Shown here one piece after another: positions 1 to 64,000 of a stretch of DNA of 64,000 nucleotides. The notes beneath the pieces were generated by a model. It was given only the letters and a program-made list of their open reading frames with translations. It was not told the DNA's origin and did no database searches. Position numbers and translations under genes: made by a program. The DNA is taken from assembly GCF_036634195.1 (NCBI RefSeq), contig NZ_JAZIFY010000002.1, positions 310,001 through 374,000 of the forward strand. The letters are read 5' to 3'. Position 1 is the first letter of the stretch. The number at the start of each line of letters is the position of its first letter. The stretch is from Streptomyces sp. P9-A4 (GTDB lineage Bacteria; Actinomycetota; Actinomycetes; Streptomycetales; Streptomycetaceae).

Positions 1-47
1 GGTCCGGCATGCCGCACGGCGGCGGCCAGGACAGGAAGCGCGCTGCC

Positions 48-344
48 CTAGAAGAGGCCCCCGCGTTCCCCTGCCCTGCGGCCACGTTCATCGGGGGATG
101 CCGCGGGGGCGTCGCCGTAGGTGTAGGCGGTTCTGATGTGCCCGTCGCGGGCATGAACGACGACCTGTGCGGGGGTGTGCTCCTTGGCATGCCGGCGTGC
201 GGAGTCGATCGCGTCTCTCTGGGTCCGGTGCGGCTCGTGCAGCAGCCGGCGGCCTTCCCTGCCCTCGACCTGCCACTTCACCCCCGCGGCCGCCGCCCGC
301 TCGCCGGACGGTGCGACGTGGTAGACGGTCCGTTTCGCAGCCAT
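48..344 (-). CDS. DUF2188 domain protein
   Basis: This 98-residue soluble protein starts MAAKRTVYHVAPSGE. A short beta-rich core carries the aromatic and basic residues typical of DUF2188 proteins (YHVAPSGERAAAAGVKWQVE, then a RDAIDSARRHAKEH helix and QVVVHARDGHIRTAYTYG). The start at 344 has a good ribosome site (AGGAGAAGG) six bases upstream. The C-terminal tail is rich in Gly and Arg and looks disordered. No enzymatic function is known for the family, so I infer none. It stands alone, and the ligase gene upstream runs in the same direction. Confidence 0.8.
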   Translation of the reverse strand: MAAKRTVYHVAPSGERAAAAGVKWQVEGREGRRLLHEPHRTQRDAIDSARRHAKEHTPAQVVVHARDGHIRTAYTYGDAPAASPDERGRRAGERGGLF

Positions 345-460
345 GATCCTTCTCCTCGCCTTCCAGGCGGACGCCCGGCGCCGGAGCGCCGCCGCCCGCT
401 ACGAAGCCGGCTTCGTGGCCTGGGGCTTCCTCGCGCCCGCCTCCTTCGTCGGTTCTGGCA

Positions 461-1582
461 TCAGGCTCGGGAGTCGCTCGTGATTCGCGCGCACTGGGTG
501 ACCACCGAGGCGAGACTGCCATGCGTACGCAGGAGCTCGCGCTGGATGCGAGCCCCATTGCCCCCTTCCAGCAGACCCGCGACGCCTTCGCGGACCCGTT
601 CGTCGTCGCCGCTCTCGACCAAGGCGTCCCGAACATGGGCGTACAGCGCCCGGACGACCTCCGCCGCCGACGCCTCCTTCATGGTTTCGGGATGGAGGAG
701 GGGGCCGTCCACACCCGAACGGCCGGCCTGCCATGCCGCCAGCCGCAACAGGTCCGTGCTGACGCGGGAGGGCGGATCTCCTTCGCGCCAAGCCTTGGCG
801 GCGGTCTCGACGAGGGCGCGCACCAAGGCGGCGAGGAGTACGGGCGTCGACGCTTCGAGGCACACGTCCGCCACTCTGACTTCCACCGTGGGGTAGGTCG
901 CGGACAGCCGGGCGTCGAAGTAGACCATCGCCTCGTCTCGCAGGACTCCGGTGTCGAGCATGGCACGGACCTGCTCGTGGTAGCGATCGGCCGAGCCGAA
1001 GACGTGCATGGGGCCGGCCGAGGGCAGCCTGTTCCACACCCGGCTGCGATAACTCGCGTACCTGCTGTCCTGCCCCTGCCAGAAGGGCGAGTTCGCGCTC
1101 ATCGCGGTCAGCACGGAGAGCCAGGGCCGGATCCTGTCCAGTACGGCGACACCTTCCTCGTCAGACTCGACCGAGACGTGGACGTGACAGCCGCAGGTGA
1201 GTTGCTCCTGCGCGGTCAGGCCGAACTGTTCGCCCAGCCACGCGTATCGCTTGCCCGCGTTCAGCGAGGGCCGGGCGGGGAGCGGGGAGGTAGCGAGGGC
1301 CGCCACGACGGCGCCTGCGGACGCGGCGTGCCGACAGGCCTCGACGCGGCACCGGGTGACTTCATCCCCGAGTTCGCCCATCTCCGTCACCGGTTTGGTG
1401 GCGAACTCCACCTGTTCCTTCTGCAGTTCCTTCTCGAAGGCGTGTCCTGGCGCGCCGTCACCGCGCGGCCGCTGCCCTGCGGACCGGTCCGCAGCCGCGA
1501 GGACAGCGCCGACCAGAGCGAGGGGCTCCCCACTGCGGGCATGCACGAGAAGCAGCTCTTCCTCCACACCCACGCTTCTCAT
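461..1582 (-). CDS. YbdK-type carboxylate-amine ligase (glutamate-cysteine ligase 2 family)
   Basis: A 373-residue ATP-grasp-like enzyme of the GCS2/YbdK family, which forms amide bonds between a carboxylate such as glutamate and an amine, with weak glutamate-cysteine ligase activity in some members. The family start MRSVGVEEELLLV is followed by EKELQKEQVEFATKP (about residues 50-64), the metal/substrate motif CGCHVHVSV in the middle and the SANSPFWQGQDSRYASYR loop. I chose the start at 1582 because the family N-terminus begins there; an upstream in-frame ATG at 1624 would add 14 unconserved residues. Neither start has an ideal ribosome site. Full length for the family. The physiological substrate is unknown. 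Confidence 0.88.
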   Translation of the reverse strand: MRSVGVEEELLLVHARSGEPLALVGAVLAAADRSAGQRPRGDGAPGHAFEKELQKEQVEFATKPVTEMGELGDEVTRCRVEACRHAASAGAVVAALATSPLPARPSLNAGKRYAWLGEQFGLTAQEQLTCGCHVHVSVESDEEGVAVLDRIRPWLSVLTAMSANSPFWQGQDSRYASYRSRVWNRLPSAGPMHVFGSADRYHEQVRAMLDTGVLRDEAMVYFDARLSATYPTVEVRVADVCLEASTPVLLAALVRALVETAAKAWREGDPPSRVSTDLLRLAAWQAGRSGVDGPLLHPETMKEASAAEVVRALYAHVRDALVESGDDERVREGVAGLLEGGNGARIQRELLRTHGSLASVVTQCARITSDSRA

Positions 1583-1736
1583 CCAGCCACCGCCGTTCGC
1601 CCCTCTCCTTGAGCGGGAGGACATGCCGTTTCAGGATGGGCACCTCCTCGGCGTTCGGGGGCGAACAACTCTTCGCCGACTCACCGTGCTCGGCACCCAC
1701 CGCGGCTCCTCGACCACGGCTCACACCGCTGGCGGG

Positions 1737-1910
1737 TCAGCCCTTGAAGACGTCCTTGACCTTCTCCTTGGCCTGGCGGGCGTCCCCCTTCGCCTTCTCC
1801 GCACGTCCCTCGGCGGTCATGCGTTCGTTGCCCACCGCACGGCCCGCCGTCTCCTCGAGCTTGCCCTTGGCCTGCTCGGCCTTGGCCCGGCCCTTCTCCT
1901 TGCCCGACAT
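1737..1910 (-). CDS. CsbD-like stress protein
   Basis: A 57-residue, very hydrophilic Lys/Glu/Ala-rich protein of the CsbD family (MSGKEKGRAKAEQAKGKLEE, then GNERMTAEGRAEKAKGDARQ and a KEKVKDVFKG end). The family is small, largely helical or disordered, and induced by general stress in bacilli and actinobacteria; its molecular role is unknown. The frame remains open for 108 codons upstream, but that extension has no family similarity, so the ATG at 1910 is preferred. The promoter region upstream holds an AT-rich inverted repeat. Confidence 0.85.
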   Translation of the reverse strand: MSGKEKGRAKAEQAKGKLEETAGRAVGNERMTAEGRAEKAKGDARQAKEKVKDVFKG

Positions 1911-1934
1911 GACCGACCACTTCCCTAGCGAATT

Positions 1935-1959
1935 AGAACTATCCGTACATATTAGTTCT
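1935..1959. promoter_or_regulatory. AT-rich inverted repeat upstream of csbD-like gene
   Basis: AGAACTA at 1935-1941 and TAGTTCT at 1953-1959 form perfect 7-bp arms around an 11-base spacer, in one of the few A/T-rich stretches of this GC-rich region. It begins 25 bases upstream of the csbD-like ATG, where an operator or promoter element would be expected. The binding protein is unknown. Confidence 0.4.
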
Positions 1960-2495
1960 GACCGGGCATGCCTTTCGAGAAACCTGACGAAGCACCGTTC
2001 CGCACCACCGTGCCGAACGAGAGACCCAACACGGCGAGCCGGGCGATGCCGAACGCCGTCGCGGTCCGCCACACCTGACCGGACAGAGCGAACAACCGCT
2101 CGATTTCCACCCTGGCCACCTGGCACCCCCGAGACCGTCCCCGAGCCGCTGCCCGAGCCCGCACCCGCACCCGCCCTTGCGACTCCAGCCAGGAATACGT
2201 GTGGTCGGAGAAGTCGCAGCCCCCCTGCGCCCACCGTCCGCGGCCCGCCAACGCACCGACAGGTGATGCGGACGCACCGAGCAAGCGGACGACGTAGCTC
2301 CGCGCGACAATGGAGCAGTGTCCTGACACGAAGGAGTCCCTCCCGTATGTCGGCGGCCGAGCAAGGCGGGCGACCCCGTTCCCTCCGAGTCGCAGGAAAC
2401 GGCGAACGCCGGTGAGGGGGTCGCGATCCCGGACACTCGTTTCCTCGTCATCGACGACGTTTCCCACCCCGACGGCCCCAGAGATCCGGAGGCTC
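1960..2495. other. Gene-poor stretch before the methyltransferase operon
   Basis: About 540 bases without a convincing gene. A 22-codon frame at 2347-2415, preceded by GAAGGAG, could be a leader peptide or chance. Longer open frames on both strands here show no family motifs and look like GC-rich artefacts. The promoter for the methyltransferase operon should lie here, but I could not pick it out. Confidence 0.4.
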
Positions 2496-3185
2496 ATGGT
2501 GCCCACTACGGCTCTGCGCTTCGGCACGCCTCCCGGACGGCTCATCGCCCTGCCTGGCGTCTACCGCCCGCAGGCCGACACCAGGCTCCTCGCGGAGGCT
2601 CTCTCCCACGAACGGATGGACGCCGGCACCGCCGTGCTGGACATCGGCACCGGAACAGGTGCTCTCGCCCTCTCCGCAGCGCGTACCGGGGCCCGAGTCG
2701 AAGCGGTCGACGTCTCGTGGCCCGCGGTCATCGCGGCCGGCCTGAACGCCTTCCGGCAGGGACTGCCACTGAGAGTGATGCACGGCGATTTCGCGACCCG
2801 TACCCAGGGCCGACGCTTCGATGTCGTCCTCACCAACCCGCCCTACGTTCCCTCGGTGAGCCCCCGGCCGCCGTCGCACGGGGCGGCCCGCGCCTGGGAC
2901 GCCGGCCCCGACGGGCGGAGAGTCATCGACCGCGTCTGCGCGTGTGCGCCGGCCTTGCTGCGACCCGGCGGGGTCCTGCTGATGGTGCACTCCGGGATGT
3001 GCGGTCCACCGGCCACCGTGGCCCGTCTGGAAGCGGGCGGGCTGGCCGCCGAGGTGACGGCGCGTGCCTCGGTCCCGTGGGGTCCGGTACTGCGTGCGCG
3101 GCGGACCTGGCTGCGGAGGCAGGGCCTGGCGGGCGACGGCGACGAGCGCGAGGAACTGGTGATCATCCGTGCCGCGCACCCCTGA
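2496..3185 (+). CDS. HemK2/PrmC-like class I methyltransferase
   Basis: A 229-residue S-adenosylmethionine-dependent methyltransferase. It shows motif I DIGTGTG (residues 49-55), the acidic strand end VEAVDVSW and the catalytic NPPY tetrad at residues 114-117, the hallmark of N5-glutamine and N6-adenine methyltransferases. The lack of the N-terminal PrmC domain and the RxGG-type core place it near the HemK2/Mtq2 branch, so a protein glutamine target is likely but unproven. The start at 2496 follows GGAGG by five bases; longer in-frame extensions lack conservation. Its end overlaps the CDGSH gene by 17 bases, so the two are probably cotranscribed. Confidence 0.88.
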   Translation: MVPTTALRFGTPPGRLIALPGVYRPQADTRLLAEALSHERMDAGTAVLDIGTGTGALALSAARTGARVEAVDVSWPAVIAAGLNAFRQGLPLRVMHGDFATRTQGRRFDVVLTNPPYVPSVSPRPPSHGAARAWDAGPDGRRVIDRVCACAPALLRPGGVLLMVHSGMCGPPATVARLEAGGLAAEVTARASVPWGPVLRARRTWLRRQGLAGDGDEREELVIIRAAHP

Positions 3186-3495
3186 CGGTGCGGCGCCGGG
3201 CTCCATCACCGCGGCGGCCGTCGAAGCACCCTCCGCCGCGGCCCCGTCGGCCACCTCCGCGACCACCCCGATCCCCTCGCGTCCCGCCCGCCGGATCGCC
3301 ATCGACCCGCAGGGCCCGATCCTGATCGAGGGCCCGGTGGAAATCGTGCTGGCCGACGGAACTCTCGCCCGATCCGATCGGTTCATGGTCGCGGTCTGCA
3401 CGTGCCGCCGCAGCCGTGCGTATCCCTGGTGCGACACCAGCCACCGATCCCGCGAGCGAGCCGTCGCGCCCACCGAGGACGGGAGACCCCGATGA
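3169..3495 (+). CDS. CDGSH iron-sulfur domain protein
   Basis: A 108-residue protein with a C-terminal zf-CDGSH domain binding a redox-active 2Fe-2S cluster through three Cys and one His. The ligands are C77, C79, C88 and H92 in VCTCRRSRAYPWCDTSH, fitting C-x-C-x2-S-x3-P-x-C-D-x-x-H; the Gly of CDG is replaced by Thr. The first 40 residues are Ala/Pro/Ser-rich and probably disordered. It starts with GTG inside the end of the methyltransferase gene, and its TGA overlaps the ATG of the iron-containing redox enzyme. It may pass electrons to or from that neighbour. Confidence 0.9.
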   Translation: MPRTPDGAAPGSITAAAVEAPSAAAPSATSATTPIPSRPARRIAIDPQGPILIEGPVEIVLADGTLARSDRFMVAVCTCRRSRAYPWCDTSHRSRERAVAPTEDGRPR

Positions 3496-4538
3496 CCCCT
3501 CCCAGCCCGAGCGCCCCGGAAACCACCACCGGCCCCTGTCTCGCCGCCGCGCGGGGCGACCTGTCGAGCGCCGTGGAGAGGGCCTTGCGGACCGACCGGC
3601 CGCCCGCGTACACCGAGGCCAGCATCCGAAGAGCGGACCCTTGGGGAGAAGACCTCCAGCTCGCGCTGTACCTGCTGTACGAACTCCACTACCGGGGCTT
3701 CGAGCGCGTCGACGACGATCGCGAATGGGACCCGGACCTGCTCCGTCTGCGGCAGGAGTCGGAATCCCTGTTCCTCGACGCGCTGCGCGCCACACTCACC
3801 GGTGGGCCCCGATCCGTCGAGGATGCCTTCGCCCCGCTGCTCGTCGAACAGGTGAATCCGGCCGGCAGCGTCACCCACTACCTGGAATCCGAGGGTGAGC
3901 TGTGGCAGTTGCGCGAGTACGCCGCCCTGCGCTCCCTCTACCACCTCAAGGAGGCGGACCCGCACGCCTGGGTCATCCCGAGGCTGACCGGCCGAGCCAA
4001 GGCCGCGATGGTGGCCGTCGAGTACGACGAGTTCGGCGCCGGTCACCCCGAACGCATCCACGCGCGGCTCTTCGCGGAACTCATGACCGACCTCGACCTG
4101 GATCCGACCTACGGCCACTACCTGGACCACGCCCCCGCCCCGCTGCTCGCCACGGTCAATCTCATGTCCCTCTTCGGACTCCACCGGGCCCTGCGCGGAG
4201 CCCTGGTCGGCCACTTCGCCTGTGTCGAGGTCACCTCGTCTCCCGGCTCCCGGAGGCTCGCCAAGGCCGTGCGTCGCTGCGGCGCGGGGCCGGCCGCCGA
4301 GCACTTCTACGCAGAGCACGTCGAAGCGGACGCCGTCCACGAACAGGTCGTACGCCGTGAGGTCATCGGAGGTCTCCTCGCCGACGAACCCGCACTGGAG
4401 CCGGACATCGCCTTCGGGTGCGCGGCGACCGTCCTGCTGGAGGACGAACTGGGTGCCCACCTGCACGAAGCCTGGGCGTCGGGGCGCTCAGCGCTCCGCA
4501 GTCCCTTGCTGCCTACGGAGCCGAGGAGCCGAACGTGA
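3492..4538 (+). CDS. Iron-containing redox enzyme, haem-oxygenase-like fold
   Basis: A 348-residue all-helical protein of the iron-containing redox enzyme family (haem-oxygenase-like di-iron fold). Candidate metal-ligand regions are ALYLLYELHYRGFE near the N-terminus and VAVEYDEFGAGHPERIHARL with HYLDHAPAP further on, supplying the Glu and His residues expected of such a centre. ATG at 3492 overlaps the preceding TGA (ATGA) and follows GGGAGA. The gene ends in a GTGA overlap with a broken flavin reductase, so the original operon probably supplied both a 2Fe-2S protein and a flavin reductase to this oxidase. The substrate is unknown. Confidence 0.85.
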   Translation: MTPPSPSAPETTTGPCLAAARGDLSSAVERALRTDRPPAYTEASIRRADPWGEDLQLALYLLYELHYRGFERVDDDREWDPDLLRLRQESESLFLDALRATLTGGPRSVEDAFAPLLVEQVNPAGSVTHYLESEGELWQLREYAALRSLYHLKEADPHAWVIPRLTGRAKAAMVAVEYDEFGAGHPERIHARLFAELMTDLDLDPTYGHYLDHAPAPLLATVNLMSLFGLHRALRGALVGHFACVEVTSSPGSRRLAKAVRRCGAGPAAEHFYAEHVEADAVHEQVVRREVIGGLLADEPALEPDIAFGCAATVLLEDELGAHLHEAWASGRSALRSPLLPTEPRSRT

Positions 4539-4778
4539 CCGGCCTCGACGGCTTCACCGACGTGCTCGACTACCCGATGTACGCCGTCACGGCGGCAGCA
4601 CACGGCGAGCAGGGCGGCTGCCTGGTGGGCTTCGCGTCACCGTGCTCGATCGAGCCGCCCCGTTTCATGGTGTGGATCTCCACCGCCAACCGCACCTCAC
4701 GCCTCCCACCTCGCCGTACACGCCCTGCGCCGCGACCAGAAACAGGTCGCCGACCTCTCCCCAGGACACCCGGCCTGA
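4535..4778 (+). pseudogene. Broken flavin reductase-like gene
   Basis: From GTG at 4535 (GTGA overlap, GAGGAG upstream) the frame reads VTGLDGFTDVLDYPMYAVTA, then CLVGFASPCSIEPPRFMVWI and STANRT, a flavin-reductase-like FMN-binding start. Near 4698-4708 the similarity jumps frame to SHLAVHALRRDQKQVADLSP and stops at 4776-4778. A frameshift, probably with loss of a few codons, and an early end leave about 80 residues against about 160 expected. It is the fourth member of the redox operon and is no longer intact. Confidence 0.75.
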
Positions 4779-4883
4779 GATCACGGTGCCGGACCGTCCC
4801 CGGCCGAAGCTCCGGTCCCGCAAGCCACGAGCGGAAGTGACGCCTACGCTGAGAGGGAACCTTCAGAGGAATCGGAGGACTCC

Positions 4884-5039
4884 ATGATTGTCCTCGGCAT
4901 CATCTTGCTCGTGATCGGCCTCGTGGCCGGCATCGGTATTCTCTGGACCATCGGGATCATCCTCGTGGTCATCGGCGCCATCCTCTGGATCCTCGGCGCG
5001 GTCGGTCACAAGGTCGGCGGACGCCGGCACTACTGGTAG
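4884..5039 (+). CDS. Small hydrophobic membrane protein (DUF6131-like)
   Basis: A 51-residue protein that is almost entirely membrane-spanning: MIVLGIILLVIGLVAGIGIL, a short turn, then ILVVIGAILWILGAVG and a basic tail VGGRRHYW. The two hydrophobic helices have Gly-rich faces. The start has a strong ribosome site (GGAGGA, five bases away). It is too short for many gene finders, but the composition and site support it. It resembles the DUF6131 group common in Streptomyces, with no known function. Confidence 0.75.
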   Translation: MIVLGIILLVIGLVAGIGILWTIGIILVVIGAILWILGAVGHKVGGRRHYW

Positions 5040-5083
5040 TGACGGCCTGACGCCTTCCTCCTCGGGCCGGCGGAACGACTCGT

Positions 5084-5290
5084 TCAGAACGTGTTGCGAA
5101 GCCGCAGCCCCTCCGGACGGCCGTCCGGATCGACCAGGACGTGGTCCGATGCCCCGGCCCGACGCAGCGCCTTGAGATACCCCCGTGCGATGCTCCGCTC
5201 CCCGTCGGGGGCGAAGGGCACCCGAGCAGCAGTCGGTTCGGATACGTGCGCAGCACCTGCACGGTGTGCGTGCCGCACGGAAGCGCCACC
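5084..5290 (-). pseudogene. Possible frameshifted 3' gene fragment, unknown family
   Basis: On the minus strand a protein-like segment (LPCGTHTVQVLRTYPNRLLL) in one frame seems to continue about position 5225 in another frame as FAPDGERSIARGYLKALRRA and then ASDHVLVDPDGRPEGLRLRN before a stop at 5084. Codon use and residue mix look coding, but there is no start and I cannot name the family. It may be the tail of a decayed gene; chance is not excluded. The remaining bases up to htpX (5291-5522) show nothing clear apart from being its probable promoter region. Confidence 0.3.
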
Positions 5291-5522
5291 ACGGCCGCTG
5301 TACGGCGACGGCCTCCGAGACACAGGGCCGGGCCCTGTCTCGGAGGCTGCGAGGGCACTGCCGACGCGCCGTCCGCCGACGCTGCCGCATCTGCGGTACC
5401 CACGCCGGCCGTGAAGCGGTGCTTTCGCCTTCCTGGCCGCACGGAGGACACTGGCAGAGGGGGAACGTGTGGAGTGCGCCTGCGGGCCGCCCGGACCCGC
5501 AGGCCCGGAAGAGGGTGCTCGG

Positions 5523-6434
5523 ATGCCCAGAACTCGGCCACGATCGCGTTACGCCCCGGACCGGGGGCTCTCCGCCCGTATGGCGACCACGATGTTCTTG
5601 ATCGGACTGCTGTACGTGGTCTTCGTCGGCGCCCTGCTGGTACTTCTGCGCGGTTCCTGGCCCGTCATCCTGCTGGTCGCCGGTGCCCTGTTCATCGCGC
5701 AGTTCTGGTTCAGCGACAAGATCGCCGCCGTAGGCATGGGCGCGCGCGAGGTCACCCGGGAGCAGGCTCCGGAGCTGCACGGCACCGTGGACCGGATCTG
5801 CGCCCTCGCCGACATGCCCAAGCCGAAGGTGGCGATCGCCGACAGCGACGTGCCCAACGCGTTCGCCACCGGACGGGGCGAGAAGACCTCTCTGGTCTGC
5901 GTCACGACCGGGCTGCTGCGGCGCCTGGAGCCGGCGGAGCTGGAAGGCGTCCTGGCCCACGAGATGTCTCACGTGGCGCACCGTGACGTCGCGGTGATGA
6001 CCATCGCCTCGTTCCTCGGCGTCCTCGCCGGAATCATGACCCGTGTCGCGCTCTACAGCGGACTCGGCCGGAGCCGCGACAGCAACATGGCTGCCGCCGT
6101 GATCCTCATCCCTCTCGTGAGCGGAGTGATCTACGTGGTCAGTTTCCTGCTGACCCGCGTACTCTCCCGATACCGCGAACTGGCGGCCGACCGGGCTGCC
6201 GCGCTGCTCACCGGCCAGCCCTCGATGCTCGCCTCCGCACTCGTCAAGGTGACCGGCAGCATGGGGAAGATCCCTACTCGCGACCTGCGCAAGGCTGAGC
6301 CGTACAACGCCTTCTGGTTCGTGCCCGCCTTCGCCTCGGAGGAGAGCCTGAGCCGACTGCTGTCCTCCCACCCCACCCTGGAGCAGCGACTCGACCAACT
6401 CGCCCGGATCTCGGACCAGCTGGGACAGGCGTGA
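5523..6434 (+). CDS. htpX: Zinc metalloprotease HtpX (M48B)
   Basis: A 303-residue membrane protease that removes damaged membrane proteins. It has two N-terminal membrane segments (about residues 20-60), the zinc motif HEMSH at 146-150 and the third ligand region SRYRELAADRAAALLTGQPS further on. Two more hydrophobic stretches follow HExxH (SFLGVLAGIMTRV; LIPLVSGVIYVVSFLL). The start at 5523 (MPRTRPRSRYAPDRG) matches actinobacterial HtpX; 18 upstream in-frame codons lack similarity. The gene is 28 bases before pspAB, a common Streptomyces pairing that links both to envelope stress. Confidence 0.93.
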   Translation: MPRTRPRSRYAPDRGLSARMATTMFLIGLLYVVFVGALLVLLRGSWPVILLVAGALFIAQFWFSDKIAAVGMGAREVTREQAPELHGTVDRICALADMPKPKVAIADSDVPNAFATGRGEKTSLVCVTTGLLRRLEPAELEGVLAHEMSHVAHRDVAVMTIASFLGVLAGIMTRVALYSGLGRSRDSNMAAAVILIPLVSGVIYVVSFLLTRVLSRYRELAADRAAALLTGQPSMLASALVKVTGSMGKIPTRDLRKAEPYNAFWFVPAFASEESLSRLLSSHPTLEQRLDQLARISDQLGQA

Positions 6435-6462
6435 GGGGCCCGGACTGGAAAGGGGCAAGGCT

Positions 6463-7119
6463 GTGGGAATCCTCGACAGCGTTTTCGGGCGCAGCAAGGT
6501 GCTACGGCCCGACCTCGACCGCCTCTTCGCGCTGCCCGCCGCCGCCCTCACCCTCCAGGCGGGCACCGGTTTCGCTCCGACCGGCGCGGGATCCGTCTGC
6601 TTCTCGGGGGTGGAGGGCGGCTCCTTCACCCGTCTGAAGGAGGAGGTACGGGACCTGCTCGACGTGGACGCGGTCGGGGGCGGTGCGCGTGGCGCGAGTG
6701 GAGCCGCCGCCCCAGCCTCGTTCTCTCGGGACGCGTACGGCTACACCTGGCTCGTCGCCCGCCGCCCCGCCGACGACGTGGTCACACTGGTCAATGACCT
6801 GCACGCGGTCAACACCCTGCTTCAGGAGGCAGGCTTCGGACCCCACCTGCTCTGTTCCCTGACCGCGTTCCGCGCCCCCGTGCACGCACACGAACTCGCC
6901 CTCGTCTACCTCTACAAGCGCGGCACCTTCTATCCGTTCGCACCCCGCACCGATCGCCGTGAGGCCCGCGACAACGCCCTGGAGCTCGAGGTCCGAGCCC
7001 TCCTCGCGGGCGACCTCCCCATGGAGCCGGACCTGGAACGCTGGTTCCCCTTGTGGGGTGCTCCGGGGCTCGGCGGCGGGGACGGCCGCGTCGAGAGCAT
7101 GCCGCGTACGGATACCTGA
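6463..7119 (+). CDS. pspAB: PspA-associated protein PspAB
   Basis: A 218-residue soluble protein beginning MGILDSVFGRSKVLRPDLDR, the characteristic start of actinobacterial PspAB proteins. Conserved blocks include TRLKEEVRDLLD and YTWLVARRPADDVVTLVNDL, with FYPFAPRTDRREARDNALEL near the end. The GTG start has AAAGGGG upstream. PspAB accompanies HtpX and phage-shock proteins and is thought to help maintain membrane integrity; the biochemical activity is unknown. The DNA beyond its end (7120-7329) holds a short GGCGGT run but no gene. Confidence 0.85.
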   Translation: MGILDSVFGRSKVLRPDLDRLFALPAAALTLQAGTGFAPTGAGSVCFSGVEGGSFTRLKEEVRDLLDVDAVGGGARGASGAAAPASFSRDAYGYTWLVARRPADDVVTLVNDLHAVNTLLQEAGFGPHLLCSLTAFRAPVHAHELALVYLYKRGTFYPFAPRTDRREARDNALELEVRALLAGDLPMEPDLERWFPLWGAPGLGGGDGRVESMPRTDT

Positions 7120-7329
7120 GAGGCACCGATCCGCATAGCGACAACGGCAGCGCATCGGCGAGGGGCTGGGGCTGCGGCCGTGGCGGTGGCGGTGGCGGTG
7201 GCCAGGACGAGATGCCAGGTGCCGCCTTGCGACACGGGGGTCCGGCCCACGTTGCCGGGGATCGTCGGGACTCCGGTCCGCAGGGTCGCCGGGCTTGCCG
7301 GCGGGAGTGGGAGCGAGGGCGCGCGGGGG

Positions 7330-8622
7330 TCACTGCCGTTCGGGGCGGTCGGTCATCCAGCGGGCGGCCAGGAGGCCCGAGATCGCGGTGAGGGCGGCGG
7401 CGGCGAGGACCGTGGCGTTCAGGCCCAGCGCGTCGGCGAGGATGCCGGCCGTCAGGGCGCCGGCGGCGTAGCCGATGTCGCGCCAGAAACGGTACGTGCC
7501 GAGGGCGTGGGCCCGCCAGGAGGGGTGGGCGTGGTCGGAGACAGCGGCGATGAGCGCCGGGTAGACGAGTGCGGTGCCGAGGCCCAGGCCGACGGCGGAG
7601 AGGACTCCGGCGAGAAAGGGGCGGTCGAGGAGTACGAGCGCGAGGAGGAGCGCCGCCGCCTGGACGAGCATGCCCGTCACGACGAGCGGCTTGCGGCCGA
7701 CCCGGTCGGCGAGGTGGCCGGCCGGGATCTGGCCGATGCCCCACAGGAGCGGGTAGAGCCCCTTGATCAGGCCGATCGCTGCGATGCCGAGTCCGTGGTC
7801 GGCGAAGAGGAGCGGAAAGACGCCCCAGGTCAGGCCGTCGTTGAGGTTGTTGACCAGGCCCGCCTGACTGGCCCCGCGCAGGGACCGGTCCCGCCATGAC
7901 GTACGGGCGAAGGTCTCCTTGAAGGACGGCCTGCCGTTCTCGCCGCTCGGTGGCGCCGGGTGGCGGGAGAGTTCGAGGGCCAGGTGGGCGGCGGTGTCCT
8001 TGGCCAGGAGGGACAGTCCGAGACCGGCGGCGAGGAAGACCACGCCGATGAGCTCGGGGGCGGGGCGCAGCCCGTAGTGGGTGGCGAGATAGCCGGTGAG
8101 CAGGGCGGTGGCGCCGACCGAGACATAGCCGGCGGCTTCGTTGAGGCCGGTGGCGAGCCCCCGGCGGGCGGGCCCCACGAGGTCGATCTTCATGTTGACG
8201 GTCATCGACCAGGTCAGCCCCTGGTTGACGCCGAGCAGGACGTTCGCGGCCACGATCCACCACCACGAAGGCGCCCAGGCGAGGACGAACGGCACGGGCG
8301 CGCCGATCAGCCAGCCCGCCAGCAGGAGCTGCCTGCGCCGGAAGCGGGCGGTGAGCACGCCGGCGGCGAGGTTCGTGAGTGCCTTGGCGAGGCCGAAGGC
8401 GACGATGAACGAGAAGACGGCCAGGTTCCCGGCGAGCCCGAAGACCTCGGTGCCGATCAGGGGGACCGTCGTCCGCTCCAGACCGACGAGCGCCCCGACC
8501 GCCGCCGTGACGAGGACGAGCAGGACGAACTGCGCCCTGTTCTCCCGAAGGCCCAGCCGCACGGTGCCGGGCGAGGGGGTGACAGGGGGTGGGAGCCGCC
8601 TCGCCGTGATCCCTCGTGCCAT
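7330..8622 (-). CDS. MFS transporter, probably in the CstR regulon
   Basis: A 430-residue major facilitator with about 12 membrane helices and a central cytoplasmic loop around HPAPPSGENGRPSFKE. The helix 2-3 loop reads LTARFRRRQ and the second half contains GHLADRVGRKP, the repeated MFS signature. GGGGAG precedes the ATG. The gene diverges from the rhodanese operon and shares a 188-base intergenic region holding three CsoR/CstR-type palindromes; the one at 8662-8677 lies about 40 bases before this start. The substrate is unknown, but the context suggests export or uptake linked to sulfur or metal stress. Confidence 0.87.
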   Translation of the reverse strand: MARGITARRLPPPVTPSPGTVRLGLRENRAQFVLLVLVTAAVGALVGLERTTVPLIGTEVFGLAGNLAVFSFIVAFGLAKALTNLAAGVLTARFRRRQLLLAGWLIGAPVPFVLAWAPSWWWIVAANVLLGVNQGLTWSMTVNMKIDLVGPARRGLATGLNEAAGYVSVGATALLTGYLATHYGLRPAPELIGVVFLAAGLGLSLLAKDTAAHLALELSRHPAPPSGENGRPSFKETFARTSWRDRSLRGASQAGLVNNLNDGLTWGVFPLLFADHGLGIAAIGLIKGLYPLLWGIGQIPAGHLADRVGRKPLVVTGMLVQAAALLLALVLLDRPFLAGVLSAVGLGLGTALVYPALIAAVSDHAHPSWRAHALGTYRFWRDIGYAAGALTAGILADALGLNATVLAAAALTAISGLLAARWMTDRPERQ

Positions 8623-8661
8623 CTCGCTCTCCCCTATCCATTCCGATAACCGCAGACCACC

Positions 8662-8677
8662 ATACCCCCATGGGTAT
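8662..8677. promoter_or_regulatory. CsoR/CstR-type operator 1
   Basis: ATACCC-N4-GGGTAT palindrome 40 bases upstream of the MFS transporter start. The arms match the two other copies in this intergenic region. CsoR-family repressors bind such C-tract/G-tract dyads. Confidence 0.75.
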
Positions 8678-8719
8678 TTTTACCCTCCCCTTCAACGGAG
8701 GATCGGACTGTGACGCTCG

Positions 8720-8735
8720 ATACCCCTAGGGGTAT
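8720..8735. promoter_or_regulatory. CsoR/CstR-type operator 2
   Basis: ATACCCCTAGGGGTAT, a perfect 16-bp palindrome midway between the divergent MFS and rhodanese genes. It is the best of three matching sites and probably the main operator. Confidence 0.85.
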
Positions 8736-8776
8736 TTGACTTCCCTCGCCGCCCCTGTCTACAGTCGGCGGCGTAA

Positions 8777-8792
8777 GTACCCCGGGGGGTAT
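8777..8792. promoter_or_regulatory. CsoR/CstR-type operator 3
   Basis: GTACCCCGGGGGGTAT lies 19-34 bases upstream of the rhodanese ATG, with TACCCC/GGGGTA arms around two bases. Binding here would block transcription start or elongation into the sulfur operon. Confidence 0.8.
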
Positions 8793-8810
8793 CCGAAAGG
8801 GTGATCTTCC

Positions 8811-9134
8811 ATGCGTGAAGTGGATCTGGACGTCTTCGCCTCCGAGCTGGCGGAGGGCGCCTTCGCCATCGACGTACGAGAACCGGACGAGTACCGCGAC
8901 GGCCACGTACCCGGGGTCCGCCCCGCACCGCTCTCCGAGCTCGGCGCCCACCTCGCCGCGTTCCCCGCCGACCGTCCCGTCTACGTGATCTGCGCCAGCG
9001 GCAACCGGAGCGCCTGGGCCGCGGAGCACCTGGAGGCCGTCGGCGTCCGCGCGGTCTCGGTCGCGGGCGGCACCTCCGGGTGGGCCCGTACCGGCCGCCC
9101 GATCGTACGCGGCACGGACGCCCGGGCCGCCTGA
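8811..9134 (+). CDS. Single-domain rhodanese (sulfurtransferase)
   Basis: A 107-residue cytoplasmic rhodanese that transfers sulfane sulfur through a catalytic cysteine persulfide. The N-terminal IDVREPDEYRDGHVPG motif and the active loop CASGNRS with Cys61 are intact, and GGTSGWARTGRP closes the domain. It is first in a five-gene sulfur operon whose promoter holds the CstR-type palindromes. AAGGGTGAT precedes the ATG. It probably hands sulfur between low-molecular-weight persulfides and the CstB-like enzyme. Confidence 0.92.
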   Translation: MREVDLDVFASELAEGAFAIDVREPDEYRDGHVPGVRPAPLSELGAHLAAFPADRPVYVICASGNRSAWAAEHLEAVGVRAVSVAGGTSGWARTGRPIVRGTDARAA

Positions 9135-9219
9135 ACGGCCGGCCTCCCACCCTCACCGCACTTCTTCCCGTCTCGCGGGGCTCCGCTCCGCGCCCGCTTT
9201 CTCCGTCGAAAGGTTCGCC

Positions 9220-10608
9220 GTGTTCTTCGCCCAGTACTACCTCGACTGCCTGTCCCAGGCGTCGTACATGATCGCCGACGAGAAGACCGGTCAGGCGGTC
9301 GTCGTCGACCCCCGCCGGGACGTGTCGGAATACCTCGCCGATGCGCGGGCGCACGGGTTCACCGTGGTCGGCGTCATCAACACCCACTTCCACGCGGACT
9401 TCGTCGCGGGCCACCTGGAGATGGCCGACGAGACCGGTGCGTGGATCGGTTACGGCTCCCGTGCCGAGACGGAGTACCCGATCCGTCACCTCGCCGAGGG
9501 AGAGCGGATCGCCCTGGGTGACGTGGTGCTGGAGGTCATGGAGACCCCGGGTCACACCCCGGAGTCGATCAGCGTCCTCGTCTACGAACACGCCGACGAC
9601 GCCGTCCCGTACGGGGTCCTGACGGGTGATGCCCTCTTCATCGGTGATGTCGGCCGCCCCGACCTGCTGGCATCGGTGGGCGTCACGGCCGAGGAGCTGG
9701 GCAGGATGCTGCACGACAGTGTGCAGAACAAGCTGATGGGCCTCGCGGACGAGGTCCGCGTCTTCCCCGCCCACGGCGCCGGCTCGGCCTGCGGGAAGAA
9801 CCTGTCGACGGAGAAGTCCTCCACGATCGGGGAACAGCGGGCCACCAACTACGCCTGCGCCCCGATGGGCCGGGAGGAGTTCGTCGCGCTGGTGACGGCG
9901 GGACAGTCCGCCGCACCGGGCTACTTCGCCTACGACGCCGACCTCAACCGCAAGGAGCGGCCCCTGTACGACTTCGCCGCCACGGCCCGTCCGCTGTCCC
10001 TGGAGGAGTTCACCGGGCTGCGGGCAGGTGGCGCGGTGGTGGTCGACGCGCGTGATCCGCAGGAGTTCGCGGCCGGGCACCTGTCCGGTGCGGTGAACGT
10101 GCCGGCCGACGGCCGGTTCGCCGAACAGGCCGGCACCGTCCTGGACCCCGCGGAGGAACTGGTGGTGATGGCGCCGCAGAACCGGGAGGAGGAGGTCGTC
10201 ACGCGACTCGCCCGCATCGGCTTCGACCGTGTCGTGGGCTACGTCCGCAACCCCGAGGACGCCCTGCGGGTGCTGGAGAGCGAGGTCACCCCCGCCAGCC
10301 GCCTCACCGCCACCCACCTCAAGGCCGCCCTCGCCGGAGACAACCCGCCGCTCGTGGTGGACGTCCGCACCTGCGGCGAGCGCGAGGCCAACGGCTTCAT
10401 CCCCGAGGCCCTGCACATCCCGCTGAGCGAACTGCCTTCCCGGATCGGCGAACTCCCCTCCGACCGGCCGCTGGTCCTGCACTGCGCGGGCGGCCACCGC
10501 TCCTCCATCGCCGCCAGCCTCCTGCGCCACCGCGGCATCGAGGACGTCTCCGACATCCTCGGCGGCTGGGCCGCCTGGGCCCTCGCGGCCGAATCCGCCG
10601 AGGTCTGA
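9220..10608 (+). CDS. CstB-like persulfide dioxygenase-rhodanese fusion
   Basis: A 462-residue fusion that should oxidise persulfides to sulfite or thiosulfate. Residues about 1-230 are a metallo-beta-lactamase-fold persulfide dioxygenase with THFHADFVAGH (H56, H58, D60) and the Cys191 loop GSACGKNLS, equivalent to the reactive cysteine of staphylococcal CstB. A degenerate rhodanese follows (VVDARDPQEFAAGHLSG) whose active loop, APQNREEE, lacks cysteine. The C-terminal rhodanese is intact (Cys422 in HCAGGHRSS). GTG start with AAAGG upstream. The order MBL, pseudo-rhodanese, rhodanese is that of CstB, and the regulator downstream is CstR-like. Confidence 0.93.
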   Translation: MFFAQYYLDCLSQASYMIADEKTGQAVVVDPRRDVSEYLADARAHGFTVVGVINTHFHADFVAGHLEMADETGAWIGYGSRAETEYPIRHLAEGERIALGDVVLEVMETPGHTPESISVLVYEHADDAVPYGVLTGDALFIGDVGRPDLLASVGVTAEELGRMLHDSVQNKLMGLADEVRVFPAHGAGSACGKNLSTEKSSTIGEQRATNYACAPMGREEFVALVTAGQSAAPGYFAYDADLNRKERPLYDFAATARPLSLEEFTGLRAGGAVVVDARDPQEFAAGHLSGAVNVPADGRFAEQAGTVLDPAEELVVMAPQNREEEVVTRLARIGFDRVVGYVRNPEDALRVLESEVTPASRLTATHLKAALAGDNPPLVVDVRTCGEREANGFIPEALHIPLSELPSRIGELPSDRPLVLHCAGGHRSSIAASLLRHRGIEDVSDILGGWAAWALAAESAEV

Positions 10609-10687
10609 GCGCACCCGACCGCTCACGAACCGCCGTCGGGCGCGGGTCATCCGGGTTCTTCCCGCCGTGCACCGACGGCCCGCAGGG

Positions 10688-10788
10688 GAGCCGGGGCCCC
10701 ACTGCTCCGCGCCTCTCACCCGCGGTGGAGCCGGGGGCCGCACTGCCCCCGCTCTCCCAACCCGCGGAAGAGCCGGGAGCCGCACTGC
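10688..10788 (+). repeat. Three ~41-bp imperfect tandem repeats
   Basis: The core GAGCCGGGGCCCCACTGC recurs at 10688, 10728 and 10770 with one- or two-base changes, each followed by a C/T-rich tail ending near CCCGCGG. Each unit can form a short hairpin such as GGAGC...GCTCC. They fill most of the 323-base gap between the CstB-like and membrane rhodanese genes; no gene lies in that gap. Confidence 0.7.
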
Positions 10789-10806
10789 CTCCGCCGCTCC
10801 TCCGAC

Positions 10807-10844
10807 CCGTCGTGGGCGGGGCCGCCCCGCCCCGCCCACGACGG
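10807..10844 (+). terminator. Strong hairpin, terminator or attenuator inside the sulfur operon
   Basis: A perfect 16-bp stem, 10807-10822 pairing with 10829-10844, around a 6-base loop. It has no U-run, which is usual for Streptomyces terminators. It lies between the CstB-like and membrane rhodanese genes and could lower expression of the distal genes or protect the upstream mRNA from 3' decay. Confidence 0.65.
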
Positions 10845-10931
10845 ACCCCTTCACCCTCTCCGCCCGGGCCGCCGCCACAACCCCCGGCCCTCTCGCACAC
10901 CCCCACCCCTATACGCCTTCCGGAGTCACGC

Positions 10932-11513
10932 ATGAGCGCCGAGCGCACCATCCAGTCGATCACCCCCGCCGTCCTGCACCGCCTTGTCCAGGAGGGCCGT
11001 GCGCCACGCCTGCTCGACGTGCGCACCCCCGGCGAATTCCGTACCGCCCACATCCCCGGCTCGTACAACGTGCCGCTGAGCACCCTGCGCGAGCACCGCG
11101 CGGAGCTCCGTTCCCACCTGGACGAGGAGGTGGTGCTCGTCTGCCGTTCCGGGCAGCGGGCGAAGGAGGCCGAGCAGGCCCTCGCCCAGGCCGGTCTGCC
11201 CAACCTCCGTGTCCTGGAGGGCGGGATCATCGCCTGGGAGGCGGCGAGTGCTCCCGTGAAGCGAGGCCCCGAGCGGTGGGACATGGAGCGCCAGGTCCGC
11301 CTCGTCGCGGGCTCGGTCGTCCTGGCCACCGGACTCATCGGCATCGCCGTCCCCGGTGCCCACCTCGTCGGTACGGCGATCGGCGCCGGCCTGACCTACG
11401 CGGCGCTGAGCAACTCCTGCGCCATGGGCGTGCTGCTCTCCAAGCTCCCCTACAACCGCGGCCCGCGCACCGACGTCCGCAGCGTGATCGCGGAGCTGCG
11501 GAGCGCGTCATGA
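10932..11513 (+). CDS. Membrane-anchored rhodanese (YgaP-like)
   Basis: A 193-residue sulfurtransferase with an N-terminal rhodanese domain (LLDVRTPGEFRTAHIPGSYN; active Cys71 in VCRSGQRAK) and a C-terminal DUF2892-type pair of membrane helices (VRLVAGSVVLATGLIGIAV; GTAIGAGLTYAALSN). This is the YgaP layout, placing the persulfide site at the inner membrane face. The ATG at 10932 follows CGGAG; a longer in-frame extension runs through the Pro-rich repeat region and is not believable. The stop overlaps the exporter start (ATGA), so it probably hands sulfur or sulfite to that exporter. Confidence 0.9.
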   Translation: MSAERTIQSITPAVLHRLVQEGRAPRLLDVRTPGEFRTAHIPGSYNVPLSTLREHRAELRSHLDEEVVLVCRSGQRAKEAEQALAQAGLPNLRVLEGGIIAWEAASAPVKRGPERWDMERQVRLVAGSVVLATGLIGIAVPGAHLVGTAIGAGLTYAALSNSCAMGVLLSKLPYNRGPRTDVRSVIAELRSAS

Positions 11514-12403
11514 CCGCCCTCATCGTCGCGGTCTCCCTGCTCATCGGCGTCAGCCTGGGCATCCTCGGCGGCGGCGGGTCCATCCTCACCGTCCCCATCC
11601 TGGTCTACCTCGTCGGACAGGAGACCAAGGAGGCCATCGCCACCTCGCTGTTCGTCGTCGGCGTCACCAGCCTCGCCGCCCTGGTCCCGCATGCCCGCGC
11701 CCATCGGGTCCGCTGGCGGACCGGCCTGCTCTTCGGCGCCTTCAGCATGGCCGGCGCCTACGCGGGCGGCCGGGTCGCCGAGTACATCCCCGGCACCGTC
11801 CTGCTCATCGCGTTCGCGCTGATGATGCTCGCCACCGCCTACGCGATGCTCCGCAAGCCGCGTGACGGGGCGAAGAAGGCACGGCCCGCCCACAGTGACC
11901 TGCCGCTGAAGCACATCGCGGTCGAGGGCCTCGTCGTCGGCGCCGTGACCGGCCTGGTCGGCTCCGGCGGTGGGTTCCTCGTCGTTCCGGCCCTGGCCAT
12001 ACTCGGCGGACTGCCGATGGGCATCGCGGTCGGCACCTCGCTGCTGGTCATCGCGATGAAGTCCTTCGCCGGACTCGCCGGCCACCTCTCCGGCGTCTCC
12101 ATCGACTGGGGCATCGCGATGACCGTGACCGTGGCGGCTGTGATCGGCAGCCTGATCGGCGCCCGCCTCGCCGGACGCATCCCGCAGGACGCGCTGCGCA
12201 AGGCGTTCGGCTGGTTCGTCGTCGTCATGGGTGTCTTCGTCCTCGCCCAGCAGCTGGACACCGCCGTCTGGACCCACCCCGCCACCTGGGCCGTACTCGG
12301 AGCCGGGGCGACGGTCGCGGTCGCCACCCGACTGCGGAGGCACTCAAAAACGTCGCGCCCTCAGCCGACAATCCGTGTCCACCAGGACGCGGCACCGAAA
12401 TAA
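11510..12403 (+). CDS. TauE/SafE-family sulfite/sulfonate exporter
   Basis: A 297-residue membrane protein with about eight helices in two homologous halves. Each half begins with the Gly-rich family signature (SLGILGGGGSILTVPILVYL; TGLVGSGGGFLVVPALAILG). TauE/SafE proteins export sulfite, sulfoacetate or related anions, which fits removal of the sulfite made by persulfide oxidation. ATG at 11510 overlaps the membrane rhodanese stop by four bases. The C-terminal 25 residues are basic and cytoplasmic. Confidence 0.9.
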   Translation: MTALIVAVSLLIGVSLGILGGGGSILTVPILVYLVGQETKEAIATSLFVVGVTSLAALVPHARAHRVRWRTGLLFGAFSMAGAYAGGRVAEYIPGTVLLIAFALMMLATAYAMLRKPRDGAKKARPAHSDLPLKHIAVEGLVVGAVTGLVGSGGGFLVVPALAILGGLPMGIAVGTSLLVIAMKSFAGLAGHLSGVSIDWGIAMTVTVAAVIGSLIGARLAGRIPQDALRKAFGWFVVVMGVFVLAQQLDTAVWTHPATWAVLGAGATVAVATRLRRHSKTSRPQPTIRVHQDAAPK

Positions 12404-12443
12404 TGTAGAGACGCATGCTCCAAGGCGTGCCCGGTGGGGGTGA

Positions 12444-12722
<279 letters not shown>

Positions 12723-12724
12723 TC

Positions 12725-12761
12725 CTTCTTCCCTCCCGGCCGAACAGGGAGAGGGAAAAAG
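12725..12761 (+). terminator. Imperfect hairpin after the CstR-type gene
   Basis: A pyrimidine run CTTCTTCCCTCCC (12725-12737) faces GGGAGAGGGAAAAAG (12747-12761) with a bulge. It lies directly after the repressor stop and may end the sulfur operon. The pairing is not perfect. Confidence 0.4.
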
Positions 12762-12791
12762 CCGCTCGGCCGGTCCAGAAGCAGGACGAGA

Positions 12792-12805
12792 GGGCCATCC
12801 GGCCC
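12792..12805. promoter_or_regulatory. DosR-like box upstream of CBS-BON gene 1
   Basis: GGGCC-ATCC-GGCCC, a perfect 5-4-5 palindrome (arms extend to 7 bp), 118 bases before the ATG at 12923. It belongs to a recurrent box family in this island. Confidence 0.5.
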
Positions 12806-12922
12806 TCCTCACCATCGGCCGGTGAGGGGAGACTCGGTAGGGAAGACCCTCAGGAGGCCGCATGAGGCCGTGTCGCTCTCCGGCGTCGTGCGACCGCCCC
12901 GCCCAGTATTGCGGAGAACACG

Positions 12923-13549
12923 ATGCCCTCCTCGAAATACACCGTCAGTGACGTCATGACCCACACCGCCATCGCCATCGGACGTGACGCGCCCTACAAG
13001 GAGATCGTCGCGCTCCTGGACCAGTGGAAGGTGAGTGCCCTGCCCGTTCTGGAGGGGGAAGGACGGGTGATCGGGGTCGTGTCGGAGGCCGATCTGCTTC
13101 CGAAGGAGGAGTTCCGCGTCGACGAGCCCCGCCCGGACGAGTTCCCCGCGGCGTCCAAGGCCGGCGCCGTACGGGCCGGGGAACTCATGTCCAGTCCGGC
13201 CGTGACCGTCCACCCCGACGCGACACTCGCCGAAGCGGCACGGATCATGGCGACGCGGAGGGTGAAGCGCCTGCCCGTGGTCAACGGCGTCGGCATGCTG
13301 GAGGGCGTCGTCAGCCGGAGCGATCTGCTGAAGGTGTTCCTCCGTACGGACGCCGAGATCGAGGAGGACATCCGCCACTCCGTGCTCGGCGAGGCGGCGG
13401 CGCCCGTGGGGCTGGATGTGAGGGTCACGGACGGTGTGGCCGTGATCGGTGGGACGTTCTCCGACCGATCACTGGTGCCGCTGGTGGCCCGCGCCGTGCG
13501 GGCTGTGGAGGGCGTCGTCGACGTCCGCATGGATCTCGATGCCCCTTGA
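12923..13549 (+). CDS. CBS domain pair plus BON domain protein
   Basis: A 208-residue protein with two CBS domains (about residues 6-60 and 85-140) and a BON domain (about 150-208). CBS hallmarks are VSDVMTHTAIAI with VIGVVSEADLL and ELMSSPAVTVHPD with LEGVVSRSDLLK; the BON segment reads LDVRVTDGVAVIGGTFSDRS. CBS pairs usually sense adenosyl nucleotides, and BON domains bind lipids or proteins. GCGGAGAAC precedes the ATG. A close paralogue follows 336 bases downstream. Such proteins occur in actinobacterial dormancy regulons. The exact role is unknown. Confidence 0.88.
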   Translation: MPSSKYTVSDVMTHTAIAIGRDAPYKEIVALLDQWKVSALPVLEGEGRVIGVVSEADLLPKEEFRVDEPRPDEFPAASKAGAVRAGELMSSPAVTVHPDATLAEAARIMATRRVKRLPVVNGVGMLEGVVSRSDLLKVFLRTDAEIEEDIRHSVLGEAAAPVGLDVRVTDGVAVIGGTFSDRSLVPLVARAVRAVEGVVDVRMDLDAP

Positions 13550-13792
13550 GAGGCTTCATGACGGACAACCCTGGTGGGCGCGGGCACGTACCCGACCGAC
13601 GGCAGGGGTCGCCTCGGGTACCACCCGCTGCCGGATTCCACGCGCGCGCGGACCGACAGGGTGCCGCCCAGCCGCTCGGCCCGCCCGGACAGGGTGGGGG
13701 CGACCACGGACAGCGGAAGGAACGGGTTCTTCCTGGTCAGCAGCCGGGCACGGGCGGGTACCCGCCATACGAGTCCGTTCGGGCCTGAGGGT

Positions 13793-13806
13793 GGACCATT
13801 CGGCCC
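13793..13806. promoter_or_regulatory. DosR-like box upstream of CBS-BON gene 2
   Basis: GGACC-ATTC-GGCCC, 80-93 bases before the ATG at 13886. It is the only notable element in the 336-base gap 13550-13885, which otherwise shows no gene or terminator. Confidence 0.55.
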
Positions 13807-13885
13807 TCGCCGCCCCCGAGCGTGCGGTGGAGGGTGGTGTCACGGGACAGCACACCGGCCGAACCCCCGAACAGGAGGCGCGCTG

Positions 13886-14509
13886 ATGAAGCACATGAAG
13901 GTCGGCGGCCTGATGAGCGACGACGTGGTCTCCGCCGTCCCCGCGACCTCGTTCCGGGAGGTGGCGAAGCTGCTCGCCGAGCACGACATCAGCGGGGTCC
14001 CCGTCCTGGACGACGACGACCATGTCGTCGGAGTCGTCTCCGAGAGCGACCTCCTGGCCCGCCACGAACTCACCGCGCGGGAGCTCATGACCACGCCGGC
14101 CGTCACCGTTCACGCCGAGGAGACGGTGGCGGACGCCGCACGGCTGATGGTGCGCCGCGGAGTCGAACGCCTGCCCGTCGTCGACGAGGAGGAACGACTG
14201 GTCGGCATCGTGACCCGCCGCGATCTGCTCTGTGTCTACCTCCGCCCGGACGCGGAGATCCGCCGCCGCATCCGTGAGGACGTCCTCACGGACGCCATGG
14301 ACCTGCCCGAGAACACGGTGGACATGCACGTCCTCGACGGCGTGGTGACGCTTGAGGGCCGCGTCCGGCGGCGGAGTCAGGCCCTGACGCTCGTCGGACT
14401 CGCCGAACGCGTCGACGGCGTCGTCGCCGTCATGGACCGGCTGTCCTTCCACGAAGACGACACACGTGTCACATCCCCCACCCTGACTCCCCACGACGTC
14501 TCCTGGTAA
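13886..14509 (+). CDS. CBS domain pair plus BON domain protein, paralogue
   Basis: A 207-residue paralogue of the preceding CBS-BON protein. CBS 1 reads VGGLMSDDVVSAVPATSF with VVGVVSESDLLARHE, CBS 2 ELMTTPAVTVHAEETVADAA with VGIVTRRDLLCVYLR, and the BON core MHVLDGVVTLEGRVRRRSQA. The linker between the CBS domains is much shorter than in the first copy. ATG at 13886 follows AGGAGG. The nitroreductase gene begins 22 bases after its stop, so both probably share the promoter with the box at 13793. Confidence 0.88.
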   Translation: MKHMKVGGLMSDDVVSAVPATSFREVAKLLAEHDISGVPVLDDDDHVVGVVSESDLLARHELTARELMTTPAVTVHAEETVADAARLMVRRGVERLPVVDEEERLVGIVTRRDLLCVYLRPDAEIRRRIREDVLTDAMDLPENTVDMHVLDGVVTLEGRVRRRSQALTLVGLAERVDGVVAVMDRLSFHEDDTRVTSPTLTPHDVSW

Positions 14510-14531
14510 CCCACCGCAGACAGGACGAACC

Positions 14532-15521
14532 GTGCCCACCACCGCCCTGACCCGACCACTCGTGACGTCGCTGATCGAAGACGCCGTCACGGCTCCCTCC
14601 ATGCACAACGCACAGCCCTGGAAGTTCGTCCACAGGACGAGCACCGGAGTCATCGAACTGCACGGGGATCCGCTGCGCGGCATGCCGCACGAGGACCCGG
14701 ACCACCGCGCCCTCCACCTCGGCTGCGGCGCCGCCCTGTTCGGCCTGCGCGTCGCCGCCGTGCACCGGGGCCTGCACCCCGTGGTCCGACTGCTGCCCCA
14801 TCCGGACGCCCCTTGGCATCTCGCCGACGTACGCGTCGATGGCCCCGACGACGCCGACAGCGAACTGGGCATCCTGCATGACGCCCTGTCGCGCCGGCAC
14901 ACCAGCCGCTTCCCCTTCACCGAGGAGCGGATCCCGACCGAGGTGATCGACGGTCTCCGTACCGCGGCCTTCCTGGAAGGCTGCCGACTCGTCGTACCGG
15001 GAGCGTGGCACACCGACACCGTCATGGATCTCGTCCACGCCTCCGAGCTGTTCGAGGCGGCGGACGAGGCCGTACGCGCGGAGATCGCCGCCTGGACGCG
15101 CACGGGGGCGGCCGGGGAAGGCCCCGGCACCGAGGGCATCCCCTCGTACGCCTTCGGCCCGCGGCAGTACGACGTGACCTCCCCCGTCCGGGACTTCGGC
15201 GCGCCCCGCCAGGTGCCCGGCCGCGCCTCGGCGCGCTTCGAGAAGACGCCGCAGCTCGCACTGCTCGGCACGGTCGGCGACACCCCGGAGGATTGGCTGA
15301 AGGCAGGTCAGGCCATGGACCGGGTTCTGCTGCAGGCCACTCTCGACGGCCTTGCCACCTCCCTCATGTCCCAGCCGCTGGAATGGCCCGAGCTCCGTTC
15401 CGACGCACGCGATCCCGGTTCGACGATCGGCTTCGTCCACATGGTGTTCCGTCTGGGCTACGGCCCCCATGGGCGGGCCACACCGCGCCGTCCGGTCTCC
15501 GAGGTGCTCGCCTTCGACTGA
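14532..15521 (+). CDS. Acg-family FMN-binding nitroreductase-like protein
   Basis: A 329-residue nitroreductase-fold protein of the Acg type (relatives of Rv2032, a DosR-regulon gene). The N-terminus has the flavin/phosphate signature VTAPSMHNAQPWKFVHRTST, a second half contains SRRHTSRFPFTEERIPTEVI, and the C-terminal QVLLQATLDGL-like region plus LMSQPLEWPELR is family-typical. Some Acg proteins sequester FMN rather than reduce nitro groups, so activity is uncertain. GTG start. It ends 34 bases from the convergent GH65 gene, and I see no clear terminator between them. Confidence 0.88.
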   Translation: MPTTALTRPLVTSLIEDAVTAPSMHNAQPWKFVHRTSTGVIELHGDPLRGMPHEDPDHRALHLGCGAALFGLRVAAVHRGLHPVVRLLPHPDAPWHLADVRVDGPDDADSELGILHDALSRRHTSRFPFTEERIPTEVIDGLRTAAFLEGCRLVVPGAWHTDTVMDLVHASELFEAADEAVRAEIAAWTRTGAAGEGPGTEGIPSYAFGPRQYDVTSPVRDFGAPRQVPGRASARFEKTPQLALLGTVGDTPEDWLKAGQAMDRVLLQATLDGLATSLMSQPLEWPELRSDARDPGSTIGFVHMVFRLGYGPHGRATPRRPVSEVLAFD

Positions 15522-15555
15522 ACCGCTCCTCCCGGATCCCGGACGAATCCACTTC

Positions 15556-17946
15556 TCACAGACGGAACCAGCGCTCCTGGCCGGGTAGGACGGTCACCCT
15601 CCGGTCGCCAGGGAGAATGACGGCGAGCGGGCCCGCCGGCGAGGCGGGAACCCGGATGGCCAGCCGACCGGGAAGTACCCGCAGGCTCACTCCTCGATGA
15701 CGGCCGACGCACAGGGTGAAGGTGAACCTGGGGATCTCCGCCAGCGGCACCGGAGCCACGCGAAGGCCCTCCGGCCCCGTTTCGAGGCCGGTGATCCCGC
15801 GTTCGACGAGGTCGACCGTGCCGGCCATCGCGCCGAGATGGATGCCCTCGCCGGTCGTTCCGCCCTGGACGTCGGCCACGTCGGCGAGCAGGGCCTCCTC
15901 GCAGTACCTCCAGGCATCGGCACCCATCTGCCGGGCGAGCACCCAGCCGTGGACGAGGCTGCTGAGCGTCGAGCCGTGGCTGGTGCGCCGCAGGTAGTAG
16001 GAGACGGTCGCCCGCCACACCTCGTCGTCCAACGGGTAGCCGAGCCGGCCGAACAGGCCGTGCAGCTCCTCGGGCCGGAAGAGGTAGCCGAGCATGAGGG
16101 TGTCGGCCTGCTTCGACGCCTGGTAGCGGTTGACCGTGTCGCCCTCGGCCTCCAGGATCCGGTCGAGTCGGCGTATGTCGCCGTAGCGGGCGCGGTACGC
16201 CTCCCAGTCGAGCTCCGCGAGGTCCCCGTATCCCTCGAACTGGCTCACGACACCCTGGTGGAACGGCACGTGGAGGCGGCGGGAGACCTCTTCCCAGTGA
16301 GCGAGTTCGCCGTCGTCCAGCGCCAGTTGCTCCGAGAGTTCCGCGCGTCGGGCCGCGGGCAGTTCGCCGAGCAGGTCGAGGCCGCGGGCGAGCACCCAGG
16401 CGGCGGTGGCATTGGTGTAGGCGTTGTCGTCGATGCCCGGGGTCGCGGCGTCGGGATAGGCGTCGTGGTATTCGTCGGGTCCCATGACCCCGCGGATGCG
16501 GTAGCGGCCGAGCTCCGGGTCGAACGTGGCGGCCCCGGCCCAGTACCGGGCGACCTCGAGGAGGATCTCCGCCCCGGCGGAGTGGAGGAATCCACGGTCG
16601 CCGGTGGCCTGCGCGTGCCTCCAGACGTTGAACGCGACAGCCGAGCCCACATGCCGCTGGAGCCGGGAGTGGTCGGCCAGCCAGCGCCCTGAGCGTGGGT
16701 TGAGGTGCAGGGCCTGGGTCTCCTCCCGACCGGAACTCGCGCTCTGCCATGGGTACATGGCTCCCCGTCGGCCCGCGAGGCGGGCGGCCTCACGGGCGGC
16801 CGGCAACCGCCGATGCCGGTACATGAGCAGCGCCCGGGCCACCTCGGGGAAGTGGAGGTCGAGGTAGGGCAGGACGAAGAGCTCGTCCCAGAACACGTGC
16901 CCCCGGTACGCCTCACCGTGCAGACCTCGCGCGGGAACGCCCACGTCGAGGTCCGCCGTGTGCGGCGAGAGCGTCTGCAGCAGGTGGAACACGTGCAGCC
17001 GCAGAATACGGCCCGCCTCTCCCGGCACGGACAGCTCGCCCTGCTCCCAGACACGCTGCCAGGCCGCCTTGTGGGCGGAGAGGAGCCGGGAGAAGGAAGG
17101 AGCGCGAGCGATCACGTCGGTGGCCGCCGAGAGCGGTTCGGCGGCGGGCCGGTCCATCGAGGTGCGCAGTGCCAGGGTCTTCACGACCCTCGCCGTGCGG
17201 CCGGGGCCGACGGGCATGCGGTACGTCTGTACGGTGCCGGTCCCGGTGGCCGTTTCCCGCACGGGCCGCGCCGGGCTGGTGACCGTGCGCACGGCCATGG
17301 CGACGCTGATGCCCGGGTCGGCGGTACGGCAGGAGATCCACGCGACACCGTCGGGCTCGAATCCGGTCCGGTGGTCCGTGAGGTGACGCCCGTCGAGGTG
17401 CCGGTAGCGCTCCACCCCGAGGTTGGTGACCGTGCCGTCAAGGACGGAGCGCACCTCGACGGCGCCGCTCCAGCCGTAGGCGCGGAACACGGTGCACTGG
17501 GCCGCCAGCGCGGAGTCTCCCATGTGCACGATGCGGATGTGGCTGACGCGCAGGCCCCGCCCGAGGGCGTCCTCGAAGAACAGACGCCGGGTGAGCACAC
17601 CCGCGCGGAGGTCGACACGGATGTCGCAGTGACGCAGTTGCCCGTCGTCGGGGGTCAGCCAGTCGCCGGCCGGCCCCACGTCCGGCAGGCAGCGGTAGCG
17701 CAGCAGCGTCCAGTTCGGAAGGTTGACGAGATCCTCGTTGTCGACCCGTTCGCCGGCGACGACCGAGGTGAGCCGGTCGTAGCAGCCGGCCAGGTAGGTC
17801 CCGGGGTAGTGCGGGCCTCCGGCCGGGCACTCGGGAGCGGAGCCCCGGGTGGCGAACCGGCCGTTGCCGAGCGTGCAGAGCGCTTCGACCAGCGGCTCGC
17901 GCGCCGGGTCGTAGTGGTCGTACGCCCACGTCCAGGCGGTGGTCAT
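15556..17946 (-). CDS. Glycoside hydrolase family 65 (disaccharide phosphorylase-like)
   Basis: A 796-residue GH65 enzyme. The N-terminal beta-sandwich begins WAYDHYDPAREPLVEALCTL, with GNGRFATRGSAPE. The (alpha/alpha)6 catalytic barrel holds HVFWDELFVLPYLDLHFPEV and the general acid Glu492 in GVMGPDEYHDAYPD; QASKQADTLMLGYLF is the second signature. GH65 members phosphorolyse or hydrolyse trehalose, maltose or kojibiose. Partnership with a beta-phosphoglucomutase-like gene, whose stop overlaps this ATG, favours a phosphorylase producing beta-glucose 1-phosphate. Third gene of the ADH-HAD-GH65 operon. Confidence 0.92.
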   Translation of the reverse strand: MTTAWTWAYDHYDPAREPLVEALCTLGNGRFATRGSAPECPAGGPHYPGTYLAGCYDRLTSVVAGERVDNEDLVNLPNWTLLRYRCLPDVGPAGDWLTPDDGQLRHCDIRVDLRAGVLTRRLFFEDALGRGLRVSHIRIVHMGDSALAAQCTVFRAYGWSGAVEVRSVLDGTVTNLGVERYRHLDGRHLTDHRTGFEPDGVAWISCRTADPGISVAMAVRTVTSPARPVRETATGTGTVQTYRMPVGPGRTARVVKTLALRTSMDRPAAEPLSAATDVIARAPSFSRLLSAHKAAWQRVWEQGELSVPGEAGRILRLHVFHLLQTLSPHTADLDVGVPARGLHGEAYRGHVFWDELFVLPYLDLHFPEVARALLMYRHRRLPAAREAARLAGRRGAMYPWQSASSGREETQALHLNPRSGRWLADHSRLQRHVGSAVAFNVWRHAQATGDRGFLHSAGAEILLEVARYWAGAATFDPELGRYRIRGVMGPDEYHDAYPDAATPGIDDNAYTNATAAWVLARGLDLLGELPAARRAELSEQLALDDGELAHWEEVSRRLHVPFHQGVVSQFEGYGDLAELDWEAYRARYGDIRRLDRILEAEGDTVNRYQASKQADTLMLGYLFRPEELHGLFGRLGYPLDDEVWRATVSYYLRRTSHGSTLSSLVHGWVLARQMGADAWRYCEEALLADVADVQGGTTGEGIHLGAMAGTVDLVERGITGLETGPEGLRVAPVPLAEIPRFTFTLCVGRHRGVSLRVLPGRLAIRVPASPAGPLAVILPGDRRVTVLPGQERWFRL

Positions 17947-18716
17947 CCGCGCTCACCCCAGACGCTCCCGACCAGCGTGGTCAGATCGGGAACGACCAGG
18001 TCGGCACCCTGCTCCCGCAGGAGGGCGGTGGTGCTCCGCAGCGGGGTGCGGTCGACTCCGACGACGAGCCCGAAACCGCCGCGACGTGCCGCCTCGACTC
18101 CGGCGAGTGCGTCCTCGACGACCGCGGTCTCGCGCGGGCGGCTGCCGAGGAGGCCCGCCGCACGGAGGAAGAGCGCGGGATCCGGCTTCCCGGCGAGGCC
18201 GAGCCTGGCGGCGTCCCCGCCGTCCACGATCACCGTGAGGAGACTGCCGAGCCCCGCGCCATGTATCAGTGCCCGGGCATGCCGGGAGGCGGACACGGCG
18301 GCGCACGGCACTCCCGCCGTGCGGAGGGCCCCGAGAGCCGGCCGGACGTCGGCGAAGGCCGTGACGCCCTTCCGGCGGAGCAGATCGACGAATGCCTGTT
18401 CCTTGTGTGCCGCGACGGCCCAGACCGTGCCGTGGCCGGGGGCGTCGTGGGGATCTCCCGGTGGGAGGTGAAGGCCGCGGGCGGCGAGGAAGGCGGCGGC
18501 GCCGTCGTACCGGGACCTGCCGTCGACGAACCGGCGGTACTCGGCGTCCGCGTCGAAAGGCGGCTGGGGCCCGCCGCCGGGCGCCAGCCGGTCGAGGCAG
18601 GCGTCGAACGCGGTCTTCCACGCCTGCGCGTGCACGGCGGCCGAGTCGAGCAGAACGCCGTCGGTGTCGAGGACGACGCTCTCCGGCGGCCGAGAGCCAG
18701 GGCCTCGGCCGTTCAT
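17943..18716 (-). CDS. HAD hydrolase, beta-phosphoglucomutase-like
   Basis: A 257-residue HAD-superfamily protein. The nucleophile motif is VVLDTDGVLLDS with D17 and D19, followed by the helical cap and KEQAFVDLLRRKGVTAF. Motif II is CAAVSASRHA, and LAGKPDPALFLRAAGLLG with AVVEDALAGVEAARRGGFG supplies the Lys and acidic residues of motifs III and IV. It should interconvert beta-glucose 1-phosphate and glucose 6-phosphate, completing the path from the GH65 product. The start overlaps the dehydrogenase stop by one base, and its stop overlaps the GH65 start by three. Confidence 0.9.
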   Translation of the reverse strand: MNGRGPGSRPPESVVLDTDGVLLDSAAVHAQAWKTAFDACLDRLAPGGGPQPPFDADAEYRRFVDGRSRYDGAAAFLAARGLHLPPGDPHDAPGHGTVWAVAAHKEQAFVDLLRRKGVTAFADVRPALGALRTAGVPCAAVSASRHARALIHGAGLGSLLTVIVDGGDAARLGLAGKPDPALFLRAAGLLGSRPRETAVVEDALAGVEAARRGGFGLVVGVDRTPLRSTTALLREQGADLVVPDLTTLVGSVWGERG

Positions 18717-19795
18717 CAGGCCGCCGGCGCGTCGGGGACGCTCACGACCGTGTGCTGCGGGCCGCCCAGCGCGACCTTGATGGCGCCGGTCTCGGCCGCT
18801 CCGCCGAACACCTCGTACGCCTCCTCCATCTGCCCCAGCTCGAACCGGTGGGTGATCAGTTCCGCCGACGGCAGCCGCCCCGCGGCCATCATGCGCAGCA
18901 GCATGGGAGTGGACGAGGTGTCGACCAGCCCGGTGGTGATGGTGACGTCCTTGATCCACAGGTCTTCGAGGTGGAGGACCGCCGGCTTGCCGTGCACTCC
19001 GATGTTGGCGACCCTGCCGCCCGGCCGGACCATCCGCGTACACATCTCGAACGCCTCCGGGACACCGACGGCCTCCATGACGACATCGGCCCCGAGACCG
19101 TCGGTCAGATCCGCGACGAGCTGCTCGGGGCCTTCCTTCGCGTTCACCGTGGCGTCCGCGCCCAGGGCACGGGCGGCGTCCAGTCGCGACGCGGCCAGGT
19201 CGACGGCGACGATCCGGCTCGGACTGTAGAAGCCGGCCGTGGCGATGGCGGCGAGACCGATGGGACCCGCGCCGACGACGACCACCGTGTCGGCGGGGCG
19301 CACGGCACCGTTCAGAACCCCGACCTCGTAGGCGGTGGGGAAGATGTCGGCCAGCAGAACCGCGTCGGAGCCCCCGATCGAGTCCGGCAGCGGATGGACG
19401 GACAGGTCGGCGAAGGGCACGCGGACGTATTCGGCCTGTGTGCCGTCGACGGTGTGGCCGAGGATCCAGCCGCCTCCGCCGCGGCACTGCCCGTAGCGGC
19501 CTTCACGGCAGAACCGGCACCGGCCGCAGGCGGAGATGCAGGAGACCAGGACGCGGTCTCCCGGTCGCACCGAGCGGACGTCGCCGCCGGTCTCGACGAC
19601 GGTGCCCACCGCTTCGTGTCCGAGGACCCGGCCGGGCGTCACCTCCGGCACGTCGCCCTTCAGGATGTGCAGGTCCGTGCCACAGATCGTGACGACGTCG
19701 ACCCGTACGATCACGTCGGCGGGGTCCTCGATCCCCGGGTCGGGTACATCGCGCCAGGCGATCTCACCCGGCCCCTGGAAGACGAGCGCCTTCAT
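18716..19795 (-). CDS. Zinc-dependent alcohol dehydrogenase (MDR family)
   Basis: A 359-residue medium-chain dehydrogenase. Catalytic zinc ligands are C38 (TICGTDLH) and H60-E61 (GHEAVG); structural zinc cysteines are C90, C93, C96 and C104. The Rossmann motif is VVVVGAGPIGLAAIA. The start MKALVFQGPGEIAW at 19795 has AGGTGG upstream. Substrate unknown; it may reduce aldehydes to recycle NADH under oxygen limitation, which would suit the island. It leads the ADH-HAD-GH65 operon, and a DosR-like box lies 76-89 bases before its start. Confidence 0.9.
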   Translation of the reverse strand: MKALVFQGPGEIAWRDVPDPGIEDPADVIVRVDVVTICGTDLHILKGDVPEVTPGRVLGHEAVGTVVETGGDVRSVRPGDRVLVSCISACGRCRFCREGRYGQCRGGGGWILGHTVDGTQAEYVRVPFADLSVHPLPDSIGGSDAVLLADIFPTAYEVGVLNGAVRPADTVVVVGAGPIGLAAIATAGFYSPSRIVAVDLAASRLDAARALGADATVNAKEGPEQLVADLTDGLGADVVMEAVGVPEAFEMCTRMVRPGGRVANIGVHGKPAVLHLEDLWIKDVTITTGLVDTSSTPMLLRMMAAGRLPSAELITHRFELGQMEEAYEVFGGAAETGAIKVALGGPQHTVVSVPDAPAA

Positions 19796-19870
19796 CGCGT
19801 CCACCTGCTTTCTCTCGCGCGTAGCCTCGGTCCCCGTCACCAGGCTCTGTGGAACCCTCCGCCCGCACAT

Positions 19871-19884
19871 GAGCCGGTCGGCCC
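19871..19884. promoter_or_regulatory. DosR-like box upstream of alcohol dehydrogenase
   Basis: GAGCC-GGTC-GGCCC, one mismatch from a perfect 5-4-5 dyad, 76-89 bases before the ADH start at 19795. The distance matches that seen at other genes of the island. Confidence 0.45.
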
Positions 19885-19892
19885 CCGAAACG

Positions 19893-19906
19893 GGCCCGCT
19901 CGGACC
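19893..19906. promoter_or_regulatory. DosR-like box upstream of the broken MBL gene
   Basis: GGCCC-GCTC-GGACC, 64-77 bases before the ATG at 19970 and on the other side of the divergent promoter from the ADH box. The match is weaker than the others. Confidence 0.35.
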
Positions 19907-19969
19907 CTCCGTACGGGCCGGTCCGGGTGTCACGTTGGGGACCGGTCCATGCCGAAGGAGGGCCGACCA

Positions 19970-21109
19970 TGACCGAGGCAGCCCCGAACGCCCCTCGCAG
20001 CACTCCGCGGCCCGCACTGCTCAGTTTCCTGGGCGGCGTGGGCACCGTCACCGGCAGCAAGTTCCTGGTCGAGAGCGACCATGCGCGAATCCTCCTCGAC
20101 TGCGGTCTCTTCCAGGGTTTCGCGACCCTGCGACGCCGCAACTGGGAGCGGTTCGCCCGCAGAACGCGCTCTGCTCGGGGTCCCGGGAGTCGGTGACGAC
20201 CAGGATCTCCTCGAACTTCGCGCCGCACGACGACAACCGCCGGACGAGCGCCGCACGGTGAAGGTCTCGAACGGGGACCTGGGGCGGCCCGGGCACCCGC
20301 TGCTGCCGCCCGAGCCGTTCTCCGGCGCCGACGCGCTGCTCATGGAGTCCACGTACGGCGACCGCCGCCACGACCAGGAGTCCGCCCGCTCGGGGTTCGC
20401 CGCCGTGATCGCCCGGACTCTCGCCCGGAGCGGCACCGTCGTCATCCCCGCCTTCGCCATCGACCGCACCGAGGTCGTCCTGCACGAGCTGACCCTGCTG
20501 CGCGAGAGGGGTGTCCTGCCCCGGTCGGTCCCCGTGTACGTGGACAGCCCCATGGCCCTGGCCGCCCTGGACGTCTACCGGGACGCGGTAAGCGAGCGCT
20601 CCCCCGAGCTGCGGCCGGAAATCCTCGCCGAGGGAGCTGCCGCGCTGAGCCCGGAGCCGTTCCTCGCCGCGCGTACGGTCCAGGAATCCATCGGGATCAA
20701 CGAGGTCGGCGGCCCCGCCGTCATCGTCTCGGCGGCCGGCATGGCGACCGGCGGCCGTGTTCTGCACCACCTGCACCGGCTGCTCCCGGACCCGCGCAAC
20801 GCGGTCGTCGTGGTCGGCTTCGCCGCGGCCGGCACCCGGGCGCGGGACCTGGTGGACGGTGCCAGGACGCTGAAGATGTTCGGCGAGTACGTGCCCGTAC
20901 GGGCTGAGGTCGCCGACGTACCCCACTTCTCGGCCCACGCCGACGCCGACCAGATCCTCGACTGGCTGCGCGGCGCCCCTCCCCCGCATACCACCTACCT
21001 CGTCCACGGCGAACCGGCCGCGTCCGAGGCGTTGCGCGACCGCATCGACCACGAACTGGGCTGGGCCGCCGTCGTACCTCGCTCGGGTGAGGCCGTCCTG
21101 GTCCGGTGA
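19970..21109 (+). pseudogene. Broken metallo-beta-lactamase/beta-CASP nuclease-like gene
   Basis: The start [12 protein letters not shown] with [20 protein letters not shown] and [20 protein letters not shown] is the N-terminus of an MBL-fold RNA-processing hydrolase. After about 20150 the frame runs off, and the similarity resumes in another frame as [50 protein letters not shown] and [10 protein letters not shown] to a stop at 21109. The intervening 80-120 residues, including the HxHxDH metal motif, are gone. The protein cannot bind its metals normally. The C-terminal part from about 20250 stays open and could still be expressed. Confidence 0.8.
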
Positions 21110-21112
21110 CGG

Positions 21113-21706
21113 TCAGTCGTCGTCGGCCCCCGGAGAGCTCCCCCGGCGGAGCCGGCCGGACCACACGGGTTCGACCTGCTCCCACTCCCGTTCCCAGGCG
21201 TCGAGCCGACGGGATCCGGTCCGCCGTCGTACGAGGACGAGGGCGCCGGCCCCGATCGCTCCGACGGAGGCCATGGCGACGCTCCCGCCCGAGAACGAGG
21301 TCAGTGCGCGGTCGACGGCGCTGCCCGCAGGGCGGGCGGGGGTGCCGGCGTCATCCACCCAGATCGTCACCGTGCCGCCCCGGGGCGTCCCTGAAGGGAC
21401 GTGGACGGTGCCGTACCGAAGGACGTGGTCGGGCTGTTCCCAGACCGCGGGTGCGACGGACTTCGGCGTCGCCCCGTACCGGGTGGCGACGGGCGGGTCC
21501 TTGGCAGGCGCGGTGGTGGTCGCCCGCACCTGGTGGCGGTGGGCGGCGATTTCACGGTCGGCCCTGGCTCCGGTGTTCCACAGGCTCGCGGTGGCCACGA
21601 CGCCGCAGATCAGGGAGATCATCAGGACGAGGACCAGTGCGGCGCGAGCGCCGGGTCCCCACCCGGACGGCGTGGGTCGCGGGTCCGACCGCTTGTGGTG
21701 GTCCAT
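21113..21706 (-). CDS. Rv1733c-like membrane protein
   Basis: A 197-residue protein with two membrane segments (about residues 20-43, ARAALVLVLMISLICGVVAT; about 138-160, GGSVAMASVGAIGAGALVLV) flanking an extracytoplasmic domain with GTPRGGTVTIWVDDAGTPAR. This layout, with the C-terminal WEREWEQVEP motif, marks the Rv1733c family, whose mycobacterial founder is a DosR-regulon antigen of unknown function. ATG at 21706 follows GGAGGTG. It lies 48 bases after the Hsp20/flavodoxin gene in the same direction and is probably in its operon. Confidence 0.8.
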   Translation of the reverse strand: MDHHKRSDPRPTPSGWGPGARAALVLVLMISLICGVVATASLWNTGARADREIAAHRHQVRATTTAPAKDPPVATRYGATPKSVAPAVWEQPDHVLRYGTVHVPSGTPRGGTVTIWVDDAGTPARPAGSAVDRALTSFSGGSVAMASVGAIGAGALVLVRRRTGSRRLDAWEREWEQVEPVWSGRLRRGSSPGADDD

Positions 21707-21754
21707 GTCGCACCTCCGGGCGGAGTCGCCTGCCGGACGGGCCGCCGGCACCTG

Positions 21755-22258
21755 TCAGCGCATGGTGCCGAGTTCGGTTCCGATGTGGTGGGCCCACTCC
21801 CGGATCCGTTCCGGGTCGCGGAAGTCTGCGCCCTTTCCGTGGCGGACCAGGGACCGGCTGACGCGGCCCGGGGTCTCGCCGGTCACGGCGCCCCCGAAGG
21901 TCATGTGCTCCCGGGCGCCGAGGCTGTTCATCCGGCGGGCGACACCGGGTACCGGCGGGATGTCGTGCTGCTCGGCGGAGTCGTCGAGGGGGCCGCTGCT
22001 GAAGAGCCAGACCGGGCGACGGCGGAGCTGGTCGGCGTTGCGCCGTACGCACCGTCGCGCCTTGCCGTTCCAGTGCCCGGCATAGAGGGCCCCGCCGAGT
22101 ACGACTCCGTCGTAGCCGCTGACGTCGGAGACGGTGTCGGCCGGCAGGACGACGGCATCGAAGCCGTCGGCCTTGAGCGTCCGGCCGATCTCGTCGGCGA
22201 TCCCTCTGGTCGCGCCGTGCTTGCTGCCGTATGCGACCAGGACTCGTCGGGGGTTCAC
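21755..22258 (-). CDS. Alternative internal start: free flavodoxin-like protein
   Basis: GTG at 22258 is preceded by GAAGGAGG eight bases upstream, a better ribosome site than most in this window, exactly where a stand-alone flavodoxin-type protein (VNPRRVLVAYGSKHGATRGI) would begin. It would give 167 residues, the family's usual length. It lies in the same frame as the Hsp20 part, so the free protein and the fusion could both be made. Family members bind FMN and act as menaquinone-dependent protoporphyrinogen IX dehydrogenases or general flavodoxins. Confidence 0.5.
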   Translation of the reverse strand: MNPRRVLVAYGSKHGATRGIADEIGRTLKADGFDAVVLPADTVSDVSGYDGVVLGGALYAGHWNGKARRCVRRNADQLRRRPVWLFSSGPLDDSAEQHDIPPVPGVARRMNSLGAREHMTFGGAVTGETPGRVSRSLVRHGKGADFRDPERIREWAHHIGTELGTMR

Positions 22259-22714
22259 GACGTGGCCTCCTTCGGGCGGGGTGCCGCCTCGCTTCACCGG
22301 GATGGTGCGTGCGGCGCCCGTCTCCTGCTCGGGCAGCGGTACGCGGATGGTGAGGATGCCGTCCGTGTACGACGCCTCGACGTCGTCGGCCGGGATCGTG
22401 CCCGGCAGACGTACGGTTCTGCGGAACGATCCGTAGCGGAACTCCGAGTGCTCCTTGTCCTCCTCGCTCTCGCTGTGCTCCGCGCTCACGGTGATGAGGT
22501 TGTCGTCGACGGTGATGCTGATGTCGTTGTCCGGGTCCATTCCCGGGAGCTCGGCGCGCAGTACGTACACACCGTCACCGCTGTTCACCTCCACCGGAAT
22601 GGAGTGAGCGGTCGTCGCGGGTCGCCATCCCGGCAGCCCCGGAAACTCCCGGCTGAACCAGTCGTTGAAGTCGGGGAAGAGGCTGTGCCTGCGTTCCACC
22701 TTGCCTCCGGCCAT
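21755..22714 (-). CDS. In-frame Hsp20-flavodoxin fusion
   Basis: A single 319-codon frame. Residues 1-150 are an alpha-crystallin small heat-shock protein (FNDWFSREFPGLPGWRP; VLRAELPGMDPDNDISITVD; FRRTVRLPGTIPADDVEASY; GILTIRVPLPE). Residues 155-319 form a flavodoxin-like domain of the menaquinone-dependent protoporphyrinogen oxidase type (RRVLVAYGSKHGATRGIADE; DGVVLGGALYAGHWNGKARR). These are normally separate genes. No stop codon lies between them, and a good internal start exists at 22258. Either a chimera or two overlapping products are made. DosR-like boxes lie 157-190 bases upstream. Confidence 0.8.
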   Translation of the reverse strand: MAGGKVERRHSLFPDFNDWFSREFPGLPGWRPATTAHSIPVEVNSGDGVYVLRAELPGMDPDNDISITVDDNLITVSAEHSESEEDKEHSEFRYGSFRRTVRLPGTIPADDVEASYTDGILTIRVPLPEQETGAARTIPVKRGGTPPEGGHVVNPRRVLVAYGSKHGATRGIADEIGRTLKADGFDAVVLPADTVSDVSGYDGVVLGGALYAGHWNGKARRCVRRNADQLRRRPVWLFSSGPLDDSAEQHDIPPVPGVARRMNSLGAREHMTFGGAVTGETPGRVSRSLVRHGKGADFRDPERIREWAHHIGTELGTMR

Positions 22715-22870
22715 CGTTCTGCTCCTCGGTTCGGGGGCCCAGGACGCTCGCCGCGGACCTGATCCCGTACGGACAGGCGGTGGACCGGGTTACGGGGCCG
22801 GTCCGCCTCCGTAACCCCATCGTCTGCCCGCGAGGTCACGTCGCGCAGCGTCCAAGGGGGCTGTCCGGCG

Positions 22871-22884
22871 GGGCCGAACGGGCC
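22871..22884. promoter_or_regulatory. DosR-like box (distal) upstream of hsp20
   Basis: GGGCC-GAAC-GGGCC, 157-170 bases upstream of the Hsp20 start; one mismatch from the dyad. It is paired with a second box 20 bases further on. Confidence 0.4.
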
Positions 22885-22890
22885 GCACCT

Positions 22891-22904
22891 GGACCGACCG
22901 GCCC
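22891..22904. promoter_or_regulatory. DosR-like box upstream of hsp20
   Basis: GGACC-GACC-GGCCC, same arms as the box before CBS-BON gene 2. The two boxes start 20 bp apart, about two helical turns. The rest of the 312-base gap 22715-23026 holds no gene. Confidence 0.5.
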
Positions 22905-23026
22905 ATGGCGCCACGGCTCCGGTGCTGTCAGCGGCGGATCTCCTCGACGGAGCGCCCGCCCGAGGCGTGGCGTCCGGGGCCGGGGTCGGTCGCGCGGGAA
23001 CGGGACCGTTCCGAGCAGTGTCTCGT

Positions 23027-23932
23027 TCACGTCTCCTCGACCCGGGTGGCGAAGGCGGGTGGAACGATCTCCACCGGGCAGTGGGCGTGGTGGAGCAGGG
23101 TGTGGGCGACGCGCCCCAGTGACGGGCCCGCACCCAGGACACGGTGTTCTCTGCCCATCACGAGCAGATCGGTATGGGCACTCGTCTCCACCAGGGTCCC
23201 GGGCGTGCTCGTGCCCGTCTCGACATGGTGGCTGATGTCGAGCCCGGGGTAGAAGTCGCGTACACGGTCGGCGAGCGCCTTGATCTCGTGCACGCGCTGC
23301 CGCGCGATCTCGTCCAGGTCGTCCAGCATGCTCACGACGCTGCCGACGTGGGTGAGCACGTTCCAGACGCTCACCAGCCGCAACAGCGCCTTGCGGGCGT
23401 CGGCCTCGGCAGCCGCGACGAGCAGCCAGCCGAGATCCGAAGCACCGTGTACGGCCGCCGTCACCGAGCCCGACTCGGGGCGGTCGCCGTCACCACGGAC
23501 GACGATCACGGGCGCCTCGGCGCGAGCGGCCACGCCCAGACCGACGGAGCCGAGCATGAGGGCGGAGAAGCCGCCGAGCCCCCGGTTGCCCACCACGATC
23601 GTGCCCCCGTGGCCGGCGGCCGCCCGGAGACCGGCGACCGGCTCCTGGCGGCTCAGTTCCTTCGTGACGGCAAGGTCCGGAAAGCGCTCCTGGACCGTGC
23701 TCGCGGTCTTGATCAGCAGGTCGCGGCCTGCTTCGCGTACCGCCTGGAGCGTATCGGCATGGGCGAAGAGCGCACGGCGGTCGGTGTCGGCGGCGTGGAC
23801 GAGACGCAGGGAACGGCTCCGTCGGTCCGCCTCGTCGGCGGCCCAGAGAGCGGCCCTGCGCCCGGAGGGAGACCCGTCGACCCCCACGACGACATCGCCG
23901 AGCTCCGGTCGAGCGGGGGTCTCGCTGGTCAT
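23027..23932 (-). CDS. Tandem universal stress protein
   Basis: A 301-residue protein with two UspA domains. Domain 1 (about residues 10-145) has DVVVGVDGSPSGRRAALWAA and the ATP-binding loop GNRGLGGFSALMLGSVG, fitting G-x2-G-x9-G-S. Domain 2 (about 155-295) has LLVMGREHRVLGAGPSLGRV, where the glycine loop is degenerate, so probably only domain 1 binds ATP. The start at 23932 follows GGAGGAGG. Tandem Usps are typical DosR-type targets in actinobacteria. A perfect box lies 92-105 bases upstream. Confidence 0.92.
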   Translation of the reverse strand: MTSETPARPELGDVVVGVDGSPSGRRAALWAADEADRRSRSLRLVHAADTDRRALFAHADTLQAVREAGRDLLIKTASTVQERFPDLAVTKELSRQEPVAGLRAAAGHGGTIVVGNRGLGGFSALMLGSVGLGVAARAEAPVIVVRGDGDRPESGSVTAAVHGASDLGWLLVAAAEADARKALLRLVSVWNVLTHVGSVVSMLDDLDEIARQRVHEIKALADRVRDFYPGLDISHHVETGTSTPGTLVETSAHTDLLVMGREHRVLGAGPSLGRVAHTLLHHAHCPVEIVPPAFATRVEET

Positions 23933-24023
23933 GGTTCCTCCTCCGGGGTACGCCCGGCGCTCGGGAGCACGTCCCGAGGGGCGACACCTCTCACGCTGAC
24001 ACCGTGGCGGGCCTCCCGGGGAT

Positions 24024-24037
24024 GGGCCGTTCGGCCC
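24024..24037. promoter_or_regulatory. DosR-like box upstream of universal stress protein 1
   Basis: GGGCC-GTTC-GGCCC, a perfect 5-4-5 palindrome 92-105 bases before the Usp ATG at 23932. The remainder of 23933-24202 shows no gene. Confidence 0.55.
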
Positions 24038-24202
24038 CGATCGAGACCTGCCCGGCCCTGCCTGCCAGGGGGAGGACTGGCCGAACCCTCCCGACGCGCC
24101 CCTGCCGTACGCCCGCACCTCGGCCGAGCGGGCGGAGAGTCTCCTGCGGGACGAGGGGGACCTCGTACGGAAGGACCACCCTGGCCTGCTCGCAGTCGGC
24201 GA

Positions 24203-24928
24203 TCACTGTCGGGGCGGGTCTTGGCCGGCGGACCCGGACGGTGTGCCGGGCGCGCCCGGCACCCGGATGCGGCGGCCGGTCACCCGGCGCGGCGAGAGCG
24301 TCACCACGGTGTCCCGCCCGTCCCCGGCCCACGGCTCCGAGTGGATCGCGTCCCTGATCCTCCGTACCGAGGTCTCGTCCGACACCCTTCGTACCGGACC
24401 GACGAGGAGCACGCTCCAGCCCTGGCTGAAGGCTTCGTCCAGGCGATCCTCCTCGAAGGCGACTTCCGCGCCGGAGGCCGCGCCGCGCGCGAGGGACGAG
24501 TCGGCGGCCGTCATGAAGACGATCTCCCGGTCGACGACCTGGTAGTTCACGGGGATCACCATGAGCCCGTCCCGTCCTTCGACGGCGACCCGGCCGACGC
24601 CGTGGCCGTCGAGCAGCTCCCAGCACTCGGCTTCGCCGATGTCCTCCATCTGTGCGCGGTACCCGGCGCGGGCTCCTCCGGGTGCGAGGTCCGCCGTGGA
24701 CCCGGTGAGATCCCGGACGGTGGTCTCCAGGGCGTTCGCGAGCCGGACCAGGAATTCGATCCCCGGAGTGGACACCCGCTCCTCCACGTAAGCGAGGAAT
24801 GCGGGGGTGGTTCCGGCCCGCTCGGCCACGTCCTCCCGGGACAGGCCGAGTTCTGCGCGCCTGGCCGCGACGCGGCGGCCCAGATCGCTCGTGGCGTGTG
24901 GGGTATGACGGTCTTCGGCCGTGTTCAT
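24203..24928 (-). CDS. HTH plus pyridoxamine-phosphate-oxidase-like protein
   Basis: A 241-residue fusion. Residues about 14-75 are a Cro/C1-type helix-turn-helix (LGRRVAARRAELGLSREDVA, then ERAGTTPAFLAYVEE). Residues about 95-230 form a split-barrel flavin-binding domain (CWELLDGHGVGRVAVEGRDG; PVNYQVVDREIVFMTAADSS; GWSVLLVGPVRRV). A flavin- or F420-responsive regulator is plausible but unproven. ATG at 24928 follows GGAGAG and overlaps the stop of the upstream Usp gene by one base, so the two are coupled. This domain pair recurs in Streptomyces stress islands. Confidence 0.87.
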   Translation of the reverse strand: MNTAEDRHTPHATSDLGRRVAARRAELGLSREDVAERAGTTPAFLAYVEERVSTPGIEFLVRLANALETTVRDLTGSTADLAPGGARAGYRAQMEDIGEAECWELLDGHGVGRVAVEGRDGLMVIPVNYQVVDREIVFMTAADSSLARGAASGAEVAFEEDRLDEAFSQGWSVLLVGPVRRVSDETSVRRIRDAIHSEPWAGDGRDTVVTLSPRRVTGRRIRVPGAPGTPSGSAGQDPPRQ

Positions 24929-25581
24929 CACCGCTCTCCTTCCATCCGCTCCGGACGCCGCTGGGACACGACGGCGACCGGACGATCGGCGTGGTGCAGG
25001 GCGCGGTGGGCGACCCTGCCCAGCTCCGGACCGACGAGCCCGTCCCGGCGCCGGGCTCCCACGACGAGCAGGTCGGCGGCGGAGCGCTCGGTCAGCACCC
25101 GGTGGGCGGGTCCCTCGACCGTGGTCCTGCGCGGGCGCACCCGGGGATGCTCGGACGCCGTGTCCGCCAAGGCCTTGCCGAACGGTTCGAAAGACCCCGC
25201 GAAGTGGGGTCCTCCGTCCCCACGCAGAAGGCCGGCGAAATCGCCGCGCCCGCGGGACCCGACGACGAGGATCGCGCCCGTCCCTCCCTCTCCGAGGAGC
25301 GCGCTGGACGCGTCCTCGGCCAGGACGTCCGTGGTGAGGGGGAGGTCGGGTGCACGGCGCCGGGCGCGTTCGGCCGCGGTGCCGACGATGTTCTCGGCGA
25401 GGATCTGGCCCGACGGCCGGTCCGTGGCGCAGGCCGGCACGACTCCTTCGTGCCGTTCCCGCAGCGAGGCATGGACGATCCGCAGGGGAAGCCCGTGCCG
25501 TACGGCTTCGTCGACCGCCCGGTCCAGGGCCGTGAGACTGGCGCCGCACCCGTCGACTCCTGCCACCAAGGGCGGTTCCAT
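24928..25581 (-). CDS. Shortened universal stress protein (internal deletion)
   Basis: A 217-residue Usp. It opens as a normal first domain (PPLVAGVDGCGASLTALDRA, VVGSRGRGDFAGLLRG), then passes straight to the last half of a second domain (RVRPRRTTVEGPAHRVLTER; DLLVVGARRRDGLVGPELGR; ALHHADRPVAVV). Tandem Usps are about 290 residues, so some 70 residues spanning the end of domain 1 and the start of domain 2 are missing in frame. The start at 25581 gives the family N-terminus; GGAGAGG lies about 12 bases upstream. Coupled to the HTH/flavin gene. Confidence 0.8.
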   Translation of the reverse strand: MEPPLVAGVDGCGASLTALDRAVDEAVRHGLPLRIVHASLRERHEGVVPACATDRPSGQILAENIVGTAAERARRRAPDLPLTTDVLAEDASSALLGEGGTGAILVVGSRGRGDFAGLLRGDGGPHFAGSFEPFGKALADTASEHPRVRPRRTTVEGPAHRVLTERSAADLLVVGARRRDGLVGPELGRVAHRALHHADRPVAVVSQRRPERMEGER

Positions 25582-25633
25582 CGTGCCCACCACCTCTCCG
25601 GGGTCGTGTGGTGCCTGCTGCCACGCTCGCACC

Positions 25634-25647
25634 GGGCCGAAGGAGCC
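25634..25647. promoter_or_regulatory. DosR-like box (proximal) upstream of universal stress protein 2
   Basis: GGGCC-GAAG-GAGCC, 53-66 bases before the ATG at 25581. Imperfect in its second arm; one of two sites 19 bp apart. Confidence 0.35.
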
Positions 25648-25652
25648 GGGTA

Positions 25653-25666
25653 GGGCCGGTCGGTCC
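25653..25666. promoter_or_regulatory. DosR-like box (distal) upstream of universal stress protein 2
   Basis: GGGCC-GGTC-GGTCC, 72-85 bases before the ATG at 25581 and the reverse complement form of the box before CBS-BON gene 2. Confidence 0.5.
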
Positions 25667-25823
25667 CGGGCGCGGCCCGCACGGACCACATGGGGAGGCG
25701 ACGCGGTGACACGAAGGGAGGAGGGGCTCCTCCTCACCTTCACGAAGACCTGCCACGGCCGTCCCGAGACCGACGCTCATGCCTTCCACCATGCGTCCCG
25801 ATCGGCCGCTGGTCATGGGGCCG

Positions 25824-25964
25824 ACCGGTCCGCACCCGGTGAAGAATCCCGTCGATCACCTGCCGATGATCACGCCACCTGCCACAACGTCTGTTGCTGA
25901 CCGGCAGGAACGGCCGCAGCCGTTCCCACTCCGCATCGCTCAGATCACCCCGCCCCGTGCCCAC
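25824..25964 (-). pseudogene. IS5-type transposase N-terminal remnant
   Basis: About 47 codons match the start of IS5-family transposases: LSDAEWERLRPFLPVSNRRC, then GRWRDHRQVIDGILHRVRTG. After Gly47 the frame continues without similarity (RPHDQRPIGTH), so the DDE catalytic part is gone. No terminal inverted repeats are obvious. It sits at the edge of the stress island, in the gap between universal stress protein 2 and the histidine kinase; 25667-25823 holds nothing else recognisable. Confidence 0.75.
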
Positions 25965-25984
25965 AGCAACGACCCGAGCACGGG

Positions 25985-27523
25985 CTAGTCACATGATCGG
26001 CCGGACAAGTCCTGGGCTTCGCCGCCGTCCCCGTCGTGGACGCCGTCGTCGTCGCGCCGCGACGGCAGTCGCAGAGTGAAGCGGGTGTGGCCGGGGCGGC
26101 TGGTGACTGTTGCCCGGCCGTCGTGGGCGCGGGTCACGGCGTCCACGATGGCGAGGCCGAGGCCGGTCGAGCCTGTCGCGCGGGAGCGCGAGGAGTCTCC
26201 CCTGGTGAACCGGTCGAAGACGCCGGGCAGCAGCTCGGCCGGGATGCCCGGGCCATCGTCCGTGACGGTGAGGACGACCCCCTCCGCGTCGGCGGCGAGG
26301 CCGACGGTGACTCGGGTACCGGCCGGTGTGTGCCCGCCCGCGTTCGCGAGGAGGTTGCCGAGGACCTGGTGGAGGCGGTCACCGTCGCCGGTGACATGGA
26401 CGGGCTCCTCGGGAAGGTCCAACTCCCACAGGTGTCCGAGGTGCCGGGCGGTCGCGTCCGCCACGGTGTCGAGAACCACCCGGGTCAGGTCGACGTCGTC
26501 CCTGCGCAGGCTGCGTCCCGCGTCCAGCCGGGCCAGCAGCAGCAGTTCGTCCACCAGGAGGCTCATACGGCGGGACTCGGCGTCGATCCGTTCGAGGGCG
26601 TGCCGGACATCGTCGGGCAGGGTGTCGCCGTGGCTGCGCAGTACGAGTTCGGCGCGGGCCCGTACCGTGGCCACAGGGGTGCGCAGTTCGTGTCCGGCGT
26701 CGGCGGCGAAGGTGCGCAGCCGTTCCTCGACCACATGGCGGCGTTCCAGGGCGTCGCCGACATGGCCGAGCATCCGGTTGAACGCACCGGTGAGCCGGCC
26801 CGCCTCCGAATCCGGCCGGGTGCCGGGCAGCGGCGGCGGCATGGCGACCTGCCCCGCGGCGAGCGGAAGCCGGGTCACCTCGTCCGCGGTCGCGGCCAGT
26901 CGTTCGAGGGGGCGCAGGGAGAACCGGGTCCAGGCCGCGGTGGCCACCCCGGTCGCGGTGAGGACGATCGCGAACACGATCGTCTCCACGGCCGCGAGAC
27001 GCTCCACCGTCTCCTCGACGGGGTGCAGGGGCAGCCCCGACAGCAGGACGTCGCCGTCGTCGCCGCTCCAGGCCGCGACACGGTACGCCCCGAGGGACGT
27101 GAGGTGCACGGTGCGGGGCCGGGCGTCCGCGGGCACGGCTGCGAGCGCCCGCGCGTCGTCGGCGGTCAGCGGCACCCTGACGTCGCTGGTTCCGCGTACC
27201 ACAGCGGTCTGCGCGATCCGGCCCCGCAGCAGTCGGACCCCGAGCGTCCCGTCGGCCTGCCCCCGGGTGTCTCCCCCGCCGTCGGCATCGGGCCGGTCCT
27301 CGTGTTCGAGGCTGACGGCGAAGCGGCCGCCGCCCACCACGATCTGCTGGTCGAGGCGGCTGACCAGGAAGCTGCGCAGGGCGAGTACGGTGACCAGGCC
27401 GACGATGAGGCACGCGAGGGCGAGAAGCACGACGAGCCCGGTGGTCAGCCGGGCACGGAGCGAGTGCGGCAGGCGGGGTCGGAACCGCCACCCGCGGACA
27501 CGTGACGGGCGCCGCGCGGTCAT
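25985..27523 (-). CDS. Sensor histidine kinase
   Basis: A 512-residue membrane kinase. A first membrane helix (about residues 27-50, GLVVLLALACLIVGLVTVLA) is followed by an extracytoplasmic sensor of about 130 residues, a second helix (ETIVFAIVLTATGVATAAWT) and a HAMP linker. The H-box is DAGHELRTPVATV with His278; N (NLLANAGGHTPAG), G1 (DDGPGIP) and G2 (STGLGLAIV) boxes are intact. The ATG overlaps the response regulator stop (ATGA). It probably phosphorylates that partner and controls the divergent flavin electron-transfer operon. Confidence 0.93.
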   Translation of the reverse strand: MTARRPSRVRGWRFRPRLPHSLRARLTTGLVVLLALACLIVGLVTVLALRSFLVSRLDQQIVVGGGRFAVSLEHEDRPDADGGGDTRGQADGTLGVRLLRGRIAQTAVVRGTSDVRVPLTADDARALAAVPADARPRTVHLTSLGAYRVAAWSGDDGDVLLSGLPLHPVEETVERLAAVETIVFAIVLTATGVATAAWTRFSLRPLERLAATADEVTRLPLAAGQVAMPPPLPGTRPDSEAGRLTGAFNRMLGHVGDALERRHVVEERLRTFAADAGHELRTPVATVRARAELVLRSHGDTLPDDVRHALERIDAESRRMSLLVDELLLLARLDAGRSLRRDDVDLTRVVLDTVADATARHLGHLWELDLPEEPVHVTGDGDRLHQVLGNLLANAGGHTPAGTRVTVGLAADAEGVVLTVTDDGPGIPAELLPGVFDRFTRGDSSRSRATGSTGLGLAIVDAVTRAHDGRATVTSRPGHTRFTLRLPSRRDDDGVHDGDGGEAQDLSGRSCD

Positions 27524-28257
27524 CGGCGCTCGGGGCGCAGGACGTAGCCGACGCCGCGCACGGTGTGGATGAGCGGCGGGCGGCCGGCGTCGATCTTCTT
27601 GCGGAGATAGCTGATGTAGAGCTCGACGACATGGGCGCGACCACCGAAGTCGTACCGCCAGACGTGGTCCAGGATCTGCTGCTTGGACAGCACTCGGTGC
27701 GGATTCCGCAGGAGGTAGCGCAGCAGCTCGAACTCGGTGCGGGACAGGTCGACGGGAACGCCGCCGCGGGCGACCTCGTAGCCTTCCTCGTCCATGACGA
27801 GGTCGGCGAGGACCAGACGCGGTCCACCGCTTTGGGTGACCTCCGCGAGCCCGGCCCGGCGCAGCAGCCCCCGGAGTCTGGCCAGCACCTCCTCAAGGCT
27901 GAACGGCTTGGTGACGTAGTCGTCGGCGCCCGCGGTGATCCCGGCGATCCGGTCCTCGACGGCGTCGCGCGCGGTGAGGAAGAGGACGCACAGGGTCGGA
28001 CGGGCCGCGCGCAGCCGGGCCAGCACGTGCGGGCCGTCGTGGTCCGGCAGCATCCAGTCGAGAACCACCGCGTCCGGGCCGAAGGTCGCGGCGACGGCGG
28101 TCGCCTCGGCGGCTGTTCCCGCGGTGCGCACCTCCCAGCCTTCGGTGCGCAGGGCTGCGGCCAGCACCTCGGTGAGGTCCTGCTCGTCGTCGACGACCAG
28201 CACCCTGGGACGGGTGCCGTCGGGGCGGCGCACCTCGGTACGCGGCGATGGGTTCAT
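27520..28257 (-). CDS. OmpR/PhoB-family response regulator
   Basis: A 245-residue regulator: receiver domain (about residues 18-135) with acidic pair DDEQDL, phosphoacceptor Asp67 in VVLDWMLPDHDG and Lys in YVTKPF; then a winged-helix DNA-binding domain (ELLRYLLRNPHRVLSKQQIL, VVELYISYLRKKIDAG, HTVRGVGYVLRP). The start at 28257 has GGAAGGA upstream. Direct repeats CCTCTGA-N4-CCTCTGA lie 48 bases upstream, the 11-bp period expected for an OmpR-type dimer, suggesting autoregulation. Confidence 0.93.
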   Translation of the reverse strand: MNPSPRTEVRRPDGTRPRVLVVDDEQDLTEVLAAALRTEGWEVRTAGTAAEATAVAATFGPDAVVLDWMLPDHDGPHVLARLRAARPTLCVLFLTARDAVEDRIAGITAGADDYVTKPFSLEEVLARLRGLLRRAGLAEVTQSGGPRLVLADLVMDEEGYEVARGGVPVDLSRTEFELLRYLLRNPHRVLSKQQILDHVWRYDFGGRAHVVELYISYLRKKIDAGRPPLIHTVRGVGYVLRPERR

Positions 28258-28304
28258 GGTCCTTCCAGGATGCCGGACGACGCTCAGTCGCAGATCCGCC
28301 CCTT

Positions 28305-28322
28305 CCTCTGAGTTTCCTCTGA
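28305..28322 (+). promoter_or_regulatory. Direct-repeat site upstream of response regulator
   Basis: CCTCTGA at 28305-28311 and again at 28316-28322, an 11-bp period. The same heptamer recurs in reverse orientation at 28460-28466 near the divergent flavocytochrome gene. Probable response-regulator binding site. Confidence 0.6.
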
Positions 28323-28390
28323 ACAGGTCGCCGCCGCCCGCCCGTGCGCCGTCCGGGCCCGCTCGCGTCCGGGGCCGGGGGGGCCGCACG

Positions 28391-28451
28391 GTCCGGGGCA
28401 GGCGGGCCGCTCGGCGCGGCCGTCCGGGGCGGGCGGGCCGCTCCCGCGCGG
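28391..28451. repeat. Two 31-bp-spaced GC-rich direct repeats
   Basis: A segment starting GTCCGGGGC(A/G)GGCGGGCCG occurs at 28391 and 28422 with only three or four differences over about 30 bases, and its first six bases recur at 28453. It lies between the two regulator direct-repeat sites in the divergent promoter. Confidence 0.6.
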
Positions 28452-28459
28452 GGTCCGGT

Positions 28460-28477
28460 TCAGAGGCTTCTCACAGG
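28460..28477 (-). promoter_or_regulatory. Direct-repeat site upstream of flavocytochrome operon
   Basis: On the minus strand CCTGTGA-N4-CCTCTGA, the same 11-bp-spaced pattern as 28305-28322, 68-85 bases before the flavocytochrome ATG. Likely the activation site for the two-component system. Confidence 0.6.
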
Positions 28478-28544
28478 ATCACGGACCACAGTGGACGCGG
28501 CCCCGGCGTCGTGCCGGGTCACGGGACCGAAGGCGAGGGAACGG

Positions 28545-29915
28545 ATGAGCACGGAAGTCGCACGGACGGCGCGGCCGGGCGGCCGACGTCGTGCCGGCCG
28601 GACCGCCGCCCGGTCCGCGACCGTCGTGGTGATCGCCGTCCAGGCGGCGATCTGGGCCGGGGCCACGGCGGTGCTCGCCCTGTGGTGGGTGGACACGGCC
28701 TCGGTGGTGGGGCCTGCCGGCTGGTTGACCGGCGCGGGCCGGATCACCGGTCTGCTCGCGGGATACGCCTGCGCGGTACTGGTCGTTCTCATGGCGCGGG
28801 TGCCGATCCTGGACCGCACGGTGGGCACGGACCGGATGGCGCGCTGGCACGCGGCGGTGGGCCGCTACACCATCGGGCTGACACTGGCCCACGCGGTGCT
28901 GATCATCGAAGGCTACGCACTCATCGGCCGGACGGATCCGGTCACCGAGGGTGTCCGGGTGGTCCTGCACTACCCGGACATGCTCAAGGCGACGGCCGCG
29001 CTGTTGCTCCTGCTGCTCACGGCGGTGGTCTCGGCGCGCGCCGCACGCCGCCGGCTGAGCCACGAGACGTGGTTCTACCTGCACCTCCTCACGTACGCGG
29101 CGATCTTCCTCGCCTTCGGCCATCAGCTCACGAACGGTGCGCAATTCGACCGGCCGGCCGTGCGGGTCGGCTGGTACGTGCTGTACGCGGGGGCCGCCGC
29201 TCTGGTCGTCCGGTACCGGCTGCTCGCGCCGGTGCTGCTGGCCCGGCGCCATCGGCTGCGGGTCTCCGAGGTCCGCCGGGAGGCCCCTGACGTGGTGTCC
29301 GTCGTCGTCACCGGCGAGCGACTCGACGAACTCACCGTCCGACCGGGCCAGTTCCTCCGCTGGCGGTTCCTGGTACCGGGGCTGTGGTGGACCGCGTCGC
29401 CGTACTCGGTGTCCGCCGTCCCGGACGGACGCAGCCTGCGCATCACCGTGAAGGCGCTGGGCGGCCACAGCGCGGCACTCGCCAGGGTCCGACCGGGCAC
29501 CCGGGTGTCGGCCGAGGGCCCGTACGGCGCCCTCACCGCGGACCGCGCGGCGGGACGGCCCGCTCTGCTGCTCGCGGCCGGGGTGGGCATCACCCCGCTG
29601 CGGGTGCTGTTCGAAACGCTGCCGGGGGATCCGGTGCTGATCCACTGGGCGCGACGGCCCGAGGACCTGGTGCTCCGACACGAGATCGACGCGATCGCCG
29701 CACGGCGGAACGCACGCGCCTACTACTCCGTCAGCCATCCGGCGGGCTACCGCCTGCCGTTGGACGCCGCCACGGTGCGCAGCCTGGTCCCGGACGTCGC
29801 GGGGCGGGTCTGCTACCTGTGCGGACCACCCGGCTGGGCCGCGGCGGCGGAGGCGATGCTGCGCGAGGCGGGGGTGCCCGCCCGCCGGATCCACCAGGAG
29901 TCGTTCACCTGGTGA
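28545..29915 (+). CDS. Ferric-reductase-like flavocytochrome
   Basis: A 456-residue membrane oxidoreductase. The N-terminal half has about six helices of the ferric reductase type, with candidate haem-ligand histidines in MARWHAAVGRYTIGLTLAHA, WFYLHLLTYAAIFLAFGHQ. The C-terminal half is a ferredoxin-reductase-like module: FAD site WTASPYSVSAVPDG, NAD(P)-binding AAGVGITPLRVLFETLPG and terminal CYLCGPPGW with QESFTW. It should move electrons from NAD(P)H through FAD and haem across the membrane. ATG at 28545 follows GAGGGA. The two genes after it (FMN-binding protein, ApbE) suggest covalently flavinylated external acceptors. Confidence 0.9.
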   Translation: MSTEVARTARPGGRRRAGRTAARSATVVVIAVQAAIWAGATAVLALWWVDTASVVGPAGWLTGAGRITGLLAGYACAVLVVLMARVPILDRTVGTDRMARWHAAVGRYTIGLTLAHAVLIIEGYALIGRTDPVTEGVRVVLHYPDMLKATAALLLLLLTAVVSARAARRRLSHETWFYLHLLTYAAIFLAFGHQLTNGAQFDRPAVRVGWYVLYAGAAALVVRYRLLAPVLLARRHRLRVSEVRREAPDVVSVVVTGERLDELTVRPGQFLRWRFLVPGLWWTASPYSVSAVPDGRSLRITVKALGGHSAALARVRPGTRVSAEGPYGALTADRAAGRPALLLAAGVGITPLRVLFETLPGDPVLIHWARRPEDLVLRHEIDAIAARRNARAYYSVSHPAGYRLPLDAATVRSLVPDVAGRVCYLCGPPGWAAAAEAMLREAGVPARRIHQESFTW

Positions 29916-29969
29916 ACCCGCCGGGTCGACCGAGACACCTGCCCGCCCACCGATCCCGAGAAGGCCCCC

Positions 29970-30383
29970 ATGCGCCGTCTTCTGCTCTCCGTCGCGGTCA
30001 CCGTGGCCGGAATCTGGTCTCTGCTCGCCCTGAAGCCGCATCAACCGGCCGTCGTCGCGGCCCCGCCCCGGACCGGTTCCGCCGGCACGACACCGGACGG
30101 CCCGGCGTCCGGCACGTACACCGGGGACGTCGTCGACACCCGGTACGGGCCGGTGCAGGTGCGCGTCACGATCGCGAACGGACGGCTCGCCGACGTCCAC
30201 GCGGTCAGGACCCCGTCGGAGAACGAACGCGACCGGGAGATAGCCGGCTACGCGGTGCCGACGCTCACCGGCGAAGCCCTGACCGCGCAGAGCGCGCACA
30301 TCGACACGGTGTCGGGTGCCACGTACACCAGCGAGGGCTACATCCAGTCCCTGCAGAGCGCGCTGGACCAGGCCCATGGATGA
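29970..30383 (+). CDS. Exported FMN-binding domain protein
   Basis: A 137-residue protein with an N-terminal signal/anchor (RRLLLSVAVTVAGIWSLLAL) and an FMN-binding domain (GTYTGDVVDTRYGPVQVRVT; ADVHAVRTP). The motif DTVSGATYTS contains Thr118, the residue flavin transferase ApbE modifies with FMN in Rnf/Nqr-type domains. The ApbE gene overlaps its end by eight bases. It is probably the extracytoplasmic electron acceptor of the flavocytochrome. Confidence 0.92.
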   Translation: MRRLLLSVAVTVAGIWSLLALKPHQPAVVAAPPRTGSAGTTPDGPASGTYTGDVVDTRYGPVQVRVTIANGRLADVHAVRTPSENERDREIAGYAVPTLTGEALTAQSAHIDTVSGATYTSEGYIQSLQSALDQAHG

Positions 30384-31161
30384 CCGGACCGAGGCCGGGG
30401 CGGTCCCCTGGCGGCACGCCGAACCGGTGATGGGCACCGTGGTGTCCTTCACCCTGCGCCACCCTCGGACGCCAGAGATGCGGGCCGCGCTGGGCGAGGC
30501 GGTGGCGCTGCTGCACGAGGTCGACCGGGAGTTCTCCCCGTTCCTGCCCGACAGCGCCGTGAGCCGCCTGCGGCGTGGCGAGTCGGGCCGAGCCGACACC
30601 GCTCCCGCCGTACGGCGGGTGCTGGAACTGTGCGACCTCGCGCACAGCCGCACCCGGGGCGCCTTCGACGCCTGGGCGGACGGCCGGCCCGATCCGTGCG
30701 GTCTGGTGAAGGGCTGGGCCGCCGAACGGGCCTGGCAGGTGCTGCGGAAGGCGGGCGCCACCGATGCGTGTGTGAACGCGGGCGGTGACGTACGGGTCGG
30801 TGGCGCACCGGGACCCGCGGGCGTCTGGCGTACCGGGATCGCCGACCCCAGGCGCCCGGGGCGGCTGCTCGCGGTGGTGGGGGGACGAGATCTCGCGGTC
30901 GCCACCTCCGGCACGACGGAGCGGGGCGCGCACATCATCGACCCGCGCACGCGGGCACCGGCCACAGAGCTGCTGTCGGCGACGGTGACGGGCCCGGAAC
31001 TGTTGTGGGCCGACGTCTACGCGACGGCGGCGATGGTCCTGGGCGCGCGCGAGGCGCATCGGTGGATCACCACTCTGCCGGGGTACGCCCTGCTCACGGT
31101 GGCGGCGGACGGCGAGGCGCGGGCGTCCGGGAACTTCCCGTTCCTCGCTTCGTCCGGGTAG
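30376..31161 (+). CDS. apbE: FAD:protein FMN transferase ApbE
   Basis: A 261-residue ApbE-family flavin transferase that attaches FMN to a Thr/Ser of exported domains. Family blocks are AEPVMGTVVSFTLRH at the N-terminus, CGLVKGWAAERAWQVLRKAG with CVNAGGDVRVGG in the middle, and ATSGTTERGAHIIDPRTRAP followed by WADVYATAAMVLG. It lacks an obvious signal peptide or lipobox, unlike many ApbEs, so it may act in the cytoplasm before export of its target or be exported otherwise. Overlap with the FMN-binding gene ties it to that substrate. Confidence 0.92.
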   Translation: MDDRTEAGAVPWRHAEPVMGTVVSFTLRHPRTPEMRAALGEAVALLHEVDREFSPFLPDSAVSRLRRGESGRADTAPAVRRVLELCDLAHSRTRGAFDAWADGRPDPCGLVKGWAAERAWQVLRKAGATDACVNAGGDVRVGGAPGPAGVWRTGIADPRRPGRLLAVVGGRDLAVATSGTTERGAHIIDPRTRAPATELLSATVTGPELLWADVYATAAMVLGAREAHRWITTLPGYALLTVAADGEARASGNFPFLASSG

Positions 31162-31189
31162 GGGCCGGAGCCGCGCCGAGGACGCCGGG

Positions 31190-31324
31190 ATCGGCGCGGG
31201 CGGCGCGATCGGCGCGGGCGGCGTGACCGGCGCGATCGGCGTGACCGGCGCGATCGGCGTGACCGGCGCGATCGGCGCGATCGGCGCGATCGGCGCGATC
31301 GGCGCGATCGGCGCGATCGGCGCT
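31190..31324. repeat. Fifteen-unit 9-bp tandem repeat
   Basis: Fifteen contiguous 9-base units of the form A(T/C)CGGCG(C/T)G. The 5' part alternates ATCGGCGTG with ACCGGCGCG as an 18-bp higher-order repeat; the 3' part is six near-identical ATCGGCGCG units. It lies 28 bases after the apbE stop. Every frame is open across it (for example Gly-Ala-Ile repeats), but none shows start or family support. The number of units is likely to vary between strains. Confidence 0.9.
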
Positions 31325-31543
31325 CCCCTCTGGTCGCGCCACCGCCCGGTGCACACCGGAAGCCGACCGGTCCCGCACCCGTCCCCGTCGCACCTCCACC
31401 ACCCCCGCATCGGTCGTGACACCTGTCGGCCTCCCCCGGCGTCGCGAAAAACATGAGACTTGTTCACTTTCCATTGACAGGGCACACCCGGTGACCCGAA
31501 AGTGCCGTGAGCAACTGCACGCCGCCGATCGAAGCGAGTCCTC

Positions 31544-32935
31544 ATGACAGCGCCCGTACCCGAGTTCCCGGCCGGATTCCTCTGGGGAGTCTCCGCCTCC
31601 GCCTTCCAGATCGAAGGCTCACTCACGGCCGACGGCCGCGGACCGTCCAGCTGGGACGCCTTCACCGGGGAAGAGGGGCGCGTCAAGGACGGTTCGCGCG
31701 CGGACGTGACCACCGACCACTACCGGCGTTACCGCGAGGACGTCGCGCTGATGGCCGAACTCGGCGTCGGCGCCTACCGGTTCTCGGTCTCCTGGTCCCG
31801 CGTCCTGCCCGAAGGGCACGGCCGCGTCAACGACAAGGGGCTGGACTTCTACGACCGGCTCGTCGACGAACTGTGCGCCTCGGGGATCACCCCGGTGCCC
31901 ACGCTCTTCCACTGGGACACCCCGCTCGCCCTGGAGAAGGACGGCGGCTGGCTCAACCGGGACACCGCCGAGCGTTTCGCGGCGTACGCCTCGGTGGTCG
32001 CGGAGCGGCTCGCCGACCGCGTACCCCGATGGATCACCATCAACGAACCCGCCGAGGTCACCCTCCTCGGCTACGGCCTCGGCGAGCACGCCCCCGGCCG
32101 GCGCCTGGTCTTCGACGCCCTGCCCGCGGCCCACCACCAACTCCTCGCCCACGGACTGGGCGTGCAGGCGCTGCGCGCCGCGGGCGCCCGCGAGATCGGC
32201 ATCGCCGCCTCCCACAGCCCCATCTGGACCGCCGGCGACAGCGACGACGACCGCGCTGCCGCCGAGCTGTACGACACCCTCACCAACCGTCTCTTCGCCG
32301 ACCCCATCCTGACCGGCAGCTACCCGGCGGGCCTTGGCTCGCTCCTCCCCGGCCCGGTCGAGGAGGACCTCAAGACGATCTCGGAACCCCTCGACTGGTA
32401 CGGGATCAACTACTACAACCCGATGCTCGTGGGCGCCCCGCAGCCGACCGCCGCCGCAGCCGCGGAGGCGTCCGCCGGCTCTTCGTTCGGCGGCATCGAG
32501 ATTCCGCCGGACCTCCCCTTCACCATCGGGCAGATCGAAGGACGCGAACTCACCGACTTCGGCTGGCCGGTGGTCCCGGACGGGCTGCGCGAACTCCTCG
32601 GGATCATGCGGGAGCGCTACGGCGACCGGCTGCCGCCCCTCTACATCACCGAGAACGGCTGCTCGTACGGTGACGGGCCGGACCCCGAGACGGGGCGGAT
32701 CGACGACGCCCGCCGGGTCGCGTACCACGACGGTCATGTGCGCGCGCTGCACGAGGCGATGGCCGAGGGCGCCGACGTCCGCGGCTACTTCATCTGGTCG
32801 ATCCTCGACAACTTCGAGTGGGCGGAGGGGTACCGGCAGCGCTTCGGGCTCGTCCACGTCGACTACGAGACGCTGGCACGGACGCCCAAGGAGTCGTTCG
32901 CCTGGTACCGCGACCTGATCAAGAGCGGCAGGTGA
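31544..32935 (+). CDS. GH1 beta-glucosidase
   Basis: A 463-residue family 1 glycoside hydrolase releasing glucose from beta-glucosides such as cellobiose. Family start FPAGFLWGVSASAFQIEGS; acid/base Glu168 in TINEPAEV and nucleophile Glu370 in ITENGCSYGD; late signature RGYFIWSILDNFEWAEGY. No signal peptide, so it acts in the cytoplasm on imported sugar. A TTGACA hexamer at 31474-31479 may belong to its promoter. Its stop overlaps the GTG of an MFS transporter. Confidence 0.94.
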   Translation: MTAPVPEFPAGFLWGVSASAFQIEGSLTADGRGPSSWDAFTGEEGRVKDGSRADVTTDHYRRYREDVALMAELGVGAYRFSVSWSRVLPEGHGRVNDKGLDFYDRLVDELCASGITPVPTLFHWDTPLALEKDGGWLNRDTAERFAAYASVVAERLADRVPRWITINEPAEVTLLGYGLGEHAPGRRLVFDALPAAHHQLLAHGLGVQALRAAGAREIGIAASHSPIWTAGDSDDDRAAAELYDTLTNRLFADPILTGSYPAGLGSLLPGPVEEDLKTISEPLDWYGINYYNPMLVGAPQPTAAAAAEASAGSSFGGIEIPPDLPFTIGQIEGRELTDFGWPVVPDGLRELLGIMRERYGDRLPPLYITENGCSYGDGPDPETGRIDDARRVAYHDGHVRALHEAMAEGADVRGYFIWSILDNFEWAEGYRQRFGLVHVDYETLARTPKESFAWYRDLIKSGR

Positions 32936-34197
32936 CCGCCGAGGGGACGACGGCGGAGGGAACCGCCGCCGGCCCGGTCCCCGAGCCCGGTACTCCGGCC
33001 GGTGGGCGGTGGGTGGGCGCGCTCTCCCTCGCCAACCTCGGGGTCTGGGTCGGCTGGTTCGGCCCGCTGCAACTGCTCCTGGCACGCCAGGCCGAGCACC
33101 TCACGCCCGACCACAAGGCGTCAACCCTCGCCCTGGTGACGGGAGTCGGAGCGGCGGTGTCGATGGTCGCCAACCCCGTCTTCGGCGCGCTCTCCGACCG
33201 GACGACGGCGTCCGTGGGACGGCGGATCCCCTGGGTGGTCGGCGGAGTGGTGGGCGGTGCGGCCGGACTCCTCGTCCTCGCCGCGGCGCAGAGCGTCATG
33301 ACGGTGATCGCGGGCTGGTGTCTCGTTCAGCTCGCTCTCAACGCGGCCTTCGCCGCGCTCACCGCGGCCGTCCCCGACCAGGTGCCGCAGCGGCAGCGCG
33401 GTCTCGTCGGCGGCTGGCTCGGCGTCTCCCAGGTCGTCGGCATCCTGGTGGGCACGGCGCTCGCCACGGTCGCGGGCGGGGTGGTCGGCGGGTATCTGGC
33501 CTGCGCGGTCTTCACGGTGCTCGCGGCCGTTCCGTACGTCGTGATGCGGCGCGACACCCCGCTCCCCCCGGCCGCCCGGCCGGCCTTCCGATGGCGGACC
33601 TTCCTCGGCGGCTTCTGGATCGATCCGCGCCGCCACGCCGACTTCGGGTGGGCCTGGCTCACCCGGTTCCTGATGAACCTGTCGTACTCCATCAGCACGA
33701 TGTACCTGCTCTACTACCTGACCGACGCCGTGCGCTACGACGGCGACGCGGACAACGGCGTACTGATCCTCACGGCGCTCAACGCGCTCACCCTGCTCTC
33801 CACGGTGGTGATCAGCGGCATCCGGTCGGACCGCAGTGGCCGACGGAAGTCCTACGTGATCTGGTCCGGCCTCGTCATCTCCGCGGCCACCCTGCTGCTC
33901 GCGGTCTGGCAGACCTGGACGGGAGCCGTCGTCGCGTCGCTCGTGCTCGGCCTCGGTTTCGGCGTGTACACGGCCGTGGACTTCGCCCTGCTCACTGACG
34001 TGCTGCCGGCGGCGGAGGACCGGGGCAAGGACCTGGGCGTCATCAACATCGCCAACGCGCTCCCGCAGGTCCTCGCCCCCGTGATCGCGGCCCCGGTCGT
34101 CACCCACTTCGGCGGCTACACGGCCCTGTACGCCTTCGCGGGCGCCCTGGCTCTCGCGGGGTCGGTCCTGGTACGGCGCATCCGGTCGGTGCTCTGA
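32932..34197 (+). CDS. MFS sugar transporter partnered with GH1 enzyme
   Basis: A 421-residue membrane protein with about 12 helices and the MFS loop VFGALSDRTTASVGRRIPWV, which also resembles glycoside transporters; the second-half equivalent is SGIRSDRSGRRKSYVIWSG. The N-terminal 20 residues are acidic and cytoplasmic. GTG at 32932 overlaps the beta-glucosidase stop (GTGA). The pairing suggests uptake of a beta-glucoside, such as cellobiose or a plant glucoside, for the GH1 enzyme. No LacI-type regulator is adjacent. Confidence 0.87.
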   Translation: MTAEGTTAEGTAAGPVPEPGTPAGGRWVGALSLANLGVWVGWFGPLQLLLARQAEHLTPDHKASTLALVTGVGAAVSMVANPVFGALSDRTTASVGRRIPWVVGGVVGGAAGLLVLAAAQSVMTVIAGWCLVQLALNAAFAALTAAVPDQVPQRQRGLVGGWLGVSQVVGILVGTALATVAGGVVGGYLACAVFTVLAAVPYVVMRRDTPLPPAARPAFRWRTFLGGFWIDPRRHADFGWAWLTRFLMNLSYSISTMYLLYYLTDAVRYDGDADNGVLILTALNALTLLSTVVISGIRSDRSGRRKSYVIWSGLVISAATLLLAVWQTWTGAVVASLVLGLGFGVYTAVDFALLTDVLPAAEDRGKDLGVINIANALPQVLAPVIAAPVVTHFGGYTALYAFAGALALAGSVLVRRIRSVL

Positions 34198-34253
34198 GGC
34201 GTGTCGCGGCCGGGGCGTCCGCGGTGCGGGACGACGCGGCCGGTGTGGACGTA

Positions 34254-34283
34254 GGCGCCGTCGCCCGGCAGGGCGGCGGCGCC
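34254..34283. terminator. Bidirectional terminator hairpin
   Basis: A 13-bp stem, 34254-34266 with 34271-34283, containing one G-U pair and a GGCA loop. It lies between the convergent MFS and LapA-like genes, where a shared terminator is expected. Confidence 0.75.
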
Positions 34284-34288
34284 TGTCG

Positions 34289-34555
34289 TCACCGTTGCGC
34301 GCGGCGGCGGGCGATGAGCAGGCCGAGGACGATGCCCACGAGGAGGGTGACGGTGAGGACGATCCAGAGTGGCAGCGTGACCGTCGGGACCCACAGCCTC
34401 AGGGTGACCGAACCGGTGTTGACCGCGATGAACCAGATGGCCAGGGCGGCGAGGACCACGAAGCCGATGGTGCGCACCCGCATGTCCCGCCCCTTGACCG
34501 TCAAGGTCGACGGTCCATGCGACTTCCTTGTGGTGTTCTGGGACATAGATCCCAT
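34289..34555 (-). CDS. LapA-like small membrane protein (DUF1049)
   Basis: An 88-residue protein with two membrane helices (IGFVVLAALAIWFIAVNTGS; LPLWIVLTVTLLVGIVLGLL) and a basic end ARRRAQR; the FIAVNTGSVTLRLWVP turn is typical of LapA/DUF1049 proteins. In gammaproteobacteria LapA assists lipopolysaccharide assembly; the actinobacterial role is unknown. An anti-SD-perfect GGAGGTGAT lies 11 bases before ATG 34555; a second ATG at 34546 is possible. Confidence 0.8.
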   Translation of the reverse strand: MGSMSQNTTRKSHGPSTLTVKGRDMRVRTIGFVVLAALAIWFIAVNTGSVTLRLWVPTVTLPLWIVLTVTLLVGIVLGLLIARRRAQR

Positions 34556-34623
34556 TATCAGCTGAAATCACCTCCTGGTCGACCGCACCGCCCCTGCGAG
34601 CGGGCCACATTCCTGCTTCACTC

Positions 34624-34696
34624 GAAGAGAGCCCGCCTCTCCACCGGCTCCCGAGAGAGCCCTGCGCTCTCCACCGGACTCCGGAGGAGAGTCCTG
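34624..34696 (+). repeat. Direct repeats before the orphan response regulator
   Basis: GAGAGCCC...CTCTCCACCGG(A)CTCC occurs at 34624-34651 and 34652-34682, about 29 bp apart, with a partial third copy GGAGGAGAGTCCTG at 34683-34696. Each full copy can fold as AGAG...CTCT. They end 57 bases upstream of the regulator ATG and may be its binding sites. Confidence 0.5.
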
Positions 34697-34753
34697 TAAC
34701 CCTCCGGACCCCGACGGCGTCCGGCCGAAGTCCCTCCGACTGCGACGGTCGCC

Positions 34754-35467
34754 ATGCCCAGACTCCTGATCGTGGAGGACGACGCGGCGTCAGCCCTGGC
34801 GCTGCGGGAACTCCTCGTGGGGCGGGGGTACAAGGTCGCGCGTGCCACCGACGGCAGGGAGGGCCTCCGGCTGCTCTTCGAGGAGAAGCCGGCCCTCATG
34901 GTGCTGGACGTCATGCTGCCCGAGCTGGACGGCTGGGCGGTGCTCGCGCGGGCCCGGGACTTGAGCGACCTGCCCGTCCTGATGCTCTCCGCGCGTGACG
35001 ACGTCGGGGACCGTGTCCGTGGACTGCGCGCGGGCGCCGACGACTACCTGGTGAAGCCCTTCGACGGCGAGGAGCTGCTGGCGCGCGTGGAGGCGCTGCT
35101 GCGCCGCTCGGGATCCGGGAGCCGCAACTGGGGCGGCGAAGTGGTGGGCGAGCATCTGCGGCTCCTGCCCGACCGGCGGACCGCCCTGTGGCACGGCGGT
35201 CAGATCCGGCTGAGCGACATCGAGTACCGGCTCCTCCGGCTCCTGGTCCGCAACCGGGGGCGGGTGGTCACCACCGAGCAGTTGCTCGACCGGGTGTGGG
35301 ACGACACGAGGGCGATCGGTCGCGACCGGGTGAAGTTCGCCGTGCTGCGGCTGCGGCGCAAGCTGCGCGAGGAGGCCGGGCCGGGCGTGAAGGGGCCGAT
35401 CGAGGCGGTACGAGGCGTGGGGTACCGGTTCGTCGCCCCCGAGGAGGACGAAGGCCCCGCGCTGTAG
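34754..35467 (+). CDS. Orphan OmpR-family response regulator
   Basis: A 237-residue regulator: receiver domain with VEDDAAS, phosphoacceptor Asp52 in MVLDVMLPELDG, LSARDD and YLVKPFDG; winged helix with LSDIEYRLLRLLVRNRGRVV, DRVKFAVLRLRRKLRE and AVRGVGYRFVAP. No histidine kinase is adjacent, so its partner is unknown. The ATG has only a weak upstream site (GACGGT). It diverges from the LapA-like gene. Confidence 0.92.
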   Translation: MPRLLIVEDDAASALALRELLVGRGYKVARATDGREGLRLLFEEKPALMVLDVMLPELDGWAVLARARDLSDLPVLMLSARDDVGDRVRGLRAGADDYLVKPFDGEELLARVEALLRRSGSGSRNWGGEVVGEHLRLLPDRRTALWHGGQIRLSDIEYRLLRLLVRNRGRVVTTEQLLDRVWDDTRAIGRDRVKFAVLRLRRKLREEAGPGVKGPIEAVRGVGYRFVAPEEDEGPAL

Positions 35468-35630
35468 GACCGAACGGCTTGAGGCGAAGGCCACGACCGC
35501 GGTCCTGGGCGCATGAGCAACCGAGGGCCAACCGAGCCGGACGGTTCCGACAACCGTCGCCATCGAGGCTCGTCGCATGAACACGCTTCCCGTCCACAGC
35601 ATCGCCGATGGTCGCGCTCCTCGGACCGGG

Positions 35631-35946
35631 CCATGTCCGTACTCACCGGGGCGACCGACGTGCGGGGCCGCGCGTTCGAGGTCATCGACCTCCCGCAGCC
35701 CGACCCCGGCCTGATCACCGGCCACACCGACGACTTCCTGCCCACCTACGCCAACTTCTACGTCGGCAACGACGCGGTGTGCATGCCCGAGTTCGGCGAC
35801 CGGAAGTCCGACGACCGCGCCGGGGCATCCTGCGGGAGCGGTTCCCCCGGCGGGAGGTCGTGCGGCTGAACATCGACACCATCGCCACTGGTGGCGGCGG
35901 GATCCGCTGCGCCACGCACGACCAGCCCGGAAAGCCGGTCGAGTAG
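35631..35946 (+). pseudogene. Agmatine deiminase C-terminal remnant
   Basis: The last quarter of agmatine deiminase survives: GRAFEVIDLPQPDP, HTDDFLPTYANFYVGNDAVC and MPEFGDRKSDDRA, then a frameshift near 35815-35830 to GILRERFPRREVVRLNIDTI and GGGGIRCATHDQPGKPVE. The terminal loop with the usual catalytic Cys (GGGG-x-H/R-C) is present, but about 250 N-terminal residues are missing. The gene is dead. The rest of 35468-36114 holds only the collagenase promoter region. Confidence 0.8.
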
Positions 35947-36011
35947 CCGCGCCCCGGGGGGCCGCGCGGGGAGTCGGGCAACTTTTCTGGGGCTGCGGGC
36001 ATTAAATCCGG

Positions 36012-36028
36012 CCAGAAGTCTTCCAGAA
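36012..36028 (+). promoter_or_regulatory. 11-bp-spaced direct repeats upstream of collagenase
   Basis: CCAGAA at 36012-36017 and 36023-36028, 87-103 bases before the collagenase ATG and just before an inverted repeat. The spacing suits a response-regulator site. Confidence 0.35.
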
Positions 36029-36035
36029 CAATGCG

Positions 36036-36057
36036 ACATGTGAAATTTTACAGGTCG
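36036..36057. promoter_or_regulatory. 22-bp inverted repeat upstream of collagenase
   Basis: A dyad of the form GAC-n-TGT-n-AAATTT-n-ACA-n-GTC: 18 of 22 positions are symmetric, in an A/T-rich island 58-79 bases before the collagenase ATG. Likely an operator; regulator unknown. Confidence 0.55.
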
Positions 36058-36114
36058 CTCGTCAACTGCCCGTGTCCCAGCACGTGGCCACAGCGGCCTC
36101 GGAGGCCCCCACAG

Positions 36115-38430
36115 ATGCATCCCTTCCGCATATCGAAGAACCGCGCGCGAAGACTCCCCGCGCTCGGCGCAGCCGTCTTCATCACCCTCGGCCTGTTCGC
36201 ACCGCAGAGCCAGGCCGCCCCCGTGGGCGACACGACTCCGGCCACCGCTCACGCGGGTGGCGCGGCGCCGCGGGCGATCCCGGTCCCCAAGTCGCCCCAT
36301 GCGATCAGCAAGAACCCCCGCTTCCGGCTCTCCTCGCAGGACCGCGCCGAGGAGTCCGGTCCGGCGGCCGCGCCCGCCCTCAAGACGAGCAAGTCGTCGC
36401 TGACCGCCACGGCGGACGCGTGCCCCGACCTCTCCGGCGTCATCAACGCCACCGGCAGCGCGCTGGTCCAGCAGCTCAAGGCCCTCCCCCGGATCGACTG
36501 CACCTACCCGCTGTTCAACCTCACCGGGGAGAACGCGCGGAAGGCCTTCCGCGAAGACCAGATGGTGACCGTCGCCAACGCGCTGCGCGACGGCTCCGCC
36601 TCCTACGCGGGCAACAACAGCACCTCGATCGGGCAGTTGGTGCTGTTCCTGCGCGCCGGCTACTACGTGCAGGACAACAACGCGGCCGTCGTCGGCGACT
36701 ACGGCACGGCCCTCGGGGGTGCGGCGCGCGGCGCGCTGGACGCCTACTTCGCCTCCCCGCGCAGCAAGGACGTCACGGACGCCAACGGCGAGATCCTCAA
36801 CGAGGTCGTCACGCTGATCGACAGCACCCACGAGGCGGGCCGGTACGCCGGTTTCGTGAAGTGGATGCTGGGCAGCTACAACGGCACGTGGCCCGGTCAG
36901 ATGAACCTCTCGATGCAGCACGTCGAGTGGGTCGTCGAGAACGGCTTCAAGGCCAAGAACGACGACCGCGGCTGGCGGGCCGCCCTCAAGGCCGACCCCG
37001 CCTTCCTCGACACCTGGGCCGGCTTCATCACCCGCAACGAGGACCAGCTGAACCGTCTCGACGTCGTCAGCAACGTCGGCCGGTACCTCGGCTACGCCCT
37101 CGACGTCCCCGAGCTCAAGGACCGGGTCCGGCCGCTGCTCAAGGACCTGATCAACCGGTACCCGAACGTCGGCCCCACGGCGCCGATCACCATGAACCTG
37201 GGCTGGTACACGCGCCAGTACGACAAGGGCAACTGCGCGGCCTACGCGATCTGCGACCTGGGCGAGCGGGTACTCCCCGTGGTCCTGCCGATCCAGCACA
37301 CCTGCACCCCGGGCCTCAAGATCCGCGCCCAGGACATGTCCCCCGGTCAGCTGGCGAGCACCTGTACCAGCCTGATCAACCAGGACGCCTACTTCCACCG
37401 GATCATCGGTGACAAGGGCGCGATCCCCGGTGACGTGAACACCAACCTGGAGGTCGTCGCCTTCGACGACTACACCCAGTACGCGCTGTACGCCTGGGCC
37501 ATCTACAACATCGACGTCGACAACGGCGGCATGTACGAGGAGGGCAACCCGGCCGTCCCCGGCAACCAGGCCCGCTTCATCGCCCACGAGGCCAGCTGGA
37601 TCCGCCCGGAGTTCCAGATCTGGAACCTCAACCACGAGTACACCCACTTCCTCGACGGCCGCTTCAACATGTACGGCGACTTCGAAGCGGGCATGACCAC
37701 GCCGACCATCTGGTGGGTCGAGGGCATCGCCGAGAACATCTCGTACGGCTACCGCAACGAGCGCAACGCCGACGCGATAGCCGAGGCCGGCAAGCAGACG
37801 TACAAGCTCAGCGAGCTCTTCGACACCGTCTACGGCCAGGACGAGGACCCCGAGGTCAGCTCGAACCGGGTCTACCGCTGGGGCTGGCTCGCGGTCCGCT
37901 ACATGCTCCAGAAGCACCCCGCCGACGTGCAGACCGTCCTCGGCAAGTACCGCGCCGGTGACTGGGCCGGGGCCCGTACCGTCCTGAAGCAGACCATCGG
38001 CACCCAGTACGACGCGGACTTCGCGACCTGGCTGACCACCGACTGCGCGACGAACGACTGCGGTCCGCTGCCGGAGGCCGCCACGGTCGCCGCCGCCCCG
38101 CTCTGCACCATCAGCGACCCCCGCCAGTTCGACCAGAACTGCCGCCGGGACAACCTCGCCGCCGCCACCGGCAACTACAGCTACCACTTCATGTACCTGC
38201 CGGCCGGCGTCAAGCAGCTGACGATCACCAGCACCGGCGGTACCGGCAACGCCGACCTGTACTACGGCGGCGGCAGCTGGGCCACCACCACCGGCTACCA
38301 GGCGAAGTCCACCAACGCCGGCAACGGCGAGACCCTGACGATCGACAACCCGCCGTCCGGCTGGGTCTACTTCAGCCTCGCCGCCGCTCAGGGCTTCAGC
38401 GGGGTGAGCCTCTCCACGCAGACCAAGTGA
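36115..38430 (+). CDS. Secreted M9 collagenase
   Basis: A 771-residue secreted metalloprotease. A Sec signal (basic KNRARRLP, then ALGAAVFITLGLFA and SQA cleavage) is followed by an activator domain with repeats of helical type (residues about 100-400) and the peptidase domain with HEYTH at 507-511 and the downstream Glu in VEGIAENISYGYRN. A C-terminal pre-peptidase (PPC) domain (GNYSYHFMYLPAGVKQLTIT; GWVYFSLAAAQG) may aid collagen binding. It digests collagen or gelatin outside the cell. GGAGG lies 10 bases before the ATG. A strong terminator follows. Confidence 0.94.
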   Translation: MHPFRISKNRARRLPALGAAVFITLGLFAPQSQAAPVGDTTPATAHAGGAAPRAIPVPKSPHAISKNPRFRLSSQDRAEESGPAAAPALKTSKSSLTATADACPDLSGVINATGSALVQQLKALPRIDCTYPLFNLTGENARKAFREDQMVTVANALRDGSASYAGNNSTSIGQLVLFLRAGYYVQDNNAAVVGDYGTALGGAARGALDAYFASPRSKDVTDANGEILNEVVTLIDSTHEAGRYAGFVKWMLGSYNGTWPGQMNLSMQHVEWVVENGFKAKNDDRGWRAALKADPAFLDTWAGFITRNEDQLNRLDVVSNVGRYLGYALDVPELKDRVRPLLKDLINRYPNVGPTAPITMNLGWYTRQYDKGNCAAYAICDLGERVLPVVLPIQHTCTPGLKIRAQDMSPGQLASTCTSLINQDAYFHRIIGDKGAIPGDVNTNLEVVAFDDYTQYALYAWAIYNIDVDNGGMYEEGNPAVPGNQARFIAHEASWIRPEFQIWNLNHEYTHFLDGRFNMYGDFEAGMTTPTIWWVEGIAENISYGYRNERNADAIAEAGKQTYKLSELFDTVYGQDEDPEVSSNRVYRWGWLAVRYMLQKHPADVQTVLGKYRAGDWAGARTVLKQTIGTQYDADFATWLTTDCATNDCGPLPEAATVAAAPLCTISDPRQFDQNCRRDNLAAATGNYSYHFMYLPAGVKQLTITSTGGTGNADLYYGGGSWATTTGYQAKSTNAGNGETLTIDNPPSGWVYFSLAAAQGFSGVSLSTQTK

Positions 38431-38434
38431 ACCG

Positions 38435-38466
38435 GTTCGCCGGTGCCCCTCGGGGCACCGGCGAAC
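38435..38466 (+). terminator. Collagenase terminator
   Basis: A perfect 15-bp stem (38435-38449 with 38452-38466) and a TC loop, four bases after the collagenase stop, followed by a T-containing stretch. It separates the collagenase from the polysaccharide cluster. Confidence 0.92.
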
Positions 38467-38536
38467 GTTCCGTTTCCCCCGGGCTCCACCACCTGAACGA
38501 CTCCCGGTCTTGAACACAAATTTCCCACATTCCCTC

Positions 38537-38564
38537 TTCAAGTCCCGCCCCGATGCTCTAGATT
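38537..38564 (+). promoter_or_regulatory. Candidate promoter of the exopolysaccharide cluster
   Basis: TTCAAG (38537-38542) and TAGATT (38559-38564) with a 16-base spacer form a plausible sigma-70-type promoter. TTCAAG also pairs with CTTGAA at 38509-38514 as an inverted repeat. Transcription from here would give a leader of about 330 bases. Confidence 0.35.
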
Positions 38565-38680
38565 GACCGTGCTTCAGCTGTTCGGACACAAGGCGACCAA
38601 TAAGGATCCAAAGGTCCGGCATCACGGAAGGCCGTCAGTCGCGGCCCCGGCGCCGGACGTGGGGATGATCGGTTCCGGGA

Positions 38681-38718
38681 GCCCCGTAAGGGGCCTCGGG
38701 TGCGGGGAGCACCCGAGG
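38681..38718 (+). promoter_or_regulatory. Tandem hairpins in the exopolysaccharide leader
   Basis: GCCCC-GTAA-GGGGC (38681-38694) abuts a 10-bp perfect stem, CCTCGGGTGC with GCACCCGAGG (38694-38718, loop GGGGA). Together they could act as an attenuator or a folded RNA sensor. I could not match a known riboswitch class. Confidence 0.45.
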
Positions 38719-38882
38719 TCTCGAAGGGTTCCCGGTCGCGCACGTGGAGACGCCGGCAGGGCACGCGAGTCCGCCGCCGGCCTCCGTCGTTCACGAAACA
38801 CCGCAATGACCGGCAGTCGTGCGCCGGGGGGTGGGGACCTCCGGTGAGGAATCAGTGCGAGGCGAACACGTCGTACCACTGG

Positions 38883-38897
38883 GAACCTGGGGGGTTC
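38883..38897 (+). promoter_or_regulatory. Hairpin masking the ribosome site of the first EPS gene
   Basis: GAACC-TGGGG-GGTTC ends one base before the GTG start at 38899, and the G-run that should act as ribosome-binding site lies in its loop and right arm. Translation start may therefore be controlled by RNA folding. Confidence 0.45.
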
Positions 38898-38898
38898 T

Positions 38899-40377
38899 GT
38901 GCGGCAAGGGGGATTAGCCAGCCCTTTTCCGTCGGCGCGCGAGCGTCTGGCGGAAGGGGCGATCGACCAGCCCACGATCGAGTGGGAACAGCGGTACCGC
39001 CGTACCGTGATGATGAGCGACACCGTGGCCACCGCCTTCGTGGTGGCGGCGATCGGTGACTTCTTCGGGGCCCGGGACGCGGCCAACTGGCACGAGAAAT
39101 GGGAAATCCTCGCCTGCTGCACCGAGTTGCTGGTGCTGGCGGCGCTCGCGGTGAACCGCTCATGGGCTCCGGCCGTGCTCGGCCAGGGTGCCGAGGAGTT
39201 CCGCCGGCTCGGACGCTCGCTGTTCGCGGCGACCGTCGTCCTTGCCCTCGGCGGGATCGCCCTGACCTCGCGCAACATCAAACTCTGGATATTCGTCGCG
39301 ATCCCCGCGATCGCGCTGGTCACCATGACCGCGCGGTATCTGCTGCGGCTCTGGCTGCACAGACAGCGGAAGGAAGGGCGGTGTCTGCGCCCGGTGCTCG
39401 CCGCCGGGAGCCCGTCCACCGTGAGCGACCTGATCACCCGGACCCGTAACTTCCCGCACCTCGGCTGGCGGGTCGAAGGGGTGTGCACGACGGACGGGCT
39501 CGGGCCCGACGGAGACCAGGTGGACGGGGTTCCGGTGGTCGGCCGACTGGCGGACGTCGCCAACCACGTCCGCCGCGACGGCTACCGCGTCGTCGCCGTC
39601 ACCCCGGACCCGCACTGGTCTCCCGACCGGCTGCGGCGACTGGCCTGGAACCTCGAAGGCAGTGACGCCGAGATGGTCGTGGCGCCCGTACTGATGGAGG
39701 TGGCCGGCCCGCGGCTGCACATCGACGCGGTGCTCGGGATACCGCTGCTGCGGCTCAGCATGCCGACGTTCACCGGGGGCCGCCGGGCGGTCAAGGGAGT
39801 CGTCGACCGGGCGGGCGCGGCGATCCTGCTCATGCTGTTCGCGCCGCTGATGGCGTTCGTCGGACTGCTGGTGCTCGTGGACAGCCGGGGCGGGGCGTTC
39901 TACCGCCAGCGCCGGGTCGGCAAGGACGGCCGCGAGTTCACCATTCTCAAGTTCCGCACCATGGTCACCGGGGCCCACGGGGCACGGGCCGCGCTGGCCG
40001 ACCGCAACGAGGGCGCGGGCCCGCTGTTCAAGCTCCGCCGGGATCCGCGGGTGACCCGGGTGGGTGCGGTGCTACGCCGGTACTCGGTCGACGAACTGCC
40101 GCAGCTCTTCAACGTGCTCACCGGATCGATGTCGCTGGTCGGTCCGCGGCCTCCGTTGCCCGAGGAGTCCGCCGCCTACGGCCCGGACATCCGGCGGCGG
40201 CTGCTGGTCAAGCCGGGGCTGACCGGCCTGTGGCAGATCAGCGGTCGCAGTGACCTGCCGTGGGAGGAGGCGGTCCGACTCGACCTGCGGTACGTGGAGG
40301 ACTGGTCGCTCGCCCTGGACACGGTGATCTTGTGGAAGACGCTGCGTGCGGTGCTCCACGGGCAGGGGGCCTACTGA
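38899..40377 (+). CDS. Initiating sugar-phosphate transferase (WbaP/WcaJ-like)
   Basis: A 492-residue polyprenyl-phosphate hexose-1-phosphate transferase, which starts repeat-unit synthesis on the lipid carrier. Four N-terminal helices and a CoA-binding-like cytoplasmic domain (about 165-300) precede the membrane-associated catalytic domain: KGVVDRAGAAILLMLFAPLM, YRQRRVGKDGREFTILKFRT, VDELPQLFNVLTGSMSLVGP and KPGLTGLWQISGRSDLPWEE. GTG start with a G-run in a hairpin. First gene of the cluster. Confidence 0.93.
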   Translation: MRQGGLASPFPSARERLAEGAIDQPTIEWEQRYRRTVMMSDTVATAFVVAAIGDFFGARDAANWHEKWEILACCTELLVLAALAVNRSWAPAVLGQGAEEFRRLGRSLFAATVVLALGGIALTSRNIKLWIFVAIPAIALVTMTARYLLRLWLHRQRKEGRCLRPVLAAGSPSTVSDLITRTRNFPHLGWRVEGVCTTDGLGPDGDQVDGVPVVGRLADVANHVRRDGYRVVAVTPDPHWSPDRLRRLAWNLEGSDAEMVVAPVLMEVAGPRLHIDAVLGIPLLRLSMPTFTGGRRAVKGVVDRAGAAILLMLFAPLMAFVGLLVLVDSRGGAFYRQRRVGKDGREFTILKFRTMVTGAHGARAALADRNEGAGPLFKLRRDPRVTRVGAVLRRYSVDELPQLFNVLTGSMSLVGPRPPLPEESAAYGPDIRRRLLVKPGLTGLWQISGRSDLPWEEAVRLDLRYVEDWSLALDTVILWKTLRAVLHGQGAY

Positions 40378-40459
40378 TGCACGGGGGGCGGCGTCGTCCC
40401 CGTACGGACGGCGTGTGGACCGCAGGCCGGGAGGGCCTGCCTGGGGGGAGGAACGGGTC

Positions 40460-41776
40460 GTGAGGGTCAGCGTTTTCGGGCTCGGTTATGTGGGCTGTGT
40501 GTCGGCCGCGTGCCTGGCCGACATGGGGCACGAGGTCATCGGGGTGGACGTGAACCAGGTCAAGGTCGACCTGGTCAACGACGGCAGGGCCCCGGTGGTC
40601 GAGGAGGGGATCGGCGAGCTCGTCGCCGAGGTCGTAGGGACCGGCGCCCTGCGCGCCACCGACGACGTCCGCGAGGCGATCATGGCGAGCGAGGTGTCGC
40701 TGGTCTGCGTGGGTACCCCGTCGGAGCCCAACGGCAGTCTGTGCACGACGTACTTGGAGAGGGTGACCGAGGAGATCGGCGAGGCGCTGGCCGAGCGGGG
40801 CGGGCGGCACACGGTGGTGTTCCGCAGCACCATGCTCCCGGGCACCTGTCTGAACCTGCTCGTGCCGATCCTGGAGAAGCACGTCGGCGGCACGGCCGGC
40901 GTGGACGTCGGGGTCGCGGTCAACCCGGAGTTCCTGCGCGAGGGCACCAGCGTGCGGGACTTCTTCGACCCGCCCAAGACCGTCATCGGCGAACTCGACG
41001 CGGCGAGCGGCGATGTGGTCGCGGGGCTGTACGAAGGGCTGCCCGGCGAGGTGTTCCGGGTGCCGGTCCCGACGGCCGAGGCGATCAAGTACGCGGACAA
41101 CGCCTTCCACGGCCTCAAGATCGGCTTCGCGAACGAGCTGGGCGCGGTGTGCCGGGCGCTCGGGGTCGACTCGCACCAGGTGATCGACGTGTTCCTGGCC
41201 GACCGCAAGCTGAACATCAGCCCCGCCTATCTGCGGCCCGGCTTCGCCTTCGGTGGCTCCTGCCTGCCCAAGGACCTGCGCAGCCTGGTCCACGCGGCGC
41301 AGCGGGCCGACGTGTCGGTGCCGATCCTGTCCCATGTGCTGCCGTCCAACTCCGACCATCTCCAGCGCGCGGTGGAGCTGGTCGAGCGGACCGGGAAGCG
41401 CCGGGTCGGCCTGTTCGGGCTCTCCTTCAAACCCGGCACCGACGACCTCCGTGAGAGCCCGCTCGTCGAGCTGGCGGAGAGACTCTTCGGCAAGGGCTAC
41501 GACCTGCGGATCCACGACGCCAACGTGAGCCTCTCCCGGCTGCTCGGGGCGAACCGCGAGTACATCGAGACCCGGCTGCCGCACCTCGCGGAGCTGCTCG
41601 CGGACTCCGTGGACGACGTCCTCGAACACGCCGAGGTGTGCCTCGTGGGGACCAGGGACCCGGCGGTGCTCGCGGCGCTGCCGCACGGCGGCGATCCGGT
41701 GATCATCGACCTCATCCACCTTCCCGACGCCGAGCAGCGCCGGGCCGAACCGGGGTACGTGGGCCTTGCTTGGTGA
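40460..41776 (+). CDS. UDP-glucose/GDP-mannose 6-dehydrogenase family enzyme
   Basis: A 438-residue NAD-dependent nucleotide-sugar dehydrogenase oxidising C6 to a uronic acid. N-terminal Rossmann motif VSVFGLGYVGCVSAACLADM, VGTPSEPNGSL, and the catalytic Cys268 in FAFGGSCLPKDLRSL. The ISPAYLRPGFAFGG and GVDSHQVIDVFLADRKLNIS segments resemble GDP-mannose 6-dehydrogenase (AlgD) more than UDP-glucose enzymes, but the substrate is uncertain. GTG at 40460 follows GGAGGAAC. It implies a uronic acid in the polymer. Confidence 0.9.
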   Translation: MRVSVFGLGYVGCVSAACLADMGHEVIGVDVNQVKVDLVNDGRAPVVEEGIGELVAEVVGTGALRATDDVREAIMASEVSLVCVGTPSEPNGSLCTTYLERVTEEIGEALAERGGRHTVVFRSTMLPGTCLNLLVPILEKHVGGTAGVDVGVAVNPEFLREGTSVRDFFDPPKTVIGELDAASGDVVAGLYEGLPGEVFRVPVPTAEAIKYADNAFHGLKIGFANELGAVCRALGVDSHQVIDVFLADRKLNISPAYLRPGFAFGGSCLPKDLRSLVHAAQRADVSVPILSHVLPSNSDHLQRAVELVERTGKRRVGLFGLSFKPGTDDLRESPLVELAERLFGKGYDLRIHDANVSLSRLLGANREYIETRLPHLAELLADSVDDVLEHAEVCLVGTRDPAVLAALPHGGDPVIIDLIHLPDAEQRRAEPGYVGLAW

Positions 41777-43031
41777 AGAGACCAGTGGCGACCGGCCGGG
41801 ACGGCGCGCGCTGATCCTGGTGGAGAACCTGTCGGTGCCGTTCGACCGGCGTGTGTGGCAGGAGTGCACGACGCTGCGCGACGCGGGCTGGGAGGTGCAC
41901 GTCATCTGTCCGCAGGGGAGCAAGCGGGACACGGAGCCGGAGGCGGTGATCGACGGGGTGCGGATCCACCGCTACCCCTTGCGCGCGGCCACCGGCGGTC
42001 CGGCCGGCTATCTGCGGGAGTACGGCTCCGCGCTGTGGCACACCTTCCGGCTGGCCCGCAGGGTCGGCCCGGTCGACGTGGTCCACGCCTGCAACCCGCC
42101 CGACCTGCTGTTCCTGCCCGCCCTGTGGATGAAGCGGCGCGGCGCCCGGTTCGTCTTCGACCAGCACGACCTGGTGCCCGAGCTGTACCTCTCCCGGTTC
42201 GACCGCGGCGAGGACCTGCTCTACCGCGCCGTGTGCGCGCTGGAACGGCGGACCTACCGGGCCGCGGACGTGGTGATCGCCACGAACGAGAGCTACCGGG
42301 ACGTCGCGGTGCGCCGGGGCCGGAAGCGGCCCGAGGACGTGTTCGTGGTGCGCAGCGCGCCCGACACCGAGCGCTTCCACCCGGTGCCGCCCGAGCCGGA
42401 GCTGAAGCGCGGCAAGCCCCATCTGCTGTGCTACCTCGGCGTCATGGGCCCGCAGGACGGCGTCGACTACGCCTTGCGGGCCCTCGCGAAGCTGCGCGAC
42501 GAGGTGGGCCGTACCGACTGGCACGCGGTGTTCGTCGGAGCCGGGGACACCTTCGACGCGATGGTGGAGCTGTCCCGGGAGCTCGGGCTCTCCGAGCAGG
42601 TGGAGTTCACCGGGCGCGTGCCGGACGCCGACCTGGTGCGCTACCTGTCCTCCGCTGACGTGTGCCTCTCCCCCGACCCGTGCAACCCGCTCAACGACGT
42701 GTCGACCATGAACAAGGTCCTGGAGTACATGGTGATGGGCCGGCCGATGGTCTCGTTCGACCTGCGGGAGGCGCGCGTCTCCGCCGGGGACGCCGCCGTC
42801 TACGCGACCGCCGACGACGAGAGCGAGTTCGCACGGCTCATCGCGATGCTGATGGACGATCCGGAGCAGCGGGCCCGGATGGGGAAGACCGGCCAGGAGC
42901 GGATCAACGGGCCGCTCGCCTGGCGGAACTCCCAGCGCGCACTGCTCGCCGCCTACGCCGCCGCCTGCCGTGACCGGCCTGCGGTGCCGGGGGGCGACCC
43001 GGACCGGGCAGGGACGAGGCCGCGCCGTTGA
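41766..43031 (+). CDS. GT4-type glycosyltransferase
   Basis: A 421-residue GT-B glycosyltransferase. N-terminal half LILVENLSVPFDRRVWQECT and VDVVHACNPPDLLFLPALWM; C-terminal nucleotide-sugar half YLGVMGPQDGVDYALRALAK, CLSPDPCNPLNDVSTMNKVL and EYMVMGRPMVSFDLREARVS. It adds a sugar to the growing lipid-linked unit on the cytoplasmic side. TTG start overlapping the dehydrogenase end by 11 bases; its stop overlaps the next TTG. Confidence 0.9.
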   Translation: MLGEETSGDRPGRRALILVENLSVPFDRRVWQECTTLRDAGWEVHVICPQGSKRDTEPEAVIDGVRIHRYPLRAATGGPAGYLREYGSALWHTFRLARRVGPVDVVHACNPPDLLFLPALWMKRRGARFVFDQHDLVPELYLSRFDRGEDLLYRAVCALERRTYRAADVVIATNESYRDVAVRRGRKRPEDVFVVRSAPDTERFHPVPPEPELKRGKPHLLCYLGVMGPQDGVDYALRALAKLRDEVGRTDWHAVFVGAGDTFDAMVELSRELGLSEQVEFTGRVPDADLVRYLSSADVCLSPDPCNPLNDVSTMNKVLEYMVMGRPMVSFDLREARVSAGDAAVYATADDESEFARLIAMLMDDPEQRARMGKTGQERINGPLAWRNSQRALLAAYAAACRDRPAVPGGDPDRAGTRPRR

Positions 43032-44428
43032 GCGACGACACGATACGTCTGGTCACCCTCGGGCGGATCATCCGTCGGCGGGGGCGGCTGCTCACCCTCC
43101 TCGCCGTGGTGGGGGCGCTCGTCGGCTACGGCGCCTCCGTACTGTTCCCGCCGCGCTACACGACCTCGGTGTCGGTGCTGCTGCCGGGGGCGTGGGAGGA
43201 GCGCGAGCTGCTGACCCAGGCGCAGGTCGCGACCAGTTCGGTGGTGGTCGACCGTGCGGCCGCCACGCTCCGCTGGGCCGGGGTCGACGGCATCGAGCTG
43301 CGGGACCGGCTGACCGCCGAGGCCGCCGACGGGAACATCATCAAGATCTCGGGCACGGCGGAGACCCCGGAGCGCGCGCAGCGGCTCTCCGACCAGGTGG
43401 CCGAGCAGTACGTGGCGTTCGCCACGCGGATCGTCGGTGACAGCAGCGATCCCGAGGCGGCGGCGCGGCTCGACGCGCTGCGGAAGACGGTGGTGCAGAC
43501 CAGCCGCCGGATCAACGAGCTGGCCGATTCGTCCGGTTCGGGGCGGAGCGTGGAGAGCGTGCAGACCCGCACCGAGCTGGAGGGGCTGCGGACCGCGCTG
43601 CAGGAGTCCGTCGACAAGCTGGACCAGGCAGGTCCGACCGCCAAGAAGGCCAACATGGTGGTCATGGGGGCGGCGGCCCGGCCGGCCGGCGAGGCGCCGC
43701 CGACCAGGACGCAGCTCATCGCCGGAGGGGCGCTGCTGTTCTTCCTGCTCGCGGTGGTCGGCCATCTCACCGCCGCGCGGATGAGCCGCCGGCTGCGCAC
43801 CGAACCGGAGATCGCCGCCGCGCTCGGCTCGGCTCTCCTCGGCACCGTCGACGTGCCCGGTGGTCGGCCCGCGCACCGGCCCAAGGGCCCTGGGTCGATG
43901 TCATGGCTCCGACGGCTTCTCGGCATCGACGTCCGCTGGGACGTGCCGGGCCCCCGGGCGTCCGGCGACGAGGCCGGCCGGCGGATCCGCTACCGGCGGG
44001 TGTGCGCCCGGCTCCGGGACCGGCTGCCCGCCGCCCGCAGCGTGCTGGTCGTCGTCCCTGACGGCGACGAGATCGCCCTGCGGGCCGCCGGGGAGCTGGT
44101 CGCCGAGGCCGGGACCGATCCTTCCCCGGGCACGGGCTACCCCGCGCTGCGGACGGTGGGGGTCTCCGTGTCCCGGCCGATGATGCCGGACCGCGACGAG
44201 GAGTCCGGGGCCCTGGTCGTGCTCAGCGCGGGCAGCTGGACGGCGGGGGAACTCGCCGGGATCGCCGAGGCGTGCGCGGACGCCCGTCACGAGGTCGTCG
44301 GCATCGTCCTCGTCGGCACGGTCCGGGACCGGTCGAAGCGGTCGGCCGGCCGTCCTCGGGATTCGGCGCCCCGGGAGGCCGGGCCGGCGTTCGCGGTGGG
44401 CGAGAGCACGTCGGGAGGCGCACGGTGA
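43028..44428 (+). CDS. Wzz-like chain-length protein with degenerate kinase domain 1
   Basis: A 466-residue protein: N-terminal helix (LLTLLAVVGALVGYGASVLF), an extracytoplasmic helical part of about 190 residues (VDRAAATLRWAGVDGIELRD; LEGLRTALQESVDKLDQAGP), a second helix (LIAGGALLFFLLAVVGHLTA) and a cytoplasmic tail of about 200 residues. The tail resembles a BY-kinase fold (SVLVVVPDGDEIALRAAGEL) but lacks the Walker A GxGKT. It should regulate polymer length, perhaps by scaffolding. TTGA overlap at the start and GTGA at the end couple it with its paralogue. Confidence 0.85.
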   Translation: MSDDTIRLVTLGRIIRRRGRLLTLLAVVGALVGYGASVLFPPRYTTSVSVLLPGAWEERELLTQAQVATSSVVVDRAAATLRWAGVDGIELRDRLTAEAADGNIIKISGTAETPERAQRLSDQVAEQYVAFATRIVGDSSDPEAAARLDALRKTVVQTSRRINELADSSGSGRSVESVQTRTELEGLRTALQESVDKLDQAGPTAKKANMVVMGAAARPAGEAPPTRTQLIAGGALLFFLLAVVGHLTAARMSRRLRTEPEIAAALGSALLGTVDVPGGRPAHRPKGPGSMSWLRRLLGIDVRWDVPGPRASGDEAGRRIRYRRVCARLRDRLPAARSVLVVVPDGDEIALRAAGELVAEAGTDPSPGTGYPALRTVGVSVSRPMMPDRDEESGALVVLSAGSWTAGELAGIAEACADARHEVVGIVLVGTVRDRSKRSAGRPRDSAPREAGPAFAVGESTSGGAR

Positions 44429-45954
44429 CGACGCGCAGGACTTCGGAACCCTCGGAGCCGTCGGCCGCCGCTCCGCTCATCGACCTGCAGTCGCTGGTGG
44501 TGGCGGTACGGAGGCGGCGGCGCCTCTGGGGTTCCCTGGCGCTCCTCGGCCTGGTCCTCGGCGCGGCGGTGGCGGTCGCGCTGCCCCAGCCGCCGACCGC
44601 GGTGACCAAGGTGCTGGTGGCTCATCAGGAGGACCAGCCGAACGACCCCGGCACACTGATCCGTACCGATGTGGCGCTGCTGCAGACGACACTGATCGCC
44701 GAGAACGCCCTGGATTCCCTCAAGTCCTCCGAGAAACCCGAGGACTTCATGAAGGACTACACGGGTTCCGGCGTGACCAACAACCTGCTGCGGATCGATG
44801 TGACGGGTGACAGCGACGCGGAGGCGGTGGCCCGCGCCCAGGCGCTGGCCGATGCCTTCGTCGCGGACCACGTCCGGCGGATACGGCAGGTCGCGGACGC
44901 CGACGCCAAGGCGCTGCTCGACCAGCGTGACCGGCTGCGGGGGGAACTCGCCCAGGTCAACAAGGACATCGGGGACGGTTCGCCGGAGGGCGTGCCGAAG
45001 GCCTCGGCGAACATGGAGTCGCTCTTCGCCCGCCGGGCCGAACTCACCTCGCGGATATCCGACTTCGGTCAGCGCGCGGAGGAGGCGCGGATCGGTGCGC
45101 CCCGGCTGATCGCCGGTACGCAGATCGTGGACGCCCCGCGCGCGGTGCGGCGCTCCCTGCCCAGGGCCGTCGCCACCGACGCCGGGATCGGGCTCGTCCT
45201 CGGGCTCGCCCTCGGGCTCGCGGTGGCCGCGGTCGGCACGGTGGTGGCGGACCGCCCGGTGCTGCGCCGGGAGATCGCGGCGCACCTCGGCGCCTCGGTG
45301 ATCGCGGAGCTGCCCGGCCGCTCGGGCCGGCGGTGGCGGCGCCGGAGGAGCCGGGAGGCACGGGCCAGGCTCACCAGATCCCTGGCCCGCACGGTGCGCG
45401 GCTCCGCGGAACCGGTGTCGCTGCTCGAACTGGGCTGTCCGCGCGCCACGGGCGGGATCGCCCTGGACCTCGCCGGGGAGCTGGCCGCGGACGGTCCGGT
45501 GGTCGTCGTCGACGATCTGCCCGGACCGCGGCTCGCCGACCGCCGCCCGAAGCCGGGAGGCCCGGTCGTGGTCGGCGTCGAGCACGCCGGGGCCGTGTCG
45601 CCCCAGGAGCGCAGGCTCGGCGTGGGCTCCGTGGCGCCCGGCGCGGCATGGAGCGACCTCCCGTACCTCGGCACGCGGACGTTCCTCGTCGTGCGTGCCG
45701 GGCACGGCAGCGTCGCCTGGCTGCACACGGTGGCGCGGCAGCTCGCGGAGCAGCGCGTCGCGGTGCTCGGTGTGGTGGTGATCGACCCCGATCCGCGTGA
45801 CCGGAGCGACGGCACGCTGTGGGACGGACCTCGGGCCGCGCCCCGCGGCCCGGACGAGGGGCCGGTCCGGCAGAACGGGACGGGCCGGCGGCGCAGGGAA
45901 CGGCTGCCGATGTGGGCGTCGACAGGACCCGACAGTGACCAGGAGGTGAGGTAG
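44425..45954 (+). CDS. Wzz-like chain-length protein with degenerate kinase domain 2
   Basis: A 509-residue paralogue-like partner: cytoplasmic start, helix (GSLALLGLVLGAAVAVALPQ), extracytoplasmic coiled-coil (ALLDQRDRLRGELAQVNKDI; SLFARRAELTSRISDFGQRA), second helix (GIGLVLGLALGLAVAAVGTV) and a BY-kinase-like tail (VSLLELGCPRATGGIALDLA; VVVVDDLPGPRLADRRPKPG). Walker A and A' motifs are both degraded and no Tyr cluster is seen, so kinase activity is unlikely. GTG at 44425, preceded by GGGAGG. Together with the previous gene it forms a chain-length pair. Confidence 0.85.
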   Translation: MTTRRTSEPSEPSAAAPLIDLQSLVVAVRRRRRLWGSLALLGLVLGAAVAVALPQPPTAVTKVLVAHQEDQPNDPGTLIRTDVALLQTTLIAENALDSLKSSEKPEDFMKDYTGSGVTNNLLRIDVTGDSDAEAVARAQALADAFVADHVRRIRQVADADAKALLDQRDRLRGELAQVNKDIGDGSPEGVPKASANMESLFARRAELTSRISDFGQRAEEARIGAPRLIAGTQIVDAPRAVRRSLPRAVATDAGIGLVLGLALGLAVAAVGTVVADRPVLRREIAAHLGASVIAELPGRSGRRWRRRRSREARARLTRSLARTVRGSAEPVSLLELGCPRATGGIALDLAGELAADGPVVVVDDLPGPRLADRRPKPGGPVVVGVEHAGAVSPQERRLGVGSVAPGAAWSDLPYLGTRTFLVVRAGHGSVAWLHTVARQLAEQRVAVLGVVVIDPDPRDRSDGTLWDGPRAAPRGPDEGPVRQNGTGRRRRERLPMWASTGPDSDQEVR

Positions 45955-45957
45955 GAC

Positions 45958-47892
45958 ATGTGTGGCATCGCAGGTGCGTACCGGTGGCCGGACGGGAAGG
46001 CCGTGACCGACCGGCTCACCGACACCCTCGCCCACCGGGGCCCGGACGGGGCGGGCCGGTACAGCCATCCCGTCGGTGACGGCGAGGTGCACCTCGGGCA
46101 CCGCCGGCTCGCCATCGTCGACCTGTCGGGGACCGGCGCCCAGCCGATGGCCTCGGACGGCCTCGTCCTGACGTACAACGGCGAGCTGTACAACGCGCCG
46201 GAGCTGCGTGCGGAGCTGACGGCCGCCGGGGTGCGCTTCCGCGGTACCTCCGACACGGAGGTGCTTCTGGAGGCCTGGCGGCGCTGGGGCACGGACTGCC
46301 TGCCCCGGCTGCGCGGCATGTTCGCGTTCGGGATCTTCGACGAGCGGACCGGGGAGCTGGTGCTCGCCCGCGACCAGCTCGGCATCAAGCCGCTGTTCCT
46401 GCTGCGGCGCGGCGAGGGTCTGGTGTTCGCCTCCGAGCTGAAGGCGCTCGCCGCCGTGACCGGCGGGTCACTGGAGGTAGACCACGCGGCCCTGGTGGCC
46501 TCGCTGCTGTACTACTGGGTGCCGGACTCGCGTTGTGCGTTCCGCGAGGCGGAGAAGCTGCCGCCGGGAAGCTGGCTGCGGTTCCGGCCGGACGGCCGGG
46601 TGGACCGCGGCCGGTTCTGGAACCTGAGGGAGGTCGCCGCCGAGGGCCGGGAGCGGGCCCGTTCCGGTGAGCTGCCGGATCTCGCCGCCGTGGTCGAGGA
46701 GTCGACCCGGCGTCATCTGCTCTCCGACGTCCCCGTGGCGACCTTCCTCTCCGGCGGTCTCGACTCCAGCTATCTGACCGCGCTCGCGGCCCGGGAGCGC
46801 CCGGGGATCTCCGCCTACACGATCGGGTTCCGCGCGGAGGACGCCAGGTTCGAGGCGATGCCGGACGACCTGCGGTACGCGCGGCAGGTGGCCGAGCGGT
46901 TCGGGGTCGATCTGCACGAGATCGAGATCGCGCCGGACGTGCTGGACCTGCTGCCCCGGATGACGTACCACCTGGACGAGCCGATCGGTGATCCCGCCGC
47001 GATCAACACCTTCCTGATCTGCTCGGCCGCCCGGGAGGCCGGGGTCAAGGTGATGCTCTCGGGGATGGGGGCCGACGAGCTGTTCGCCGGGTACCGCAAG
47101 CACCTGGCCAACCGGATCGCGCTGCGCTACCAGCGCGTCCCTCGGCCCCTGCGGCGCGGCGTGTCGGCGGCCGTGGGCCGGCTGCCGGTCGCCTCGGCCC
47201 GGCGGGGGTACCGGTCGGTGCGCTTCGCGAAGCGGTTCCTCTCCTTCGCCGATCTGCCGGAGGAGACCGCGTTCCGGCGGAGCTACACCATGTACGACCG
47301 GGACGAGCTGCTCGCCCTGATCGATCCGGACCTGGCGGGGACGGTCGACGACGTGCTGACCGAGCACGCGGACGTCTACGGGGACAACGACCTCGACGAC
47401 TTCGTCAACCGGATGTGTCTGGCCGACGCCCGGATGTTCCTGCCGGGCCTGAACCTCGCGTACACGGACCGGTCGAGCATGGCCGCGTCGACCGAGGTGC
47501 GGGTGCCGTACGTGGACGTCGAGGTGGTCCGGGCGGCGTTCGCCGTGCCCGGTGACCGCAAGATCGTCGGCCGGCAGGGCAAGGCCGTCCTCAAGGAGGC
47601 GGCGGGTTCGGTCCTGCCCCGGGAGATCGTGTACCGCCCCAAGGGCCTGTTCAGCGCCCCCTTGCGGGCCTGGATGAGCCGGGATCTGGCGCCGCTGGTG
47701 CGCGAGGTGGTGCACGACGGCCTGCTCGTCGGTTCCGGGCTGCTCCGCCGGGACGCGCTGGCGCGCATGGTCGCCGCGGACGCCGCCGGACAGCAGGACT
47801 ACTCCAAGCATCTGTGGCATGTGCTGACCCTCGAGTACTGGTATCGCGGCGCGACCTCCGGGTCCGGCCAGAGCGCTTCCTTGACTGCGTAG
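45958..47892 (+). CDS. AsnB-type glutamine amidotransferase
   Basis: A 644-residue class II amidotransferase: N-terminal glutaminase with Cys2 (MCGIAGAYRW), RRLAIVDLSG and YNGELYNAPELR; C-terminal ATP-pyrophosphatase domain with the PP-loop SGGLDSSYLTAL and GMGADELFAGYRKH. In surface-polysaccharide clusters such enzymes often amidate uronic acids rather than free aspartate, which suits the 6-dehydrogenase upstream. ATG at 45958, three bases after the Wzz-like stop. Confidence 0.92.
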   Translation: MCGIAGAYRWPDGKAVTDRLTDTLAHRGPDGAGRYSHPVGDGEVHLGHRRLAIVDLSGTGAQPMASDGLVLTYNGELYNAPELRAELTAAGVRFRGTSDTEVLLEAWRRWGTDCLPRLRGMFAFGIFDERTGELVLARDQLGIKPLFLLRRGEGLVFASELKALAAVTGGSLEVDHAALVASLLYYWVPDSRCAFREAEKLPPGSWLRFRPDGRVDRGRFWNLREVAAEGRERARSGELPDLAAVVEESTRRHLLSDVPVATFLSGGLDSSYLTALAARERPGISAYTIGFRAEDARFEAMPDDLRYARQVAERFGVDLHEIEIAPDVLDLLPRMTYHLDEPIGDPAAINTFLICSAAREAGVKVMLSGMGADELFAGYRKHLANRIALRYQRVPRPLRRGVSAAVGRLPVASARRGYRSVRFAKRFLSFADLPEETAFRRSYTMYDRDELLALIDPDLAGTVDDVLTEHADVYGDNDLDDFVNRMCLADARMFLPGLNLAYTDRSSMAASTEVRVPYVDVEVVRAAFAVPGDRKIVGRQGKAVLKEAAGSVLPREIVYRPKGLFSAPLRAWMSRDLAPLVREVVHDGLLVGSGLLRRDALARMVAADAAGQQDYSKHLWHVLTLEYWYRGATSGSGQSASLTA

Positions 47893-47908
47893 AGACAAGA
47901 GGACTTCG

Positions 47909-50098
47909 GTGAAACAGGTCGTACAGAACTACAAGAGCGGCGAGCTGACGGTGCTGGACGTGCCGGTGCCGGGGTGCAAGCCGGGCGGTGTGCTGGTCAG
48001 GACCGCCTACTCGCTGATCTCCACCGGGACCGAGCTGATGAAGGTGTCCGAGGCCGGCATGTCGATGCTGGGCAAGGCGCGTTCGCGGCCGGACCAGGTG
48101 GCCAAGGTCGTCCAGAGCGTCGCCACCAACGGGGTGCCCGCCACCTACCGCAAGGTGATGGGCAAGCTGGACTCGTACACGCCGCTCGGCTACTCGCTGT
48201 GCGGGGTGGTCGAGCAGGTCGGCCCCGGGATCGACGATGTGAAGGTCGGCGACCTCGTGGCCTGCGCCGGCAACGAGCACGCGCTGCACGCCGAGCTGAA
48301 CTGGGTGCCGAAGAACCTCTACGCCCGGGTGCCGGAGGGCCTCGCGCCCCGGCACGCGGCCTTCGGCACCGTCGGGTCGATCGCGTTGCAGGGCGTCCGC
48401 CAGGGCGAGCCGCAGCTCGGTGAGGTGGCGCTGGTCATCGGTCTCGGGCTGATCGGCCAGCTGGTGGTGCAGCTGCTCGTCGCCTCGGGCGTCCGCGTCA
48501 TCGGCGTCGACCCCGATCCGGCGCGCTGCGACCTCGCCGAGCGGCTGGGCGCGGCGGCCTGCGGCGATCCGTCCTCGGCGGGCGTGGCGAACGCCGTCGC
48601 CGAACTCACCGACGGGCACGGGGTGGACCAGGTGTATCTGGCCGCCGGCGGGGACAGCAACCAGCCCGTGGAGCTGGCCGCCCGGATGAGCCGGGACCGA
48701 GGCCGGGTCGTCGACATCGGCAAGTGCAGCCTGGACCTGCCGTGGAACGCGTACTACGAGAAGGAGCTCGACGTCCGGTTCTCCCGCAGTTACGGCCCCG
48801 GGCGCTACGACCCGGAGTACGAGCTCGCGGGGCGGGACTACCCGATCGGCTATGTGCGCTGGACCGAGCGCCGCAACCTGGCCTGCTTCCTCGATCTCCT
48901 CGCCCGGGGCAGCGTCGACGTGGAGCCCCTGGTCTCCCATGTCGCCGACTTCGACGACGCCGTCGAGACGTACCGGAGTCTGAAGGACGGCGATCTGAAG
49001 GCGGTGGCCGTGCTGTTCCGGTACCCCGAGGACACCGCGGCGGCGGAGGCTCCGGCGGTGGCCGTGCCGGTGGTGAGGCGGGGCGCCGGTGGTGCGTCCG
49101 CCCCGGTCCGCGCCGCCGGGAGGCCGGTGCGGCTGGCGTTCGTCGGCGCGGGGAACTACGCCACCTCGATGCTGCTGCCGCACCTGGCCGGGCGCGAGGG
49201 CGTCGAGTTGTCCACGGTCGTCACCACGACGGCGCTGTCCGCGGCCAACGCGCGGCGGAAGTTCGGCTTCGCCTCGGCGACCACCGATCTCGACGCCGTG
49301 CTCGGCGACAGCTCCGTCGACGCGGTGTTCGTGGTCACCCGGCACAGCTCGCACGCCGAACTGACCCGGCAGGCGCTGCTCGCCGGGAAGACGGTGTTCG
49401 TGGAGAAGCCGCTCGCCCTCGACCACGAGGAGCTGGCCGGCGTGCTCGCGGCGGTGGAGGAGTCCGGCAACGACCGGCTGCAGGTGGGCTTCAACCGCCG
49501 GTTCGCGCCGATGCTGCGGGAGGCCCGGCAGCGGTTCGGTGCCCGGACGGGTCCGGCGAGCCTCCGCTACCTGGTCAACGCGGGCCGCCTCGACCACGGC
49601 AGCTGGTACCTCAGGCAGGGCACCGAGGGCACCCGCTTCGTCGGCGAGGGCGGGCACTTCGTCGACACGGCGAGCTGGCTGCTCGGGGCCGATCCGGTGT
49701 CGGTGTACGCGGTCGGCACGGCCGGCAACGAGGACCTGCAGGTCGTGCTGGGCTACCCGGACGGCTCCACCGCCACCATCAGCTACGTCACCACCGGCGC
49801 GCCCGGCTTCCCCAAGGAGACGCTGGACCTGGTCGCGGACGGCAGGGTGCTGCGGCTCGACGACTTCGTCCGTGCCGCCGTGTACGACGGCGGACGCAAG
49901 GGGTGGGGCTCCTCGCGGCTGCCCAAGGCCCGGGACAAGGGCCAGTCCGCCGAGCTGGCCGCGTTCGTCAGGGCCGTACGGACCGGCGGGCCGATGCCGG
50001 TGCCGCTGGAGTCGCTGGTCGCCACCACCACGGCCACCCTCGCCGTACAGGACGCCCTGGCGGGCGGTGCTCCGGTGTCGATGGCGAGGACGCGATGA
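47909..50098 (+). CDS. Bi-domain oxidoreductase (MDR plus Gfo/Idh/MocA)
   Basis: A 729-residue fusion. Residues about 1-380 form a zinc-less medium-chain dehydrogenase (SLISTGTELMKVSEAGMS; VALVIGLGLIGQLVVQLLVA). Residues about 405-725 form a Gfo/Idh/MocA domain (RLAFVGAGNYATSMLLPHLA; TVFVEKPLALDHEELAGVLA). Such fusions occur beside heparinase-like genes in polysaccharide clusters and probably oxidise or epimerise a nucleotide-linked sugar, perhaps shuttling NAD(H) internally. GTG start with AGAGGA. It overlaps the lyase gene by ATGA. Confidence 0.9.
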   Translation: MKQVVQNYKSGELTVLDVPVPGCKPGGVLVRTAYSLISTGTELMKVSEAGMSMLGKARSRPDQVAKVVQSVATNGVPATYRKVMGKLDSYTPLGYSLCGVVEQVGPGIDDVKVGDLVACAGNEHALHAELNWVPKNLYARVPEGLAPRHAAFGTVGSIALQGVRQGEPQLGEVALVIGLGLIGQLVVQLLVASGVRVIGVDPDPARCDLAERLGAAACGDPSSAGVANAVAELTDGHGVDQVYLAAGGDSNQPVELAARMSRDRGRVVDIGKCSLDLPWNAYYEKELDVRFSRSYGPGRYDPEYELAGRDYPIGYVRWTERRNLACFLDLLARGSVDVEPLVSHVADFDDAVETYRSLKDGDLKAVAVLFRYPEDTAAAEAPAVAVPVVRRGAGGASAPVRAAGRPVRLAFVGAGNYATSMLLPHLAGREGVELSTVVTTTALSAANARRKFGFASATTDLDAVLGDSSVDAVFVVTRHSSHAELTRQALLAGKTVFVEKPLALDHEELAGVLAAVEESGNDRLQVGFNRRFAPMLREARQRFGARTGPASLRYLVNAGRLDHGSWYLRQGTEGTRFVGEGGHFVDTASWLLGADPVSVYAVGTAGNEDLQVVLGYPDGSTATISYVTTGAPGFPKETLDLVADGRVLRLDDFVRAAVYDGGRKGWGSSRLPKARDKGQSAELAAFVRAVRTGGPMPVPLESLVATTTATLAVQDALAGGAPVSMARTR

Positions 50099-52083
50099 CC
50101 GTGAGCTCGGGAAGTCCGGGCTGGTACCTCCGGCGGCTGTCCCGGATGGGACCGGCGGAGGTCGGCGGCCGGGCGGTCGACGCGGCGCGCAGGCGGCACT
50201 GGCGGTCGGCGCGGCCGAGGGTCCCGAGGGTGACCGGCGCCCGGTTCACCGCCGTGCTGCCCGCCGGGACGGTCGCCTCGATCGCCCCGGACGCCGCGAA
50301 GCGGCTGGTCGCGGAGGCGGACCGCCTGATGGCCGGGCACGCCGAGTTCTTCGGCGTGGAACGCGACGACCTGGTCGACCCGGACTGGTGGTACGACCCG
50401 AAGACCGGTCGCCGTGCGCCCTGGGGCTACGCCTTCGACGTCCCGTACCGGGAGGAGGAGGCGGTCGGGGACATCAAGCAGATCTGGGAGCTGTCCCGGC
50501 ACCAGTACCTCACCGTGCTCGCCGCCGCCTACGCGGTCACCGGGGACGAGCGGTACGCCGAGCGGGTCGCCGGTCACCTGAGGTCGTGGTGGGCGGCCAA
50601 CGCGCCGCTGCGCGGGGTGCACTGGACCAGTGGCATCGAGCTGGGCATCCGGCTGCTGTCCTGGGTGTGGGTCCGCCGGCTGCTCGACGGCTGGCCCGGT
50701 GCGGCCGACCTGTTCGAGGACAACCCGGTGGCGCTCCATCAGATCTGGCACCACCAGCGCTGGCTGGCCGGCTTCCCCAGCCGGGGGTCCTCGGCGAACA
50801 ACCACGTCATCGCGGAGGCCGCCGGCCAGTTCGCCGCTGCCTGCGCGTTCGACTGGTTCCCGGCCTCGGCGCGCTGGCGGGCCGAGGCGCTGCGGTCCCT
50901 CGACCGGCAGCTGCGGAGCAACACCTTCCTCTCCGGCCTCAACCGTGAGCTGGCCACCGAGTACCACGGGCTGGTCCTCGAACTCGGCCTGGCGGCGGTG
51001 GCGGAGGCGGACGCCTTCGGGGTGCCGGTGCCCGCGTCGGTCCGGCTGGTGCTGCTGCGGATGACCGACGCGCTGGCGGCCGTCGTGGACGGGCGGCTGC
51101 GTCCGCCGCGCCAGGGGGACGCGGACGACGGCCACGGGCTGGTGGTGGACGGTGCGGGCACGGACCGCTGGGGCTCGCTGCTCGCCACCGGGGACGCCGT
51201 GTTCGGGCGGCTCGGCTGGTGGCCGGAAGTGACCGGCACCGATGTGCGCACCCCGCTGCTCGCCGCGCTCGTCCGGCCGTACGCGAAGGGCGGGACCGCA
51301 TCGGCCGTGTCCCGTCCGGCGGGCCGGCCGGGACATTTCGCCGACGCGGGCATGACCGTCCTGCGGGGTCCGGAGGGGATCTGGTGCCGCTGCGACGGCG
51401 GTCCGCACGGGTTCCTGTCCATCGCCGCGCACGCGCACGCGGACGCGCTGTCCGTGGAGGTCCGGCACGACGGCGTCGACGTGCTCGCCGACCCGGGGAC
51501 GTACTGCTACCACGGGCAGCCCGAGTGGCGGCGGTACTTCCGGTCGACGCTCGGCCACAACACCCTGGAACGGGACGGCGCCGACCAGTCCGTCTCCGGC
51601 GGCCCGTTCCTGTGGACCCGGCATGCCCGCACCCGGATCCTGGTCGCGGGCCCGTCCGACGTCTCCGACGGGGGGACGGCCCGCTGGTCCGCCGAGCACG
51701 ACGGCTACCAGGGCTCCGTGCACCGCCGCCGGGTGGAGCTGACCGCCGAGAGCCGGGAGCTGCGGGTGGTCGACGAGGTCCACGGCGAGCGCGGGCCCGT
51801 GCGCCTGGCGTTCCACCTCGGCCCGGCGATCGGTGCGGAGCTGGTGGGGAACCGGGCGGTGCTCGTCTGGACCCGGGACGGCGAGGACCGCTCCGCGGTG
51901 CTCGATCTGCCCGGGGAGCTGTCCTGGCGGGCGCACCGCGGCGAGAGCGACCCGCCGCTGGGCTGGTACTCCCCGGGCTTCGGGCGCAAGGAACCCGCCA
52001 CCACCCTGGTCGGCACCGGCTTCACCGAAGGCGCGGAGGGCTTCACCACGGTCCTCAGGTTCCGCGCCCGGGAGGACGTGTGA
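50095..52083 (+). CDS. Heparinase II/III-family polysaccharide lyase-like protein
   Basis: A 662-residue protein. The N-terminal alpha/alpha toroid (DIKQIWELSRHQYLTVLAAA; WTSGIELGIRLLSWVWVRRL; SSANNHVIAEAAGQFAAACA) precedes the heparinase II/III C-terminal beta-domain (GFLSIAAHAHADALSVEVRH; PGTYCYHGQPEWRRYFRSTL). His and Asn of NNHVIAE, with the HAHADALS region, are the expected active-site area. No signal peptide is visible. It may trim or edit uronate-containing chains. ATG overlaps the preceding stop. Confidence 0.9.
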   Translation: MTVSSGSPGWYLRRLSRMGPAEVGGRAVDAARRRHWRSARPRVPRVTGARFTAVLPAGTVASIAPDAAKRLVAEADRLMAGHAEFFGVERDDLVDPDWWYDPKTGRRAPWGYAFDVPYREEEAVGDIKQIWELSRHQYLTVLAAAYAVTGDERYAERVAGHLRSWWAANAPLRGVHWTSGIELGIRLLSWVWVRRLLDGWPGAADLFEDNPVALHQIWHHQRWLAGFPSRGSSANNHVIAEAAGQFAAACAFDWFPASARWRAEALRSLDRQLRSNTFLSGLNRELATEYHGLVLELGLAAVAEADAFGVPVPASVRLVLLRMTDALAAVVDGRLRPPRQGDADDGHGLVVDGAGTDRWGSLLATGDAVFGRLGWWPEVTGTDVRTPLLAALVRPYAKGGTASAVSRPAGRPGHFADAGMTVLRGPEGIWCRCDGGPHGFLSIAAHAHADALSVEVRHDGVDVLADPGTYCYHGQPEWRRYFRSTLGHNTLERDGADQSVSGGPFLWTRHARTRILVAGPSDVSDGGTARWSAEHDGYQGSVHRRRVELTAESRELRVVDEVHGERGPVRLAFHLGPAIGAELVGNRAVLVWTRDGEDRSAVLDLPGELSWRAHRGESDPPLGWYSPGFGRKEPATTLVGTGFTEGAEGFTTVLRFRAREDV

Positions 52084-53657
52084 TGATCGAGCGGCGGCGC
52101 CGGACGGTGCCGACGGCGCCGCTGGTGCTGCTCCTGCTGGCGGCGACCGGCTGCACGAGCGCGTCGGACGCCCCGGCGGGACCCACGGGTACGCGCTCCA
52201 CGTCCCGGGCGCCGGCCCCGTCCGGGGTGCCCTCCGGCTCCGGTGCGCCCGCCACCGCCGTCGCGCGGGTGTGCGCCGAGCCGGCCGTCGGGCCGGCGAA
52301 GCCGCCGCCGGGGGCGGTGACGGTCGACCCCGCGGTGGTGGGCGACCTGGCCGCGAAGACCGAGAGCAGCCCCCCGGGCACCACCTTCTGGCTCCGGCCG
52401 GGCACCCACACCCTGGAGCGTGACCTGTATGCCCAGGTCATACCCAAGGAGGGGAACCGCTACCTCGGCGCGCCCGGCGCGGTGCTCGACGGCCGGAAGG
52501 TCAACCAGTACGCGTTCGGGGGCACCGCCCGTGACGTCACCCTCCGCTTCCTCACCGTGCAGCACTTCGTCGCGCCCAACAACGAGGGCGTGGTCAACCA
52601 CGACATGGCCGACGGATGGGTGATCGAGCACGCGAGGATCCAGTACAACTCCGGCGCCGGGCTGATGGCCGGTGCTCGCCAGCAGCTGCGCGGCAGCTGC
52701 CTGCGCGACAACGGGCAGTACGGGATGAACGCCTACAAGACCGGTGACTCCATCAAGGGTCTGGTGGTCGAGGGCAACGAGGTCGTGGGCAACAACACCG
52801 ACGACTGGGAGCGGCGGGAGCCGGGCTGCGGCTGCACCGGGGGCATCAAGTTCTGGGCCGTGGACGGCGCCGACGTACGGGGCAACTGGGTGCACGACAA
52901 CCGCGGGGCCGGGTTGTGGGCGGACACCAACAACAACGACTTCCTCATCGAGGACAACGTCATCGAGGGCAACGACGGCGCCGCGCTGATCTACGAGACC
53001 AGCTACAACGCGGTCGTCAGGAACAACACGATCCGGCGGAACAACTGGGTCGAGGGCCGCGACGCCGCCGGGCAGGGCGACGACTTTCCGTACGGCACCG
53101 TGTACGTCTCCGAGTCCGGCGGGGAACCCCGGGTCCGGGCCCGAACGGACAGGATCGAGATCTACCGGAACCTGCTGGAGGACAACTGGTCCGGGATCAC
53201 CCTGTGGGAGAACGCCGACCGGTTCTGCAACAGCGCGGCCAACACCTCGACCGACTACTGCACCTTGCTGGTGAAGGACACCGGCCGCTGCGCGCCGCCG
53301 GCGATCTCCCGCGCCCCGCTGTACGCCGACTGCCGGTGGAAGACCCAGCGGGTGGACATCCACGCCAACCGCTTCGTGCTGGACAAGTCCGTCGTCGGCT
53401 GCACGGTGGGCTGCGACCGGATGGCGGTGCTCTCCAACCACGGCACCGATCCGGACTGGTCGCCGTACCGGGGCGAGCGCGTGGCCGAGGCGATCACGGG
53501 CGGGCAGCAGAACCGCTGGCACGACAACGTCTACGTCGGACCGTGGACGTTCGTCGCCCACGACGCGGGCCGGACGCTCGGTTTCGGGCAGTGGCGGGGG
53601 GCGCCGTACCGGCAGGACGCGGGCAGCACGATCCGCGTACGGGACGGTGGTGGTTGA
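52083..53657 (+). CDS. Right-handed beta-helix lipoprotein
   Basis: A 524-residue secreted lipoprotein. The signal ends in lipobox LAATGC, so Cys is lipidated and the protein sits on the outer face of the membrane. A 40-residue Pro/Ser/Thr linker is followed by a parallel beta-helix with repeated Asn-rich turns (WVIEHARIQYNSGAGLMAGA; GLVVEGNEVVGNNTDDW; FLIEDNVIEGNDGAALIYET). This fold is shared by polysaccharide lyases and mannuronan C5-epimerases. With the AlgD-like dehydrogenase, action on a uronan is plausible. Adjacent stop/start overlaps. Confidence 0.88.
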   Translation: MIERRRRTVPTAPLVLLLLAATGCTSASDAPAGPTGTRSTSRAPAPSGVPSGSGAPATAVARVCAEPAVGPAKPPPGAVTVDPAVVGDLAAKTESSPPGTTFWLRPGTHTLERDLYAQVIPKEGNRYLGAPGAVLDGRKVNQYAFGGTARDVTLRFLTVQHFVAPNNEGVVNHDMADGWVIEHARIQYNSGAGLMAGARQQLRGSCLRDNGQYGMNAYKTGDSIKGLVVEGNEVVGNNTDDWERREPGCGCTGGIKFWAVDGADVRGNWVHDNRGAGLWADTNNNDFLIEDNVIEGNDGAALIYETSYNAVVRNNTIRRNNWVEGRDAAGQGDDFPYGTVYVSESGGEPRVRARTDRIEIYRNLLEDNWSGITLWENADRFCNSAANTSTDYCTLLVKDTGRCAPPAISRAPLYADCRWKTQRVDIHANRFVLDKSVVGCTVGCDRMAVLSNHGTDPDWSPYRGERVAEAITGGQQNRWHDNVYVGPWTFVAHDAGRTLGFGQWRGAPYRQDAGSTIRVRDGGG

Positions 53658-53658
53658 G

Positions 53659-54882
53659 ATGGCCGGGGACCACAGGTCGAAGTTCGTCGGTACGGCGTGG
53701 GCGCTGCTCGCCCTCAACACGCTCGGCTCCGCCGGGGCGAAGACCGTCGTCCCGCTGCCCCGCTCCCTCATCCAGATGGCCACCATGGGCGCGCTGGTCG
53801 CCGCGTTCGCGCTGGCGCTCGCGGCCAATCTCCAGCTGCGCATCCGGCCCAGCGCTTTCGTGTTCCTGCTGACCCTGCTGCTGGTGCCGAGCGTGATCTC
53901 CAGCGTGCATCTGGAGGTCGGCTTCGGCGCGCTGTTCCGCTGTGCCCGGCTGGCTCTCTTCGTCGCCACGCTGTGGCTGCTCAGCCGCTGGTGGGACGGT
54001 GGTCTGACGTTCGTCCGCCATCACATCCGGATGTACTTCGCGGTGCTCGGGCTGGTGGCCGCCGGTCTGGTCGTCTCACCGGGCACGGCCATGCCCGAGT
54101 ACTACGGCGGGCGTCTGGTCGGCGCGCTGTGGCCGCTGACTCCGCCGCAGATCGGGCAGTACGCGGCGGTCGTCATCGGGCTCACCGTGCTGCTGGCGCT
54201 GAACCGCCGGATCACCGGACCGAGCGCGGCGGTGATCATCGTGCCCTCGCTCGTCCTGCTCGCGATGACCCATACCCGGACGGCCACCCTCGGTCTGATC
54301 ATCGGGCTGGTGCTGGCGATCGGCTCGCTGGTCCTGACCAGCGGGGCCGCCCGCCGGTTCTTCGCCTGGGCGGTGCTGAGCGCCACGGTGGCCGCGGTGG
54401 TGTTCGGTTCCGCGCTGCGGGCCTGGTTCCTGCGCGGGCAGAGCCAGCAGAACCTGTCCAACCTCACGGGCCGGGCCAAGGTCTGGGACGCCCTGCTCGC
54501 GGCGCCCCGGACGACCTCGGAGCGTCTGTTCGGCACGGGTCTGGGCGACAAGTCGTTCGACGGGCTGCCGATCGACAACAGCTGGCTGGCCGTCTACGAC
54601 GAGCAGGGCCTGATCGGCGTCACCATCGTGGCCGCGATGGTCATCGTGCTCGGGGCCGTCGCGCTGCTGCGTCCGCCCTCGCTGCCGAGGGCCTGCGCGA
54701 TCTTCCTGATCAGCTACTGCGCGCTCTCCTCGTACACCGAGGTCGGTCTCGGCGACGCCTCGGCGTATCTGCTGCATCTGACCTTGGCCGCCTCACTGCT
54801 CGTGGTGCCCGCACCCGTACCCGAGCCGCTGCCGGCGGTCGACGTTCCCCGACAACGCGTCCCGCGATGGGCCCGGAGGTGA
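53659..54882 (+). CDS. O-antigen polymerase/ligase-like membrane protein
   Basis: A 407-residue membrane protein with about 10-11 helices and the large extracytoplasmic loop of Wzy/WaaL proteins (LRGQSQQNLSNLTGRAKVWD; GDKSFDGLPIDNSWLAVYDE), containing the Asn/Gly/Arg motif usual for that superfamily. It should polymerise repeat units outside the membrane. I chose ATG 53659 (MAGDHRSKF), two bases after the previous stop; GTG at 53647 would add four residues. Confidence 0.87.
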   Translation: MAGDHRSKFVGTAWALLALNTLGSAGAKTVVPLPRSLIQMATMGALVAAFALALAANLQLRIRPSAFVFLLTLLLVPSVISSVHLEVGFGALFRCARLALFVATLWLLSRWWDGGLTFVRHHIRMYFAVLGLVAAGLVVSPGTAMPEYYGGRLVGALWPLTPPQIGQYAAVVIGLTVLLALNRRITGPSAAVIIVPSLVLLAMTHTRTATLGLIIGLVLAIGSLVLTSGAARRFFAWAVLSATVAAVVFGSALRAWFLRGQSQQNLSNLTGRAKVWDALLAAPRTTSERLFGTGLGDKSFDGLPIDNSWLAVYDEQGLIGVTIVAAMVIVLGAVALLRPPSLPRACAIFLISYCALSSYTEVGLGDASAYLLHLTLAASLLVVPAPVPEPLPAVDVPRQRVPRWARR

Positions 54883-54889
54883 CCTGACC

Positions 54890-56101
54890 ATGCATGTCCT
54901 TGTGGTGCACAACCGCTACTCCTCGGCGCAGCCGAGCGGGGAGAACAGGGTCGTCGACGAGGAGGTCGGGCTGCTGCGCGCGGCCGGCCACCGGGTCGAC
55001 CTGTTCGAGCGGCGCAGCGACGACATCGCCGCCCGGTCGCTGCTCGGCAAGGTCGCGGTGCCGCTCCTGGTGCCGTGGAACCCGGCGGTCCGCACGGAAC
55101 TCGCCGCCCGGCTCCGTACCGAGCGGCCGGACGTGGTGCACGTCCACAACGTCTTCCCGCTCCTGTCGCCCGCGGTCCTGGCCGCCTGCGCCGACGCCGG
55201 TGTGCCGGTGGTCGCCACGCTGCACAACTACACCCAGGTCTGCCCGCCGGGCACGCTGCACCGGGACGGCCGGGCGTGCACCGAGTGCGTGGGATCGGCG
55301 GCGGCGCTGCCGGCCGTCCGGCACGGCTGCTACCGGAACTCCCGGCTCGCGACGGTTCCGCTCGCGGTCAGCCTGTCGGTCAACCGGCGGCGGTGGTGGT
55401 CCGGTGTCGAGCGCTTCCTCTGCATCTCGGCGGCGCAGCGCGACATCCTGGTGCGGTCCGGCATGCCCGCCGAGCGCCTCGCGGTGAAGCACAACTTCGT
55501 GCCCGACCCGGGTACCGCCCGGACGGGCGACGGCGAGCATCTGCTCTTTCTCGGCCGGCTCGCGGAGGCCAAGGGCGTGCGGCTGCTGATGACCGCGTGG
55601 GACGTGCTGGCGGCGGACGGCGGGGTGGGCGTGCCGCTGGTCATCGCCGGTGCGGGGCCGCTGGAGGCGGAGGTGACCGCCTGGGCGGCGGGCCGGGACG
55701 ACGTGCGGTACGTCGGCCTGTACGACCCGGCCCAGTGCCGGGAGGCGGTGTCGCGGTCGGTCGGGGTGGTCGCCCCGTCGATGGCCCAGGAGACCTTCGG
55801 CCTGGTGGTCGCGGAGGCGATGGCGGCCGGGGTCCCGGCCGTGGCCGCCGGTCACGGCGCCTTCGTGGAACTCGTCGAGGACGGGGTGACCGGGCTGCTG
55901 CACCGGCCGGGCGATCCCGCATCGCTGGCGTCCTGTCTGCGCCGGATCACGGCCGGACCGGACCGCAACAGGGAGATGGGCCGGGCGGCCCGGCGCCGCT
56001 ACGAGCGGGGTTTCAGCCCGGCCGTCGGTCTGGAGCGCCTGGTGGAGGAGTACCGCACCGCGACAGCGGGTCGGACGGAATCAATGGGGGGTAGCAGATG
56101 A
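54890..56101 (+). CDS. GT4-family glycosyltransferase
   Basis: A 403-residue GT-B enzyme: N-terminal domain HVLVVHNRYSSAQPSGENRV and PDVVHVHNVFPLLSPAVLAA, with a Cys-rich insert CTECVGSAAALPAVRHGCYR; C-terminal domain LLFLGRLAEAKGVRLLMTAW and the donor loop APSMAQETFGLVVAEAMAAG with the EX7E motif. ATG at 54890 has GGAGGTGA eight bases upstream. Its stop overlaps the methyltransferase start. Confidence 0.93.
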   Translation: MHVLVVHNRYSSAQPSGENRVVDEEVGLLRAAGHRVDLFERRSDDIAARSLLGKVAVPLLVPWNPAVRTELAARLRTERPDVVHVHNVFPLLSPAVLAACADAGVPVVATLHNYTQVCPPGTLHRDGRACTECVGSAAALPAVRHGCYRNSRLATVPLAVSLSVNRRRWWSGVERFLCISAAQRDILVRSGMPAERLAVKHNFVPDPGTARTGDGEHLLFLGRLAEAKGVRLLMTAWDVLAADGGVGVPLVIAGAGPLEAEVTAWAAGRDDVRYVGLYDPAQCREAVSRSVGVVAPSMAQETFGLVVAEAMAAGVPAVAAGHGAFVELVEDGVTGLLHRPGDPASLASCLRRITAGPDRNREMGRAARRRYERGFSPAVGLERLVEEYRTATAGRTESMGGSR

Positions 56102-57333
56102 CACGATGCCGACTCTGCGGCTCGGCGGAGCTGACGAGCGTCGTCGACCTGGGGGCGACGCCTCCGTGCGAGAGCTTTCTCGCCGCGGACCAGCTGGACC
56201 GGCCGGAGCCCGCGTACCCGCTGCACCTGCGGGTGTGCACGGAGTGCTGGCTCGCGCAGATCCCGCCGCTGATCACGCCGGAGGAGACGTTCGAGGAGTA
56301 CGCGTACTTCTCCTCGTACTCGACCTCCTGGGTGGAGCACGCGCGGACCTTCGTGGCCGACTCCGTGGAGCGGCTGGCTCTCGGGCCCGACGCGTTCGTG
56401 GTCGAGGTCGCGAGCAACGACGGGTACCTGCTGAAGCACGTGGTGGACCGGGGGATCCGCTGCCTGGGCGTCGAGCCCTCGGTGAACGTGGGGGCGACGG
56501 CGCGGGACGCCGGTGTGCCCACGGTCACGGAGTTCCTGAGCCCGGAGACCGGTGCGGCCGTCCGCGCCGAGCACGGCCCGGCGGACCTGGTCGTGGCCAA
56601 CAACGTGTACGCGCACATCCCCGACGTGGTCGGGTTCACCCAGGGGCTGCGTGCCCTGGTCGCGGACGACGGCTGGGTCTCGATCGAGGTGCAGCACCTG
56701 CTGACGCTGATCGAGGAGAACCAGTACGACACGATCTACCACGAGCACTTCCAGTACTACACGGTGGCGTCGGCGATCCGGGCGCTGGCGAGCGGCGGAC
56801 TGGCGCTCGTGGACGTCGAGTTGCTGCCCACGCACGGCGGCTCCATCCGGCTGTGGGCCCGGCCGTCCGAGGTGGCCGGTGAGCCGTCGCAGCGCGTGTC
56901 CGAGGTGCTCGACCGGGAGAAGGCCGCCGGGCTGCGGGACCTCTCCGGCTACGCCGAGTTCTCCGCCCGGGTGGCCAAGGTGCGCCGGGACCTGCTGCGG
57001 TTCCTCATCGAGGCGGCCGAGCGCGGCGAGACGGTCGTCGGCTACGGCGCCCCGGGCAAGGGCAACACCCTGCTCAACCACTGCGGGATCCGGCCCGACC
57101 TGCTCGCGTACACGGTGGACCGCAACCCCTACAAGCACGGCAGGTTCACCCCGGGCACCCGCATCCCGGTCCTGCCGCCCGAGCGGATCGCCGCCGACAG
57201 GCCGGACTACGTCCTCGTCCTCCCGTGGAACCTGAGGGAGGAGCTGACCGAGCAGTTGTCCTTCGTCCACGAGTGGGGCGGCCGGCTCGTCTTCCCCATC
57301 CCGGAACTGAGCGTTGTCGAGGTGAAGTCATGA
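56098..57333 (+). CDS. Nucleotide-sugar C-methyltransferase
   Basis: A 411-residue protein with three modules: an N-terminal zinc-binding domain (CRLCGSAEL, then LRVCTECWLAQIP), a central SAM-binding domain (VVEVASNDGYLLKHV; EVQHLLTLIEENQYDTIYHE with HEHFQYYTVAS) and a C-terminal domain (VVGYGAPGKGNTLLNHCGIR; TVDRNPYKHGRFTPGTRIPV). This is the layout of TylCIII/TcaB9-type enzymes that put a methyl branch on a keto-deoxysugar. It implies a branched sugar in the polymer. Overlaps with both neighbours. Confidence 0.92.
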   Translation: MTRCRLCGSAELTSVVDLGATPPCESFLAADQLDRPEPAYPLHLRVCTECWLAQIPPLITPEETFEEYAYFSSYSTSWVEHARTFVADSVERLALGPDAFVVEVASNDGYLLKHVVDRGIRCLGVEPSVNVGATARDAGVPTVTEFLSPETGAAVRAEHGPADLVVANNVYAHIPDVVGFTQGLRALVADDGWVSIEVQHLLTLIEENQYDTIYHEHFQYYTVASAIRALASGGLALVDVELLPTHGGSIRLWARPSEVAGEPSQRVSEVLDREKAAGLRDLSGYAEFSARVAKVRRDLLRFLIEAAERGETVVGYGAPGKGNTLLNHCGIRPDLLAYTVDRNPYKHGRFTPGTRIPVLPPERIAADRPDYVLVLPWNLREELTEQLSFVHEWGGRLVFPIPELSVVEVKS

Positions 57334-58145
57334 AGGTCGTACTGTTCTGCGGCGGATACGGGCTGCGGATGCGCAGCGGAGCCTCCGACGACGTGCCCAA
57401 GCCGATGGCGATGGTCGGCCCGAGGCCGCTGATCTGGCACGTCATGCGCTACTACGCGTACTACGGGCACACGGAGTTCATCCTGTGCCTGGGGTACGGG
57501 GCCGACCACATCAAGAACTTCTTCCTCAACTACGAGGAGACGACGTCCAACGACTTCGTGCTGCGGGGCGGGCGGACCGAGCTGCTGTCCACCGATATAT
57601 CGGACTGGACGATCACCTTCGCGCAGACCGGCATGGAGTCGCCGATCGGGGAGCGGCTGCGCCGGGTGCGGCACCATCTGGACGGCGACGAGATGTTCCT
57701 CGCCAACTACGCCGACGTGCTCACCGACGCCCCGCTGCCGGAGATGATCGACCGGTTCTCCCGGCGCGACGCGGGTGCGTCGATGATGGTGGTGCCGCCG
57801 CAGTCCTCGTTCCACTGTGTGGACCTGGGCGACAACGGCCTGGTGGGGGGCATCACCCCGGTGAGCGAGCTGCCGCTGTGGGAGAACGGCGGCTACTTCG
57901 TGCTCCGCCAGGAGGTCTTCGACCACATCCCGGAGAACGGCGACCTGGTCGCCGACGGCTGCGCCGAACTGGCCAAGCGCGGCCGTCTGGTGGCGCACCA
58001 GCACCGGGGCTTCTGGAAGCCGACCGACACCGTGAAGGAGCGGGCGGCGCTCGACGAGGCGTACGCCAGGGGCGAGCGCCCGTGGGCGGTGTGGGAGCGG
58101 GACGGCGTGACCGTCGCCCCGGACGGCTCCGGGGCGCGGGCGTGA
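57330..58145 (+). CDS. Sugar nucleotidyltransferase (cytidylyltransferase-like)
   Basis: A 271-residue nucleotidyltransferase similar to glucose-1-phosphate cytidylyltransferase RfbF. N-terminal VVLFCGGYGLRM with KPMAMVGPRPLIWHVMRYYA; middle FILCLGYGADHIKNFFLNYE; metal Asp in FLANYADVLTD; and WENGGYFVLRQEVFDHI. The first loop deviates from GGxGTR (GGYGLRM). It should activate a sugar 1-phosphate as CDP-sugar, though another nucleotide is possible. ATG overlaps the upstream stop; GAGGTG lies before it. Confidence 0.88.
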   Translation: MKVVLFCGGYGLRMRSGASDDVPKPMAMVGPRPLIWHVMRYYAYYGHTEFILCLGYGADHIKNFFLNYEETTSNDFVLRGGRTELLSTDISDWTITFAQTGMESPIGERLRRVRHHLDGDEMFLANYADVLTDAPLPEMIDRFSRRDAGASMMVVPPQSSFHCVDLGDNGLVGGITPVSELPLWENGGYFVLRQEVFDHIPENGDLVADGCAELAKRGRLVAHQHRGFWKPTDTVKERAALDEAYARGERPWAVWERDGVTVAPDGSGARA

Positions 58146-58789
58146 TCCGGCTCGGGGGCGGGCGCGTGGAGCGGGTCGTCGCGGTGGGCGCGCACTGCGA
58201 CGACATCGCCATCGGCGCCGGGGGCACGCTGCTCACGCTGTGTCTCGCACGGCCGGGGCTGCGCGTCGACGCGCTGGTGCTCTCCGGCGGTGGCGGTGAG
58301 CGGGAGCAGGAGGAGCGGGCCGCGCTGGCCGCCTTCTGCCCGGGTGCCGATCTGCGGCTGACCGTGCTCAAGCTGCCGGACGGCCGCCTTCCGGCGCACT
58401 GGGACGAGGCGAAGGCCGCCGTCGAGGAGCTGCGCGAGCGGACCGATCCGGATCTGGTGCTTGCCCCGCGCACGGAGGACGCCCATCAGGACCACCGCGG
58501 CCTGGCGCGACTGCTTCCCACCGCGTTCCGCGACCATCTCGTGCTCGGCTACGAGATCGTGAAGTGGGACGCCGATCTCGGCCGCCCGGTGGCGTACCAG
58601 CCGCTGTCGCCGGAGATCGCCGAACGGAAGGTGCGGCTGCTGCAGGAGCACTATCCCTCGCAGCGGCACCGGCCCTGGTACGACCGGGAGGCCTTCCTCG
58701 GGCTCGCCCGGATTCGCGGCATCGAATGCCACGCGCGCTACGCCGAGGCGTTCGCCGTCACCAAACTCACTCTCGACCTGGGGGAATGA
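58142..58789 (+). CDS. PIG-L family deacetylase
   Basis: A 215-residue LmbE/PIG-L zinc deacetylase. N-terminal VVAVGAHCDDIAIGAGGTLL (AHxDD metal site, with Cys in place of the usual Pro) and the third ligand in RTEDAHQDHRGLARL. These enzymes remove N-acetyl or related groups from sugars. GTG start with GTGA overlap. Position beside the nucleotidyltransferase and epimerase suggests action on the cassette's amino sugar or its derivative. Confidence 0.9.
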   Translation: MIRLGGGRVERVVAVGAHCDDIAIGAGGTLLTLCLARPGLRVDALVLSGGGGEREQEERAALAAFCPGADLRLTVLKLPDGRLPAHWDEAKAAVEELRERTDPDLVLAPRTEDAHQDHRGLARLLPTAFRDHLVLGYEIVKWDADLGRPVAYQPLSPEIAERKVRLLQEHYPSQRHRPWYDREAFLGLARIRGIECHARYAEAFAVTKLTLDLGE

Positions 58790-58792
58790 ACC

Positions 58793-59818
58793 TTGCGCGT
58801 ACTGCTGACCGGGCACCAGGGCTATCTGGGCACCGTCATGGCTCCCGTCCTCGCCGCCGCCGGGCACGAGGTCGTCGGCCTCGACGCCGGCCTGTTCGCC
58901 GACTGCGTGCTCGGGCCGACGCCCGCTGATCCGCCGGGACCCCGGGTGGACCTGCGCGACGTCACGGCCGAGCACGTGGCCGGGGTGGACGCGGTGATCC
59001 ACCTGGCCGCGCTCTCCAACGACCCGCTGGGCTCGCTGGCGCCGGACCTCACCTACGACATCAACCACCACGCTTCCGTACGGCTCGCCCGGCTGGCCCG
59101 CGAGGCCGGGGTGCGGCGCTTCCTGTACGCGTCGACGTGCTCGGTGTACGGCGCCGCCGGCGGCGACGAGCTGGTGGCCGAGGACGCGCCGCTGCGGCCG
59201 GTCACGCCGTACGCGGAGTCCAAGGTGCGGGTGGAGGACGACCTGCACGCGCTGGCCGACGACGGGTTCAGCCCGGTGTACATGCGCAATGCCACGGCCT
59301 TCGGCTACTCCCCCAGGCTGCGCGCCGACATCGTGCTGAACAACCTGGTGGGCCACGCGCTGCTGTCCGGCGAGGTGCTCGTGCTGTCCGACGGCACCCC
59401 CTGGCGTCCGCTGGTGCACGCCGCCGACATCGCGCGGGCCTTCGCGGCGGCGCTGGTCGCGCCCCGGGAGGCGGTGCACGACCGGGCGTTCAACATCGGC
59501 AGCGAGGCCAACAACGTCACGGTCGCGGAGATCGCCGGGCAGGTCGCCGAGGCGGTGCCCGGCTCGAAGGTGCGGATCACCGGCGAGAACGGCGCCGACC
59601 CGCGCTCGTACCGGGTGGACTTCTCCCGGTTCCGCGCCGCGATTCCCGGCTTCGACTGCGAGTGGACGGTGAAGCGGGGGGCCCTTGAACTCGCCGACGC
59701 CTACCGGAAGTTCGACCTGACCAGGGAGGACTTCGAGCGACGCTTCACCCGTCTGGCCGTGCTGCGCGCGGCGTCCGAGGCCGGCGCGGTCGACGACACC
59801 CTGCGGTGGCGCCGGTGA
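58793..59818 (+). CDS. NAD-dependent sugar epimerase/dehydratase
   Basis: A 341-residue extended SDR: Rossmann motif VLLTGHQGYLGTVMAPVLAA, VIHLAALSNDP, active Tyr/Lys in TPYAESKVRVEDDL and STCSVYG, and C-terminal FNIGSEANNVTVAEIAGQVA. It should epimerise, reduce or dehydrate a nucleotide sugar. TTG start after GGGGGA, three bases from the deacetylase stop; its end overlaps the DUF4910 start. Confidence 0.92.
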   Translation: MRVLLTGHQGYLGTVMAPVLAAAGHEVVGLDAGLFADCVLGPTPADPPGPRVDLRDVTAEHVAGVDAVIHLAALSNDPLGSLAPDLTYDINHHASVRLARLAREAGVRRFLYASTCSVYGAAGGDELVAEDAPLRPVTPYAESKVRVEDDLHALADDGFSPVYMRNATAFGYSPRLRADIVLNNLVGHALLSGEVLVLSDGTPWRPLVHAADIARAFAAALVAPREAVHDRAFNIGSEANNVTVAEIAGQVAEAVPGSKVRITGENGADPRSYRVDFSRFRAAIPGFDCEWTVKRGALELADAYRKFDLTREDFERRFTRLAVLRAASEAGAVDDTLRWRR

Positions 59819-61131
59819 CCACGGCCGACGAGGAGAACGACGCGGTCGCCCGGGGGGCGCGCGCGGCCGGCGACCGGATGCACGAACTGGTGGAGCGGCT
59901 GTACCCGCTGTGCCGGAGCATCACGGGCGACGGTGTGCGCGCCACCCTGGACATCGTCGGCGAGTACATCCCGCTCCAGGTGCACGAGGTGCCGACCGGG
60001 GCGCGGGTGCTCGACTGGACGGTGCCGCAGGAGTGGAACATCCGGGACGCGTACATCGCCGACGGCTCCGGCCACCGGGTCGTCGACTTCGCCGCGTCCA
60101 GCCTGCACGTGCTCGGCTACAGCGTGCCGGTGGCGCGGACCATGCCGCTGGCCGAGCTGCGCGGGCATCTGCACACCCTGCCGGACCAGCCGTCCTGGGT
60201 GCCGTACCGCACCAGTTACTACAAGCCGGAGTGGGGGTTCTGTCTGGCGCAGGAGACCCTGGACGCGATGCCGGACGGCGAGTACGAGGTGTGCGTCGAC
60301 TCCACCCTCGCCGACGGCCATCTCACCTACGCCGAGCACGTGGTGCCCGGGCAGGTGGCCGAGGAGGTGATCGTCTCCTGCCACGTCTGCCATCCGTCGC
60401 TGGCCAACGACAACCTGGCGGGCATCGCGGTGGCGACCTTCCTGGCCCGTGAGCTGGCGGAGCGGAACCCGTACTACACCTACCGGTTCCTGTTCGCGCC
60501 CGGCACCATCGGGGCGATCACCTGGCTGGCCCGCAACGCGGAGCGGGTGGACCGGGTCAAGCACGGACTCGTGCTGGCCTGCGCGGGAGACCGGGGCCAG
60601 CTGACGTACAAGCAGAGCCGGCGCGGCGACGCGGAGATCGACCGGGTGATGCGGCACGTCCTGGCCGCGTCCGAACGCCCGCACCACGTCAACGAGTTCA
60701 CCCCGTACGGCTATGACGAGCGGCAGTTCTGCTCACCCGGGTTCGATCTCGGCGTGGGCTCGCTCACCCGGACCCCGTACGCCGGTTACCCCGAGTATCA
60801 CACCTCTGCGGACAACCCGGACTTCGTCTCCCCGGAGGCGATGGCGGACACCCTCGCCGTCTGCCGCGAGGCGTTCGCCGTGCTCGACCGCAACCGGCGG
60901 TACGTCAACCTCAGCCCCTACGGCGAGCCGCAGTTGGGCCGGCGCGGGCTGTACGAGGCGCTCGGCGGGCGCAGCGACACCAAGCAGGCGCAGATGGCCA
61001 TGCTCTGGGTGCTCAACCTCTCCGACGGCGGGCACAGCCTGCTGGACGTCGCCCAGCGGTCGGGGCTGCCGTTCGACACCGTCGCCGCGGCGGCCGACGC
61101 CCTGCGCGGCGCCGGGCTGATCAAGGCATGA
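59815..61131 (+). CDS. DUF4910 (aminopeptidase-like) protein
   Basis: A 438-residue protein. An M28-peptidase-like core carries possible zinc ligands in SCHVCHPSLANDNLAGIAVA and EFTPYGYDERQFCSPGFDLG, with GYPEYHTSADNPDFV; the C-terminal 80 residues form a winged-helix-like end (GRSDTKQAQMAMLWVLNLSD). DUF4910 proteins recur in polysaccharide and natural-product clusters, and a hydrolytic role on an amide is suspected. I chose GTG at 59815 (GTGA overlap); 59806 is an alternative. Confidence 0.87.
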   Translation: MTTADEENDAVARGARAAGDRMHELVERLYPLCRSITGDGVRATLDIVGEYIPLQVHEVPTGARVLDWTVPQEWNIRDAYIADGSGHRVVDFAASSLHVLGYSVPVARTMPLAELRGHLHTLPDQPSWVPYRTSYYKPEWGFCLAQETLDAMPDGEYEVCVDSTLADGHLTYAEHVVPGQVAEEVIVSCHVCHPSLANDNLAGIAVATFLARELAERNPYYTYRFLFAPGTIGAITWLARNAERVDRVKHGLVLACAGDRGQLTYKQSRRGDAEIDRVMRHVLAASERPHHVNEFTPYGYDERQFCSPGFDLGVGSLTRTPYAGYPEYHTSADNPDFVSPEAMADTLAVCREAFAVLDRNRRYVNLSPYGEPQLGRRGLYEALGGRSDTKQAQMAMLWVLNLSDGGHSLLDVAQRSGLPFDTVAAAADALRGAGLIKA

Positions 61132-62447
61132 CGCCCATGGCCGCCGAAGGAGGGAATACGACGAAGCCACCGGCGGAGGCCGAGAGCACCCGCCCGGCCG
61201 CCCGGCGGGCCGTCGCGGGGCGGCTGTCCTGGGGGTTGGCCGACCAGGCGGCCTCCAGCGTGTCCAACTTCGCGGTGGGCATCTACGTCGCACGGTCGCT
61301 GGGGCTGACCGCCTTCGGTGTGTTCAGCCTGGCCTGGGTGACCTACGGCGTGGTGCTCAACGTCTCCCGCGGCCTCGCCACCGATCCGCTGGTGGTGCGC
61401 TTCAGCGGTGTTCAGGCCGCGTCCTGGCGCACGGCGGTGGCCCGGTCGTCGGGTACGGCGCTCGGCGTGGGCGCCGCCCTCGGCGCGGCGTCGCTGGTGT
61501 TCGGCCTCGCTCTCGGCGGCCGGGTGGGGGTCGCGTTCGCCTGCCTCGGTGTCGTACTGCCGGGGCTGCTGCTCCAGGACGCCTGGCGGTTCGCGTTCTT
61601 CGCCGCCGGTGCCGGGCGCAAGGCGTTCGTCAACGACATGGTGTGGGCGGTCGTGCTCGTCCCCGCCATGGTGGTGGCGGCCCGTGAGGGCAGCGTGGGC
61701 GCCTTCGTGCTCGCCTGGGGGGTGTCCGCCGCGGTGGCCGCGGTGTACGGCGTCGTCCAGTCCGGCATCCGGCCCCGGCCGGCCGGAGCACGCGAATGGC
61801 TGCGCGAGCACCACGACCTCGGCTCCCGGTACCTGGTCGAGAACGTCACCAACAGCGGTGCGAGCCAGCTGCGGGCGTACGGGCTCGGCGCGATCGTCGG
61901 GGTCGGCGCGGTGGGGGTGGTCCGGGGCGCGGAGCTGCTGCTCGGCCCGTTCCTCGCCGTGCTGATGGGGCTCTCCCTGGTCACCGTCGCGGAGGCGGCG
62001 CGGGTGCTGCGGCGGGCCCCGCACCGCCTCGCCGCGTTCTGTCTGCTGCTGGGCGGCGGACAGGCCGTCGCCGCGACGCTCTGGGGCGGGGCGCTGCTGC
62101 TCGTCCCGGACCGGCTCGGCAAGCTGGTGCTCGGCGGCGTCTGGCACTCCGCCTCCCAGCTCATCGTGCCGGTCACCCTCGGCGTCGCGGGCGCCGGGCT
62201 CGGCACCGGCGCGGCGGCCGGGCTGCGCGCGCTCGGCGCGGCCCGGCGCAGTCTGCGCAGCCAACTGATCGCCTCCGCCTGCTACGTCGTCGGCGGACTC
62301 GGTGGCGCCGCCGCGGCCGGCACGGCCGGCTCGGCCTGGGGCGTGGCCGCCGCCACCCTGGGCAGCTCGGCCGTGTGGTGGCTGCAGCTGCGTGCCGCCC
62401 TGCGCGAGCACCACCGGAATCCCATCCCCGAAGTGAGGACCTCATGA
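61128..62447 (+). CDS. Wzx-like polysaccharide flippase
   Basis: A 439-residue membrane protein with about 12 helices of the MVF/MOP type, start MTPMAAEGG and cytoplasmic lead, then RLSWGLADQAASSVSNFAVG and the helix SLGLTAFGVFSLAWVTYGVV. Basic loops (GIRPRPAGAREWLREHHDLG) alternate with hydrophobic spans. It should flip lipid-linked repeat units outward for the Wzy-like enzyme. ATGA overlap with the DUF4910 gene. Confidence 0.87.
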   Translation: MTPMAAEGGNTTKPPAEAESTRPAARRAVAGRLSWGLADQAASSVSNFAVGIYVARSLGLTAFGVFSLAWVTYGVVLNVSRGLATDPLVVRFSGVQAASWRTAVARSSGTALGVGAALGAASLVFGLALGGRVGVAFACLGVVLPGLLLQDAWRFAFFAAGAGRKAFVNDMVWAVVLVPAMVVAAREGSVGAFVLAWGVSAAVAAVYGVVQSGIRPRPAGAREWLREHHDLGSRYLVENVTNSGASQLRAYGLGAIVGVGAVGVVRGAELLLGPFLAVLMGLSLVTVAEAARVLRRAPHRLAAFCLLLGGGQAVAATLWGGALLLVPDRLGKLVLGGVWHSASQLIVPVTLGVAGAGLGTGAAAGLRALGAARRSLRSQLIASACYVVGGLGGAAAAGTAGSAWGVAAATLGSSAVWWLQLRAALREHHRNPIPEVRTS

Positions 62448-63391
62448 CCGCCCGCCCCAGGCTGAGCATCGGCCTGCCCGTGTACAACGGCGAGGAGTAC
62501 CTCGCCGAATCGCTCGAAGCCCTGCTCGGCCAGACCTACGAGGACTTCGAGCTGGTCATCTCCGACAACGCCTCGACCGACGGGACCCGGGACGTCTGCC
62601 GTACGTACGCCGCGCGGGACTCGCGCATCCGGTACATCCGGCTGCCCCGGAACATCGGCGCCGCACCGAACCACAACTACGTGTTCACCGAGTGCCGCGG
62701 CGAGCTGTTCAAGTGGGCCTCGCACGACGACCTGTACGCCCGGGACCTGCTGCGGCGCTGCGTGGAGGCGCTGGACGAGCGCCCCGAGGTGATCCTCGCC
62801 CACGCCGACCAGGCGGTCATCGACGGCGAGGGCCAGGTGAAGGTCCCGTACGAGTACGGGCTCGCCACCGCCTCCCCCCGCCCGCCGGAGCGCTTCCGCA
62901 GCATGCTGTTCGAGCCCGGCGGCGACGACTTCTACGGGGTGATGCGGGCCGACGTGCTGCGCCGGGTGAAGCCGCACGACAGCTACCACCACGCGGACCG
63001 CACGTTCGTCGCCGAGATCGGCCTGAACGGCCCCTTCCACCAGGTGCCGGAGCTGCTGTACTTCCGCCGGGACCACCCCACCCGCGCCGAGCGGGCGAAC
63101 CCGTCCAAGCGCTCCCGGTGCGTCAACCTGGACCCGCGCCGGGCGGGCCCGCTGCACCCGACGCCCCGGCTGCTCGCCGAGTACGTCTGGGGCTTCGTCG
63201 CGGCGATCCGGCGGGCGCCGCTGTCCCCGGCCGACCGGCGCGCGTGCTACCGGCACCTGGCCGAGTGGGCGGGCAGCCGGGCCCGTCCCGGCGCCGGGGA
63301 GCGGGTCGAGGACCGCGCGCCGGTCGATCCGGCGCTGCTCACCGTCTCCCTCGACGCCATCGTCGCCGGGCGCGAGGGGAGGCGGGCGTGA
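62444..63391 (+). CDS. GT2-family glycosyltransferase
   Basis: A 315-residue GT-A enzyme: LSIGLPVYNGEEYLAESLEA, ELVISDNASTDGTRDVCRTY, the DxD-type SHDDLYARDLLRRC and a C-terminal DSYHHADRTFVAEIGLNGPF with YFRRDHPTRAERAN. It transfers a sugar from a nucleotide donor in the cytoplasm. The stop overlaps the GTG of the pyruvyl transferase gene. Confidence 0.92.
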   Translation: MTARPRLSIGLPVYNGEEYLAESLEALLGQTYEDFELVISDNASTDGTRDVCRTYAARDSRIRYIRLPRNIGAAPNHNYVFTECRGELFKWASHDDLYARDLLRRCVEALDERPEVILAHADQAVIDGEGQVKVPYEYGLATASPRPPERFRSMLFEPGGDDFYGVMRADVLRRVKPHDSYHHADRTFVAEIGLNGPFHQVPELLYFRRDHPTRAERANPSKRSRCVNLDPRRAGPLHPTPRLLAEYVWGFVAAIRRAPLSPADRRACYRHLAEWAGSRARPGAGERVEDRAPVDPALLTVSLDAIVAGREGRRA

Positions 63392-64000
63392 CTCCGGTGC
63401 GCGTCGGGGTGTTCGGCCTGCTCGGCTCCGGCAACCTCGGCAACGACGGCTCGCTGGAGGCCGTGCTCGGTTACCTCCGCGCCGAGCACCCGCAGGCGGC
63501 CGTGGACGCGCTGTGCGGCGGCCCCGAGACCGTCGCGGCCCGGTACGGCATCCCCGCGACGCGGCTGCACTGGTACCGCGGGGAGTACCGGACCGCCTCA
63601 CGGGCGGGCGCGATCGTGGGGAAGGGTCTGGGCAAGCTCGTCGACGTCTTCCGCACCGCCGCCTGGGTGCGCCGGCACGACGTGGTGATCGTGCCGGGCA
63701 TGGGCGTCCTGGAGGCCACGCTGCCGCTGCGGCCGTGGGGATTCCCGTACTCGCTGTTCCTGCTCTGCGCCTCGGGCCGGCTGCTCGGCACCCGGGTCGC
63801 ACTGGTCGGGGTCGGCGCCGCCGCGATCCGCGAGCGGCCGACGCGGGCCCTGGTGCGCTGGTCGGCCCGGCTCGCCGCGTACCGGTCGTACCGGGATTCC
63901 CTCTCGCGCGACGCGATACGGGCGATGGGCGTGGACACCGCGCGCGACGAGGTCTACCCCGACCTCGCGTTCGCCCTGCCCACGCCACGGTCGGGCACGC
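63388..64000 (+). CDS. Polysaccharide pyruvyl transferase, partial at window edge
   Basis: The first 204 residues of a polysaccharide pyruvyl transferase-family protein: VGVFGLLGSGNLGNDGSLEA, then VDALCGGPETVAARYGIPAT and DVVIVPGMGVLEATLPLRPW. These enzymes add pyruvate ketals from phosphoenolpyruvate to polymer sugars, giving negative charge. GTG start overlapping the GT2 stop. The gene continues beyond the window. Confidence 0.88.
   Translation, partial: MTPVRVGVFGLLGSGNLGNDGSLEAVLGYLRAEHPQAAVDALCGGPETVAARYGIPATRLHWYRGEYRTASRAGAIVGKGLGKLVDVFRTAAWVRRHDVVIVPGMGVLEATLPLRPWGFPYSLFLLCASGRLLGTRVALVGVGAAAIRERPTRALVRWSARLAAYRSYRDSLSRDAIRAMGVDTARDEVYPDLAFALPTPRSGT

Follow-up and report, generated by a model that had tools for sequence, protein, structure and literature searches.

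Among the described systems, OsdKR (SCO0203/SCO0204) of S. coelicolor has the published OsdR consensus AGGGCCGATCGGCCCT, and its predicted targets, which cluster around the regulator, include Usp, nitroreductase, PNPOx and ADH genes; the accessible part of that report gives neither start sites nor a paired-box layout (PMC5069765). In M. tuberculosis, DevR promoters carry a start-proximal box over the -35 element together with cooperative secondary sites (PMC3029386). Here, we analysed a window of 64,000 nucleotides from Streptomyces sp. P9-A4, in which a recurrent box had originally been predicted at nine positions as the mark of a dormancy-type (DosR/DevR-like) regulon. We found that the window box, lying between genes and upstream of starts, matches the OsdR consensus, so that the type of regulon is already known. 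This match, together with published S. coelicolor target types similar to those of the window, where Usp, Hsp20, nitroreductase and CBS genes have Pfam matches, supports the dormancy-type reading. The protein originally labelled Rv1733c-like has no Pfam match.

A DevR relative, osdR, lies at C2:274632-275318 (PDB 3c3w, E 8.6e-74), with the DNA-contact motif EKTVKN preserved in the alignment, and it adjoins a putative kinase with a DosT/DevS-like GAF domain (2vzw, E 5.9e-54). Since this pair is on the same contig, 33-35 kb before the window, the expectation that the regulator would act from elsewhere was correct. The related regulator and the GAF domain of the sensor are shared with DevR/DosR of M. 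tuberculosis, which differs in its many more genes and in its life style; the box core is GGGCC/GGCCC here, whereas that of the M. tuberculosis DosR box is GGGAC/GTCCC. With OsdKR, the locus shares the consensus, the regulator family and the clustering of targets around the regulator, but here osdR has neither a box of its own upstream nor its CBS-BON partner, and the block of genes occurs in duplicate.

By using a 16-mer matrix made only from the published S. coelicolor OsdR sites, themselves mostly predicted, we scored the boxes of the window (Table 1); each 16-mer starts one base before the position first given. Genes were called with our own codon-usage script, so that intergenic limits are approximate, and by these calls all nine positions are intergenic. 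Seven of them depart from GGRCC-N4-GGYCC at one base at most, as claimed, while 19893 and 25634 do so, by eye, at two. The scores likewise mark seven of the nine as good sites; of the other two, 19893 is a weak second box beside 19871, and 25634 (score 2.0) is unsupported as a box. Three sites had been overlooked (13772, 22795 and 25818). From box centre to next start, the seven good sites measure, in order, 125, 87, 73, 163, 183, 98 and 69 bp, so that the announced distance of mostly 55-130 bases holds for five and fails for two (163 and 183 bp).

Table 1. Boxes, genes and phased hexamers of the window, with matrix scores of the boxes
Feature	Position	Strand	Details
OsdR-type box before CBS-BON_1	12791..12806		Score 16.2; in phase (+30) with GAGACT 12829-12834; no partner box found
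CBS-BON_1 gene	12923..13549	+	Pfam CBS, BON; precedes osdR in relatives (ancestral neighbour)
osdK scar	13625..13693		blastn 81% over 69 bp to L137 10742-10810 and C2:275371-275439
Box pair before CBS-BON_2	13771..13807		13771 (score 9.5) and 13792 (10.7), 21 bp apart; GAGGGT 13830-13835, +30 from proximal box
CBS-BON_2 gene	13886..14509	+	Pfam
Nitroreductase-family gene	14532..15521	+	Pfam nitroreductase; 22-bp gap to CBS-BON_2, probably cotranscribed with it
ADH and HAD hydrolase genes	17943..19804	-	ADH 18716-19804, HAD 17943-18716; Pfam; GH65 is the label of the original prediction
Box with weak partner	19870..19907		19870 (score 9.1) and 19892 (4.9), 22 bp apart; GAGCCT 19847-19842, minus strand, facing ADH-HAD-(GH65)
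Hsp20-flavodoxin gene	21755..22714	-	Pfam HSP20, Flavodoxin_5
Further box-like site upstream of hsp20	22794..22809		Score 9.7
Box pair upstream of hsp20	22870..22905		22870 (score 13.0) and 22890 (9.8), 20 bp apart; GACGAT 22824-22819, minus strand, +53 from 22870
Universal stress protein gene	23027..23932	-	Pfam Usp
Box before Usp	24023..24038		Score 16.4; CAGCGT 23998-23993, minus strand (+32)
Short Usp and HTH-PNPOx genes	24203..25590	-	Usp 24928-25590, HTH-PNPOx 24203-24931, overlapping; Pfam
Box before Usp / HTH-PNPOx	25652..25667		Score 14.9; GAGCGT 25628-25623, minus strand (+31)
Further box	25817..25832		Score 11.6; nearest start 234 bp off

The window genes belong, as a block, to a larger OsdR island of this contig (about C2:274-336 kb) that is partly duplicated; in it, the box pair 13771/13792 is retained in duplicate at C2:281082/281103, box 24023 at C2:291028 and box 25652 at C2:293223. 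Some of the recurrence of the box is plain duplication. As judged from sequence comparison, the putative ancestral CBS-BON/osdR operon is split in this strain: the window has kept its box and CBS-BON gene as well as a scar of osdK. No sequence in the 1.7 kb preceding C2 osdR scores above 3.5, and in the loci of relatives 59% of 81 osdR-like genes have a site of at least 10 within 320 bp. As a negative control we tried the other genes around osdR, 24% of 936 of which also have such a site; this control is unusable because those genes share the same islands.

The missing box of osdR bears on which regulator serves the window. The genome has three DevR-like regulators at least 62% identical to C2 OsdR, the two besides C2 OsdR at 68% and 62%; the C1 regulator is likewise paired with a DevS/DosT-type GAF sensor kinase, and the paralogue C1:450841 does have boxes before its gene. 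The boxes could thus be served mainly by C1:450841 or C1:3635386, or by several regulators jointly, with C2 OsdR redundant. We consider this unlikely, since it is C2 OsdR that has 86-96% identity with the regulators in the roughly 30 best osdR loci of relatives and shares its island with the window boxes.

We then compared box positions with the sequence downstream. From 80 relatives kept of 287 for the osdR-locus set, the loci L047, L048 and L051 and the window, we collected 260 boxes scoring at least 13, of which 258 could be oriented (for the 124 in divergent promoters, the closer gene was taken), 246 were at most 260 bp from a start and 199 remained without near-identical contexts (95 one-gene, 104 divergent). 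The position of these 199 boxes, most of them from the osdR loci of the 80 relatives, is phase-locked to a hexamer resembling a -10 element. First, in the 95 one-gene promoters, NANNNT occurs at +29..+32 in 43 cases toward the gene vs 2 away, and at +50..+53 in 32 vs 4; neither phase is found for 50 of the 199 boxes. Second, a partner box lies upstream in 38/80 and downstream in 2/80 of the first class (-42), and downstream in 35/56 and upstream in 4/56 of the second (-63). The phase is consistent with predicted box centres close to -42 or to -63 and a partner 20-23 bp off on the predicted side. Third, the phased hexamer departs from TANNNT: the base ahead of ANNNT is mostly G or C, and is T in 2/80 and 0/56 cases. 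Around the boxes, TANNNT has no enriched position (two TAGGTT at +28), and a search for a -35 hexamer gave only a small bin of TTGNC at +30/+31 (5/246 boxes) and none at the -35 position.

In the window, 13771/13792 and 19870/19892 fit the paired-box rule, 22870/22890 has its partner on the side opposite to the prediction, and the partner is absent or weak at 12791, 24023 and 25652, all with respect to predicted starts. In the second (C1) cluster of the genome, a phased hexamer is found only at 447314, where it is TACGGT, and is absent at boxes 449224, 450638, 450662 and 453329. Across the genus, the composite occurs in 187/246 genomes vs 94/246 for a wrong-phase control, these being genome tallies in which some of the matches listed occur repeatedly with almost the same spacer and resemble coding DNA. 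For other actinobacterial genera, a generic 10-position box gave 155 sites in 38/40 loci, which filtering for distance and redundancy reduced to 121; against a level of about 3 per position, these peak at +30/+31 (15 and 8) and at +52/+53 (9 and 5). Extending the rule to these genera was only partly successful, the mirrored control being unconvincing: in 52 one-gene promoters, the counts toward vs away were 9 vs 5 and 6 vs 2, and off-phase 8 vs 2 at +36..+39 and 7 vs 1 at +44..+47.

Given the identity, enrichment and spacing of the boxes, the phase of the hexamer and the presence of the regulator genes, all read from the DNA itself, the boxes are very probably operators of an OsdR/DevR-type response regulator acting in the proposed -42/-63 layout with a T-less -10. 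An oxygen signal would lead a phosphorylated OsdR dimer to bind the box centred near -42, replacing the -35 element, and binding would often extend to a further box near -63, two helical turns or so upstream and as a rule the weaker of the two. Bound OsdR would then activate transcription by recruiting RNA polymerase, presumably with HrdB, to the phased hexamer as a putative [G/C/A]ANNNT-type -10 element; without the usual first T, such a promoter may depend on its activator. The predicted layout resembles that of M. tuberculosis DevR in its start-proximal box over -35 and cooperative secondary site, and that of the class II CRP-type promoters named in PMC5360333 in an activator site overlapping -35, but here with a box pair and a NarL-family regulator. 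The -10 elements of M. tuberculosis DosR promoters also depart from TANNNT: when those of Table 2 of PMC5360333 are shifted one base earlier, which is our reading and not the authors', TANNNT fits 0/7 and [GC]ANNNT 4/7. Among the open-access papers that we searched, we found no statement of this layout for Streptomyces.

Alternatively, the regulon might need both OsdR and an alternative sigma factor, which would read the hexamer in place of HrdB. The lacking first T speaks for this, TANNNT being present at 80.4% of 3,570 starts in S. coelicolor (PMC4895711), but the second base of the hexamer, A, and its last, T, suit the housekeeping pattern and M. tuberculosis DosR is reported to be active on SigA-dependent promoters (PMC5360333), so that we find such a requirement improbable.

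The enrichment of the boxes depends on how strictly they are defined. Between 12.7 and 26.0 kb, the intergenic DNA (2,072 bp) contains 10 sites of at least 9, where 40 stretches of 20 kb drawn at random from this genome lead one to expect 0.33 (Poisson P 3e-12, in a calculation that treats duplicated promoters and paired boxes as independent, which they are not); with 300 palindromic matrices whose columns had been permuted, the count never exceeded 8. With the published-site matrix, no site of at least 9 lies between genes in the rest of the window; a coding-frame site scoring 14.1 is at 49970. Exact GGRCCN4GGYCC occurs 9 times in the window vs 3.2 expected, three of them outside the cluster (5493, 28381 and 55978). 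The window shows no excess of the loose one-mismatch motif (57 vs 57.2 expected), and GGRCCNNNCGGYCC is not enriched genome-wide (213+202 vs 195+209 for the control); we dropped the loose-motif counts as evidence because they are at chance level. The outcome named beforehand as speaking against the regulon, a motif as frequent inside coding DNA, is seen for the loose motif but not for the full matrix, which finds 15 sites of at least 10 in 13.4 kb of intergenic DNA of the island vs 2 in 48.6 kb of coding DNA. Similarly, the 80 loci of relatives hold 1.108 sites of at least 12 per kb between genes vs 0.019 in genes. An origin of the boxes as G+C-rich palindromes by chance or base composition is thus extremely improbable: although the loose motif is at chance in window and genome and part of the recurrence is duplication, the published-site matrix, the permuted-matrix control, the intergenic bias, the conservation in 80 loci and the phase locking disfavour it.

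What our computation adds to the known systems is the phase-locked layout of box and hexamer, as predicted from sequence, and the split osdR operon. More tentatively, with somewhat less than even confidence, we propose that OsdR-class promoters of Streptomyces follow a fixed -63/-42 grammar with a T-less -10 ([non-T]ANNNT, frequently with GG after it) and are strictly activator-dependent, that the deviant -10 of mycobacterial DosR promoters is the same element, and that duplication and reciprocal loss cut osdR from its operator, the ancestral promoter still driving CBS-BON. From the split operon one would predict that in this strain the dormancy regulator has ceased to amplify itself through a box of its own. 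More generally, a fixed promoter layout may explain how OsdR/DevR-type switches activate stress genes. If the grammar is true, OsdR targets and their starts could be called from Streptomyces sequence more cleanly than by box scans, the silence of DosR/OsdR promoters without their regulator would have a testable reason, and the streptomycete and mycobacterial systems would be linked at the promoter level.

Judged from sequence, the window genes form a regulon of the known OsdR type, whose likely regulator lies elsewhere and in which OsdR binding and an oxygen response would be expected. All nine boxes cited in the original prediction fall between called genes; seven are within the claimed single mismatch of GGRCC-N4-GGYCC, those at 19893 and 25634 having two each. 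Counted in this loose form, the motif shows no excess over chance in the window (C2:310001-374000) or the whole genome (7.5 Mb in two contigs, C1 and the 693-kb C2). The refuting case named in the original prediction, equal frequency inside coding DNA, applies to the loose form and fails for a full matrix. This 16-mer matrix was built solely from the 25 distinct S. coelicolor sites that Urem et al. 2016 (PMC5069765) list in their Table 1; these are mostly predicted, with 7 target regions tested by EMSA. By this matrix, the 2,072 intergenic bp of 12.7-26.0 kb hold 10 sites scoring at least 9, where 40 random 20-kb stretches of the chromosome lead one to expect 0.33; a further site there is coding. 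Elsewhere in the window, no such site is intergenic and 2 are coding. With 300 column-permuted palindromic matrices, the count never rose to 10 (mean 0.33, largest 8). Sites scoring at least 10 in the island C2:274-336 kb number 15 in 13.4 kb of intergenic versus 2 in 48.6 kb of coding DNA; in the random sample, 9 fell in 106 kb of intergenic and 47 in 693 kb of coding DNA. A box-like site (14.1) at 49970-49985, within the coding frame 47909-50098, is probably a chance occurrence.

The proposed DosR/DevR-type operator is supported by the match to the OsdR consensus, AGGGCCGATCGGCCCT, and by a DevR/DevS-like pair on the same contig (C2:274632-275318 and 275325-277058), outside the window as anticipated. 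According to Urem et al. (PMC5069765), phosphorylated OsdR binds in vitro, and predicted targets include Usp, nitroreductase, PNPOx and ADH genes. Genome-wide there are seven exact copies of GGGCCGTTCGGCCC: C1:447-453 kb has four of them and C2:291-334 kb the other three, the first of which lies 14 kb after the C2 pair. The closest solved structure to the C2 regulator is DevR (3c3w, 251 bits; second-best 142) and that to its kinase the DosT/DevS GAF domain; the C1 pair (450841-451521 and 451540-453213) has the same closest solved relatives. Among named species, Streptomyces narbonensis and S. flavochromogenes have the closest relatives of osdR (96%). A third DevR-like regulator lies at C1:3635386 (62%), the following one reaching only 44%. 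Of the C1 boxes, some lie upstream of the fatty-acid desaturase gene or of the regulator gene; others separate the PNPOx gene from a neighbour with no Pfam match, or the kinase gene from COX1. The C1 regulator has a short insertion in its receiver domain relative to DevR.

Since C2:281.0-293.3 kb is a partial duplicate of the block at 13.7-25.7 kb, aligning in five main segments at 79-94% identity, the recurrence of the box is partly due to duplication, yet the duplicates retain it at the three promoters common to both copies (13771/13792 = 281082/281103; 24023 = 291028; 25652 = 293223). The hsp20 boxes 22870/22890 fall outside the aligned duplicate segment. Hsp20 and flavodoxin domains share a single 319-aa frame at 21755-22714, their paralogues at C2:287448-288409 being two overlapping genes. 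An MBL-fold-like gene (19970-21109) appears disrupted, its N-terminal part and remainder lying in different frames; fragments like it and the ADH gene occur at C2:281969-282266. The Usp at 24928-25590 (220 aa) lacks a middle segment present in its paralogue (C2:292253-293161, 302 aa). By eye, units resembling GATCGGCG are repeated in a short tandem array at about 31200-31320, 3' of the gene ending at 31161.

The analysis adds two points, a putative promoter grammar with predicted start sites and a split osdR operon. For the former, 260 intergenic boxes scoring at least 13 were drawn from this genome's own loci and from 80 named loci surrounding relatives of osdR, 77 of them in Streptomyces and 3 in sister genera. 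A second box scoring at least 4 favours 20-23 bp (3.2, 7.4, 6.3 and 1.9% of 474 tests) over most other spacings (0-0.8%), the exceptions being 14 bp (1.9%), where the second box overlaps the first, and 31-33 bp (1.3-1.7%). Measured from the centres of 246 gene-oriented boxes, [CGT]ANNNT peaks at +30..+32, with 103 occurrences per 3-bp bin over a background of 11.5, and again at about +51..+53 (67). The opposite flank of the palindromic box, away from the gene, served as internal control: toward and away, 95 non-redundant one-gene promoters gave NANNNT 43 and 2 times at +29..+32, 32 and 4 at +50..+53, 6-9 and 4-6 between 36 and 47, 10 and 3 at 60-63, and 6 and 8 at 70-73. For the nearer gene of 104 divergent promoters, the counts were 45/17 at +29..+32 and 29/15 at +50..+53. 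The phase class predicts the side of the partner box, which is upstream in 38/80 and downstream in 2/80 with the hexamer near +30, and downstream in 35/56 and upstream in 4/56 with the hexamer near +52. One or other phase accommodates 149 of 199 boxes, and 50 are in neither. If the hexamer is a -10 element, box centres would lie near -42 and -63. Across 246 whole genomes of the genus, which may overlap with the training genomes, the box-hexamer composite occurs in the right phase in 187 and in an equal-width wrong phase in 94.

Six window promoters have an in-phase hexamer, always beginning with G or C, though not all of them are model cases (see the partner boxes in the table); boxes 22794 and 25817 are unassigned. 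On C1, box 447314 alone has a phased hexamer (TACGGT) and none was found at 449224, 450638, 450662 and 453329, so the phase rule is not universal even within this genome.

Phased promoters of the window and the box cluster on C1 (positions are 16-mer starts in the window unless prefixed)
Feature	Position	Hexamer	Phase	Partner box	Context
Promoter	12791	GAGACT	in phase	none	
Promoter	13771+13792	GAGGGT	in phase		
Promoter	19870+19892	GAGCCT	in phase		
Promoter	22870+22890	GACGAT	in phase	that of 22870 on unpredicted side	hsp20
Promoter	24023	CAGCGT	in phase	very weak (0.8)	
Promoter	25652	GAGCGT	in phase	very weak (1.3)	
Cluster L051	C1:447314-453345				second DevR/DevS-like pair; five boxes scoring at least 12 around it; desaturase, PNPOx and COX1 genes next to it

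The first hexamer base is T in 2/80 and 0/56 of the two phase classes (background 9/516); base frequencies there match background, so T is not selected. TANNNT is reported at 80.4% of 3,570 S. coelicolor starts (PMC4895711). M. tuberculosis DosR promoters depart from the SigA -10 consensus, as noted by Moores et al. 2017 (PMC5360333). When the seven sequences given there are read one base earlier, a frame that is ours and not the authors', [GC]ANNNT appears at DrrS, Rv0574c, Rv1733c and narK2; Rv2629 has AACGAT in the printed frame, the final T is missing from Rv0079 and Rv2032, and TANNNT occurs in 0/7. Phasing is weak across 40 loci from other genera, where T is more frequent at the first base (9/26 and 3/19, background 6/137), so that lack of the T may be mainly a streptomycete trait.

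In S. narbonensis, the order is box, cNMP-binding ORF, CBS-BON_1, osdR, with osdK convergent; in 6 of 8 loci inspected, CBS-BON_1 is immediately 5' of osdR, after which the next gene called is osdK. The window keeps the box and CBS-BON_1 (12923..13549, +); next come a stretch (13487-13613) that matches the region upstream of osdR and, directly after it, an osdK fragment (13625-13693), a scar (13613-13693) from which the regulator pair has apparently been lost. At C2:274510-277230, osdRK is preceded by fragments of a second CBS-BON_1 copy, and no site above 3.5 was found within 1.7 kb upstream. We infer that reciprocal loss after duplication separated CBS-BON_1 from osdR, though the split may be an assembly error. 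The most far-reaching reading, given somewhat less than an even chance in view of the misfits in the C1 cluster, is that OsdR-class promoters of Streptomyces would share a fixed grammar of boxes near -63 and -42 with a T-less -10, the deviant -10 of mycobacterial DosR promoters being the same element, and that osdR would have been severed from its own operator.
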